NCBI GenBank assembly: GCA_023313575.1
Contig: JAJTTP010000003.1
Location: 248,001-312,000, forward strand
DNA from: Eutypella sp. D-1
Lineage: Eukaryota > Ascomycota > Sordariomycetes > Xylariales > Diatrypaceae
Reading direction: 5' to 3'
Length of the DNA: 64,000 nt
Positions within the stretch are counted from its first letter, which is position 1; each line of letters opens with the position of its first letter. A program made the translations under genes and the position numbers. The notes beneath the pieces were generated by a model. That model was not told the DNA's origin. It searched no databases and saw only the letters and a program-made list of their open reading frames with translations. This document shows, one piece after another, positions 1-64,000 of the stretch.

Positions 1-44
1 GTATCTATATACTTGTTTAAGTACGTTATAGATATTTTATTCAC

Positions 45-831
45 GTATTGTCATATGTGGTTGGCCATACCTCGAAAGAATATAATAACATGCACGTGGC
101 GACATGTTGCACGGCCCCCTGGGTGTCAAGCTCTATGGTCTCGGATGCGGCTGCTAAAGCCCCGAGAGCAGAAATCTTGAGTTCGCATGCCTGCGACTGA
201 AGACCGTCACGATGTAGGGATGAGAAGGCAAGTAATGAGCGTAGAAGCGCCGTAGTAGAATGAGTGTCACTCGATAATGACATTCGGAGAAGGTATTGGC
301 CGAGGACGGTGGGGTCGTGGCTAAAGGTCGCAAGAGCCCGTGCAGCCTTATGATAGACTGAGGTTCACATGTTACCAACTAGTGTAGACAATTAACAGAA
401 CACACTGCAGGGGGTTTTATTACAGTAGTGGAGTAGTTCCCTGTGCCCTACTTCTAACTTGCGAGGGTTCCACGGGATAGCTACAATTAGTGTCGGTAGC
501 GCACTCGCTGATATGGTGTTAACTTCGAATAATCTGTATGTTGTAATTAGAAACGTAGAGATCTGACCTTTCCTATCCGCGGCTGTGAAGCGCCGATACA
601 TCTCAACATCCCCTAGAGACACGTGGACGAAACGTCCTTCGGACGTGTACGTCTGATCGGTCCCCCCATTCTTGGGTGATTCTCCGACAACAGCGCGTCT
701 TCCGTCGTTCGCTTTCGGCCAGAACAGTCGGAGTGATGACATGGTTCGTTGATTGCACGAGTCCCTTTCCTGAACTATTAGACGGGAATCAAATGCGGCT
801 TGCTCTGTAGCAGTTATTATCAAGAGAACTC
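45..831 (-). CDS. Partial Zn2Cys6-type fungal transcription factor (C-terminal regulatory domain), runs off the left edge
   Basis: Two exons read leftward: about 831-424 and 357-45, joined by a GTAATA...CTCAG intron. A further donor (GTGAAT) at 44 points to more exons beyond base 1. The joined frame has the pattern of the fungal-specific regulatory domain Fungal_trans_2: an IPWNPR segment, LATFSHDPT, LLRSLLAFSSLHR, QSQACELKISALGALA and AVQHVATCMLLYSFEV. I could not find the cysteine-rich zinc cluster upstream. Either it lies in an unrecognised exon, or translation starts at an internal ATG near 742 and the protein lacks it, or the gene is decaying. Its position beside a P450 and PKS cluster suggests a pathway-specific regulator. 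The family call is fairly firm; the gene model is not. Confidence 0.55.
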
Positions 832-1803
832 CTGTAAAGGTGAATAATGCGATTCCAGTTATCCGGACTGCAAGGTTCGCTCTGCCTGGCGATCTTACGC
901 CCCATAATTTTCAGCTCGCTTACTCCCGCCACAACACTGCCAAGCAGCCCATGTCGCCATGTCGCAGCGATTGGTAATCCAGATCAAGCTTACATTTATG
1001 CAAGGGCCCCTTATACGGCAGTCCGATAAACGATTGTCAGCTGTATTACATAGTACTGTGCCACACTGTGTGCATGGCATCGATATGGTGAGGATATCCT
1101 TAAACGCATAAAAATCGGCTGGTCTGGACTCCTACTAGATACTATTAGTTGTAAGTGTCTATGTCCGGACTATATCCCCTTGAATTTTCTGACAATCATG
1201 TTGTGCTTACCCGTCCAGAACAAGCCCATAATGTAGTATATTCTCTGCTTTGTATGAAACCCAAATCCGAGTCATTTTGAATACGTCAACAAGTTCATTA
1301 CGTTAAACCCATGGCGCTTTGATCTGCACCAACAGTGTCTCGGATATTTTTGTTATTCAGTCAGCCCGTAGAAGATATGGAAGGTAGTGTACCAGGATAG
1401 GACTTGATGGGTGGATAAGAACAGTTTTCCACGTCAGTCCTTGCTTATCTGTATCTAATAGTAATATCGAGGTCGACCTATTGGCTTGGTTTTGAGGATG
1501 ACGGGCTGCATTGTCCGCTGGGTTGATTCTCCTTATATTCTTCTTCCATGGCGTTCTTGATCTCTGCCTAGCGGCCGTGAAGGCCGCTGCTCTGCAGACC
1601 TTACTTTCTTCATATCCTTCTTTAGATGACCATCTGTTGTTTCACTCTTCTGATGCAGCTTTTAATTATCACATATTCTATAGTGGGTTGTAGGACATCT
1701 CCTTTCATATCAGAAATATTCTATCCAACAAGTTTGAAACGTCTATCAGTGTTTATTATTTACCAAATTCATCGGATTGTATTCAAGCATCAAATCTTTC
1801 AAG
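832..1803. promoter_or_regulatory. Intergenic region upstream of both the regulator and the P450
   Basis: The regulator (-) and the P450 (+) diverge from here, so it should carry both promoters unless unrecognised 5' exons of the regulator lie in its left half. It is AT-rich next to the P450 start. I recognise no further gene and no clear operator. Confidence 0.4.
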
Positions 1804-3757
1804 ATGTATTCCCATGTGACTCGGTATATCCTTGACGCTGTAATCACAGCTCTTGTTCTATATCTGTTTCAAAAGCTGTTTAAAATCGGAAGAAGACCGA
1901 GTGATTACCCACCAGGGCCACCTACTCTCCCTCTTATTGGAAATCTACACCAGATTCCTCGTCAGAATCGTCACCTGCAATTCGAGAAATGGGCTCGGCA
2001 GTATGGACCAATATACTCGCTTATGTTAGGCACTAAGGTCATGATTGTCCTCAACTCAGATTTGGCCATCAAAGATCTGGCTGATAAGCGAGGCGCCATA
2101 TACTCCTCCAGACCAGAGGCGTATATCGCTCAGGATATATTGAGTGGCGGACTCCGGGTTCTTTTCATGGTATATCATATATCGTATCCAGTTATCGCGC
2201 ACTACTTAGAATATGAATTCATTCTAACTTATTTTTAGCCAAATAGCGGCGTGTGGACAAAATCGCGGAAATTAGCTCATCGCATTCTGAATGTATCTGT
2301 AGCACGAACCTACGTGCCTTATCAGGACCTCGAAAATAAAGGGATGCTAATTGGATTTCTGGAAAGTCCGGGTGATTTTATCAGTCACCTTCGTCGATAC
2401 ACAGCATCCCTGACAACCCAGATGACCTTTGGGTTTCGTACCGTAACCATGCATGATCCGAGGTTCAAAGAAGCATTCGAAGTATGTGGGTCACAACCCC
2501 TAATTGGGGTAGCAATGATTTAACATTCTTGGTAGATTTTCGATCGGAGTTCCGAGTTGATAGGGTCTCGCGTGAGTGAACATCCTGATGAGGAGTCTAT
2601 GTGGAATAGCTAGAAACTTGACTAACATGACTTTTTCTCAGGTGGCGTCTCTACTGGACTTGGTGCCAGTACTGAGGCGTTTGCCAAGTTTTCTTTTACC
2701 TATAAAGAGGGAGGCCATTGAGATCCACCAACGTGAGTTGGCGCTGTTTCGAGGGCTATTCCTGCAGGCCAAGCAAGGGCTGCAGGATGGCACAGCTAAG
2801 GTAAGGAGTTACCTAAACCAGTCGGACTGTGTAAATTGATACCAATTTTCGATAGCCTTGCGTCTGTGTCGACCTTGTGAAAACGCAGAAAGAGGAGGGA
2901 TTTTCTGACGACCAAGCTGCGTATCTGGGGGGCTCATTATTGCAAGCTGGCTCTGAGACCACGGCAACTATACTTATCGGTTTCGTTCAGGCGTTGGTAC
3001 TCTTTCCTGAAGTTGCAAAGGCAGCTCAGCAGGAGTTGGATCGCGTTTGTGGCGACCGCATGCCGGACCTGAACGATGTGCCCAATCTTCCGTACATCCG
3101 GGCTTGTGCCAAGGAAAGCTTCCGGTGGATGCCGGGGTTCATGCTGGGAATACCTCACAGCGTTACGACAGATGACAGGTACATGGGATATCACATTCCA
3201 AAAGGTTCAACTGTAGTTATGAACGTTTGGTGAGTGATTGTTAGGGCATTAGCACGTTGCTTTCCGCTGCTGATGACTATGCTTCTTTTCACTATAGGGC
3301 AGTACATAATGACCCGCAGAGGCACCCGAACCCCCGGCAATTCGACCCTATGCGATATATAAACGACCACCAGACATCGATTGATGCCGCCAATAACCCC
3401 GATGCCACCAAACGAGATCATTTCGTGTTTGGTGCAGGAAGGCGTCGGTGTCAGGGTATGCACATTGCGGATCGATCGGTATTTTTGGCCATGTCACGGT
3501 TGCTCTGGGCATTTGACTTTCACCGAGCCGTAGACCTGAAAACCGGTCAGGAACTTATTCCGGATATGAGCAACCTCGCGGACGGTATGATGTCCTTTCC
3601 TAACCCTTTTCCGACAGATATACGTCCTAGAAATGCATTCAAAGCCGAATATATAAGACAAGAATGGGACCAAATGTTGAGGTTGCTTGATGAACAGGAA
3701 CAGTGGAAGGCAGTTCCTGAGGGATTGATATGGAAAGATGAGCAGCTTTTTGAATGA
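1804..3757 (+). CDS. Cytochrome P450 monooxygenase (cluster tailoring enzyme)
   Basis: Six exons: 1804-2169, 2239-2481, 2536-2571 (only 36 bases), 2642-2800, 2856-3229 and 3298-3757, giving about 545 residues, normal for a microsomal fungal P450. The N-terminus has a hydrophobic anchor (about residues 8-22) followed by the proline-rich hinge PPGPPTLPLIGN. The I-helix carries AGSETT (299-304), the K-helix ExxR is E355/R358, and the haem loop is FGAGRRRCQG with ligand Cys444. The start is the ATG at 1804. Fungal P450s of this sort oxidise hydrophobic intermediates at the ER, using electrons from a reductase encoded elsewhere. In salicylaldehyde-type clusters the P450 hydroxylates the aromatic intermediate; that role here is inferred from context. 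It is convergent with the downstream cupin gene. Confidence 0.95.
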
Positions 3758-4120
3758 GGCGGGTATTTCATGTTGGTCCACTAGATTCCAATGAATGGCC
3801 CATGCTCTTTCTATCTCAATCTGTCAGGGGCTTGGGGCTTGGTTCTCCTGCCATTGAGGCTAGTCAGCTAGCGGCAAGGCCCTAACCGTAGTAGATCTCC
3901 CCGACAGTAGAGCTAGTGTTAGTAGATACTAAACAAGAAACCAGATGCCTTGCGAAGCTACATCAATTGAAAGCATATTCATCGGACTCCTGGGCAAGTC
4001 AGATTTGATAACTCTAATAAGAACGGCAAGTAAATTCATTGTGGCAAAGTCCACTTAAATACTACTCAACACTAATAGACCAATCAGATTTCTGATTGAA
4101 ACGTGCCGCCATCATTGCTG
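3758..4120. other. Convergent 3' intergenic gap
   Basis: About 360 bases between the converging ends of the P450 and the first cupin gene. It should hold both 3' UTRs. I see no ORF or repeat of note. Confidence 0.5.
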
Positions 4121-4809
4121 CTATGTGTCTTGAGTCTCGTGGCCGGGGAGCCCAACGTAGTCCTTGCCAAGTACGCCAAGGAACCCATCTACCTTGCTAC
4201 CAGCTACATTTAGATCTTTGACGTCGAGTAAAACAAAGAGTATGCGCGCGGGCAGGAGCCCATTGCCGGTAACATTGATCCATCTGTGGGATGTGGAGCG
4301 TTGGACAGCAATGTCGCCCCGCTGCATGATGCGTTCTTCGCCCGAATCGAGGACCATCTTGAAGACACCTTCAATGACGATGGCGTAATCGAGACTCTGA
4401 ACGCGATGCATTGGTGACACACCACCTGGGGCAAAATCGATCATGCGGCATACAGTTCCATTCTTAACGGTGATACCGGGCTGCGTTTAACTAATTAGCC
4501 AATCCCAACTTGATAAGTACGCGAGGGCGCTGATAGTTGCCTTGAGCATACTTCGTTCTCATGAGCGAATTTGACGTCGGCAGCGTCATTGAGGTCAACG
4601 GGATGCCCTTGGGTTGAATAGATGATATTGGCAATAGCAGACTTGTTTACCAGCTCGCGATGATGGTCGCCAACGTCGGTAGACAAGAACACAGATTTGC
4701 CTTCGACATTGTGGCCGGTGACATGACGGACGACACGGGGGAGGCCTTGGACAGGATGTGGTGTCTGGACATAGCCCTCGGCCGGATTATGGATGTCCTT
4801 GGCAGCCAT
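4121..4809 (-). CDS. Cupin-domain protein 1
   Basis: Two exons, 4809-4552 and 4480-4121, joined at a GTATGC...GCAG intron, encode about 205 residues. A single cupin barrel is visible: a STDVGDHH segment in the N-terminal half, then MHRV with His111, the IEG strand with Glu123, the turn QRGDIAV and a second metal-type histidine in TSHRW (His151). Family knowledge: cupins of this kind in fungal polyketide clusters are thought to act as small metal-dependent oxidoreductases or isomerases on the PKS product. It is a paralogue of the cupin gene at 6215-6930; both have a final exon of exactly 360 bases and the same last-intron position. The two diverge across a 1.4-kb spacer. Catalytic role and substrate are not shown by the sequence. 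Confidence 0.86.
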
Positions 4810-6214
4810 GGTTGGACAGAAAATTAACAGTTCAGGGGTATCTGGTTCCTATAATTTCGAAAGTAGATGTTCAGACCAGTACGAATTGCAATGATGTTGG
4901 GAAGTGTCGTGTTTGCACTTGGAGAGAAGCCAATAATTAAACCGACTGAGCAAATGCTGTTATCAGCTCTCGTATCAGATTGCCTAGATAACCGATAGAA
5001 TCTAGGGATTGCATCAACAGCATGTCATCTGTACGCCATGTAAAGACTGGTGCTTTTTGGTCGTAGCACTGATCAGCCGCATGCGCCCGTCACACGATGA
5101 CAAATGATAATATAATAGATCATGCAGCCGTGCCTCAGGCTTCAAGTTCGGAGAACTGGAGGGTCGGGATTTTGTTGTTTTCCAAGTGTCCTATCAGCTA
5201 CGGAAGCGACTCCAGTCCTGAAGCAGACTTGGCCCGCCGAGGTAGTTACTTCCGAATGTGACGAGGCCGATGCGGTAACCCGCATTGACGGAGACTTCAG
5301 AGAATCAACATGCAAGTAATATGCATGTATATGCATGTCAGATGGTAAGACGGCTCGGAGTTTCTATGGCTAAAGCACGATCCCTGACATCTTGTTTTTT
5401 TTTAGTCGGTCAGGGGCAAATATAAGCAACCCAACATAGTCCAACGCCGATCCGGGCCGACCCTCAGGAGAGTGGTCCCCGACCCCCGGGCCGACCTCGA
5501 TAGGCTTCCCTAACACTGGAGGAGACTCTTGAAGGGGAACCCTGTTGAAGGTAAGCTGATCCATTGCATCGTTTCCCCGCCTCGCATCTCTAACATAATA
5601 TTACACATCCGGCGATACCATCAGTCCATGACCTTGGGCACTCCACTACATCCCCTACCCAGGTGGTGACCTTCTCCCGTGACAAACCATGAGGAATGAA
5701 GCTGACGAGCGCCGGAAGTTTCGGTAGCCACTAACCGAGATATTCAACGACATCCATAACACGATGCATGCAGCTTTGAACTCAGCACAGCTACATGCAT
5801 ATCACCGCTCAATCCTAGTGTACTCGGGGTCCTGTGGGTTTCGGCTCTGCACCTCCTAACAGTGGTTTCTAACCGAACCTCGACGGTTGATCCATTGGTT
5901 CAACTTCAATTCGCTCATACATATGCAATTTTCCTCGCTACATATTAACGCCGAAAACAACCATGCGTACATCGGTAGAGGCAGTTATTGAATGTTTGAC
6001 CTCTTATGCCCTCGTTTGTAGTAGGTAGGATTATTTGTGGCCAAGGCTTCGTCCCACCTGCTCTACACATTGAATGTGAGACTGGGTCCTACTAGATAGC
6101 TACCTATTTCAATTCCATTGGCTTTAAAATGTCAACTCTTGCTGCGCGAACTATCAAAGACCTCCCGACTTGTATTTTCATACTGTAACATACTACAGTC
6201 AATTCCTCCACCAG
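4810..6214. promoter_or_regulatory. Divergent promoter region between the two cupin genes
   Basis: This 1.4-kb spacer separates two head-to-head paralogous cupin genes and must hold both promoters. It is mostly AT-rich but contains a GC-rich block at about 5440-5500 in which the 11-mer CCGGGCCGACC occurs twice in direct orientation, at 5452-5462 and 5486-5496. GC-rich repeats of this kind could be operator sites for a Zn2Cys6 regulator, or a remnant of inserted DNA. No gene is supported here. Confidence 0.5.
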
Positions 6215-6930
6215 ATGTCGGCGCCTGTTCTTGCTACCGATTTCCCGGTCCCGGGTCTTCGTAACCCGCTCCGTTATATCACTGGGCACAATAGCCAAGG
6301 TGATGCCGTCTTTCTGAAGGTAATGTTGGCCTGCTATACCATTTAGTCCTAGACAACTTTTTAACATAGTTAGACGGACCATGGCGACCACCATGGCATT
6401 ATGCTAGGTGGCATTGGAGCCCAGAACATCCTCTACAGCAGCAACAGCAATCCAAACGAGCTCACTGGAGATGTCGATCTTGAGTTTGCTGCAAAGAATA
6501 ACGTCAGTCTCACCCCGTGACACATCAGTATATATCTGATAGCTAATTCATCTTCCTTTCTTCGCTGCAGCCCTCTCTTCACATGCCTAACGGATGTGTT
6601 GTTAGAATGATTGACTTCACCCCTGGTGCTGCATCGAATATGCACCGTGCCTTGACTCTTGGGATTGGTACTGTATGTGAAGGCGAGGTCGAGCTGAGCC
6701 TGGGTAGCGGTGAAAAGCGGATTCTTCGTCCGGGTGACGTCTCTATCAATCGTGGCGCCATGCATAAATGGCGGAATACATCTAACGAGAAGCCTGCGCG
6801 CATGCTATTCATCATGTTGGATGTCAAGCCCATTATCGTGAACGGAAAGGCTTTGGAGTTTGAAATGGGGGAGTTGATGAAGGCATACGCCGAGTATGCT
6901 GAAGGCGAAGGTCCGAACAAGAAGGCATAA
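6215..6930 (+). CDS. Cupin-domain protein 2 (paralogue of cupin 1)
   Basis: Three exons, 6215-6319, 6374-6502 and 6571-6930, encode about 197 residues. The second exon uses the acceptor at 6372-6373, which puts the TDHGDHH segment in frame, matching STDVGDHH of cupin 1. The barrel motifs are SNMHRA (His103), VCEGEV (Glu115), RPGDVS and AMHKW (His143), so three likely metal-binding positions are kept in both paralogues. The first intron is absent from cupin 1, while the second is at the equivalent site, followed in both by a 360-base final exon. The C-terminal tail is charged and differs from cupin 1. I infer duplication within the cluster and division of labour on successive intermediates; no substrate can be read from sequence. 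Confidence 0.88.
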
Positions 6931-7905
6931 CTAAACTAGATGTCGGAATCCTGCTAGGTTACATAAGCTTTTATTCAGAGTTTGAAACGTCTACATCTAC
7001 GTATAAGACATGTCTTATCCATCGAAAAGGGGAAACATTAACGGCATCATTAGTGGTATATGAATATTGTTGGTTATTCTTACATATGATAAATACAACA
7101 CCGTCTCCATTTCGACAAATCTTTTGATGTCCAATTGAGCCTAATCACGAAGCAATATTCAATTCTTTCTTTCGCGAATTCTGCATTTAGCCAAACCTCA
7201 TGCCGTCATGTGATATTCTGTCAATGTTGGGATAGACGCTGACCAAAGGCTGGCCACTATTTCTAGAGATCTCCCCGTCAAATTTGCCACTGTAGGACTG
7301 TCTTCAAAATTTAACATGCACTTATTGCGGCAGGTTCCGTGTACCTGTAAGCTATGATAGGTGAGAATACATGCAAGTGTACGAGAAAGTTTACGGGCCG
7401 CGATTGGCGCCCCATGGGGAAGACAAACAGATCTTGGGGCTAGTCAGCGTGAGCGTCAGCTTAGTGAGAAATATGTAGAAAGCTCTGACAGTCCGGCTAA
7501 ATAATTAAGAAATGTCCGTCATTTGTATGCAGTAACGATGTTCCGGAGTTTTCAGGGCGTCAGCCATCCGAAGCTTTCCTTATTGGCTGAACATGCATCT
7601 TGAGTATGTCGGCAGGAGTCGAACATTCTGATGGGTTCTCGTTACGCACATGACTCCTACAACATCGTAATCGTGCTACCCCCTTCTTCTCAAACCCCAC
7701 TAAAAGGCGCAAACGGGGATCCTCCTATAATCTCGCCATATCAATTTGACTTGTCCAGAGTCATTTAGACCAGTAGACCGTGCTTGGAAGATAAACCCTG
7801 TGGCACTCATCAGCCTCTAGAGATAAACTTACTGAGGTCCAACACGTTAGATATTAGCAACGATTCACTTAACGAAATACGCTTTCCTACGAAGCTCATA
7901 TCATC
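6931..7905. promoter_or_regulatory. Intergenic region with the promoter of the acyl-DHAP-reductase-like SDR
   Basis: About 975 bases between the second cupin and the first SDR, both on the plus strand. It should contain the cupin 3' UTR and the SDR promoter. No supported ORF and no transposon signature were seen. Confidence 0.4.
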
Positions 7906-9235
7906 ATGGCCCGCAATGAAAGGTTTGCGCTCGTAACTGGGTACGTATCGTGTGTTGACTTCGTTCATCCATCAGCTAACCGGGACAGTTGTGGCCGCGG
8001 CGGCATAGGCGAAGCCTTAGTGACAGAATACACTCGTCGTGGCATCCATGCCATTGCGACTGTACTCCCACACGAGGCGCGCGATTATCTATCAAATGCT
8101 GGAATCACGGTATTCCCGCTTGATGTCACTGTAGAGCAGTCTGTCACTGATCTGAAAACTGCGGTGTATGAGTTAACTGGCGGACGTCTCGATATTCTTG
8201 TGAATTGCGCGTAGGTACAACTCCTTCCTGTCTCGGTATCTGCAAGCTCAATAGCTCCATGACATAGTGGTATAGCTTACACCATGACGGCGATCGACAC
8301 CGACGTCGCTGCTGTACAACGCATGTTTGATATCAATTTGTTCGGTCCTATGCGCATGGTCCGAAGTTTTCACGGCATGATCATTCAATCCAAGGGAGTC
8401 ATCGCCAACATCGGGTCTATTGGCGGGATTATACCATTTTTGTACGGCTGTAAGTCTGGCCGAACCATGTTTATAAACCTTTACACCAACAGATACTGAT
8501 TCCAAGCCAACAGCATCATACAACGCAAGCAAAGCAGCACTTGCCCATTGGGGGAATACCTTGCGTGTGGAAATGTCTCCATTTGAGTGCGTTCTTATAA
8601 AAGTGGAAATTCATAGGAATATTTCCAGGCTAATTAGAAATCGCAATCTTAGCGTTAAGGTCATAACGGTTCGTCTCGCCCAAACCCCGGACTATCATGT
8701 CTCCAGATGTTGAATGTTATCTCGCAGATCATATCGGGAGAAGTGAGTACGAACATCCTAAAGAGCGACGCGCATAGGGCGCTTCCGGAAGGTACAGAAC
8801 ATAGTCGATATCCTATATTATTATTATATTTGTTCTAATGATGTACGTTCTAGAGTCTTACTATTCACCGCTGGCCGAAAGCTTCCACCAGCATGTCACG
8901 AGAATACCGGGTATGTACCGTCCCTAGAATGTTATGAATCGAAGCTACGTTTCTAACAACAGATTTAGGTGGTGCTACGGATCGATTCAAATATGCCGCA
9001 AACGTTGTCTCGCAGACTCTTAAGTCGAACCCTCCAGCCTGGTATTGGTACGGTAGCTTCACAGGCTTGACTCGTTTCCTCGACACATTTGCTTGGCGCA
9101 CGGTTTGGGTACGGTTCACACAATCCAATCGTCTTGTCAAAGCTGACAACCTTTTAGGATTCCATGATGTGGAACATGTTTGGTTTGAAGACCTTGAAGC
9201 AAGCTCACTCAGGATCGGTGAAGAAGGATATGTAA
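7906..9235 (+). CDS. Short-chain dehydrogenase/reductase, acyl-DHAP-reductase-like
   Basis: Nine exons: 7906-7940, 7989-8210, 8268-8449, 8514-8586, 8653-8668 (16 bases, least certain), 8728-8791, 8854-8910, 8969-9108 and 9158-9235, giving about 288 residues. The Rossmann motif TGCGRGGIG spans the first splice junction. NCAG, the serine strand NIGSIGG and the catalytic YNASK (Tyr149, Lys153) follow. The C-terminal part (RFLDTFAWRTVW, then WNMFGL) has the form of fungal NADPH-dependent 1-acyl-dihydroxyacetone-phosphate reductase relatives, which often turn up as redox enzymes in polyketide clusters. The likely job is NADPH-linked reduction or oxidation of a chain carbonyl or alcohol. Nine exons in 1.3 kb is dense, and small errors in the model are possible. 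Confidence 0.85.
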
Positions 9236-9640
9236 CAAGTAGGTCGTAAAGCATCCTTTGAAATCACAGTCATGATAGTATGGGATAAGAGAACTCGGAT
9301 TGTTCTATGAGATCAAAGATTATACGTACGTCTATTAAGTGAGCTTAATTTTCCTGGATGATGTCTTACAGTGATCGTATCGAATATTATCCATACTAAG
9401 TGATAACTAAGCTTCATCGCGTCTAAACAAGCCCCTATAGTGGATCCGGTTCTCCTATCATTAGTCATAAAGTATGGATCAAGAGTTCAAACGGGTGGTC
9501 AAAGTGGGCCCACCTCCGAATATTGTCGCCTGAATAAAACCCAACGCCTCGAACCTTGTTAGTTGAAGGCTAGAAATCTGGAATCTCTCAAGTCCCATTT
9601 TATTTATTCATATACAGCTCGCGGTCGCATTGTGGAAGCA

Positions 9641-9673
9641 GCGATCCTACATTATTGAATAATGTAGGATCGC
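9641..9673. repeat. Perfect 33-base inverted repeat
   Basis: Two perfect 16-base arms, GCGATCCTACATTATT and its exact reverse complement, are separated by one base (G at 9657). It could extrude as a cruciform or fold as a long RNA hairpin. It lies between two convergent genes. Confidence 0.9.
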
Positions 9674-9681
9674 AGTACCTG

Positions 9682-9707
9682 GAATCTGACAGATTTCTGT
9701 CGGATTC
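9682..9707. repeat. Second hairpin immediately downstream of the perfect palindrome
   Basis: Arms GAATCTGACAGA and TCTGTCGGATTC pair over 12 bases with one mismatch, which would be a G-U pair in RNA, around a two-base loop. It starts only nine bases after the 33-base palindrome, so the two form a tandem stem-loop block. Confidence 0.8.
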
Positions 9708-10321
9708 TCAGCCGTCTTACATCGCGTTGGGTAATTATTTCAATATGAAATGCGAATGAACCTCCGAATTGGACTAGTTCGATGGCCTTTTATTCTCATT
9801 ACTGCTACCCTGAAGGCAGTAATCTTACTTCACCTTTCAAGGTTGTCAGTCATGCAATCAGTGTCTGAAGAAAATACTCATAGCCCGGCCAAGGTGAAAT
9901 ATTATGATTTCACTATTGAAGTACTATTGGAACAACCCCTATGTACTACTTCTCGGTTCCGGAGAATGACTGTATCGTGCTGTTGTGTTTAAGCACACCG
10001 GTTGGAAGGATTTGTATCCCACTCCCAGACATAAGCGTTTGGGATGTCTTGTTATGTACCAGGTACATTCGCTGTTTAGTTCTACCTTTTATGGTTTCTG
10101 TTATTAATGCGTTTGGATGTACTAGCTGGCGAGATATCAAGGCCTTTGATCTAACTAAGGGGTTTGGAATATAGAGGTTTAGACTGCAGATAGAGTTTTC
10201 ATTTCCGGCATAGTTCAGCTTTTATGTTATACCAGCACGTAATTGTGTCATTTCTATTGGGATCTAGGCATCATAACTACCTCCGTGAGACTTCCATCAT
10301 ACACTGGAATATTTACCGAGA

Positions 10322-11320
10322 CTATCGAGATGCCGTCAGAGTTGTCCCACCATCAACGACAAGGCTGCAACCGTTCATGTAGCTGGACCTAGGACTACAT
10401 AGAAAGATGACCACATCAGCCACTTCTTCCGGCACCGCAATTCGACCAATCGGAACTGCTCTTTCTATAAACTCCGACAGTCCATCTACACCCTCCATCG
10501 CCCGTCGTACCATGGGAGTATCTGTCCATGATGGACAAACGCAGTTGACCCTAATCCCGTAAGCTGCATTATCAAGAGCTTAGGTAGTAGGCAATATCAG
10601 TACATTTCGTCGAACGAGAAACTGATTGGATACTCACCGCTGTTCTTCGTAAGCCCAAGAGCCGCATGTTTAGATGCTGTGTATGGGAGGACCCCGGCGC
10701 TAGCAACGAGTGAGGACGCCGAACCAAGATTCACGATAGCCCCACGCGTAGTTCCACGGGCTGGGTTAGCTTCTTCAATGGGCTGTGACTCTTGGGCTCG
10801 CATTGCAATGGATGCCCCCCTTGTTACTAGAAAGGTGCCTGTGGCGTTGACATCAATAAACCGCTGAAACTCCGCTAGCGATAGATTTGCTATATCGGTG
10901 CTTTCTTGAGCGCCGATCTAGGAAGAACGACATGGTCAGCATGTGTCCGAAAGAGGATAATTCCTCACTCACCCCGGCGCAGTTGACGCAGTAGTCGATG
11001 CGGCCGAAAGCTGAGGTCATCTCATTGAAGAGGCTGCGGACGGAATCTTCCTGAGTCACGTCGACTGGAAAGGCTTTTCCTTGGAATTGTCTGTTCGTCG
11101 CAACAGCCTGACATTCAGATATTGTGTCCCTAGCCGCTTCTACAACCATATCGGCTACCAGGATTCCAGAGACACCCTCCTTAGCAAGAAGGATGGCGCA
11201 AGCTTGTCCGATTCCCCTGCCTGTTAATATCAGAATACCAATATCAGTAATCGTAGTCACGGTGCTTCCGAGAAGGTACTTACCCCCACCGACCACTAGA
11301 GCATTACCAGTGATGTTCAT
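10322..11320 (-). CDS. Short-chain dehydrogenase/reductase, FabG-like
   Basis: Four exons, 11320-11284, 11220-10973, 10917-10638 and 10578-10322, encode about 273 residues, the classical SDR length. The cofactor loop GGGRGIGQA is formed across the first intron. VNCAG, the active-site strand NLGSASS, YTASK (Tyr174, Lys178), VNCVCPSWTDTPM and the C-terminal MNGCSLVVDGG complete the pattern of 3-oxoacyl-ACP-reductase-like SDRs. It should use NAD(P)(H) to interconvert an alcohol and a ketone on a pathway intermediate in the cytosol. It is divergent from the PKS and shares the 1-kb upstream region with it, which supports co-regulation. Confidence 0.91.
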
Positions 11321-12358
11321 GGTTGTTGCTATACTCGATTGTAGTTTGGTACTGGTGGCAAGGAGATCTTAGTTACAGTATAATCATGAAGAAAGAATCG
11401 AATTTATGTTGCGGGGTATGAGGCATCTTGCTGACAGGTGATTGCTGACCATAGGTTACTGGCTCAGCTTCGGTCCGCAACAACTCAGATCTGGAGAACC
11501 TGCTAGTGGCCCACTTCTTCCCGAATCTCCTCACGGTTGACATAGGACCTGATTTAGGCCGTAAGGCTCAGGGCTTCATTGAAGCCTTCCCATAATCGTA
11601 CCCTCCTATTCATTGTACTCACAGGGCTACTGCTCGACGTGCTCACCCAACCATCAATCTTCCTTGTTATCATCGGGATGATGTATGTCCGGGTATACTT
11701 GACCGGCAAGTATATTGTCCGAGCCTTTTTAGGATGTCTTCTCCTCGACAGGCACGCCACACAACGTTCTAGAACCTGGCCAGCTCAATCCCTAGCTGAG
11801 CCTCAACCTTGCATACACTTATATCGGTTAGCTGCAGTCATCGCCTTGCAAATGACATAATACTATATCGCCAACTACAGTCCATACGTGTCGCATCTAC
11901 TGAGAAATGTGAGATAAGGTTTCTCAAGGGAGGTGAGAATCACATGCTTGGTTAACGTTATCATGAGGAATCGAGGATAGCTCGTTTCAGGTGAGTCGAA
12001 ATTGTAGTGAGAATACTCGGGGTCAGAGTGATTATCTTTTGAATACACTTATCAAAAGTTGTTGGGGGGTAAGAGAAAATAATACCCTAGTTTTGATATT
12101 CTGGTTGCCCCACAGTGGTCCTCAGGATAGATATAATGCGAGTTTGGTCGAAATAAAGCCAGCGCTGAATATCTTCTTGTGCCTTGATCCAGTCTATTCA
12201 GTATTGTCTAGTGTGAGCCGCGATTCCATATCCCTCCACCACTCATTCTCAAGGGGTTTCTGTCGTCGAGTAGTTCGTCACGACGAGCTGCTAAACTTTG
12301 AAGTTTTTGATATTGAACGGGATCCAGACAGGTCACACAACTTGACGGTGCCATCAAC
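11321..12358. promoter_or_regulatory. Divergent promoter region, FabG-like SDR and HR-PKS
   Basis: About 1 kb between the start of the SDR (-) and the ATG of the PKS (+). It must hold both promoters and the PKS 5' UTR. No supported coding region and no confident operator. Confidence 0.55.
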
Positions 12359-15300
12359 ATGGGAACCTTCAGGGACGATCCGCCATGCATTGTGGGAACG
12401 GGTGAGCCTCTTGTGTTTCTAAACTTACCATATATTCCCATTTGGTTTCATACTCAACTTCGGTACATTTGAGGGAGAGGACTTGCTAATGATCCCACAG
12501 CCTGCCGCCTTCCCGGCAATATTCGCTCGCCTGCGGACCTTTGGCAGTTTCTCATCGAACAGAAGTCAGCGCAGGGACTAGTTCCTCCAGAGCGTTACAA
12601 CATCGATGGCTTCTACCACCCAGAGGGTGGAAATCGTAGCGGTAGCACCAACGTTCCTGGTGGTTACTTCATCAACGAAGACATACGCCAGTTCGACAAC
12701 AGCTTTTTCGGTATCAACAACCTCGAAGCTACGTATATGGACCCACAGCAACGCAAGTTGCTCGAGGTGGTGTTTGAATGCCTCGAAAGTTCCGGCACGA
12801 CTATGGAGAGTATCTCTGGTTCGACTACAGGTGTCTACGTGGGGAATTTCTCCGTTGACTATCAGCCTGGCCAAACACGCGACCCTGACTACCTACATAG
12901 GTATACCTCTACAGGCTCGGGAGCTACCGTGATGTCGAATAGGATTAGCCATGTTTTGAACCTTCATGGACCTAGGTACTATAAACAAATCTCTACCCCT
13001 TGTTTTCCCCTGCTTTTTGAGAACAACGCCTATTGACCAATGACTTCAACCTGCAGCTTCACCGTAGACACTGCATGTTCTTCGTCCATTTACGCCCTCC
13101 ATCAAGCCTTGAACGCAATGAAGGCGGGCGATTGCGACAGTGCCATCGTGGCCAGCACGAATCTGATAATGTCGCCTGAGCTTCATATTGGGGCAGCAAA
13201 AAGTGGTGTTCTTTCACCGACAGGAACATGCCACACTTTCGATGTCTCTGCTGATGGATACGGTCGTGCAGAGGCTGCCAATGCTATCTACGTGAAACGC
13301 CTCTCTGCTGCGCTGAAAGACGGCAATCCCATCAGAGCAGTAATTCGCGGTAGTGCTGTAAATGCGTAAGTCAAGCATTCCTGACTCTGTATCACATGTT
13401 ACACGATTCGTCCAAGACAAGGCCATGCAAACGATTATAGACATCATGGAAATCATGGCCATTTGAGACTTACTATTATGCGAATATAGAAGCGGGCGAA
13501 CCCCAGGAATCTCGTTACCGAGTGGCAAAATGCAAGAGGTTGTTATCCGAAAAGCATATAAGGACGCAGGCCTGGACTTCACAGGAACCGATTATGTCGA
13601 GTGCCACGGTAAGTGCTTCCCTAAATTACCTTGGGATCATCCCTGTTGTTTGAAAAACTTGAATGCCGGGGGCCCGGGGGGCGGGGGGGGGGATGGCCAA
13701 GGAACACCTCGGCTATCTAATAAGCCTCAAGGCATACCCTTCACCTATTCGTTCTACGGGGTGGCCCGACGTATGTCTTGGATCATAATTGACATTGGGG
13801 CTTGCAGGCACCGGTACTCCCGTTGGAGACCCCATAGAGGTTGATGCCATTGGGAGATGTTTCTCTACTCGTGAAGGGCCTCCTCTTCTAATCGGATCGG
13901 TAAGTATAAGCTCTGCCACTTTGGGGTTTCTGTTCCTTGACGTTGCTACTTGCTAGCTTGTTCACAACAATTTTGTTACTTAAGCTTACGTGCTACTCAG
14001 GTCAAAACCAACGTGGGCCACAGTGAGGGAGCTAGCGGCCTCACTTCCATCCTCAAGGTCATCAAAGCCTTTGAAAATGGCCAGATACCCCCGTCATATG
14101 GAGTGGTCAAGCTGAATCCAAAGTGTAAGCTGCCATTGAAATTCAAGCTCCAAATAGACCATCCTGAACGAACGAAGCTAATCTGGTATGGTTTCAGTGG
14201 TCTTGGAGGAGCGCAATCTTAAAATCGCCACCAAGGTAGAGAAATGGCCACGAGCGCTACGTCGTGGTAGTATCAACTCGTTCGGCTACGGAGGTGCAAA
14301 CGGACACGTCGTTCTCGAGTCTATCGAGAGTTACCTTGGTAACGACCATCCACTCAGTCCTTCCAATGGTATTGTTACCAATGGTGCACATACAAACGGC
14401 AGCCATAGAAACGGCGTCCACACTAACGGCGGTCACACTAACGGCCATGCAAACGGCATCCACACCAACGGGGTGCATTCAAATGGTGTCTCGTCCTCCG
14501 GAGACGACCAGAATCTTCTCGTGCTTCCTGTGTCAGCAGCATCGGCGAATTCTCTTCAGACTCTCATCCAGCAAATATTGCCAATACTTTCACAATGTGG
14601 TGACTTAGAGACTTTGCAGAACCTAGCACATACCCTATCAAAAGGCCGTGATCATCTGCGCTATCGAAGCTTCCTGCTGGCATCATACGACGAGGCCTCG
14701 GGTAAGACGACAGCCACAGCAGACGAAGTTGCGCCAAAGGGAACAGCCAATCCCTTACCTTTCGCGTTCGTGTTTACTGGCCAAGGAGCGCAGTATGCTG
14801 GAATGGCTAAGGAGCTGCTATCTCAAAGCCAACACTTCCGCGAAACTATTCGCGGGCTCGACAAGGTTCTCCAAGCCCTCCCGGCGCCTTACACACCATC
14901 GTGGACGCTTGAGCAGACCCTTCTCGATAGCCCGGATATCAGCCGCATCAACGAGGTGACCCGGAGCCAGCCGACGTGCACCGCCGTTCAAATCGGGCTA
15001 GTGGAACTGCTACGGAGCTGGGGAATCCAGCCCGCGTCCGTGGTCGGCCATTCGTCGGGCGAGATTGCGGCTGCCTACGCCGCCGATCTTCTCAGCTCTT
15101 CGGAAGCTATTCTCGTCGCCTACTTCCGCGGCTACGCCGTTGGCGAGCTTCACACACAAGGAAATATGGCGGCGGCAGGTATAAGTCCCGAGTCAGCAAA
15201 GTCTCTCATCGAAAGCAAGGGTCTTCAGACACAGGTTCGCGTCGCATGTACAAATGCGCCTGAAAGCGTAACACTAAGTGGATCGTCTGGTGCAATCGAG

Positions 15301-18300
15301 ACGCTGATAGCCGAACTGCAAAGTCAAAATAAGTTCGTGCGAAAGCTGGAGACCGGCGGGCGTGCGTATCACTCCCATATGATGGAAGAGATCGGTCAGT
15401 TGTATGAGGACCTTCTCAAGCCTGTGTTACACCCTCGTGAAAAGGCAAAGGGGGGAGTTGACAAGTCACACTCCAAGTCTGCTGTCAAGATGTATTCGTC
15501 GGTCGGCCACAGTCCTGATAGTCTTGTCATCATGGACTCTCGGAGAATGAGTGCATCCTACTGGCGCCAGAATCTGGAGCAGCCCGTCCAGTTTAGCGCG
15601 GCTCTGGCATCGCTCGCGGGAGACGCGAAGAAGATCCACTTGATTGAGGTCGGACCGCATTCTGCTCTCAAGGGGCCCAGCCAGCAAATCCGCAAGGCCA
15701 TCGGTCTAAATGAAAAGTCCCTCCTGTACTCGCCCACGCTCGTTAGGAAAGAAGATGCCCACGCGCGTGTCAAGGCGCTGGCCGGTTCCCTCTTCACGGA
15801 AGGTCATGACTTGGCATGGGATTACGTAAACGGTACCGACAGCCCAGGAAAACAGTCAAAGAAGCTCAAGACGCTTCCCGAATTGACACGCTACCCGTGG
15901 GACTACTCGGGCGGTTTGCTCTGGAGCGAGCCGCGTGCAAGCACGGAGATGCGATACCGGAAGTACCTCCGTCACGAACTTCTAGGCACAGCGGCCCTGA
16001 CTGGAAACGGCGTGGACTTTACCTGGCGTAACATCCTGCAACCCAGCGAGATGCCATGGATTAAGGACCATAAGCTCGAAGACCAAGTTGTATTCCCAGC
16101 CGCTGGGTACGTAGCGATGGCCGTCGAGGCCGTGTCGCAGATCGCAGGTATTAAGCAGCAGCTTAAGGAGGGACAACGCGACGTCGGATTCGAGCTACGT
16201 AATGTCAATATAACATCCGCACTAAACATTCCCGACGAGAACGATAGCGCAGCCAAGGATCTAGAGCTACACACTACCATGGCCATTCGAAGGATCTCGG
16301 GTGCCAACACCTCGGTTGATTGGCACGACTTTTCCATTTCATCTTTCTTCTGGACATCAGGCCAGTCCACGACTCACTGCACTGGAAGTATCCGTGTGAC
16401 CGGGCCCCGGAGGGAAGGGCACAGTACCAGCATCACGGTGGAGAATGCCGAGGGTTTCGATCTGTGGTCTTCGACAAGCCGGTGGTATACTAAGTGGCAC
16501 GAAGAAGGGCTCTGCTTTGGTCCACAATTCCAATCATTGACCACTCTGAGAACGGATAGTGCACGGCAGCGAAACGAGGCAATAGCGACTACTAGAATCG
16601 AGCCTGCTCTTGTCGGTGGCACATATGAGTACTATCCAGTACATCCTATCACCATAGATGCCGGTCTTCAGGCCGCATGCTTGAGCGGCACAGCTGGCCA
16701 CGTAGCCGCGCTCAAGACCTGGCTTCCGGTATTCCTTGCCGAGTGCTACATCCAGCCAACAAGCGGCACAGCTGCGAATAAAGATTCTGATGGCGAGCTC
16801 CATGTCAAATCCGAACAGATGGGACTGTCGAGCAGACGCATCGATGGCGTAAGTACACATCCGCTTGTCGAATCTTGTTTGCCTTGCTTTCCACTCGACT
16901 AGAGCAAGAGATAACTCATGGCGAGAGCAAGGGAGGAAGACAGAGGATGCCATTACTAACCATGAGGCATTAGACAATCCGAGACGCTAGCGGCACGATC
17001 GTCGTTGATTTCAAAGACTCTCGAATCGCACTATACACTGGAAAGGATGCGATCGCGATCCCCCAGCAGCACGATGCCGATGACGCAAATGGTAGCCTCG
17101 GCAACAGCCTAGATTTATATATGCAGCGCCAGCCTACCCTCCGCGTACAGGTTAGTTGTCAAGTTTGCCCTTGTCTCTTTCAGTTAGAGGCACATTTATG
17201 TTCCCGCCTACCAAGTGGTCGGTCTGCGACGTGTCGTTCGACGAGATTATAGAATAACTGACACGGTCTGTGAATAGTGGAAGCCTGATGTGCTGAGATT
17301 GTATCCCGAGGCTGCCGAGCAGCTGCGAGCATACGTAGCAAGGTTTGTCGAGCAGCAGCACCCAGACATACGTGACGATGAAAGCATGGCGGCCATTGGG
17401 GCGCTGCTAGAGCTAGCGGGCCACAAGAACCCACGTATGCGTGTCTTAGAGCTCGGCGGTGACGCGCAGGGCTACAAGGCCAAACAGTGGCAAAGTATCC
17501 TTGGTAAGGAGACTGCTTTTTCGCGCTGTCGGTCTTGGCACACAGGCGACTTGACCGAGGATGGGGAGGTCTCGATTAAAGATGAGGAGGAAGGGCCCTT
17601 TGATGTCGTTGTGATTCCCAAGGTATGTTTTCCTTTTTTCCTCCTGAACCTAGCCCCCAGGTTACTAAACTCCATCCCAAACAGCACGCCACCTTGGCAT
17701 CGGAAGAAGCGTGTGCTAGCACGCATGAACGCCTGACATCGCTCATTAGCGAGCAAGGTATCGTGATAGCTCGGAAGTCGGATTCTACCGTAGCCAACCT
17801 GCATAAGGCCGGTTTCGATGTGCTAGATATTGGGAAGCAAGTTCTCCTAGCTATAAGGCCGCTTCCGCCAGCAAGCCTACAAGATCGAAAGGCTTTGATC
17901 CTGGTGAGCTCCTTTTCCGTCCAGTTTCATTTGACTCCAATAGGATGACTTAACACTCACTTGAAAAATACGTGCTGACGACTTCTCGCATCTCCAGAAA
18001 GCTACGAAGTGTTCCAGTACCATCAACGACTTCGCAAAGGCATTGGGAGCATATTTACAGAAGTATGCCGACATAACTGATGTTGGCATCGTCGAGTTGG
18101 ATCATGTCGATACCGTCCAGGTGAACGCAACGGACATATGCATTTCCTTAGTAGAGACGGAGAAAGAGTTCCTCGCTACAATGTCCCCCGAGGGAATGGA
18201 CCGTCTACGTATCATAACCGATACCGTAACGGACCTTCTCTGGATTACAGGGGCCAACATGCTAGGTGACAGCCCTAACCCTGACCTCACCCTTTCCAAC

Positions 18301-20951
18301 GGCCTCTCGCGCGCCTTGATGTTGGAGCAGCCAGCAGTGCGATGGTCAGTGTTGGACATCGGGGCTGTAACGAAGCAGGCCTTAGATCACACCCACGTCA
18401 ACAACGTCTGCGGGAACATCGTGAAAACTCTCGTCGCCAGATACGAGAAGGATGATTGCGAGTTCATCTCAGTGAATGGCATCCTCCACGTCAGCAGATA
18501 CCTCCCAGACTCCGGTGTGAACTCGCTCTTCCGCCAAAGACTAGAGCTTCAGACTGTCAGAGACGAGAAGCGGACGCTGGCAAGTATTAGCCCAGCGCGA
18601 CTCACGATCGGTCGGCCGGGCGTAACGGATACAATGTACTTCCAGCAGCTGTGCGAACCAGGTATGGGCCAATCACCACCTACGGGTTACGTCGACATTG
18701 AGGTGAAGGCCGTGAGTCTCAACGCTAAAGACGTGTATGCCATGCATGGCCGTGTCGAGACGCGCAACAAGACCACGGGTCACGACTTCTCCGGTGTGGT
18801 CACGGCCATCGGCTCTGAGACCAACCAGGGCAGGGATAACCCACTCAAGGTGGGAGACCGCGTTGTCGCTATGTGGCCTATCCAGGTTGGAACGGCGGCG
18901 CGTGTCCCCGCCGATTGTGTGCACCAGCTCTTGGACTCCGAGGAGCTCAGCGTTATGCCTACCATGCCGCTTGTTTACGCCACTGCATTGTACGCTCTTA
19001 AGGACCGTACTCATCTGCGCCGGGGAGAATCGGTGCTTATCCATGCCGGATCTGGAGGCTTCGGCATTGCAGCTATCACTATCGCCCAGAAGATGGGTGC
19101 AGTAGTGTACACCACATGTGGATCACAGTCCAAACGCGATTATCTGATCAACGAGCTAGGCGTGGACCCAGGCCATATCTTCAGCTCAAGAGATTCATCT
19201 TTCGTTCAGGGCATCATGGACGCTACCGATCGTCGCGGTGTCGATGTGGTGATCAATTCACTGGTTGGTGATTTGCTGCACGACAGTTGGCAGAGCTGCC
19301 TGGCAGACTACGGCCGTTTCGTTGAGATAGGCAAGCGAGAACTCGTTGATGCTGGTAGGCTGGATATGCGTGCATTCCTACGCAACGTCACCTTTACAGC
19401 TTTCGATTTATCGGAGCTCTGCTACGCCCGGGATCCCTTTCATCGCGCTACTTGGAGCAGGCTGATGGCCGAAACACTACAACTTTATCGTGCCGGGGAG
19501 ATCAAACCGCTGCCAGCGAAAGTATTCGACGTGACACAGATTTCCCAGGCGTACCGGTTCTTTGCAAATAAAGACCGCGTTGGCAAGGTCGTCTTCTCGA
19601 TGGAGAATCCTCAGGCTCGTGTTCCAGTGGCGCCGGCTCTATATACCAGCGTGTTTGACCCAGAAAAGGTCTATCTCCTAATTGGATGTCTCGGTGGCCT
19701 AGGTCGCAGTTTAAGCCGCTGGATGATGACCCGGGGCGCCCGAAACTTCGTGTTCCTGGGCCGTTCGGGAGCCGACAAACCGAGTGCACGCCAGCTTGTT
19801 TCTCGATTGGAACAGACGGGTGCTACCGTTGGCATCGTTCGTGGTGATGTTTCTCAGGCCGCTGATGTGAAAGCCGCAGTCGCCGCCTGTCTCGAAACGG
19901 GGCGGCAAATAGGAGGTGTGGTCCAGGCAGCCATGGGACTCCATGAGGCCCTTTTCACCCGTATGCCCAATGAGGCGTGGTATGTTCCTGCTCCCATCCA
20001 ACTCCTTCTCAGAGAAGTTGCCTCTACCTATTCAAAATGCATATTTACTAACGAGAATCACGCAGGCATACCGGTATTGACCCCAAATTCCAAGGAACCT
20101 GGAACCTGCATAACGCTCTGGAAGGACAAGACCTGGACTTCTTCCTGCTCACGTCGTCAGTATCTGGCACCGTGGGTACGGCGACTGAGAGTAACTACTG
20201 CTCAGCAAATGGATTCTTGGACGCCTTTGCGCGCTGGCGCCGGTCGCAGGGGCAACCCTGCGTGTCAGTTGGCCTGGGTATGATAGCCGAAGTAGGCTAC
20301 CTCCACGAGAACCCCGAGATCGAGGCGCTTCTTATGCGCAAGGGTATTCAGCGCCTGAGCGAGGATGAGTTCTTGCAAGTGGTGGACCTGGCACTGGCCA
20401 GCGAGGCATCAGCGAGAAGCGTCGCGGAGGCGCACATGCTCACCGGTCTGGAGCCAGCTGCTGTCCGCGAGCTAAGCGCTCAGGGATTCGATGTCACCAC
20501 CCACGGTGTGCTTGTCGAAGCGCGTTCAAGTATCCTCCTCGCCTCACTCCAAGCTGAAAAGGAGGCGGCTGAGGCGGCATCGTCTCAGTCTCAGGGCGCG
20601 CACAATGCAGCAATGGCTAAGGCGGCAGCACCGTGGTTCAAGGACGTGCCAACGGCTTTGGCGGCAGCGTTCGCTAATGAGGCCAGCGCTGACACGATGC
20701 AGGAGGCCATTCTACACCTGATCAAGAAGCGGTTCTCCAACCTGATCCTGATGCCGCTCGACCAGGTTGATGAACGGAAGCCACTTCCCGACTTCGGTGT
20801 TGACAGTATGATCGCTTCCGAGTTCCGCTCTTGGTTCTGGGCCCTGTTCCGTGTCGATGTGCCATTCCTGGATATCATGAGTCCGCAGAAGTCAATCCAG
20901 GTCCTCGCCGAGTTTGTCGAGGGCAAGGTACTGCAAGGAGCGACGAAGTAG
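12359..20951 (+). CDS. Highly reducing type I polyketide synthase, KS-AT-DH-(degenerate MT)-ER-KR-ACP
   Basis: Twelve exons: 12359-12401, 12501-12975, 13057-13365, 13490-13608, 13808-13899, 14001-14124, 14198-16848, 16974-17150, 17278-17622, 17685-17903, 17998-19979 and 20066-20951; about 2,473 residues. KS starts at the very N-terminus (GTGCRLPG) and has Cys180 in DTACSSS, His315 in CHGTGT and His353 in NVGHSEG. An Asn-Gly-rich linker (about 444-484) precedes AT, whose Ser673 is in GHSSGE. DH shows His1012 (KDHK) and Asp1208 (IDAGLQ). The MT-like region has LELGGDAQG (about 1387-1395) where active enzymes have a LEIGAGTGG-type loop, so methylation is unlikely. ER carries HAGSGGFG (about 1866), KR has GCLGGLG and Tyr2223, and ACP has DFGVDSM with Ser2426. 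There is no thioesterase or reductase, so partner enzymes must handle release. The first in-frame ATG after an upstream stop is at 12359. Confidence 0.97.
14365..14487 (+). repeat. In-frame degenerate repeat encoding an Asn-Gly-rich linker in the PKS
   Basis: Nine Asn-Gly dipeptides spaced by two or three residues, often His-Thr, are coded by a degenerate repeat of the form CAC ACT AAC GGC. They sit between the KS C-terminal motif (NSFGYGG) and the AT domain. The stretch is probably a flexible linker produced by repeat expansion. Confidence 0.85.
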
Positions 20952-21383
20952 ACATCATATCTCATTCATAGACTTCTTTAGATCCAGGTAGATTTTATTT
21001 CGAGAATTTCTTTTCTTTTCGTCGACGTAGTGAGAAGCGGCCTACGAAGTGCACGCGTAAAGTAAGATAATGGAATGCCAAAGGTGACCGTGTAGGTACC
21101 GCGTCACCATTGTCGCTTTTAGTTAATTACGCCAAGCCCCTAACTTTTATGGGGCGGTGATTACTCAAGTATGTGGGCCTCTGGAGCTTGTCCCCTGTGC
21201 GCCTAAAATCATATTGGAGCTCTTCGCATTGGTATTTGTTCATGATCTTGCAACTTAGATCTTCGTTGCCTTGACCTCGGGAGCCATTCACAAATTATTT
21301 CTCTAATGATTCGCTTGCAACGACAGCGTGGTAGCTACCCAAACTTCCGGTACTCTATCGTTAATATCTGCGTAAATCATGGA
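20952..21383. other. Convergent 3' gap after the PKS
   Basis: About 430 bases between the stop of the PKS and the stop of the third SDR on the opposite strand. It should hold two 3' UTRs. Nothing else is seen. Confidence 0.5.
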
Positions 21384-22510
21384 CTACTTATTACTCAAGT
21401 TATTCACAATCGTCGATGCGCCGGCGAATTCAAGCTCCTCCAATGTTTCTTCCCATAATCGTTCTACAACTTGTTTTCCCCCTGCTGTATAGTAAATGGC
21501 GGGCCACCTGTGGGCGGACTTAGTACATAAATTACATGAAAAAGTATCGTAAGAAATAATCGCACGAGGAAAGCAAGTCCAATTACTTACGGCTTAATGG
21601 TCCAGTCGCTAACAAAGCGGCCGTGGCTGTTTCTCCCCTGAGTCACTACCGCATCAATGTATACCGAAGCGCCTACCTTGAGCGACCTGGCTACAAGACT
21701 TTTAGCCACAGCCATGATCGTGCGCTGGATCAGGGGCATTGCCCGCATCAGGTCGGTGCCGCTAGTCAGGCCGGGATTCGCGACGTTGACCAGGACGTCG
21801 TCGGGGCTGACGAACTCGGCGAGCTTGGCGGCAAAAAGGGCGTTGAGAAGCTTCGTCTTCTTATACGCCGGAAACTGTACGAAAATATCGGGTCTGTCCA
21901 ATTGCGCCAGGACCGGTCCCTCCGTCTCTAGCGTTGTTTCGTACGCCGTGTCAGAGCCCACAATCGTCAGTACCGGCGGCCTGCCGGCTGGGCTCGACTG
22001 CCTTTTGTCCTTGAGGATAGGGAGCAGCAGGATGGATAGCAAAGCAGTTGACAGGTAGTTTACTTGCAGCGAAAGCTCATGGCCGGTACTGGCCACCGTG
22101 GTGAATGTCGGCTTGGGTGAGGTAGCAGCATTCAGGATGACCATATCAATGCGCGATAGGCTTGCACAGCGGTCTGCGAATTCCCGGACCGAGTCGTACG
22201 ATTCCAGTTCGACGGCCCAGACCGAGATAGTTGCGCGAGGGAAGTCCCGGCGCAGTGCATGTGATGCTGTATCGCCGGCGGCCTGGGAACGCACACCGAT
22301 GACGAGATGAGATAGCCCGAGCTGGAGGAGCTGGCGCGAGGCTTCTAACCCGATTCCCCCATTGCCCCCTGTAACAATTGCGACCGCTCCACCAAGTCGC
22401 ACGTCGTTGGGGGGAGATTTTGGCCTCGTGAACTGCCGCCGTAGTGATCCCAGGGTGGTGGCCTCGTACCGAGCCTGGGTTTCGAGCTGACTATCGAGTT
22501 CGGATGGCAT
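21384..22510 (-). CDS. Short-chain dehydrogenase/reductase, retinol-dehydrogenase/WWOX-like
   Basis: Two exons, 22510-21591 and 21507-21384, encode about 347 residues. A short N-terminal extension precedes the cofactor motif TGGNGGIG (about 48-54), then LNAATS, the serine of VGSDTA (about Ser186) and the catalytic YKKTK (Tyr216, Lys220). The second exon restores the usual C-terminal tail (KQVVERLWEETLEEL), which reading through the intron would cut off at the KP before the donor. This SDR type is frequent in fungal metabolite clusters and acts on lipophilic alcohols or aldehydes. It is convergent with the PKS and is the last plausible cluster gene on this side. Membership is inferred from position and family. 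Confidence 0.9.
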
Positions 22511-25254
22511 GGCAATAGCGGTTTACCAAGTCCATTCTATAGCACAGACGCAGAGCTAGCCACGGTGGGTGGGAGGGCAGTCGCATGTATAGCTCAAGAA
22601 AGTTCTCAGAGCTCCCGGGTTTGACTAGCCAGGTCGAATCAATATTCAAAAAGCCGCGTTTTACCCGTGATACGTATGCCGCATGTATGGCTTTGGGCCT
22701 GTCACACACTATCTAGGTCGTCAGCAGCAGCTTTCGAAAGGAAAGAAACTCCGTCATAGGAGAATCTAATGCGCCGTCCGCGCCACATGTTCGATTATTC
22801 CCGGTGACCGAGAGAGGCATCCCTTATGTCTCAGCTACCTAGGTAAGCAGCCTGCAGCCCTCGCAAGACCACTGAAATCGTCCTTGCACTCAGGCGCTAT
22901 TGGAGATAGGCGTGCTCAGCTTGGAGAGCTTCGAAACCCGCTAGCCTGCTCACATCGAAGGTGGCGTTTTCTTGTGCTGCGTGATCTTACAGATGCTGGG
23001 TGCCTTTTTCTCTCCAGATACACACACTCTTCGTCGGATTGAATTAAATTCTACACTTGTTATGTTTACATAAAAATAATGGGAAGAGTTGGGGAAGCGA
23101 TGCGTATTACCAGCACCTGGAAACCCCCCCTTTCCTATATAGCAAGTCTCTCGTTTGCCTGTCAACCAGCTGAACGAAACTAGATTGCTTTCGTACCAGC
23201 GAGGGAGTTGAATCCATAGACATGATGGGATCGTGTTTACATCGTATGGTACGTCCTACTTAGTAATAGTAAATCAAGGTCATACAGCTTCTCACAGGTA
23301 GTACATAGAGAAGAGCAGTGGTAGGTAACACAACGTTAGAATATACACGTCAATACCAAGTACTTAAGTACTGTACACGATCGAACGGGTGAGCAAATTC
23401 TCTAAAAACGACTCTTGGTGCTGTCCACCAGAACAAGAGCAGAGGGGATCTATCTAGCCCTTGAGTATACGTGCAACAGATCCAGTCAAACCACAGCCCT
23501 CGTCGGCTCAACCTATATCGCATACCTAAACCCCACGAAGTGCTACCGGAAAATACGGGGAAGGGGAGGCAGGGGGGTTGCATCCCGTGAGATCGAGCGT
23601 GGTAAGATACATGTAAGCTGATTCAGTTCTTTCGTCGCTGTCCCACTACGAGCACTCAAAACCAGGAAATGGAGAAAAGATTATTCACCCTCGAGAATTT
23701 ATTCAAGATCTCGTGATCGGGGAAGGATCGAGCCTGCCCTTGCGCGTTACGGGCATACACGAATACTCACCCATCCATCGCCCACATGCCATCATTATTC
23801 ATCCCCGATAAACCACTACGTCGAGCCCTACGAAAAGACCGTCCCTTCTCAGGGTTCTCTTACGTTTTTAAAGTCATCAGCTTGACCATCGATGATGAAT
23901 ACAGGATGGAAGCCGTGTACGGTTTGAGTACGCCCCCTCGCGGGGCCCATTCACTCGTTCACTACGGAAATTGCACGCATCTAGTCGATGAAATGTTGGG
24001 TGGGATATTCAATGCTCGCCTCGCTTTGGAGTTCAGAAAGGTCGGCGGCTTTCTTCTTCTTTATCATTGCTCGGCCCGACTCGTCATGACGCTAAGTAAC
24101 AGCGTCCAGACGATGTCCGAGTATATTTGAGAAGCTACATCGAACCTGTCCCATATTTGTCTTTTTTTCCTATTTTTTCTTCTGCTTCTTTTCCTCCATT
24201 GAGAGGCAATCCTGGGTAGTGAGGGAGCCAGACCATCAAGTGTATGGGTTGACCCTCGCTCTCCAAAGTCTCCAATGTCGGCAGACAGGGAGGGCAACGA
24301 TCCCAAGGTAGACCCATGGGCATGCTTTCCTGATCCATTCATAGGCCTGCCATCGGTTCCACCAATTCCACCACCAAATAAGAGGCAATAGCCCAGCCCG
24401 CCTACCAGCATAGTCGTAGAGACCCATGTAGGTTCGGCTATCAAACCTCAACTATAGATGTACCGGTAGCGCCATGCCCCTGCTGGGACACGAGGACCGC
24501 TCTGCTTAATGCCCCTCGGATGGGATGTCAGTTCACGTCCGTATTCGTGAGATAAATGGCGACATTGAGAGTTGGTGAAGTTAAGCATGTCTCCCCCCTG
24601 CAGCAGTCTTCCGCTAGATCCAGGCATGGTGACATCACCTAAACCCAAAAATGTATCCCTTCCCAGATGACGTTGAAGTAGGGGAAAGGATCTGCCAGAA
24701 AGCAGGTAGTAATATAATGGAAAAGAGTAGAGATACGTGATATATACGTCGTATGGGGTATAAAAAGTCTATATAACATATTTTGAGGCATGATATGTGA
24801 GAGGCCTGTGCTCAAACTCCAGAATGGAGTCAACAGGCTCAGGGATTGGATACTCGCAAGCCTCCTTTGCGCTGAGAATTAGCGCCCGATATTCCGTATC
24901 GGGCATTTCTCATTGTGTCGTCAAGTCGTGGGATAATATTAAAAAGGTTTCAGAGCCACACTTCCCTCCAAAGAGGCCAAGTTCTACCTCCAGGGTACTG
25001 AAAGCGTGCTCGCGTAAGATGAATATCGGAAAGAGGATGGTGCGTAGTTCCGAATATCCCTTAGAATTATAAATATAGACAAAACCTCCCTATATTCACC
25101 GGGACGCCGTGTTGGGATGATTATGCCGTATGATGCTGATCAAAAAAAGGGGACGCCGCCTCGATCGGGGTATGCCGATGCGACTAGACTAGCTAGCCAA
25201 CCAGCCGAATCAAATATTGCCGCAAACCATAGAAACGCCGTCGATGCAAGATGA
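22511..25254. other. 2.7-kb intergenic stretch, likely right border of the gene cluster
   Basis: No ORF here has a recognisable product or convincing splice structure. The palindrome CCTAGGTA occurs at 22838-22845, and a short hairpin at 24884-24904 (stem GCCCGATA, loop TTCCG). The stretch includes the promoter of the third SDR and the 3' side of the Stb3-like gene. I take it as the boundary between the metabolite cluster and conserved genes. Confidence 0.5.
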
Positions 25255-26370
25255 TTATACAGAACCAAGTTGAAGAAGAGCTTGGATAGCCTCGCGCTCC
25301 TGGGCATCAGAGGATGCAGCCAGGGCATCGAGGTCGATGTTGTCGAGCCGCGGCTCGCGAAGCATACCGGTTCCACCAGAGAAAGACCGGAAACCTCCAG
25401 TAGATTGTACGTGAGAAGGAAAGTGGTTGAGGCCATGCTGAGCGTTAGCTGGGCTCGCGTAAGATGCCGCTCGCAAGGCAGCGGCCCCCACCGCGGCCCA
25501 GTCTTCGTCGTCAGTGGCATCCTCCGGATTGTCGTCCATCATGTCGTCGTCAGTCACCTCTGAGCAAGACGCCGAAGCAGGCCCATCAAGCGAGTCGAGA
25601 GACATCTTATCAGCCTCGTTCTCCATCATGGTCATGCCACGGTCATCGTGCGAAAAGGCTGCTGAGTTGCCCATGCTGGTGGCGCATACGTTCAGCCGTG
25701 ACCTATCGTTACCCCGTCCGATGCCGTTGGAGATGGGTATACTGGTAGGATAAGATCCACCCTCGACTGGCGATAAACGCGAAGACGGGTTCCGTGAAGG
25801 ATCACCTCGTCGTTTGGCATCCCACCGTCCCCAGCCGACCTTCTCGAATTCGACATCGGCATTGAGACCTCCGCCTTCTGAAACGTTCCCGTGTCCACGT
25901 CCCTCTAAAGCTGCCACAACTAACCTCCGAGCCTTGGGTGGTGGTATACCGGCGAAACCAGGGACTGAGGTTGTGAGATAGCCCATTATGTGACGGATAG
26001 CCAGGGGGCCGTGGTTGAGAAGAATCTCGGGTAGGTGGAATTTGGCCAGTAAAGCAGGGGTGATTGCACCGGTCGAATCGAAAGGGGAAGATCCAAGGGG
26101 CTCGGAATCGGTGTTATCTCCCAAGTCGAGATCGGAATCGATCGGATCGAGCTTAGAAGCTTTCTGGAGTTGAGCCTTGAGCCCATGGGGAGGCAGGGCA
26201 GGGGAAATAGAATTAGGGGGAGTCGGGAGAGGTTCAGGTTGAGGTCGTGTCACAGGGACGCTCCTAGCAGCCGCTGCAGCAGTTAAGTTGTCTCGGCGCA
26301 TGGAGGTCAAGGAGGTTAAGGAGGTCAAGGGGGAATCGCGAGCAGCAGAAGCGGTAGCCATGGTTGCCAT
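25255..26370 (-). CDS. Stb3-like Sin3-binding protein
   Basis: A single uninterrupted exon encodes 371 residues. After a low-complexity, proline-rich N-terminus comes a conserved block at about residues 98-160: ITPALLAKFHLPEILLNHG, then LAIRHIMGYLT, VPGFAGIPPPKARRLVVAAL and, further on, VEFEKVGWGRWDA. I recognise this as the Stb3 family (putative Sin3-binding). In yeast, Stb3 binds ribosomal-RNA-processing-element promoters and recruits the Sin3 deacetylase downstream of nutrient signalling. The rest is acidic and disordered (DDDMMDDNPEDATDDEDW) and ends in a short predicted helix. The protein is expected in the nucleus. The family call is from memory of the conserved block; target genes are unknown. 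Confidence 0.8.
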   Translation of the reverse strand: MATMATASAARDSPLTSLTSLTSMRRDNLTAAAAARSVPVTRPQPEPLPTPPNSISPALPPHGLKAQLQKASKLDPIDSDLDLGDNTDSEPLGSSPFDSTGAITPALLAKFHLPEILLNHGPLAIRHIMGYLTTSVPGFAGIPPPKARRLVVAALEGRGHGNVSEGGGLNADVEFEKVGWGRWDAKRRGDPSRNPSSRLSPVEGGSYPTSIPISNGIGRGNDRSRLNVCATSMGNSAAFSHDDRGMTMMENEADKMSLDSLDGPASASCSEVTDDDMMDDNPEDATDDEDWAAVGAAALRAASYASPANAQHGLNHFPSHVQSTGGFRSFSGGTGMLREPRLDNIDLDALAASSDAQEREAIQALLQLGSV

Positions 26371-29300
26371 TTTTGGTGTTGGAGTATTGCTTCGAGATCT
26401 CTCTATGAGACCGAGAAAGAGAAAATTAGTAAGTGATAAAATAATGTGGTTGATGGTGAAATGAAAAATATGAAGATATTGAGGGTACTAAGATACCAAC
26501 ATATCAATATATTGATATATGTAACGCGTCTTTTTATGAGAATTGACGGGTCACTGATGAGCGGTGATGAGAAGGCTTGGGAAGGCCTGAGAAGGCCTGA
26601 AGTTGAGTCACTCACAGGGGGTTATTGATCCGAAGTGGGCTCTCTCGGCTTTCTCTCTTAATGATTGACACACAAATTGATGACAATTCAATTTGATAAG
26701 ACAGACCAACTCTTGTTTCCTCTGATTGACGAAGAAATATCAAAAAGTAGGAAGACAAAAATAAATGAATTAAATCCAATAGGCAGTTTGGCAACACTGA
26801 CGCGACTCTCTCGACTGTGACAAGATTCCTCTTGTCTTGCAAAATTTGCGATGTTATTGTGATCTCTTCTTTGTTGTTGTTGTTGATGGGATGATATTGA
26901 GAGGAAGGGAGAAACCCAAGCCGGAAAGTGAATGACGAGACGGGTGACCTAAGCCAACTACTAATGTAATCGGTAAACTCACTGACAGGAAGGCGATCCG
27001 TGGTACTCTGTCCAGGTGGTAGCGGGTTATGGTACCTACATACCTAAGCCTAAGTAGTCCTTTGGAGCCCTAAAATCCTTGGAGGGAAAGGACCGACAAG
27101 GGGGTGTATCGGCGGTGTCGGTTCTTTCTGGTACTTCTTCATACCCGATTGCTGGGCAATTCCAAGTACTAAATAAGGTTCCAATGTTGGCCTGTTGCGA
27201 TTGAACCTTAGATTGTTATACCTACGCCTTGGGAGTATATTTAAACTCGTTGATTAAGTTACCCTGCCCAGTCTTTCAAAGTATTCTGGGTCAGCCACAC
27301 CTTAACACGTAAGTTATTGTAATTTCCAATACCAGCCGGGCACATGACTTCTCATTCATTATCCAAGACATGCCATGGTTGATGGATTCTTTCCCTCTAT
27401 TTCCAGTCAATTATGCGCAGTATAATAAGCCTGATGAACTCCCGACAGAAATAAGTACAGAACCTTGTAACCTTGTTGCCTGGGAAGATGAAGGGGAAAC
27501 AATAATCAAACTCTACCCTCAAAGTACTCTGTAAGCATTTCAGGGGGGTCGTTATATGTAAGCTTGTCTTATCATTTGACAGACAAAGAACAGAAAGAAT
27601 CAAGCGGTTGATGACAGGTAACTTTCGATTGTTGTTTCCCGCTGTGTCAAACATGCCGATGACCGGTAAAGAAGGCGAGTTGTCTACTAAGCATCAGCAA
27701 TCTGAGAATGAGACATGCCAGCTTACCTACCACATACTTCCAAGGTTCTCAGCGATATTGTCCATGTACCGGTGGATAGATATGATACCGATGTGTAGAC
27801 CCAATTTACTTTTTGTCATGATGACATTGCTTTATCCGGCTATTTTGGCGAGCTGACTTGCTTCGGCTGGCCTGTTTCCATGGAATCTTCCATACATTCC
27901 CATGCTGTCGCTGTACGGTTACTGTTGCCGTGATACTACACCGGACTGACCGGTATCGCTGATATGTAATGAGTCGAACATTGCTACTCTACCTTAAGGT
28001 TATCAAAGTTTCTACAACCACAAAGTATATTCAAATAGCTCTGCAATCAGACGACATGCGATATCGGATTGTATCTCAAAAGGACAAAGTAGAGGTGACA
28101 AGATAATACAAAATACAATTCAGTATTCAAGAATCCTAAATATTCATAAAACAGCATGAGTCCATTATTGCGCGCCGCCACAATAAGCCGCATATTTCTA
28201 ACATCCTCCTGGGTTGTACAGGTTATTGATACAACACACAGGCTGGCTGGTAACTAAAAACAACATACTCCGTAGTTAGTGCCGGGTAAGCCGTACGTGT
28301 ATTAGTAACACCCTACGTAACAGCCGCATAACCATATACCGACACGCACATAATTATTTAGGGAAAGAAATTCAATAACTACATGTAAATAGAAGAGGAT
28401 AAAAGTGAGATAGATATGAAGTATAACCATGTTCTCCGATAGTGATAGTTCCTCCCCAGCTTACCGACGAGGGCAAGTACTCCTCCCGGTATGTTTCATA
28501 AAGTTGAGGCGTCTGGTCATGAAGTGCCAGAGGTGTGAACGTAGACGTATCAGTGTCGGTATCAGTATGGCGGTATACATACCCGTGGACCTATCCAGGT
28601 AATCTGGTAATGTACCTTACCCATCCAACAATTCGTAGTCACTAACCTGCAGGTCCCATATCCCATACATTATCCACACTCCCTCGTGTTAGTTACGTGT
28701 TGTTGCACTGGAGGTGTTGCGTTGGTGTCACCCACAAATACACGCCCTCTTCCTAAACTAGATCCGGAGAAGGAAGCGCGACAGCGAAACGATTGCGCAC
28801 GCTGGCTGGCTCTCCCGGTGGCTTCCCCTAGTGGCTTGACAATGCGAGGTCCACGACGGATGCTGTCTCTGGTGATGAAGACCTCGGGATGATCACACCT
28901 CTATCCCTATGTACCCGTACCCAAGTAGTAAAAGAACCTGTAGAACGCATCGAAGTCGGGTTATTTCGTATATATGCCCTCTATCCGATGAATGGGACCA
29001 ATTGGACTTAGTAAACCCTGGGGAAACCCCCCCAGCCTGCTAGTCTTGGGGCTAACTAACAAGTTACAACAATTGTGTGTGACTTTCTATAATAAGCCCT
29101 ACCGGAATACATATTTAGTACACACCTGCTGATACTAATAAATGACGACGGTGATGACGATGACGCCAATAGTACAAGATAGACATATACCGCCATCTAG
29201 CAGCCGGTCTATAAAATTGCGCTACACCAACTTTATCCTTATGTGTATTATATATCTACACGCACAAAACCGGGAAAAAAGAAAAACAAGAAAAATTAGA

Positions 29301-32254
29301 ATTCGAGGCCAAAATTACTGGTGGTGAAACTGACCCTCCCCTACCGACCGATATCCGGTCTCATCGACCAGAGGACTGACTGGCTGGTCGAAAGAGGGAA
29401 CACCGAGCCTGGAGGTCAATCATTCCATCCATCCGTCCGACCGTCTGTCGGTGATACAGTATCTCGCTCAACGACGATACTACTCTCCTGGTTCAAGTCT
29501 GGCGCATGAGAGAAAGTAGCCTGGTCTATCTGTCCCCCGAGGTGGCCCGTTATCTGGTCTGGTTCTGGTGGTTCATGGATCCCCAATATCGCTTATCTTA
29601 GACTCCTCGTGCCACCCCCCAAAGCCCCCCTGCTAAGGTTTCCTAGCCCTCCCATCCCATCCTATCCCACCCCACCATCCGTCCAGTAGATCGATCCATC
29701 ACCATCCCATCCAAAGAGTCACATTGCCCACCCAGACGGCCTAAACTGCGCAGCAGGTAGATCTCCCACCACCACAAGGTACAACATCTACATACTTCCT
29801 ATCGTGCTACACATTTCGACTGTCGTCCCACTGACCCGGTGGTGTCCTTTCATTCGTCTTCGCGTATGCCCTCTGTATGTATCTACAATAATGAGGGACG
29901 TCGTCATTCCTGATTCTATACGGTGCCGCGCGCGCGAATAAAGAGGGCCCAGAATCCAACCGGAGGGAACTTCGCTTGGCTTGGCTTGGTGGTATATCGT
30001 ATTTCGAACACGGCCGCCTAGAGCAGGTACTACTATACTGACTACCCCGCGTTGGCGATTCCGCCATCTCGAACTATAGATATGTACAAAGTATAGTATA
30101 GTAGGACGGGTCTCGGCACCAACCCAGGTAGGCAAGTCATTGGCTCTAAAGCCTGCCCTCCCTTGCGTATGTACTTAGATAGCTTTGGGTAGATAGCGGC
30201 AGAGTTCGAAGATCCCGAGATCACCCTAGGTAGGTCATGAAGTAGGCTAAGTTAGGTCCGCTACGGCCGCAGATGGATCGCCTTTTCTTTTTAAAGTTTT
30301 CGACATCCGAACGTTGACGAAAAAGCCCGGGCTGAGCTGGGGCAAAGCACTGAACCTATCCGGCCGCCGGCCCCCCCCCCCCATACATCCCGCACGGGGA
30401 CCAACTCACGCTCTGATTGGGCGGGAGACTTCCCCCTATCACGAGCTATCTATCGGCCACCTGACTGACTTCTTCTTTGCTTTCTGGCTCTGGTTTCTGG
30501 TCCGCCTAAGTTACCTACCATCCAGTTAGCCAAGTTCGAGACGGCGCTATGTAGCCTAGGTAGGTAGGTAAGTACACAGAAGTTAATCAAGCCGTTGCCG
30601 TCGTCGGCGTCACCAACGCGTCCAAATCCATCCATCCATCCAATCCGCCCACCTTCCGTCGCAAAGTCACACCCCCCCCCTCTCTTCCCGCCGCCACCGG
30701 TAGCGCAGCCCCAAGATCTGCAGTGCGCGCGCGAACGGGCGCGTGCCCGAACCCAGTACTTAACTACAACTACACACTCTCTCGCGCGCCCCTTCGTCCC
30801 CGCGCTGCCCCTCGCCCAGTCCTTCCGCGGGGGGGAGAAGACCGCCAATCGCGGGGCGCACGGGCACAATGTGCCCATTGACTATCGGCCCCCCCCCCTA
30901 TGTCTCCAGAGGGGTTCAGCCCAATCTGCATGATCTGCTATAGAAGTATGTAGTCTACTCGTGTACCATCCAGGTAGGTAGGTAGGTAGGTAGCTACCAT
31001 TGCTGCGGCGTAGTAGTATATACAGAAACCCCCCTTCCAGCGCTCGCCATCACAGGGTTTTGTGGCTCTAGCGAGGGGCGGCCGTTTCGCATCGACTATT
31101 ATATATGCTAAGTCCTTACCTTGGGCAATGTGGGCGCACAAGGGACGGGTTGGACCAGTATACATAGATACATTGGTTGATTGGCTCGCTCATTCGTTGG
31201 TGGGTAAGGGGTAGATGTAGTATAGTACACAAATGGCGATGAGGTATGGTGGGACGGGGGAGGGGGGCAGCGCGTCGCAAGTAGGCACAAAGCAACCTAC
31301 TACGTCTTTTTGTAGATTGTTTATTTTTCTCTGTTTCTATTCAACCTGGTCTATAATCGAGTAGTGGTACCTGATCAGCTAGAAAGGAAGGGGGCGTGGG
31401 GGAAGCGCAGGTGTTAATCGAATTCGACCACTAGAGTAGTCATCGCAGCCATCCGTGATATTCAAACCGTCCCCCCCCCTCCCTTTAAATGTTCACGGAA
31501 TATTTTCAAGAGGCACCGTCGTGCGTGACGAAACCCTAAACTATATGACTAGGCAGCGCAAGCGGAAAGTGCCCTGGTGATTTCGGCACACATACATAAA
31601 AATGAGGATAGAAAATTGCTTAACCAGTGGTACCTAATTCCCCAAGTATCACCATCACACAAGAGGTGGGATTATTCGATAGCTAACTAGCTGCCGCTGA
31701 TGCCGGTAGCCATCATTCTCTCTTTTCTAAGGACGACGGGCGGTGGCTCCATTGTGGCCCCTATAGATATGTATATGCCTAGTAGCATAGTCGACCAAGC
31801 TCTACCTAGGATAAAGAGCTCAGGGCTTGCCCAGTCCATTGCAAGTCCCAGCACCGGTGATGCGGTACGCCAGCGCTGTTGGGCTGGAGGAGTAACTAGA
31901 CAGGCTACATACATCCTGCCCGCTACAGCACGGCGCCTATTCTCGCAATTGAACCCATTACGGCGCAGCAGAAAATCCCTCGGATGAACTCGTTCGTCAG
32001 CCCCGGAGTGGAGCTTGTCTGATCCTTAGCGAACCGTCTGTTGCTTCAACCAAGAGCTTCGGGGCCACGATCCGCGGGCTGACTGCGGATTTGAGAATAG
32101 CCTGCATCTGTCAAAAATTGACTACGCATGCATGTGGGAAACGGTTCTTGTTTATTGGTTTGGATCGTTATGGCGAGGAACGAAGAGCACTGTAGCTCTC
32201 GCCCTCGTGTTAACAGGTCCGTGGCTATTGGTGATGATGCGGTCCCCTCTCCTA
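26371..32254. other. 5.9-kb region without a supported gene
   Basis: Upstream of the Stb3-like gene and downstream of topoisomerase III. Open frames here are short, lack domains and do not splice into anything I recognise. From about 29.5 kb rightward the sequence is rich in C-tracts, CATCC-like repeats and GGTA/CCTA tetranucleotide runs. CCTAGGTA occurs at 30225-30232 and 30555-30562. A long 5' UTR, a non-coding RNA or a lineage-specific gene cannot be excluded. Confidence 0.5.
30972..30993. repeat. AGGT tetranucleotide microsatellite
   Basis: Five and a half tandem copies of AGGT in intergenic DNA. The same tetranucleotide appears in shorter runs elsewhere in the right-hand intergenic regions. 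Confidence 0.9.
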
Positions 32255-34530
32255 CTAGGAATTATTGAATAGGTACTCTCTGCATGCCTGGTGATCCTGT
32301 TAGAAATAATGCAACGCAGAAGCTGAATCGATAAACCGTAGTTTAGTCCGCCGGGTGTGACTTACCGACTTGAGGACGTCCAGCTTTTCCTGGGACTGCA
32401 TGTAGACGTGACGATACTGCCGGATGCTCTCCTGGAGAACCACCTCCTTGGTCGTGCGGCCATCGCAGATGGCCCTCATCTTAAGCTCCATCTCCTTCCG
32501 CAGGAACGGTTTGCCCAGGCTCGTCTCGAAGTTCATCCTGTCGAAGCCCTCGATGAGGGCCACGCCCAGCTTGGTCGGGATGAATTCCATTACACTTCCT
32601 CTCCCGCCGCTCGAGGCGGCGCCGCCTCGGCCACCCCCTCTTCCTCGTCCGCCGCGTGCTGCCGGGGCCTCTTGAGCGTCTTCTTCGTCGCCCTCTGCGC
32701 GTCCAGACCTGGGGACAGTACGGACGTAATCTCTTTCTTGAATCTTCTGTATATGTTCAGCCATCGTAGCGTCGGTCCCGATACCGTTGGCATCCATGAG
32801 AGCAATTAGATCAGCTTCCGTGAGATAGTTGGGTGCTGCGGTTTTACCCTCAGTCATAAGGGCTTCAGTGGGCTCGAAGACCTCTCCCACCGTGAACTTG
32901 GGCAACTGTACACTGCCAGTCCATTTCTCGTAGACGTAGACCTCCAGATAGTTTCTCTCCAGCACGACAACGCCGTGCGCGTGGAAGTTCTCTTCCCCAT
33001 ACAGAATGTCTACATCTGTCGCAACACCCTTAGCATCCTCAGCACAACAAGCTAGGAAGCGCCTGACTACGAATTCGTAGACCTTCTTCTCGTTTTCGTT
33101 TAGAACCGTGGGTGCCGCATATGTGACAGGGTGAATGGGCGGATGGGCCTTGTCGTCGTTTCGTCCTTGGCGTGGCTGATTGAAGCCGCCATCCGCAAGG
33201 GCCTGTGCGAACTGACCCCAGCGGTCATCCGGTGTCTGCTTTTGCACAAGATTCCGAAGATTCATGCCAGAATCGAAGCGATCTGTTTCGGTTCTGGGAT
33301 AACTGATGAACCCCTTGTTGTATAATGACTCAGCGGCCTCCATCGCTTGTTGACCCGACATGCGCAAGAATCTCGTGGCCATCTTCTGCAGCTCAACGGT
33401 GGTCAAAGGTAATGGCTTCAGTTTTTTCGTAGGTTTTTCCTGCACCTTGGTGACCTTCGCATTTTTAGCGGCTAAGCATCTTTCATACATAATTATCACT
33501 GATGCCCTGTCGAAGAGACGATGTCTTGACCAGCTGAAGTTGACATCAATGCCATCTCGTTTATGCATAACTTTGATCAGCCAAAACGGCTCTGGCTTGA
33601 AATTCTGCACGCGGAAGTATCGATCGACCACGAACCCCAGGGTTGGGAATTGGCAGGATCCTATAGACTTAGTTAAGGCCTTTTGACAACCGGTATGGGC
33701 AGGTAGCTTGATAGCTTACCATAACTGATCACCAGGTTTCTCAGAGGATCGCCCAGCTCTCGTAATTTAAGGGTAAGGAAGCGAGTGAATGCATACCCGA
33801 TCCGCAGGTCAAGCTCAATGCGAGAAGCGACAGCCTGAACTTGCTTGTCGTCGAGGAGGGCTAAATTTCGGGATGCGTTTAATATATGTCTACGTAGGAC
33901 CGTCAACCTAGAGTCCGAAATGTAGCAAGACATGTGCGCTTACGCTCTCTCAATATTGCTAAATCTTGCCCTCTTGATGTCAAGGCGATTATTGCCCTTT
34001 CTAGCGGCTTCCTGTATCTCAAACCCGATGTGCTCACCCTCTCTGTCGCAATCGGTCCAGATGCACAAGGCCTTGGAGTATCTGGCCTGCTTCTCGATAT
34101 TTTCGGCAATCTTCTTCTTATCCTACAGAGTGACATGTGGATCAGAAGATGGCCAAGAAACCCCGAGACGACGAAGTCCCTACCTCGGAGATCACGGTCT
34201 TCACGGGCGCGTCGAATAATCGCTCAGGCGGCGGAAATTTCCAGTCCTTGAAACCGGGAGGGAATTCGGTGGCGGTGATATGGCCGAGAACCGAAGTCAT
34301 GGTGACATTGCATCTACCCCAAGGCTGGCCAAAATCATAGTCAAAGACATAATTCTTGATGTACTTCTCGGGGGTGTTATTCTGGGCGGGTATCAGTGAA
34401 CGCTCTCCACAGGATGGTCTACAAGAGCCTAGTGATAGATAATACGGACAGTTTGAAACTGACCGCCGGAGAGATGGCCGGCGACCGCCTTTGCGATCGA
34501 GGGTTTCTCTGCGACGCAGAGAACCTTCAT
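32255..34530 (-). CDS. TOP3: DNA topoisomerase III (type IA)
   Basis: Six exons, 34530-34450, 34381-34184, 34122-33944, 33889-33720, 33660-32366 and a short last exon 32296-32255, give about 654 residues, close to yeast Top3. The start MKVLCVAEKPSIAKAV is the typical Toprim N-terminus. The metal site DCDREGEHIG has Asp117 and Asp119, and the nucleophile is Tyr330 in FISYPRTETD. The enzyme passes single DNA strands and, with a RecQ helicase and Rmi1, dissolves recombination intermediates in the nucleus. An Arg-Gly-rich insertion (about residues 537-566) interrupts the sequence just before EFIPTKLG. The first donor (GTCCGT) is unusual but keeps the conserved GGQFQT-N junction. The last exon is the least certain part. 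Confidence 0.97.
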
Positions 34531-35451
34531 GACTGATGATGACGACTGGAGCCGGACGCTCAGGTGGACAATGAGAGACTTCACTTGACGCGCCCTTCGC
34601 CCGGGAATCGAGGAACAAATGAATGTTTTATTCATGTCAGGGAAGACACGAAACTCTACGTTGCTGCAAAATGGTATCCATATGTCGTTCGTCTTGTTCC
34701 ATTCCCATTACAGGGGGTCAGACTTCAGTATTGGTGAGAAAGTTGAAATGGTAATGGCAGCACCTGGACATGCTTAGCTCGGGTATTGTTCTATTTGCAG
34801 GTAGGCACCTAAGGCACCTGTTTCCACTGAGGATAGAGTACTCCTAGCTGTCTCGATCGCACCTTAACATTGAGATTGCATCCATGAATGCACGGATAAG
34901 ATATTCGAAAACAGTATATAAAAATAAAAGGTTATCGCTGCCAAGGTGAGAAACGGCCTATCAATCACCTATCGGGGCTACCTATCTAGATGTGTACCTA
35001 ACCGTCGGGAGCTGTTTCATATACTTAGGTAGTAAAGTATACAGCTGTCAGATAACTAGCAGCAATTTGACAATTGACATTTGGCACTGGCGACTTAGCA
35101 GCTTAGCAACCGTTTAGGGTAATAACTACAAGCTAGCCGTTCCCGTTAAGAGTACTTAGTTCATGGTCCGTGCATCCGGATGTACAGGCTAGAGCTCTGA
35201 AGCTCTGAAGCACTGCCTGACTGCCTACCCCTAAGGCCCTTTCAATACTGACCAGAAATTCGTATAATCGAAAAGTCAATGACGTCTAAGCGGCTTTGTT
35301 AGCTTAGAACGTCACAATTCCCAACTCAATTCGAGTTGTTCAAAAGGAATTCAACACTGACAAGAGAGGATTCAATCCCTTACTCAAATTTAAAAATCAA
35401 TTTTAAAAGCCAGTAACATTCTGACCGACAGAGACCTCGGGAACTTCAAAA
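34531..35451. promoter_or_regulatory. Divergent promoter region, TOP3 and the DUF1295 gene
   Basis: About 920 bases between two diverging starts. The part nearest the right-hand gene is AT-rich. No supported ORF; no confident binding site. Confidence 0.45.
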
Positions 35452-36706
35452 ATGGCGCTACCAACACTGAATTCACTCGAGGAGTGTGCCGAATATGCCA
35501 AAGTCGTCGAACCATTCCTGCCACAGCTTTACGAACTCCCCCGAGCATTGCAATATACCATCACGAGCCCGGATGCCTCCCTCCTTCAGTTGTACAAGGA
35601 GACGAACCCTCTCGTGTCGGGTTTCAGCTTTTCCATCTTGCTAGGCGCCTTTTTCCTGGTCCTCTCCGAGCTGAACCGAAACTATTCCCAGGTCGATCGT
35701 CTATGGAGTTTACTGCCCACGATATATAACGCACATTTTGCTGTTTGGTCACACCTGAACAACCTGCCCAGTCAGAGAGTAGATATCGTGCTGCTCTGGA
35801 GCGTCTTTTGGAGTGTAAGCTCTGTTCATTTATATTCCCTATCATGTTCCCTATAGCTTATTGGCTGAGCCTCATATCTAACTTTTGACAGGCCCGTTTG
35901 ACTTTCAATTACTGGCGAAAAGGAGGTTATGAGATAGGCTCAGAGGATTATAGGTGGTAGGCAACATCTACAACTGCTATTCTATAATCGTTCATCAAGC
36001 TCACGATTCTCTAGGTCCATAATCCGCGGTTACGTCCATCCGGCCCTCTTCTTCGTCTTTAACGTCACCTTCATATCCTTCATCCAGAGCATACTGTTGT
36101 TCCTCCTAGCGGCACCTACATACGTGATCCTTTTGACTACACAGTTCGAACCCGAGCTCTCGTCGGCCGATATCGCCTACACTGGGGTTGAGCTGATTTT
36201 GATCCTGTCCGAGTGGTTCAGCGACCAGCAACAATGGGGTATGTAGGATTCCCATAAAGCGTCCCTGGTGCCTGATGCTAATTACGACGGGTGCAGATTA
36301 CCAGAATGCCAAGAGTCAGTATTTGAAAACCGCCAAGGTGCCACAAGGCTTCGCCCAGGATGACCTGGATCGGGGCTTTTTGACGTCCGGACTGTGGGCG
36401 TACTGCAGGCATCCGAATTTTGCAGCGGAGCAGACCATCTGGTTCGTTCTCTACCAATGGAGCTGCTACGCCACCAAAAGCATCTACAGCTGGGCCGGGC
36501 TTGGCGTCCTGGGGCTGCTCATGATATTCCAGGGCTCGACGTGGCTGACGGAACTCATCACGGCCGGAAAATACCCCGAATATCCACTCTACCAGAGGCA
36601 GGTTGGGCCCTTCTTCCCCAGCCTAAAGCCGTATAAGAAACCAGGTCCGACGGTTGTCCGGACGAGTGACCTAGCCGCCAAAAAGCAGAACGCCAAGCAG
36701 AAGTAA
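35452..36706 (+). CDS. DUF1295 / steroid 5-alpha-reductase-superfamily membrane protein
   Basis: Four exons, 35452-35814, 35892-35956, 36015-36238 and 36297-36706, encode about 353 residues. Several hydrophobic segments are visible, including FSFSILLGAFFLVL, VTFISFIQSILLFLL and the LGVLGLLMIF region. Conserved family motifs are VDRLWSLLP near the N-terminus, WSDQQ-type spacing as FSDQQQW, and the C-terminal GLWAYCRHPNFAAEQ, the cofactor-side motif shared by steroid reductases and isoprenylcysteine methyltransferases. The C-terminus is lysine-rich (KKQNAKQK), compatible with ER retention. It is probably an ER membrane oxidoreductase of lipid or sterol type; the substrate of this fungal subfamily is not known to me. 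The start ATG at 35452 opens a clean frame. Confidence 0.86.
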
Positions 36707-39700
36707 AGCTTGAAAGAGTATGAGGGATCGCCGTATTGCACAATGTAGAGAACGGATAACAACGGGCACCTCTTTGGTGTGCATAAGAGGAGGATTATTG
36801 GATATATGCCTTTGCATTTCAGAAATGGTACTATGTATGATCAACACTGTAGTTGGCGTATCTTCACATGCTCCGGATGCACGATGACGTAGGGTTGTAG
36901 TAGGTAGCGTCTGGGCCAGTATGGGGACACCTACTATGGTATGCAAACACCCGCATAACTAATCCGTACCTGGTAAGCAAGACCAACACTGAAGTATGTA
37001 CTCAACAGTTGCTCTTTTACTTCGGGCGAAATGCGGCATCTTACCTTATATATATATCATATCATGTAGCAATGGTTCGGCGAAATGAGCCAGTAACAAA
37101 TCGAGAATCTCCATTTGGCATTTAATTTTATTCCATTGGATTCGCATTCCATCGTGTGGTCGTGTGACGCTGCGCTGTCATAGCGGTATCTTTCCCCCTC
37201 ACGAAGAGCCGCGGGGGGTGGGGGCGGCTCTGCAAACAACAGCAACGGGCACCCGTTCCGAACCGGTATTACCGAATACAGCCAGCCAGCCAGCTAGCCA
37301 CATGGCCAGCCCATCGCAGCTTCAACAAAGCGGGAACTAACCCGTGGACATCGGAGTAACCACTGACCTGACCCCGCAAAACCCCAGGGCAGCGGCGGTG
37401 GCGACTAAACCGCCCAACGTCGTACCGCATATACCCAGGGATTCGGCGGTTGGTTGGCATATATGGTGGCACCGACCGGACTCCAGAGAGCGGGGGGGCC
37501 GCCTCACGCGACACTTAGAGGTTTTTTTTAACCCTCTTTTATTCCTCTTCCTTATGTGTAGTGGTCTATGCCCTTGCTTCGACAGCGTGGGTCTACTATG
37601 TAGGACTCCTATTCTATCGTGTCCTGCAGAAACCCTAGCCAAGGCGTATCAGATGTAATAAGCATTGACCCATGAAGCTTATCTGCCGTCTTATACTGGA
37701 AGAAGAGCCAATTACGTACACCTGCACCATCACTCGTAAGCTGCTGTATAAACCAGATGAAATAAAGAAGAGTAGATATTCGTATATACTATCAAATACT
37801 TAAAAGTAGGGTTGGGTACCACCACCAACCTTGGAAAAGATTGACCGTTGGGTGCTTCTAGATGCGGATATGGCCCGGGTTCGCCTCCCGTGTGCCCAGG
37901 AGGTCTTAGCCAATGCTCTCCCCAGAATACTCATCATGAATGAGATGGGGAATGGGGCATTTGGTGAGCAGAACGATATGTTAGCAGGCAGCATGTCCAT
38001 TGTCTACAACCCCGCCGCCACCGTTCCTAGATATTAGTTAAGTACTTAGGTAGACATAGAATAACTGTCAAACTAATTATCTTACCTAATTCTCCGCATC
38101 GATCAGCAAAACTCGTGATCACCCCTCCCATTCCTCCTCCGTAGATCCCAAGCCGCCGTTACACTACGGGAACCACCCGAAGCCTCCCCTCCTTCCTATC
38201 CACCCTACCCCCCGTTCTAGCGTAATCGTAGTGTATGTAGGATCCGGATGCATGCAAAGCAAAGCAGTACACCGCGATCTCTTGGCCCTTTCTCGAAGGA
38301 CTGGATAGGTATACGGAGTACACACTAACTATTATATATGTCTTTGTGCAGCCCCCCTGGCGACCTGGCACATGTCGAACCCGCGCGCCCTCTTCTAGCT
38401 ATCCAGGCAAGCCGGTCCCACAGATCAGGCGATTATTAACTAGCCCTGCCCCGGTTCCCTACGCCCCTGTACGCTTACGTTCGCAGCGCATCCATGAATT
38501 GGCGTTAGTGTCTGTCTTAGTCTTACCGGGCCTTCGTTGGCGCGGTTGCGCGGGTCCCCTACAACTGGGCTGTTGGGATGGGGGGTTGCATGGATGTGTG
38601 GACGGAGGAGAGACCCTACATGCAGCCGGCAGGCTAGAGCTCTAATGCCCCCCTTCCCCTTTTACCACCATACCTACGCAGTGCTACTACGTAATTACTA
38701 AGTAGTTCCACGGCGACAGGTGACTGGTACATTCTTCCGAAGACCACGATATCGCCGATGATGAACTGGAGGAGAAGGGCTAGGTATGTAGGAGAGGAAA
38801 AAGGAGGGGGGGGGGGTTCAAAGATGAAGAAACGGAACGGAAGTGAGACTGCGGTTTCGGTGCTGCACACTGCAAGCCGCAAGCAAGCAGATGCACCTAC
38901 TAACATGGTACAGCACGCGTATGTAAGCCTCACTCACTCACGCATGCTTGTTGATTATTGCGGTGAAGGTGAAGAGGACGAGGGGAGGTAAGGGGATCCG
39001 ACGGAAGAGGTGGGCAACCACTTGGTAGGTAATTTGTTGAATTTTGTTCTACACTACAGAATACAGGCAACCCTTTTTTTTTTTGACAACTTCGCTCGCA
39101 ATCCCGCCCTTCCCGCTGGGTACCTACTGTGTGGCAAGCTGTGCTGTAAGCAACCCGAACCAGGGCGAATCTTCACTTGTCTAAGTAGTCGAGAGAACAC
39201 AGATCGCAGATCCGTTTTGTCACATAGAAAACTCCGGGGAGGGTTTTAACTAAGGCTTGGGCAACAAATAGTCTATGCATGCAATTTAGTTTCGCATGTC
39301 AAGTGGTATGTGGGGGGGGTGGGGGGGTTTATCGTATCGTATTTAAGGGTCCTAAGCGCACGACATCTCATTAATTACTAAAATTACACTGCGTATCCGT
39401 GCTTTTCTCGGGTCTCTCTTTACGCACTACGTACGTACGTACCCCCTCCCCTCCCCCCTTGAAGCCATCGTGGGGTTTATAAAACACCCTACTTCCTCCA
39501 CCACCTCCCTCCCCTTTTCGTTCTTTTCCATTGTTTGCTCCTATTCTCCCCTCTCCTCCTTATTCAAAGTTTATTATCATCTATTTTTTTGTAGTTGTTG
39601 CGTAGAGTATTAGACATTCACCAAAAAGGGTTTACTTGAACATATATAAAAGATATACACACAATTTAGGTTGCTGCAGGAATATAGTAGAACCCTGCAT

Positions 39701-40045
39701 TCGCAACAAACTTCGCTTCCACCTTCTACGCCAGGCAAACAAGCTTTAGCCTTCAGCGCAACTTCGCCCGTCTCAAGCCAATAAAGTCAAATCACGAGCT
39801 TTGAACATTGTGCCAACTTAAACCTACCCAATATTGCCACAGCATTTACTGTGGTAGAGGAACATATATAAAAGTGCTTTTGATCTCCTTCACTTCTACA
39901 ACTCCGTTCCTTAGACAACCTACGATACATTAGTCATCATTCTACATTCCGACGATTTATTTCCTTCTTGTCTACCAGCTTATTCATATACCTTTCTATA
40001 ACATTCGATCTCTGAGCATATACGCCTCCTAACGAGAGCATTGCG
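36707..40045. other. 3.3-kb region without a supported gene
   Basis: Contains an unrecognised 60-70-residue open frame at 37831-38037, poly-G and poly-T tracts, an (ACGT) run near 39429-39440, and CT-rich, AT-rich DNA from about 39.4 to 40 kb that looks like the promoter and 5' UTR of the next gene. No convincing gene otherwise. Confidence 0.45.
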
Positions 40046-40525
40046 ATGTTTACCTCTACCCCCCTAAGCAACTTTATCACCATCTTCATCAGCACCATGA
40101 GGTTCTCGGCACAGCCATCAGAGGCAGCGACCTCGTACTTCCCCACGGGAGCCGTGGAGCGACGGACATCGTCGGCGGGATCCTCGATGGTCGAGTCGAC
40201 CACCGACAGCACCGCCGACAGCACCGCCACATCCACCATGTCCGAGACGGCGCGGCCGTGGAACCCGGGCCCCGCCAGCGAGCGGCCGACCGGCGACTAC
40301 CCGCTCCCGGCGATCGAGACGCCTTTCCCGGCGCCGGCGGGCGAGCTCGACGTCGCGGCCCAGCTGGCCAAGGACCCGCTGCCCCACTCGCTGCACTCGT
40401 CGCTGCGGCGCGCCGCCGAGTCCGCCGCGTCCTCTTCCCGCCGGCGCGAGGACGCCGACCCCGAGGCCCGCGCCCGCGCCCTCGCTGCTGCCAAGAAGGA
40501 GTGGCTTAGCTGGAAGTCGATCTGA
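40046..40525 (+). CDS. Short hypothetical protein, disordered, lineage-specific
   Basis: A single-exon frame of 159 residues with strong codon-position GC bias compared with the AT-rich flanks, which is the main reason to accept it. The N-terminus begins with a hydrophobic stretch (NFITIFIST), followed by Ser/Thr- and Pro-rich sequence, then an Ala/Arg-rich charged segment that ends with ALAAAKKEWLSWKSI. An alternative start lies at Met18 (40097). I recognise no domain. The opposite strand of the same GC-rich block also has an open frame, a common artefact of high GC, and I prefer the plus strand because it has a well-placed ATG after a pyrimidine-rich leader. Function unknown. Confidence 0.45.
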   Translation: MFTSTPLSNFITIFISTMRFSAQPSEAATSYFPTGAVERRTSSAGSSMVESTTDSTADSTATSTMSETARPWNPGPASERPTGDYPLPAIETPFPAPAGELDVAAQLAKDPLPHSLHSSLRRAAESAASSSRRREDADPEARARALAAAKKEWLSWKSI

Positions 40526-41493
40526 GGAAGACCATCCCGATATTCTTCCTATTATCATCGTCACTGACCGGCCGTCGTGCTATTCTTTTCATTCGCCCAT
40601 TCCCGTAATTTTGGCTGGCGAGCGCGTCTTTTGTTTTTACCATCTATCTTGGCAAACCCAAAGAGATGCGAAGATAGAATGCGCATATGGGAGACACACA
40701 GACCGTTATCGCTTTGTCCCTCCGGATCGACGGAAACGTAAGGGGAGAGGGGGAAAGCGACCATTCATTCGGAACCTAGTCCCTTCTCCGGACTGCGTCG
40801 TCCTGGCACCTGGGAATATAACGTTTTCCGGGTGCTAGATTCATATTGATTAGCGGTCTTTGCAGCAACAAACAGGCCGACGTTTCGCAAAAAGCAGCCG
40901 GCAATTTATACCCAAACCACACTTATTAGAGATACCAGAGTGCATTTTCTACGGAGTTGCTCCATCACCATCTGGAGGTGTTCGGGGTTGGAAAGGAGGA
41001 ACGGCGAATCTGGATTCCGAGGGACCGGGAAGGGAGAGAAGGAATGGCGTTGGGAAGGGAGGCAGTCAATAAGACTTGGCCCTAGCATATGGAAAATATG
41101 GCATGTGCCACACAACGTGAATATTTAGGTGGCTGGAAAGGAAGCCCCATGTTTCATCCGTGGTGCCCCTATAACAAGGCGATAGCGGATACATCCCGAA
41201 TAGTGATGGTAGCAATACAAGTTGCCTATTTCGGCCTTTATGACATGGACTTGAAATTCGCTCAAAATGAAGATAAGAAACAATGTTAATCTGGTGACGA
41301 ACCCCTGTATTTGTAGCTGAAGGAGACAACCTGCTCCTTTTATGCGTAGCTGGACACATGCATCGCAGTCCCTGGACTACCAACTTACAAGTGACCCGAG
41401 CGCCGGCCAGCCAGCCCGCTCTTCAATTTTGACCATCGCGCGCTGAAAGTGTCTTTTCGTCCCTCGGCCTTGTCTTCCGTGTTCCGAACCACT
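40526..41493. other. Convergent intergenic gap
   Basis: About 970 bases between a plus-strand and a minus-strand gene end. Short open frames on both strands here are unconvincing. It is expected to hold two 3' UTRs. Confidence 0.45.
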
Positions 41494-42395
41494 CTAGTCG
41501 AACACCGCGGACAGGTGGAAGCCGTACACGACGGTCGAGATGAGCGTGACGAGATTGAGCAGAGACGAGATGCCGTGCAGCTTCCCGAACCGCTTGTTCA
41601 GGGCGGCCATCTCGTCCGAGTGCGGCGCCGCGTCGTAGCTGCGCTTGCCGTCCTTCTTCTCTGCATGTGCGAAGATCATCAGGCCATGTCAGGTCAAGTG
41701 TATTTAAGTCATGGTGCGTCAAATAAGAAGAAAGGCTAGGTGGGATGGGAGGGGGGAGGGGGGTGACCACACATACCCTGCGCCCTCCGCAGCGCGGTAA
41801 TCTTGTTCGTCTCGGGCAAAAGGTAGGCCCAGTTGACGAGGCCGGCGACGGAAGCGACAGCGAGCGGGGCGAGCACGACCCAGCGGTTCTCGCTGTCGAG
41901 GACGCCGGCGATGCCGCGGCGGGCGGGGCCAGTTCTCGCGAGCTTGTCCAGTATCGTCGACCGGCTGCCCGGGAACGTTAGGGCCAGCACCACCGGCCCC
42001 ACCGCCTGGATCCCGAAGTACCACGGGAAAACTGCGCGCTGGAGCACCGCGAACTGCGGCCGCTCTAGTACGCGGAACGCCTCGATCGAGTTGATGAAGG
42101 TCTGCGGTGAGTGAAGGGGAGGGGAGGGGGTACGCCAGGTTAGCCGTTGATATGAAGGTGGGTAGGTCTACGGGGGAAGCCGAAGTTGGGTGATCGATAG
42201 CCAAGGGCAAGTGGTCTACCGGGGATGGATCTTGTCTGTAGCGGCGAGTGCCGTGCCTTCGTGATCCGAGATACGATCTCACATCCCACCGGCGTATCTG
42301 CTACTGGAGGGGAAAGCGCTTACGTGGAAAACCTGGGTTCCTAGGAGTGTCCCGTAGCTGCGCATAGTTGTTCGCGAGGTCAGCGTATAGAACAT
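41494..42395 (-). CDS. TMEM205-like / DUF4149 membrane protein
   Basis: Three exons, 42395-42324, 42101-41777 and 41660-41494, give about 187 residues. The frame shows SYGTLLGTQVFH early, then TFINSIEAFRVLERPQF, FPWYFGIQAVGPVVLAL and WVVLAPLAVASVAGLVNWAYLLPET. It ends with the signature LNKRFGKLHGISSLLNLVTL and a last hydrophobic segment. About four membrane helices are expected. I recognise the pattern of fungal DUF4149 proteins related to TMEM205. The molecular function is not established in fungi as far as I know. The start is either Met at 42395 or the in-frame Met at 42365; the longer model keeps an open frame but has no other support. Confidence 0.78.
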
Positions 42396-43271
42396 TCGTT
42401 TAGCGTAAGAGAGCCCGACGATCGCGAGGGGGCCGGGGGTGGGAAAGGGGGGGGGGGGGCGATGTCACGGGCTCAGCGGGTAACTACGCACGAGATGATA
42501 TGATAAGGACTGCGCGACGAGAGACTCATCTTGGGCACCGCCTCTTTCAACGTCGAATATACTTCACTTTACGTAGTACAATTTCCGAAATATGGCAGCT
42601 GGCATGTGATGTGATCAGGCGTCTGCAAATTCGGAATACGATGACAATTCGAAGAAGGGAAGAGCCCTGGAGACAAAAGACGGAAATGAACGAGTGGTAG
42701 AAGTGGTCGATGGCGCTACTGCGGAGCTTTGGAACTCCGGGCCTCTCATTGGCAATTCAGATCGACCCATAATCCCGGGCTATCCAACGGATACTACCGT
42801 ACCAGCATACGGCAGGTACACTCGCTAAATATGGCATCAAGGGGATCGTCCAAGGGCCGTAATAATATATTAACCGTAGTCTACGTTACGATAAATTAAA
42901 GAGCATCATGATTGACAGTACCCGTGGACCATTACAGGTGCGGTCTCCTTAACGATATCTGAGTATTTATTTGCATGTGCCTTCTCTAAGTACCTAACAA
43001 GTAGGTACCGTTTCCAAGGTTGGTCCGGTCGTGTGTACTTCATACTTCGTAATTGGTAGGGTTTTGGCTATTCCCCACTAACCGGTAGCCCGGCAGCCCG
43101 GGTAGAGCCTAGCTCACCATTATACCGGAGATATGCTGGAGTGATTCGCTTGAAAAAGATCCGACTTGAAGGTCAGCACGTTCATTTTTGCTTGTTTATG
43201 TACAATTTTCAGGCCGAACAATAGATAGCCTAGAGGCCTGCTATCAAGATCTCCTGGAATTTCATCGTACA
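42396..43271. other. Gap upstream of the TMEM205-like gene
   Basis: About 875 bases holding the promoter of the TMEM205-like gene and the 3' flank of the F-box-like gene (both minus strand). It contains a G-tract near 42448-42459. No supported gene. Confidence 0.4.
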
Positions 43272-44714
43272 CTAGGCAAACTCCGAGATAGCCTTCGCGA
43301 ATCTTGACATGCGCGAGCGCGACGTAGGGTGAATCAAGGACTCCCCAGTGATCATGCGTTGGATGAACTTGCTTGGCCCGTCATAGGCCAGGGTGATCTC
43401 CTGCACCAACCCGAGGCCTCCCCCCGTCAACTTCTCCGCCGTGACCCTCCAAGTGTTGTGCACCTTTGTATCCAGTTCAAATGGCCAGGTGCATTTCCAC
43501 AGCAATACGGACGACTCGGACGCCCTCGCATACGTGAAGACACCAGCGCTCTCTTTACTAGCATTGTATATCTCCAACACTTCTAGCATGGGCATCTGTC
43601 TCGCCGCGAGCCCCGCAGCTTGTAGGAGGTCATTGATCTCGTCGCCAAGACTGGCGGGGTGGATGGCATTTGACGTAAGCGTGATTTGTCTGAGATTCGT
43701 CCACACCGGAAGTTTCTTGCCTGGCTGTACGTTGTAGAACGGCTCCAGGAAATATCGCGCATCGGCGAAGTTTGAGATATAGATCTCCTCCAGTTGCAGA
43801 CTGAGCCTGGCAAGATTTCGCCCGAGTTGGGGGCATTTCACGTAAGATAAGTCGTCGTATAGGTGCCGGTCAAAAGCATCCGAGTTCTCGAAGATGCTTA
43901 TGGTTTTCAGAGTCTTGGGCCATAACGTTATATTCATAGCGTGCTCTGCGTACACGCATGTTAGCTTTACAGGGTCACCACGATACCTCTCACTGCACCC
44001 ACCTCGGTCAAGGTCTTCCTGCGAGAATTCGTCTGGTTGATGCCATGGCTCGAACTGGACCCGGACTACGCGTGGTAGACTCAGGAGTATGTGAAGAAGT
44101 GCCCGAGGATCGATGTTCCGGCGATTGCGTCTCAAAATACTCAGACTGGAGATAATCTCCACTTCAGGGAACCCATGTGGCCCTGCCATCTCATGCTTGC
44201 TGGTAAGATCGAGAGTTAGATCGGAGTCGAAGAACCTGTTCACCCCATCCTGGCCAAGCCCTGCCTCCCCAAAGAGGTTTTTTCGGTCGCCTGGTGAAAA
44301 CACGCTCAACTCCAAGTTGATCCCACTGGTCTGTCCAATGTCCCACTTGGCAAGAATTTCAAATAGATCCCATATGCTATGAGTGAATACGAGGTTATTC
44401 TCGACCTGTTCCTGCTCCGTTTCAGGGACACGGGCTAGTTGCTTCTTGTACTTGCGAAGCTTGATCCGCAGATGCAGGTGGCGTAACCATTTTCTCCTAG
44501 TACTGTCATCATGCAGGATGGTGTCGAACTTGGGTAGATCGTTGGTTTGAATTTTGAGGGTGTTGAAATTGACCTCCTCGAAGACGGGCTGCCATTCACG
44601 GCAGACAGTGGCATAACCAGCCAGCAGATGTAAATGGGGGGTAGACGGAAAATTCGCGAGGTTTTCCAAAACCATCAGCCGTAACTCCGCAGGCAATAAT
44701 TGCCATGTCGCCAT
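43272..44714 (-). CDS. F-box-like protein with DUF6546-type region
   Basis: A single exon of 480 residues. The N-terminus WQLLPAELRLMVLENLA is a typical fungal F-box start, followed by YATVCREWQPVFEEVNF. The segment THSIWDLFEILAKW, then LELSVFSPGDRKNLFG, resembles the DUF6546 region that follows the F-box in a large expanded family of Pezizomycotina proteins. A C-terminal block (MLEVLEIYNAS, ESSVLLWKCTWPFEL) looks like the repeat-free C-terminal domain of that family. F-box proteins link Skp1-Cullin ubiquitin ligases to targets, but the targets of this family are unknown. The call rests on recognised pattern rather than alignment. Confidence 0.77.
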   Translation of the reverse strand: MATWQLLPAELRLMVLENLANFPSTPHLHLLAGYATVCREWQPVFEEVNFNTLKIQTNDLPKFDTILHDDSTRRKWLRHLHLRIKLRKYKKQLARVPETEQEQVENNLVFTHSIWDLFEILAKWDIGQTSGINLELSVFSPGDRKNLFGEAGLGQDGVNRFFDSDLTLDLTSKHEMAGPHGFPEVEIISSLSILRRNRRNIDPRALLHILLSLPRVVRVQFEPWHQPDEFSQEDLDRGGCSERYRGDPVKLTCVYAEHAMNITLWPKTLKTISIFENSDAFDRHLYDDLSYVKCPQLGRNLARLSLQLEEIYISNFADARYFLEPFYNVQPGKKLPVWTNLRQITLTSNAIHPASLGDEINDLLQAAGLAARQMPMLEVLEIYNASKESAGVFTYARASESSVLLWKCTWPFELDTKVHNTWRVTAEKLTGGGLGLVQEITLAYDGPSKFIQRMITGESLIHPTSRSRMSRFAKAISEFA

Positions 44715-45614
44715 TTTGAGTGATGCCTATGCTGGGAGATGAGCAGGTTGCGCGTTTCCTCTCTAGCAGAGCTAATCAAAGCATTGTCGTTCGGGTTTAC
44801 TGGCTAATTGAGTATTAGATCTTAAAATTTCAATAAATCCTTGTCGTACCTAAGTAAGTAATGCACGATTCAATAAATTTCACTTATAAGCTTGCATGCT
44901 ATTGCAGATGAAAGAGAAGCGGGTGACACGTGCAAACAGGGTCTTGAGAGCCGGAGGAGGTTAAAGAATGTCACCGAAGAATGTCCATGTAATTTTTAGT
45001 GTCGTATTATAGATCCACGGGTAGTACTGGAGTACTTCCAAGTCCGTACATTTGTTTACCCTCACTGCCCAGGTGCTGTGTAGTACCTATTACTGGCAGG
45101 ACTGGCAGGTGTCAAATTTCGCTCAACACCCGACAGTGGAGTTGCAGGGTCACCTCATCTATCTCTACATAACCCACCTAGGCAGATAACTAATAGTACC
45201 ACGATTTTAGAGTACCAGGTACCCGGCACCCCCCGCCTACAGCCCCGCCAGCAGTCCAGGCAGTCTGCGAAGTCAGGTGAAGACGCGCCTGTCTGAGACC
45301 TGGGCAAGCCTTGACTGCCCCCTAAACCGAATCGAACTAACGCGGCTAATCGCGACGGGACCTCTCAGCCCTTCTGCCTGCTCTGCCTAATTCATGACCC
45401 ACCTTCAGTACATACATGTAAGGAATTCTAGATACCAAACCTAAGTACGAAGAGAAGAGGTATTTAAGTAGGTTGAAAGGTATTAATATCTCATCATTAC
45501 TATGTTACATTCCAAAGGGATTTCAATTCTTATTTCTGTCCTCTGGTAAACACCCCTTGGCTTTGTCCATCTATCTACAACAATATCACCATCCAGTCTC
45601 AAGCGGCCCACATC
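44715..45614. promoter_or_regulatory. Divergent promoter region, F-box-like gene and Ku80
   Basis: About 900 bases between two diverging starts, with several CCTAAGTA- and GGTACC-like short motifs. No supported gene. Confidence 0.4.
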
Positions 45615-48096
45615 ATGGCGGACAAGGAAGCAACAGTCTACATCGTGGACCTTGGCGAGTCCATGGGGGACTGCCACGGTGGCCGTGTTGAATCGGACCT
45701 CGATTGGTCCATGCGTTTCGTTTGGGACAAGATCTCTACCACTGTAGCAGCGTCGCGCAAGACCTGGAATGTCGGCGTCGTCGGTGTCAGGACAGACGAG
45801 ACCGATAACCCCCTACAGGAATCAAAAGGATACGAAAATATCTCAGTTCTCCAGGAGCTCGGTCCTATGACCCTAGCCTCCCTCAAAGCCTTGCAGCCGA
45901 AGATCAAGCCTAGTCACACTACATCGGGGGATTGTGTATCCGCCATAGTGGTCGCCGTCGACATGATTGAGAAATTCACCAAGAAGAACAAGTACAACCG
46001 AAAGATCATTCTTGTTACTGAGGGAGAGGCACTCATCGACGAAGACGACTTTGATGATATATCTGCCAAGATAAATAGAGGTGGTATCAAACTCGACATT
46101 TTGTAGGTTTCCCTTCCTAGTGTATAGCTATCGCACTAGACTGAACATGTCCAGAGGTGTAGACTTTGACGACTTAGAGTTCGGCTTCAAGGAGGAAGAC
46201 AAGCCAACGCGGAAGGCAGAGAATGAGGCGCTTTTCAAGGCTTTGGCCGAAAAATGTGAAGACAGCCAATTCGGCACTATTGCCGAAGCCATCTCGTATC
46301 TGGACGTTCCCAGACTTAAAGCAACGAGACCGTACAAAACCTATGACGGTCCGCTCACCCTTGGTAACCCGGAGCTACATCCAGATGCTATGAGCATCAG
46401 CGTAGAAAGATACTTCAAGACCCACAAGGCAGCTATTCCGCCGGCTAGCAGGGTTGTGCTGAAGAATACCCCTTCTTCGCAAGACACTGTAGGAGACGCC
46501 ATGGAAGGGGTTGAAGTAACGAGTGACTACTCTGCCGTGAAAAACGCGCGGACATACCAGATCAACGACCCAGATGCTGTTGGCGGAAAAAAAGATGTCG
46601 ACTTCGAGTCTCTCGCCCAGGGATACGAGTATGGGCGCACTGCTGTCCACATCAGCAAGTCGGAATGGAATATCACCAAGATCGAGACGACGAAGTGTTT
46701 CACGATCATCGGGTTCATGCATCAGGAAAAGGTATGCGTGCAATATAACGTTGACCAAGTGCTTTTTTTGGCCTAACACCTCACAGTATGAACCATTTCT
46801 CAACATGGGCGAAACGGGCATGACTGTAGCGCAGAAGCTAAATGATGCGGCGGCGCTGAAGCTTTCCTCGTTCATCCATTCACTAGCAGAACTCGAGTCT
46901 TACGCTGTCGCTCGCATTGTGACTAAGGAAGGCAAAGATCCGCAGCTCCTCCTACTTGCACCGCACATCGAAGATGAATTCGAGTGCCTCTACGACGTTC
47001 CTCTTCCTTTCGCTGAGGATGTGCGCCACTACAAGTTTCCACCCCTCGACGAAGTCGTCACCATTACGGGGAAGAAGCTAGCACAGCACGATCGGTTATT
47101 ACCATCCAATGAGCTTCAGGAGGTTATGAACGACTACGTCAACGCGATGGACATATCTTCCTTTGACCGAGATGACGAAGGGTGAGTAATTATCGTTTAC
47201 CAGTCCATGTCGATGCTAATCCTATGAAGGAACCCGATGGAGTATGCGCGGGTTGAAGAAGTCTTTAACCCACCCCTCCACCGTGTCAATCAGGTGGTCC
47301 GCCATAGAGCGATTTACGGCGGGGACGACATCCCTCCAATACCGCCAATCCTATGCAAATACTCGCACCCACCTGAAGACCTGGTGGAAAACAAGAAGAC
47401 CAAGGCTATCCTCATGGATCTAATAGAGACAGCCGAAGTCAAGAAAGGTAGGTGCTTGTTTATCGCAACCTGTTCCTGTTTCTCTCGCTGATGATGTGAT
47501 CCCAGTCCCGCCCAAAGCACTAGGTAGGAAGAACCGGGCAGACAAGGACAACAAGCCCAAGCCGATCTCGGGGCTCGATGTGGACGCGCTTCTCAAGACA
47601 GACAACAACCGGCGTACCCGGATTGACCCGCAGAATGCGATTCCGGAATTCAAGCAGGCGGTATGGAACGCGGAGAGCCCGGAAGGGATGGAGGAGGCCG
47701 TGCGGCAGATGGGGGCCGTCATCCGGGGAATCGTGACGGACAGCCTCGGAGATAGCGGCTACGACCGTGCTATCGAGCACCTGGGCGCGGTGCGCAGTCT
47801 GATGATCGGCATGGAGGAGCCAGGGTTCTACAACACGTTCGCCCGTGACTTCGCCCGGCGACTGCTCAGCGGCGAGCTGGGCGGCGACCGTCGCGAGCTC
47901 TGGTGGATGATGAAAGGAATAAAACTTGGCCTCATCGACTCTGACACCTCAGAGAAGTCCGATGTGACGCCCGAGCAGGCGGCTGAGGTAGGTTACTCCC
48001 TCCCCGACTCACCCTCGCCCAGTGATATACAAATGCCTACCTTTCTAGCACGCCAGGTACTAACGACCATGATAGTTCTTTTTGCAGAAGCGATAG
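45615..48096 (+). CDS. KU80: Ku80 subunit of the Ku DNA-end-binding complex
   Basis: Six exons: 45615-46102, 46155-46731, 46787-47181, 47230-47447, 47506-47987 and a nine-base last exon 48088-48096; about 722 residues, normal for fungal Ku80. A von Willebrand A-like domain starts at MADKEATVYIVDLGESM and includes SGDCVSAIVVAVDMI. The Ku core beta-barrel follows (AQGYEYGRTAVHIS, IGFMHQEKYEPFLNMGE, LLLLAPHIE), then the helical arm and a C-terminal helical domain (IPEFKQAVWNAESPEGM, WWMMKGIKLGLI). With Ku70 it binds double-strand breaks for non-homologous end joining and also acts at telomeres. The final exon (AEKR then stop) is a guess; without it the frame reads on to 48191 with unconvincing sequence. 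Confidence 0.95.
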
Positions 48097-49091
48097 GTTT
48101 GAGGCCTGTGTATGCCTACAGACTCAGATATGTGATCATAAAGAGCCTATTAACCCATGTCAAGGTAAGACAATGGGAATGTGTCATGTAGGCTACCATG
48201 TACCACTATTGCAAACATATTACTCCGGTACTCACGAGAGCTTACGGCTCGCGTACATGCTATTGGGTAATCATACTTGCCTTATGATTTATGTGTAAGC
48301 TACACGGCTCAGCATTTGCCTCTCGACAAGTAAAATTGGAACGGGAAGAGTGAATAAATGGCCTCGCTAGACCTGCTATGCTAACACAAGGTTTGCTTTG
48401 TTTAACTGTCGGGGCAGGGTAGGACAGTTGACATACCGCAAGACTAACTGCCGAGCCTCCCTCCCCCCCCCCCCCCACGGCCCCAAGTTTCCCTTTCTCT
48501 TCCTCGCATCCAGGGTCCAGCTTTCCGGATCAGAAATCTGACCAGTTTGGACGAACTTGCGAACTTGCGCTCGCGATCGAACTTGCCTCGTCAAGTGCCA
48601 ATAGCATGGGAGCTTCCTGAGTGTGTGGGGAGCATGAAGCCAGGAAAGCGCGATCTGATATCTAAAGCATGGATCGGCCGTCAATCAAGAAAACAGGTTG
48701 TCGGCAAAGGTGCTTGTCGCTCGTGTTTGTCACACAGTCGCTCTCATCCACCCAAGTTTCATTATCATCTATCTATTCATCGGTATCCAACGTTCAAACA
48801 ACCGCGTATCACATCAGCCCTTACTATTATTTCCATATATCCTTACATACCGGGAATTCTCGATTGACCAATCCCTGATCATGTAGAACATGGTAACTAT
48901 TAGCTGTTAGTGTGTACCATATGTTCTCAGCCGCCTCCCATAGCACACGATTACGGCCTTTGGGTTCAACATCACGGTTTTATGCCTAACTCGGGGCCCG
49001 AATAATATACGGTCTACGAAAATTCCCTTCCTCTGACGTCTAAGCGAGTGTTTTCTTTGCGAACTATAAAATCCATACATTATCAGCTGTC
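48097..49091. other. Intergenic gap downstream of Ku80
   Basis: About 1 kb with a poly-C tract near 48463-48476 and only short open frames. It contains the Ku80 3' flank and the promoter of the next plus-strand gene. Confidence 0.4.
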
Positions 49092-49906
49092 ATGTCAGCC
49101 GTGCAGTTTGACGTCGAACTACGTCCGACCATACTCGTGCAGTAAGCTCAACAGCCCTATGATCATATATTGACTACTTCTTGTCCTTTCCCGACTAGTT
49201 GACCAACATATGCAATAGCGAACCTGACAAACCTGATTTGCTACGGGACATAGATAATGCGTTTGTCGAGCTCGAGTTCAAGGGCGACCGCGAGACACTA
49301 CCATAGAAGGACCTCGTAGTATGCTCGGATACGTTCGATTCATTTTTCGCCAATAACGCGTCGCAAGATAGATACACATCTTCTATCGAAATCGTGCCAC
49401 ACCATTCCATAATCGACGATGTCTCTCCTACGCCCCTTAGTCTCTTTACCCACTTCATCAAAGGATCAATGTACCCATGCACTTTCCCAAGGGGACCCGT
49501 AAAGTTAATAGAGGACCGTTCAATCAAGGAATACGTGGAGGCTTGGCTTTGGGGGGGCGCCATCAGAGCCCCTGATTTTCAGACATTCATCAGGGATTGC
49601 CTTGGTGATGCCCAGGAAACTGTCAACCCAGAGAACGCACAAGTCATACAACGGTTCTGGCATGTAATCCCATATCCACCTCCAGATGGTGGTCCAAACC
49701 GTACCATGAGCTTCGGTGAGGTTTTGATCTGGGACATCTGCAACAGAGTGTGTCGGCCAGATGAAGGAGCAAGGGATATCCTCGATGTATTTACCGGTGA
49801 CCTTGAGAAGTCGGTGGCGAGGTATATAGTCGAAAAGTTCCCAGGAACCGCTGGTCGCACTTGGGCTCAACTATGCTTATCACCGGTATCAAATGGTTAC
49901 CACTAG
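49092..49906 (+). pseudogene. BTB-like hypothetical protein with an in-frame stop; possible pseudogene
   Basis: The first exon begins at ATG 49092 and ends at a GTAAGCTCAACAG donor at 49142, the same sequence and codon phase as in the related gene at 50987. Using the acceptor before 49196-49220 (AATAG), the frame reads through a BTB-like start (NAFVELEFKGDRETLP), meets TAG at 49304-49306, then continues in the same frame (KDLVVCSDTFDSFFANN) to the stop at 49904-49906. The downstream part is similar in layout to the second gene (VEAWLWGGAIRAPDF against its VEWFASWELGEQMGVPDF). An alternative donor GTGCAG at 49137 with acceptor CCATAG at 49305-49306 would skip the stop and give about 214 residues. 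Nonsense mutation or unusual splicing cannot be told apart from sequence alone. Confidence 0.45.
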
Positions 49907-50986
49907 TATACCTCAGCACTCGAGGGGATATGGAGCAGGGTTTGCTGGGGTTTGTGTCATCGACAGCGTCTAACATAAATCTATAGCGGATTCAACTGAT
50001 CGCAACACATACCTGTCTAGAATAACGTGCAGTCAATTGGAAAGTCTCTACATAAGTAGTATACCGACACCCACCAGCAGGCGAACCTGCTCTACTAACT
50101 CAAGTTGAGATGATTAATACCCCTGACCTGGTGGACCCACTAAAGGAGTATAAAGGAGTATTGAGTTTGAGTTGGTCCAACGCGTACATGGATAGCCCCC
50201 TGGCTTCTACCGAATATCCATACATTGATACGTAGTTCTGCTACTCGACTTGGCCACGGTTTGCTCTGACACCTCTCCGACATCCACATTAGCCGACTGT
50301 CTTTTACCGGGACTGTCATGCTAAGGTCGCTGGAAACCTACCGCATGGACTCCCTGGTCGACCGCCCGATAACCGGGCTCGGGGTTTCCTCCGTTTCCTC
50401 CGCCTGCTTGCCTGAAGTATCGCTTGTCAAACTTATATTTGGGGGCCTATGTGACCGATTTCGTCAATCGACATTGTGCTCAGGAGCGGAGCTCTCGTGA
50501 CGCAGGCTCGCATCATTAATCCCACGCCGTCCCACCAGGCCGGTGGCCTGAGCCGAGTTCGCAAATCCTAACTGCCCGGGGGATATCATGATAGTTGAAT
50601 GGGTGAAATATAGAGGGTGTGTATTGTCACCGTCTTGAGAGACAACAAGTGACAATGAAACTCACCAGGTTGGTCGTACAGCCCATTGATTTCAGCGAAT
50701 TCTGAGTAACGCTCCGTGACACGCTACCCTTTTCCTACTGTTATTTGTGCCATTGTCCATGAGTTACTGTCTTTTATATCTATTTTGAGATAGCCACAGC
50801 AGCCCGGTGTGCACCAGCTAATGGAGGCATACCATCTATCCCGGGAGTTCTATAAAATGCCGCCACAGCTCCCATTGAATACGAATGCTTCCATTTGCCC
50901 TCGTAATCAAGATCAGCCACTACTCTAAACAGCCATAATCATCGGTCTAGATCATTGTACGCACTTTCTGATTTTTAGCCGTCATC
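49907..50986. other. Intergenic gap between the two related BTB-like genes
   Basis: About 1.1 kb with no supported gene. It contains the promoter of the second BTB-like gene. Confidence 0.4.
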
Positions 50987-51782
50987 ATGGTATCCACATA
51001 TGACACCCAGATACCAGGAGCTATAAGCATACAGCGTATGCATGCTCCGATGTAAGCTCAACAGTCCCTGATGCTTTATGAATCCCTTCATTATTAAATT
51101 ACTAACGTACATACCTAGAGGCGATATCCCGATGGCCACCGTGGATGCAACTGTCTATTTGGTAGCCGGAGGTGAAAACTTCGGGGAGGGATGTCCAGTG
51201 TTCGGTGTTAGTTTGGGAGCTCTCCATCGCCTCTCGAAGTGGTACCAAAAGATGTACGACTTAGCCATGCCGGAGAATCTCTACGTGAAAGAGATTAAAT
51301 TCAAGAGTCCGACGGGCGTCGCGCTCTCTCCTGTGCTGAACTTCTTCGCCTCGTTCATAAACACACCCCCGTCAGTACGCGACTCTCCCGAGTTCGCCCG
51401 GGAGTGGATGACCGGCTACTCGCACGTCGAGTGGTTCGCGAGCTGGGAATTGGGGGAGCAGATGGGGGTCCCGGATTTCCACGCACTTATCTCTTGGAAC
51501 ATTGGCAATATCCAGCCAGCCATCCAAAACGTCATGACCAACCAGGTCCAACTGGAAAGCCTATGGATATACTTGATGAGGACACCCTTTGGAAATGGTA
51601 TCCGTCAGGTCGTGATAGATACGATCATCGAAATGATGCGGGGAGCATTGCAGTCTCCAGAAGGAAACGAACTTTTTCTTAAGCTCGACGAAGAGCCGGG
51701 CCGGTCCCTCATGATCCGGCTGATAGGCCAATTCAACTCGGGGAGCTTGCTTTCTATGGCTATCCTTGGTCTTAATCTATGA
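50987..51782 (+). CDS. BTB-like hypothetical protein
   Basis: Two exons, 50987-51051 and 51119-51782, encode about 242 residues. The second exon begins near GDIPMATVDATVYLVAGGENF, then FGVSLGALHRLSKWYQKM, EIKFKSPTGVALSPVLNFF and VEWFASWELGEQMGVPDFH. This resembles the beta-strand and helix order of BTB/POZ domains, with the V-Y-L-V start, a hydrophobic core strand and a paired-helix end. Similar short fungal BTB-like proteins are common and poorly characterised; some are Cullin-3 adaptors or structural proteins. The gene is a tandem relative of the one at 49092, sharing first-intron position, phase and the first 13 bases of the intron. Function unknown. Confidence 0.62.
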
Positions 51783-53053
51783 GCAAAATCACCTGCTACT
51801 CATGGTTTGAATTAACATTAATCTGGTTGGGTACCAGGTGGGAGAAAAGGAGAAATAGGGGGGAAGAGAGAAGGCGAGGAGGCGGGGTATGGGCGATGTC
51901 AGTGAACCACTGTTGTGCCATACAGATATATGTATGCATGGTGTTATAGAGCTTAACTCGGGATTTTCCTGATGCTGGCGTATCTTGATCACAAATGTCC
52001 TTGGGAGTAGTAGGTAGATGATTATTTCATTCCTGTTATTCCTAAAAAGGAGCTATAATTTATACCAAAACTATTACTGTGATTCCCTGTCGGTAGTGTG
52101 ATTCACTACTGTCCTCATCCTCAGGGGTTTACATAAGGAGACGATGGATCAGCTATCCACGTATATATCCAAGGTGCTTTCAGGTGATACATAATACATA
52201 AGGTGAGAAAGTACGATCTTAGAAGTGCGAACAGGACTGGAACATCTGGATCACATCCATGAATGCCTATGATGCATACCTACTTAGGGGGGCACTTAGC
52301 TCTTTCTATGAATACATGTATACTCTACTTAGGTGTGTGATTAGTCTCAGATGACACCACGAAGATACAAGGAAAGTACTATCAATGTTATTACCTCCCT
52401 TCTTATCTGCTACATGTATCATGCAGCCATCAAAGAAGCACCTGAACTAACGTGGCAATGTGAAGGAAGGATGGATCTACCCGACCCTGTTCTCCTCATA
52501 ATAAGTCCAAGAGCAGGATCGAGGGGCTCAAGTCAACCCTGAAGGGAGGCCACAGTATCCCCCCTCCCCCCTCATGCCCTACCACATTCTCTCCTGTCTA
52601 CCTACCTAAGTACCTAAGGTAGGTATTACCTCTGCACCTCAAAAGCCTGATCTATTTAGTTCAGCTGCAGTCACTTATCATATATTTGAGGAAGTCATTG
52701 TGCAGATGTCACTTCCCCCACTCTGTCTCCCGCCTCCCCAGCCCAATTCCCCTTGCCACTTGAAGTCAATTTCAACTGGGATTGATAAATGCAATATCAT
52801 TCCATCTGCCATTCTGTCCAAGAGCACTTACCTAGGTACCGTTTGATCCTACTTCACTCCTTCACGTTATTCTCATCCATAGCTACGATCATCTCTGTCA
52901 TTAACCTTTTTACTTATTCCTTGCAGAGCACACTGTCTAAGACCCTTTAATGCCTAGGGCTTTCTTCAGTTTACCTTTCAAAGTACTATCATTATCGCAC
53001 AGGTTTCAACCGTTTCTTTCAAGCTGGCACGCAGAAGAAATACAGACGCAATC
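51783..53053. promoter_or_regulatory. Intergenic gap upstream of the GFD2-like gene
   Basis: About 1.3 kb. It is rich in TACCTAAGTACCTAAGGTAGG-like short repeats near 52600-52625, with CCTAGGTA at 52831-52838, and turns pyrimidine-rich close to the next start. No supported gene. Confidence 0.45.
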
Positions 53054-55194
53054 ATGGAAGCAAGACAGAATGACGTGGAGTCTCGCACTGGTGACTTCAA
53101 CCCATTCGAGACTGAGCAACATGCAGACAGCAACGAGGGATCTGATGGTCTATCCTACCCTTGTCAGCTTCATTCGGCATTGCCTGACGAACTCCTCTAT
53201 CGACCACACCAGCTGTTAGAGCTAGAGGAAGAAGGCAGCGATGATGATGATGAGATTAGAGTGAGGGACATTCCAAAGCCAAACCAAACAGCTCGTGACT
53301 TCCCTAAAGGCACCGGAAACACCACAGGTAGGCCACCCATCGTAGCTACTTCAGCTACACCTGATTCCTCAAGAAGACAGCACGCAACTCCTTCCGTCGG
53401 CTGCCATAACCTTTCGGGGGCCACTGGTCTCAACCTGGGCGATGTCTCCGCGAGAGGCATGGTATTCGCCCCCTTCAAGCTTATCAAAAGATATCCATTT
53501 TCCTATGTTGGCAAGTCAAACCAAGATCAGGTCAGATGCCTCACTTCAATGACACGTCAGTTGTATCCTAATAGGCTATTAGGTGTTGGCCTTTTTCAAC
53601 GAGAATCTTCTTCAAAATCGCGTCTGGGATTTGTAAGTGGCCCCCTGTCCACTCTGACCTTGAATAATCTTGTGCCCACCTTATGATGAATGATGACGAG
53701 CGTTTATTTGACACAAATCATAGCTTTTTCATCGTAGATCCGGCCGGCTCTAAGGATCCCTTGCTACTCGTCCCAAGTGTTCAGTTTCAACAGTTTCTCA
53801 GCCTCATTTCCGATAAGCTTGGAAGGAATTTCACCATCCCTCAGGGCCCGGCTCGAAAAAAGTTCTTTCTCTCCTTCGGGAGTTTCGACACTCCACTGCC
53901 GCGGTTCCTGGGCCATGTGGACAGCGCGGAGGCCTACGAAGGGCTCAGGGGAAAGTGGGCGGGCTTTCCCCCGGATGACCTCAGCATCCTCTCTGCTACC
54001 GCCATTCAGGCCTTTCAAGACAAAGTGGCGACGATTTATACTTCATGTAGGAGTTCATCCAAGAAGAATCCCGAACTCGAAAGGATGAAGAGGATCGAGC
54101 GGCAGAAACAGTTTAGCCGGGTCACCAAGCGGGTTCAACGGTATCTCGGCCTTCGAGCGCGTGCCGTCTACGCATCTCATTCAGGTAAATGGTACGTAAC
54201 TTCCACATTGCATTGACAGACCTGACAGTTATACTAGGTTCAGCGATTGGCTGGAACGTGGAACAGCTGGCTCCCTTCATCAACAATTCTTCAGTACGCT
54301 TTACTTGTGTGGATGTCGAGGCATACGAGAGGAACTCAGACGTTATCACCGAGGTTGGTATCGCAGTCCTCGATACTGAGGATATCATGGACGTGCCCCC
54401 TGGGGTTGACGGGGCCAATTGGTTTACCAAGATCGAGACATTTCATCTCAGGGTTAGCGAGTACGCCTACATAACCAACCACGAATTCGTCCATGGCTGT
54501 CCAGATTCATTCAATTTCGGGTAAGAAATGCCAGTAGATAAGTAGACCTAACTTAATCTGATTTGGGCACAGCAAGAGCGAGCGGGTCCCATCGAAGGAC
54601 CTCGCACGACGTATAGGTAGTATCATCGGAGACAATACCTCGGAAGACGACCGACCAGTGATTCTTGTGGGTCATGGCATTACAAACGATCTGATCTATC
54701 TCAAGAAGATCGGATATAATGTTTGGCGAGTGCCTCAGTTTCTCGATGAAGTGGACACCCAGTCGATGTTCAGGAGACTGCAGCGATCCCCAAACGGACG
54801 CAGCCTCGAATCTGTGTGCGGAGAACTGGGGCATCCGGGCTACGACTTCCACAACGCTGGAAATGATGCGTACTATACGCTACAGTCGATGATCGTCATG
54901 GCCTTGCGTCAGATGGTCAACCCGCCCACGCCTGAGTCGCCTGGCGATGATATACCGGAGTAAGTGGCCAATACTCTCTGTCCTTCATGAAGAACTGACC
55001 TGAATGTTCCGCTATAGTCTAAGGGAATGGAGCGACGGAGAAGTGGACGATGGTGGACTACCGCAGAAATCGAATGAGCCCATTAGACAGCCTCCACCTG
55101 TTGGTAAGTGCCACCTGCACTTTCTGTATTACATGCTTGTTGCTAACTTCGTGTATAGTTCAACAAGTTGGCATCCCAGTCGTGAAATGGTGAT
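53054..55194 (+). CDS. GFD2/YDR514C-like protein with DEDDh exonuclease-type domain
   Basis: Seven exons: 53054-53530, 53583-53632, 53724-54184, 54238-54520, 54573-54959, 55018-55103 and 55160-55194; about 592 residues. The N-terminal 130 residues are disordered and acidic. A conserved middle domain follows (IKRYPFSYVGKSN, then WDFFFIVDPAG). A basic stretch (ERMKRIERQKQFSRVTKRVQ) precedes the C-terminal ribonuclease-H-like domain with the DEDDh set visible: Asp355 and Glu357 (CVDVEAYE), Asp463 (VGHGITNDLIYL), His517 and Asp522 (FHNAGNDAYYTL). All catalytic positions are present, so a 3'-5' exonuclease activity is plausible. Yeast Gfd2 is linked to mRNA export and its paralogue YDR514C is little known. 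The last two short exons are less certain. Confidence 0.86.
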
Positions 55195-56025
55195 AACCTT
55201 ACTTTGGGCTCCCAAAGAGGTCAGGAATAGGGGAGTCGCATCACACTATGATCGTCTCGAAGCCAGACATAAATCGAGCCCCCGGAAGGCTGATAATGAG
55301 AGATTGCTCATACATTAAAGTCAGTATCAAGGTACAAAGTGGGATCATTACCAGCGGCGATTCTGAGTCCGGAGGTACTTTTCGGTGGATGCTGCTGCTC
55401 TCTATCTAGTCTGCGCTTGGTTTTAGGTCAACTTTATTTGTTACGGTGGCGGGCCGAGGGCCGTTCCGGTCATCGTTTATGGCTTATCGGGCTCACGAGG
55501 TTATCGCAGCGAGGTCGCTACAATCAGTGCCGAGGAATATGATGACGAGCTCAGAGAAAGGGACGTGAGAAGAGATAATTCTGCCCCGGTTAGGGGGGCT
55601 CTTGATTGTATGCATCTGATACAGTGCGGTGCTTTTTACACCCTCCACCAAAAAGAAGAAGAAAAGAGGCCTTTCATGGTAATCACCCAGCCCTATCTCC
55701 ATAGAATCCCGTGCATGTCATTCCCCCCCCCCCCTTTACCCTCTCCGTAAATCCGAAAAAACGCCGTCGCTCGTACATGCGTGTATATATGCCGTGTGGT
55801 GTGTGGTATGTGTTGTGTCGTGTGGTGCGTGTGTTATACAATATTTACATATAAATCCCGACCCCGGATCGACAGGCCGGCGCCAGTGCTGATGGCCAAC
55901 CCGTAAATGAGAGGGGGGCATCTCGTCTCTCGCCTTCTGGTCGTCCGGCCGGCGAGGAGTAAGAGTAAGAGTAGTCGCGCTTCCTCCCTTCTTTTTGTTC
56001 TTTTTTAATTCTTGTTTTCCCCCCT
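55195..56025. other. Convergent gap
   Basis: About 830 bases between the GFD2-like gene (+) and TIM14 (-). It contains a GT-rich stretch at about 55785-55835 that lies just beyond the TIM14 stop. No supported gene. Confidence 0.45.
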
Positions 56026-56610
56026 CTAGCTGGAGTTCTTCTCGAGAAACTCCTTGGCCTCGTTGACCTTGGTGGCGAGGTAGGGGCTGCCGCCGCGGTC
56101 GGGGTGGTTCAGCAACATCAGGGTGCGGTGGGCCTTGCGGACCTTCTCCTTGGTGAGGGCGCTCTCGCTGTTTCGAGGAGAAAGTTAAGTTAGTCAGTTG
56201 CATGTCGACTTCCCCCCCTCTTCTCTCTCTCTCTCTGCCTGTCTTCTTCTTTTTCTTGTTCCTCTAACCCCCTCCCTCCAGCCCCCGCCCCAGGTTCCGT
56301 ATCAAGCGTCAGGAGTTGACTTACTTCAAAGACAGGATCAGCGACGCCTCGCGCTTGTTCATGCGCGGCTCGAAGCCGCCCTTATAGAAGGCCTTGCCCA
56401 GGGCCCCGACGCCCCCGCGCGACCGCCGCCAGGCTACGAGTCCTGCGCGCCCCTGTGATGGCCCCCGATTGTTGTTAGAACGGGTGTATAGTATAGATAC
56501 CGGCTATATATGCAGTGTAGATGCATAGGCTTAGACGAGGGAGGGACAGGTTTACGTACGAGGAAAGCGGCTACTGCCACGCCGGATCCGATCGCAAGCG
56601 CTGACGCCAT
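56026..56610 (-). CDS. PAM18: Mitochondrial import motor J-protein Tim14/Pam18
   Basis: Three exons, 56610-56560, 56452-56325 and 56167-56026, encode about 106 residues. The N-terminus ([22 protein letters not shown]) is the single inner-membrane anchor. It is followed by [22 protein letters not shown] and a J-domain with the diagnostic HPD in [20 protein letters not shown]. Tim14 stimulates mitochondrial Hsp70 at the TIM23 channel, on the matrix side, to drive presequence-protein import. Length, anchor and J-domain all match the family. It diverges from the RLP24 gene across about 600 bases. Confidence 0.96.
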
Positions 56611-57225
56611 GTTGGGTGTGTAAGTGTGTAAGTCTCTGGACCTTCGTTTAAAGCAGACGGAGGAGGAGGGATGTTGTGTATATTGTTCGGTCGCGGGCTG
56701 GAACGGCGACGACCACGACGGCAAAGACGATAACGGTGGGATCGTGAGAGCTTCAAATGTTGGATAAGTAATTTTTAGTACCCGCGCCTACTTCCATTGG
56801 ACGACCAATTGGCCATGCCTCCCCGGTTTTGCGATTTGCCGCCCTTACATGCATAACTAGTAAGTACCTCAGTACTTCACATCTTTTATGACGGGGTGGC
56901 ATATTAGATAAGCATCCACCCTCCACCCTATCAGAAGGTCTGATAAAACTATGGACCCGCTGAAATTTCAAGAGCAAAAGGTTTTTTGGGGGTGCAAAGG
57001 GACAATGGGATCTGATTGGTATCTTATCGGACATCTTCAAATCTTTGGGTACTTACATATCGGTATCTTACATCTACCTATACTTTCTTTTACCTGCTTT
57101 ACCACTTACACACATTGCATGCAGGTGGAAGGAAGAACTTCGCCTCGCAACTCCCAACTCACGACTCATAACAACGATTCACAGGAGGCATCTTTGAGGA
57201 GTATCTCCTCCTCCTAGTAGCCAAG
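56611..57225. promoter_or_regulatory. Divergent promoter region, TIM14 and RLP24
   Basis: About 615 bases between two diverging housekeeping genes. No supported ORF. Confidence 0.5.
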
Positions 57226-58338
57226 ATGCGTATCGAAACATGTTACTTCGTACGGCACCCATCTTCAACGTCTCTCTCTCTCCTCTTCCGCTATACAAGT
57301 CGGGGAATGCTAACCGGTGCGGTGATGGTGGTGATGGTAGTGTTCGAGACCCGTATATCCGGGGAAGGGTATCCAGTTCGTACGCAATGATGCCAAGGTA
57401 CGCAAGTCTACGATTCGCATCTTTTTTTCTTTGGATTGTGTCCGAAGCACAGTACTCCAGGACTGTATAATGGTTGAGGTGCTAACTTTTTTTGGGTGGG
57501 TTGGCTTTCTAGGCTTTCAGATTCTGCCGCTCAAAATGCCATAAGAACGTATGTCGCCCTGACGAATCGAAGATTCTTCTCCAGTCTGCCTCGTTTCTGT
57601 ATTGTTACCTGCCGACGACATGCTGACACCTCACCTCCGTGCTTCTACAGTTCAAGATGAAGAGGAACCCGCGAAAGTTGAAGTGGACCAAGGCCTTCCG
57701 GAAGGCCGCTGGCAAGGAGATGGGTATGACCCGACCCGACCCCCTTATTATATACAGACTCCTTCTCTATCTACGTTCACGGACTGACCAACATTATTAC
57801 TCGGGCGCAGTTGTCGACAGCACGTTACAGTTTGCCGCAAGGCGGAACGTCCCCGTGCGCTACAACCGGGACCTCATCCAGAAGACACTCAAGGCCATGG
57901 AGTACGTACCAAATTCGCACATACTTTGCTCTTTATGTACGACATCCCCCCTCCGGAAGTGGGTGCTAACCGCCCCCAAACAGGCGCATCTCCGAGATCC
58001 GCGCACGGCGCGAGCGGGTATTCTACAAGCGGCGCATGGCGGGCAAGCGGGCGCAGGAGCTCGCAACGGACCGGCGCCTGGTCAATACGCACGCGCACCT
58101 GCTGCCGCGCCTGCGCGGCAGCGAGAAGCGGCGGCTCGCGGAGCTGGCGGCCGCGCGCGGCGAGGAGCTCACCCAGGAGGACGTCGAGCGCCAGGAGCAG
58201 GAGCTCGCCGCTACTGCCAAGGCCGAGGCCCGCGTCTTCGGCAAGGAGAAGCAGAGGCTCCGGGCCCGCGTCGACGGCAGCTTCGATGTCGAGCCCGAGG
58301 GCGTGGCTGGAGACATGGACGTCGACGATTCGGAATAA
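57226..58338 (+). CDS. RLP24: Ribosome biogenesis protein Rlp24 (eL24-like)
   Basis: Six exons, 57226-57249, 57341-57397, 57513-57548, 57651-57723, 57811-57901 and 57984-58338, encode about 211 residues. The zinc-binding eL24-type N-terminus is split over the first three exons: CYFCSRP, then [13 protein letters not shown] and [12 protein letters not shown], giving the C-x2-C...C-x3-C pattern. Next come [23 protein letters not shown] in exon 4, [18 protein letters not shown], and a basic, GC-rich C-terminal helix ending in an acidic tail. Rlp24 holds the site of ribosomal protein eL24 on pre-60S particles in the nucleolus and recruits the Drg1/Afg2 ATPase before being exchanged. The internal methionines and C-terminal extension separate it from true eL24. 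Confidence 0.97.
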
Positions 58339-59022
58339 GTGGTGTTGGCGGTGGTGGTGATCGAGGCCCGTGTGGCGGCCGATCGGGGGCACGCGTGGAT
58401 CATTCGGGTCGATTGGAGGAGCGGTTGGAGATCCGTGCGCCAGGAGACGAGGTGGGGGATAGATGGTTGGAGCGAGCTTTGACGAACTGTCCAAAGTGGG
58501 CTGCGGCGTTGCGACTTGAACTCTTGCGCTTCTTGGCTTTTAGTACTGACTTAAAACGGCATGTGCCCGGCGTTCTGGGGGTTGTGATGAAAGAAGAAGA
58601 AGAAGAAAAAATCCTATATCTATAAATCCGATCGATAGAGGAAAAGATGCCAGTTGTCTTGCCCCGTTTCTTACCCCCAAGTCCCAGGTTCCGTGCGTCG
58701 GAAAGTCCTCGCTTCTTCCAACCCCGCTGTCCCATGCATGGCACTCCTCCGTCCTCCCCGTGCAATATGTGTGTGTAGCCATCAAAATTCCTATATCCAA
58801 TTATCATTATTCTCGTAAGATAAAAAAACCAAACCCCTACCGTAGCTCCGACTCGCGGAAACTACGTTTCCAATCACTGTGTGCGTGGCACCCAGGCCAC
58901 ATCTTCCCTCTCCCCCACCCCCGCTGTCATCCCCCCCTCCTTGTCCCACACGTCCCGAAACCATCCATCCAGCACAGGCGGGGAGGCTTAAAAAAAAAAA
59001 AAAAAGAAGAAGAAGACCCCTA
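58339..59022. other. Convergent gap
   Basis: About 680 bases between RLP24 (+) and the Par32-like gene (-). It contains an A-tract followed by GAA triplets at about 58990-59015. No supported gene. Confidence 0.45.
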
Positions 59023-59774
59023 CTATATCTCCCCGAAGACCTCAGACCCGCTCCTGACGCGGCGCCTGCCGGCGTGCGCGGCGCCGTCGTGGAGGTGGTA
59101 GACGCGGCGCGGCATCTGGGGCAGGGCGGCGCGGACATCGCGGGCGAGGCCGGCGTCCGTCGTCTCGCGGTCCAGCCGCGCGCGCCTCTCCCTCTCCATC
59201 CAGGTCTCCTCCTGCCCCTGTCCCTGTCCCTGCCCCCGCCCCTCGCCTTGCTCCCAGCCTTGTTCCCCTGCCCGCTCCTGCTGCGTCGTCGATACCCAGT
59301 TCCCGGCCCCGCCGCGCCCTGAGTGCGCGCCTCCGCTTCCGGACGACACGCGCCTGCTGCCGCCGGGCGATGTCGGACTTGGTGGTGTTGGGCCTGCCGT
59401 GCTGCTGGTGTTGGGGTCGGTTGCGGAGAGCGAGCCGTCTACCACGATCATGTTCCCTGCGCCCCCGCGCCCCAAGCGCGCATACTGCTGCTGCTGCTGC
59501 TGCTGCTGTACGGGATGGGAGGTGAGCGGGTTTAAGTCGGCGGGGTCTGGTGCGGGTTTCTGGGTCTCGAGGTCATCCTGTCATTTATTGTGAGTTTTTT
59601 CCTGTTATTTTCCTGTTGGGATGGGGGAGCGGGGGTTAGAGAGTAAAAACGTTAGTGAGAACGAACCTTGGACCCCGCCGCCGCTGCCCTCTTCTCGATC
59701 TCCGCGACGTCGCTCTTCGAGTAGAAGTTTCCGGCGCCCCCGCGGCCACTGCGCCGGTATGCGTCGCTGCCCAT
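59023..59774 (-). CDS. Par32/DUF3602-like protein with GRGGAGN motifs
   Basis: Two exons, 59774-59667 and 59577-59023, give about 220 residues. The motif GRGGAGN occurs three times: near the N-terminus followed by FYSKSDV, after an eight-glutamine run, and in the middle followed by WVSTT. The repeated GRGGAGN motif is the hallmark of the fungal DUF3602 family, which includes yeast Par32, a phosphoprotein that lowers ammonium-transporter activity downstream of TORC1. The rest is disordered: a Gln run from CAG triplets, Gly-Gln repeats (GQGQGQGQ) and a charged region ERERRARLDRETT. The donor GTTCGT is non-standard, so the exon junction is less certain than the motif call. Confidence 0.78.
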
Positions 59775-62700
59775 TATGTTCTTTCCTTCTTTCTTTCCGT
59801 CTCTCTCTCTCTCTCTTTATATTTCCGTATCTAGTTAGATAAGATAACGCCTTTTGCTTCCCGCTGTGTTTCGCTTTCCTGTAAATTGGATAAGGGGGGG
59901 TTTCGTGTCTAATTAATGGGGCAAGCAAATGAGGAAAAGAAAAGAGAAGAAAAGCAAGCGCAATGAAAAAAAAATGAGCCAAGGGGCAGCACGTCAAATG
60001 TATAACGGGTTGATTACTTCTGGTTGTGAAAGTATCTATCTTGTGTGAACTCCGAGTATGATGTAGTAGATAAAAACCTGGAAGTCAACATGGTCACGTA
60101 CCTAAGTAATGTACTACATTACGTACATATACCTATAGACCACTAACTAGAGCTAGGTATGGTATGAGTGAGTGTGGGTTTGCCGCATAAAAGGGGGTCC
60201 CACCGGACCGGTAGAAAGGGCGGGCAGCCAGGCAGCTAAAAAATCAACTCCACCTAAATGCCACCCACCCCCTTATAACCGGGCTTGTTACAGAAATCTG
60301 GATGTCCTCATGCCGAGATTGCTAACCATTTTGTTCTTTTGAAGAGAGAATAACATGGGCTGCATGAGAGAAGGACGTGTGAAAAAAAAAAGGAACAAAA
60401 GAATTTTAATTTTCTTTTTTCATCGTCAAGACTGTTGCTAGGTAGGTAGTATTGTTGGAAAAACAACAACCAAACCTTAGAGACTACGTCAACAACCAAC
60501 CTACTTGCAAATTACCCTCTCTTTTCTCATTTTCCTGATTTATAGCCACACATGCTCTCTCATCCCCCCGGCCTTCTCCCTTCTTCAAATTCCCCAGCTA
60601 GATAACTATCATTTGACGACCGACTACTACAGCAAGGCCCGCTCCCTCCCTCATTAGGACCTCGCAGAAAGAAGGGTGCAGGCCCAAGCTTGCGCTGTTA
60701 TAGACTCTGATCGCCCGCCAAGAGTCCGGGGGAGGGGCAACGAACACCTCCCCGCCCTTCTGCACCTTTACTTGAGCCCGCTTGCGGACAGAGGCGATCG
60801 CAAAACAGACAGCTGCATCTGCAGCCGCAGAACGGCGTCGCGCTTCTCGGTCGGGTCGGTCATGGGACTACCTTGCACCCTTAAGTCACCTGGGTTTATG
60901 GTATTAAGGCAGGGTATGTACATATGTATGCTTGTAGGGTTAGCTTCGGATAGAACAAGCTGCCAAGGCGCGCAGTAGCAGTGAGGGGGGATGCAGATGG
61001 ATGGGGCTTAGGATTTGTATATGTAGACTCGTAATTGAGGAGCGCCACCTGGGTTAGCCAGGGACTGGAGTTTAAATAGGTAGGCAATGAATTTTTTTTG
61101 GTTGCCCCTTGCCGACTCGGCCCGCTGTATACCTATCATATATCAACTTTTCTTGCTTTACGAGTGTTGTCGCTGTCAGTCTGTCTGGTCCAAGGCATCG
61201 TGGGACGCAACCAACGACGTCATTTGAGGGAGGAGGAGAGGGGCTACCCAGTCTCGAAGACTTATCAACCTAGGTAGGTCGTTAATCCCCACTGCGCTGC
61301 CCTGCCCGCCGTCCGGGTTCCCCTCAAGGCTTGGCTCGCAGGGCCTTGGGGAGGATCTTGGTTTATTTTTATGTTTCTTGGTTTAACTTTTTTTTCGTTT
61401 TGCCTTGTTGCTGCAATTTCCAAGTACGAACGATCCTTCAACCGGTTTTCATACTGAATCTCTTTCTCCCCGCCCCTCTCTCTCTACGTCAGCTTTCAAC
61501 TGTCCGTAAATAGATCTCCTGACCAATGCGCATCAATCCGGGAGACTAGTCACGTAGGTCACAGATACCCGAAGGGCCGAGCGCCCTCAGGATTTCTGAT
61601 CAGAGCAGCCGGTCGTACCTCATATCCTACATGAAGAAGGTTCCAAGGCAGCCGTTCCCGGGTGTGGTGTCGCGTGTCAGGGGCAGGCGGGTAGGTAAGC
61701 AACACAAGTTCGAAGGGGGTTTCCGTACCTGCGTCTCGTTCGTGTAGAGTTGGCACGGCGGCGCCCAAGGCACCGGGCGGTCTTTGTCTTACGGAGGGAA
61801 CGGGCGAACACCGCCATGGCTCTGAGCCTATATAACCCACCAAGGTGGAGCAAGTCCCGGTCATTGGGTGTGTAAGTACTTTACTGGGCAAGACTGGCAA
61901 GTCAGTCATTCAGTCAGTCAGTTCGTCAGCAGCGCAGCAGCGCAGCGTAACACGCGCTGACGCGCACCGCCCCCGGGACGAACCCATACGGTCTGGAAGC
62001 TCCAGGCTCCAGCTTCAGCCGCGCTCTCCACGTGTATGTATGTAGCTTTCGTCATTCTCGAAAAGCAGCTGTGGCGGGGGGTCCGACGATCCGGTACGCG
62101 GCGGGTACATCGTCGACCATTGACTTGTAAGCGGCGCGGTCATCCATGCCCATATGCCTAGTTATACGGGTCGGACGGGTCGGGTAAGGCAGAAGAAGGA
62201 CAACGTCCCCACCAGTGGGGTGGAGGGTACTATCGCTGATCCCTCCTACGTTCCCGGGTACCTGAGCCTCTTTCCCTGTACTACCACAGCATGTGCGCCT
62301 GGAGATCGCTTTCACGTGCGGGTCGCCGTCCTTTTACGGGGACGGCTTTGGGGGGGCCAGGCTGATGAAACCCATTGGGAAGTCGGTTTTTTCTTTCTTC
62401 TTCTTTCTCTTTCAGGAAGCAGCGAGGCCCTAACTAGTCGGTGCGGTATGTCCCGCAGCGAAAAAAATAAAATCCCTTTGGGAGATCATGGAACGCCTGG
62501 TGGGATCTCTCGGCGCGCGATAGAGCGATGACGGCACTACGATAAAGTCCGCGCCGACGATCGCCGGTAAGGCTGGGGCTGTCGGGGGCCGATCATCCTC
62601 CGCTTTCTAGACATCCATGCACGTAGTCTGTCCTAGGGAGTAGACTGCACCCTATGAAAGGATACACAATACTCGATAGCGCCTGGCCGTGCAAATGCTC

Positions 62701-64000
62701 GTCGGTGATGATAGGAGGACAGCTGCGACCTTGTGGGAGATAGGCTCTCGGTCTCGCTCTCAACTCAACTTCATTTCGCCGTAAGCAGAGGGGTGTTAGC
62801 CTCCCGTAGCTGGTTACTACGAAGCGCTAAGTTGCAATACCCTCGACGGCTCCTCCGGGAGTCCTCGATTCTGGATCAAGGCTATTCGCGAGACCGTTGC
62901 TACAGGGTTACTAACGATACGCTCATCTGCCTACCAGGTAGGTAGCCAGAGGAAACTCCTATTTAGCGACTGGCATCCTGGAACTCCTATGTAGATGACT
63001 CATCGAGGCTTCCGCTTTCGCAGCGTCTGAAAGTCGTTGAGCCGACGGGGAAAAAAAAAAACGCTACCGATTTCAGAAGATAAGATGATAAGTAACGCGC
63101 CAGAGTTAAAAAAAAAAATTCTAAGGGTCATCGGTGGTGGTACGGGCCGCCCTGTCCGATGTTGAGGTCGGATTCGGAACGTATACAAATTCTCACCAAT
63201 AGAGAGGAAGGACCCTCAGCACGTTGGCTAGATAAAGTTTTTCGCTTCTACTAATCACTTCCTTTTTTTCCCCCTCGTTCTTTTCCAGCTTGAGCCATGT
63301 CACCTTTTTTCTTCTTCTTTTGCCGCTACATGTCTCTAATTCTTCATTAGGCGTTATCCGGGCAGGTGACATTGCAACATATGTCTTCTTTGGAGGTGGC
63401 GAAAGGATCTTTCGCCTATCTCACCTCTAGACCTTCACGTGCGGCTCTTAGCGCTTGCCTAAACTACATCCTCCCTTTATTATTCCTCTAACCATATGAT
63501 AAGAGGGGTTAGGGGAACCAGCCGCCCCTTGCAGTAGCCTCCTTGGAGGGGGAGAGTAGAGGGCAAATAAAAGGTCCAATTTTCAGAACCAAAGTAGTAA
63601 ATCATTGTACACACAACCTATTCAAGCTTGGTAGTTGGGGCATCTGATCTGGACCTTTTCTGGATGCGTCCAGATTCTCTTTAGACGAAGGGGGGGGGGG
63701 GGGGGATATCGACTTCCACTTCCGACTAGCTAGTTCACATATTATATCGAGCTCTGGCTGGTCGGCTCAACATCTTATCGTCCGAATTCGTCCCCCACCC
63801 TCCTACCTGTGTTGCCAGAATGTTCTCTCCATATCGCTGTCGAGATTTAAATCATACATTTGTGTGTGCGTGTTAAGCGAAGAGCTTAAAATTCTGCCTG
63901 ATATCTAAAGTTTGCGGCTGGCCGCGGATAGTCGAGGCATGTAGATATACCACTAAGTATATCTGGATGTACTGTATCTAACTCTACCTAGGTAGGAATT
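59775..64000. other. 4.2-kb region without a supported gene
   Basis: Upstream of the Par32-like gene to the window edge. Only short, domain-free open frames. It is rich in homopolymers (A- and T-runs near 60380 and 63050-63120, a G-run near 63690-63706) and in CCTAGGTA motifs (61269-61276 and 63987-63994). A gene starting beyond base 64000 could have its promoter here. Confidence 0.45.

Follow-up and report, generated by a model that had tools for sequence, protein, structure and literature searches.

An HR-PKS locus of Eutypella sp. D-1 is probably the right-hand half of a larger cluster for a prenylated alkyl salicylaldehyde

Introduction

What does a compact group of biosynthetic genes produce, and does the stretch of DNA in which the group was noticed hold all of it? 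This question is raised by a 64,000-nucleotide stretch of the genome of the fungus Eutypella sp. D-1 (hereafter the window; C23:248001-312000, so that a window position equals the C23 position minus 248000), in which a first-pass annotation had described an HR-PKS cluster with the gene content of fungal salicylaldehyde and epoxycyclohexenol pathways. The locus has now been re-examined by gene modelling, domain searches and phylogenetic analysis, with searches extended to the whole assembly (48.5 Mb, 72 contigs). The window probably holds the right-hand half of a cluster of approximately 46 kb (C23:224632-270510), whose product would be an alkyl salicylaldehyde or salicyl alcohol bearing a prenyl group, of the flavoglaucin or cytosporin-xylasporin kind. 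This reading gives a cluster that had no assignment a place in a known family and leads one to expect a prenylated product, not a plain salicylaldehyde; it also illustrates how the tailoring half of a cluster can escape notice when the limits of a window are fixed. The cluster could also bear on the role of the second, StrE-type cupin.

Gene content of the window

Splice-aware modelling with hand-corrected boundaries gave seven full gene models without internal stops between window positions 1804 and 22510, with GT..AG introns throughout and one SDR1 boundary placed by eye. Pfam searches confirmed the families of the modelled genes (P450, cupins, SDRs and HR-PKS). The order given by the first-pass annotation (regulator, P450, cupin, cupin, SDR, SDR, PKS, SDR) was confirmed by the models and by Pfam, and all eight of the genes it listed are present, seven of them complete and the regulator only partly inside the window. 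The latter (Fungal_trans_2, PF11951, minus strand) occupies window positions 1..364 and continues leftward to about 247 kb on C23; its Pfam match spans the left window edge, its N-terminus is unsure, and a motif search found no Zn2Cys6 motif near it.

The cytochrome P450 (1804..3757, plus strand, 545 aa; PF00067, E 1e-70) is encoded by six exons (1804-2169, 2239-2481, 2536-2571, 2642-2800, 2856-3229 and 3298-3757). SDR1 (7906..9235, plus strand, 288 aa; PF00106, E 3e-34) has nine exons (7906-7940, 7989-8210, 8268-8449, 8514-8586, 8653-8668, 8728-8791, 8854-8910, 8969-9108 and 9158-9235), and SDR2, of the adh_short_C2 type (10322..11320, minus strand, 273 aa; PF13561, E 3e-55), has four (11320-11284, 11220-10973, 10917-10638 and 10578-10322). 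The gap between SDR1 and SDR2 contains a 33-base inverted repeat (9641-9673), whose two 16-base arms are perfect and flank a single base. SDR3 (21587..22510, minus strand, 307 aa; PF00106, E 5e-18) is a single-exon gene at the right end of the cluster. The next assigned gene to the right encodes a Stb3-like Sin3-binding protein (25255-26487, by Pfam), beyond which five frames were tested: four match, respectively, a topoisomerase, a DUF6546 protein, a Ku protein and ribosomal protein L24e, and one has no match. These neighbours place the right border of the cluster at SDR3.

Genes to the left of the window and probable extent of the cluster

According to the first-pass annotation, no prenyltransferase, flavin oxidase or transporter is visible. 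For the first two, this is correct within the window but does not hold for the contig, on which a DMATS-type prenyltransferase and BBE and FAD enzymes lie just to the left. Moving leftward from the window edge, the contig carries a BBE-type oxidase at a distance of 1.7 kb (C23:244756-246291, plus strand; PF01565 and PF08031), a Zn2Cys6/Fungal_trans regulator (C23 ~239244-241300, minus strand; PF04082, with the Zn2Cys6 motif at C23:241283), a further SDR (C23:236532-237614, minus strand; PF00106), a second BBE oxidase (C23:233070-234903, plus strand; PF01565 and PF08031), the prenyltransferase (C23 ~230010-231172, minus strand; PF11991, E 8e-83), which is 29 kb from the PKS, an FAD monooxygenase (C23 ~226605-228635, minus strand; PF01494) and a SnoaL-like protein that is matched in two stretches (C23:224632-225531, plus strand; PF07366). 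The ends of these left-hand models vary between modelling settings. A hydrophobic stretch without a Pfam match follows the FAD monooxygenase (C23:225595-226886), and the two may be one fused gene or two genes. To the left of the SnoaL-like gene lies a frame with a weak helicase match. No transporter was noticed among the open frames of the cluster, and an MFS search that scored 9 of 449 genome candidates decides nothing on this point.

Only two PF11991 matches exist in the whole 48.5 Mb genome, and the uniform-chance estimate for one lying this near the PKS is about 0.25%, a figure that ignores the fact that clusters often adjoin one another. Abutting clusters are thus the caveat to a single-cluster reading, and the genes could also be assigned to two neighbouring clusters, one for an unprenylated alkyl salicylaldehyde (the window genes together with the BBE oxidase and regulator next to them) and another, farther left, comprising the prenyltransferase, the monooxygenase and the SnoaL-like protein. 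The genes are indeed divisible into two such blocks, and a cluster on contig C3 of the same genome combines a PKS, two cupins and BBE and FAD enzymes with no DMATS match on C3. However, neither the gene models nor Pfam on the open frames revealed a housekeeping gene separating the blocks. Moreover, no KS match was found from C23:160 to 260 kb, and C23 has no condensation-domain match; to these searches, a polyketide or NRPS backbone gene belonging to the left block itself is thus not visible. The px cluster discussed below carries both blocks together (PMC11161606). Two separate clusters are hence rather unlikely, and we infer that the prenyltransferase belongs to the same cluster as the PKS.

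The polyketide synthase

The HR-PKS (12359..20951, plus strand; Pfam and splice-aware model) is encoded by 12 exons and has 2473 aa arranged as KS-AT-DH-(degenerate methyltransferase stretch)-ER-KR-ACP. In agreement with the first-pass annotation, which had described a synthase without a release domain, the protein stops shortly past the carrier and Pfam searches of the large exons found no thioesterase or reductive release domain in it. In an alignment with 12 homologues, the active-site motifs of KS, AT, DH, ER, KR and carrier are kept, and the cofactor stretch of the methyltransferase reads LELGGD and is not glycine-rich. Because the glycine-rich motif is missing here and in all 12 homologues, the methyltransferase is probably inactive. 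A frame change inside the KR had raised the possibility of a pseudogene, which was dropped when an 86-base GT..AG intron was found to explain it. The fourth PKS intron is unusually long (199 bases) and includes a long G/C run (window 13668-13692) that possibly reflects a difficulty in sequencing or assembly.

Among the matches listed, the closest relatives of the synthase are from Pestalotiopsis and Nemania (74% identical). Nine of the best 10 of the 120 listed matches belong to Pestalotiopsis, Nemania, Xylaria, Apiospora, Diatrype and a member of the Xylariaceae without a genus name, and the remaining one to Colletotrichum. This spread points to a probable host in or near the Xylariales, the order of Eutypella. 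A KS tree was built from 52 rows, namely the window PKS, 44 of the 120 listed matches and seven synthases of the same genome, several of which form long branches, so that their positions are to be read with caution. The window PKS sits in a branch of 23 rows (SH-aLRT 100) that adjoins an 11-row branch containing a Trichoderma virens entry and an entry named virA. Both branches lie inside a 48-row clade (SH-aLRT 99), and four of the synthases of the same genome fall outside it. A more careful tree of 35 rows, with fewer matches and minus two long rows from the same genome, agrees with this arrangement (33-row clade, 100/98). The window PKS and the T. virens entry (P0149) are 56.7% identical over 2360 aligned residues, and we take this entry to be VirA. 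The synthase thus does not fall outside the salicylaldehyde-forming clade, though it sits in a branch sister to that of the T. virens entry, and no characterised synthase was recognised in its own branch. A further PKS of the same genome, on contig C4, is also found inside the clade, and no cupin match occurs on that contig; membership of the KS clade alone, therefore, does not prove the chemistry.

The two cupins

Both cupins of the window match PF07883. Cupin 1 (4121..4809, minus strand, 205 aa; exons 4809-4552 and 4480-4121) is of the StrE type, being 72% identical over 91% to a Stachybotrys protein named StrE, and it has no match in NCBIfam. It also matches, with 230 bits, PDB 8x0u, an entry titled "cupin-like fold protein StrC from Stachybotrys sp.g12". 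Cupin 2 (6215..6930, plus strand, 197 aa; exons 6215-6319, 6374-6502 and 6571-6930) is 74% identical to a cupin of Neurospora crassa and 68% identical to one of Pyricularia oryzae. StrC is matched by both, and cupin 1 is nearer to StrE than to StrC in the tree. VirC and FogC are further names of cupins in this group of pathways. The StrC structure is presumably reported in a 2024 paper, cited in PMC11915489, that deals with noncanonical aromatisation in fungal polyketide biosynthesis.

In a tree of 43 rows, the two cupins belong to two separate clades. The clade of cupin 2 (18 rows, 97/99) includes the N. crassa and P. oryzae cupins, the former of which we assume to be SrdD. The clade of cupin 1 (19 rows, 95/95) includes PDB 8x0u, and cupin 1 and StrE share a smaller branch within it; the StrE-type cupins, cupin 1 among them, sit on a long stem (length 0.5, 100/100) inside this StrC-type clade. 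The cupins thus group with StrC/StrE and with cupins of N. crassa and P. oryzae, and the salicylaldehyde-type core proposed by the first-pass annotation stands because of the groupings in the KS and cupin trees. Its interpretation is partly supported, right on the core and incomplete on the tailoring.

Which of the two cupins would aromatise the ring may be approached through co-occurrence. Relatives of the PKS and of cupin 2 were found, by eye, on contigs of equal size in at least 14 organisms (120 PKS and 65 cupin 2 matches listed), one of which, Pestalotiopsis sp. IQ-011, contributes only a 115-aa partial cupin 2 match. Relatives of all three genes occurred together in this way in at least six organisms (120 cupin 1 matches listed), including Hypoxylon cercidicola, whose cupin 1 relative is only 53% identical. 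Five further organisms had relatives of the PKS and cupin 1 on contigs of equal size and no relative of cupin 2 among the matches listed. Because the PKS co-occurs with cupin 2 in 14 organisms versus six for the three genes, there is a lean toward cupin 2 rather than cupin 1 as the aromatising enzyme, which is weak since the homologue searches behind these counts were limited by shared words. We also consider it possible, as a tentative idea, that cupin 1 and its StrE-type relatives have given up aromatisation and acquired a new activity towards the prenylated ring (e.g., hydroquinone oxidation and epoxidation), in which case the cluster would make an undescribed cytosporin-like meroterpenoid.

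The nearest relative of cupin 2 among the matches listed is from Botrytis aclada (83%), and it is nested among the cupins of Xylaria, Apiospora and Nemania (99/94), a placement that might be explained by horizontal transfer, either of this gene or of the cluster.

Comparison with known clusters and proposed pathway

The first-pass annotation could not match the gene order to a named cluster; however, a cluster of similar content has been published. The px cluster of Xylaria sp. X802 (xylasporin/cytosporin) comprises an HR-PKS, a prenyltransferase, three SDRs, two cupins, a P450, two FAD oxidoreductases, two regulators, a transporter, a phosphopantetheinyl transferase and a thioesterase-domain protein, and a SnoaL-like gene is present in sister strains of the px-bearing strain (PMC11161606). 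Compared by family, and by description on the px side, the px and D-1 clusters have in common an HR-PKS of the KS-AT-DH-ER-KR-ACP type, an ABBA-type prenyltransferase, at least three SDRs, two cupins, one P450, FAD oxidoreductases, two regulators and, if the px sister strains are counted, a SnoaL-like gene. Unlike px, the D-1 cluster has no phosphopantetheinyl transferase on its contig (no PF01648 match on C23; the two matches in the genome are on C1 and C67), and it has one more SDR and at least one extra flavin enzyme, as it contains two BBE oxidases plus the FAD monooxygenase. Neither a thioesterase nor a transporter was noticed among its annotated genes.

The fog cluster of Aspergillus ruber, which is responsible for flavoglaucin, offers a second comparison. 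The described set of a PKS, a cupin, two core SDRs, a P450, a prenyltransferase and a BBE-like oxidase has family counterparts for every member in the D-1 cluster (PMC11669671, PMC11375781). The D-1 cluster has in addition a second cupin and a second BBE oxidase, more SDRs, an FAD monooxygenase and a SnoaL-like protein. In the fog pathway, the first product comes from FogA-D, FogE and FogH then lead to the prenylated compound, and the oxidoreductase FogF leads to flavoglaucin and its derivatives (PMC11669671). The likeness to the str cluster of Stachybotrys (stachysalicyloids), compared by cupins only, is that to StrE and StrC.

In contrast to the vir cluster of Trichoderma virens, which makes trichoxide, the D-1 cluster contains a prenyltransferase, and its PKS is in a sister clade. 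The vir cluster also has SDRs, a further cupin and a P450. A BBE-type oxidase, VirF, is reported for it. The cupin VirH is reported to participate in trichoxide formation (PMC12356543). For AtyE, which is 50% identical to VirH, the cupin domain is stated to lie at residues 67-111 with 33% coverage, which suggests a protein of approximately 136 aa. This length suggests that the D-1 cupins are of another family than VirH and AtyE. The assignment of cupin 1 as an epoxidase of the VirH/AtyE type was given up as unproved, 8x0u being StrC and the length of AtyE a misfit. A trichoxide-type epoxycyclohexenol lacking a prenyl group, as the title of the first-pass annotation suggests, would accord with the presence of two cupins, three SDRs and a P450 beside a PKS related to that of T. 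virens and with the reported role of VirH, but it is very unlikely in view of the nearby prenyltransferase and of the cupins, which have about 200 aa rather than the 136 or so inferred for AtyE and fall in the tree beside StrC/StrE or the N. crassa cupin.

For a single cluster with a prenylated product, a pathway may be proposed whose order of steps is adopted by analogy because it is the order of the fog pathway. The HR-PKS would build a reduced chain, which its SDR and cupin partners, judging from fog, rus and str, would release and close to an alkyl salicylaldehyde or salicyl alcohol. The P450 may then hydroxylate the ring or the side chain, the DMATS-type enzyme would prenylate the product, and the FAD monooxygenase together with one cupin could carry the oxidation further, perhaps forming an epoxide and a pyran ring, with a BBE oxidase adjusting the benzylic alcohol. 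The best reading of the predicted product is thus a prenylated, possibly epoxidised, oxidised alkyl salicylaldehyde derivative. Distant or generic relatives were all that PDB sequence searches with the prenyltransferase, a BBE oxidase, SDR2, the FAD monooxygenase, SDR3 and the P450 returned.

At least 493 homologous four-gene clusters have been reported in 401 fungal strains (PMC11915489). Given these numbers, the kind is common and one more such cluster is unsurprising.

Related clusters in the genome

The genome of strain D-1 holds at least one more cluster of the salicylaldehyde type besides that on C23. It is located at C3:624001-651000 and consists of an MFS transporter, a PKS, two cupins, a BBE oxidase, an FAD monooxygenase and an SDR; a second BBE oxidase was noticed there by eye. 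One of its cupins is a relative of cupin 2 (80% over the last exon and 63% over a further stretch), represented in the cupin tree by an imperfect 164-aa model, and the other is of the StrC type. A third PKS of the same KS clade is found at C6:236001-253000, with weak cupin matches near 241-242 kb.
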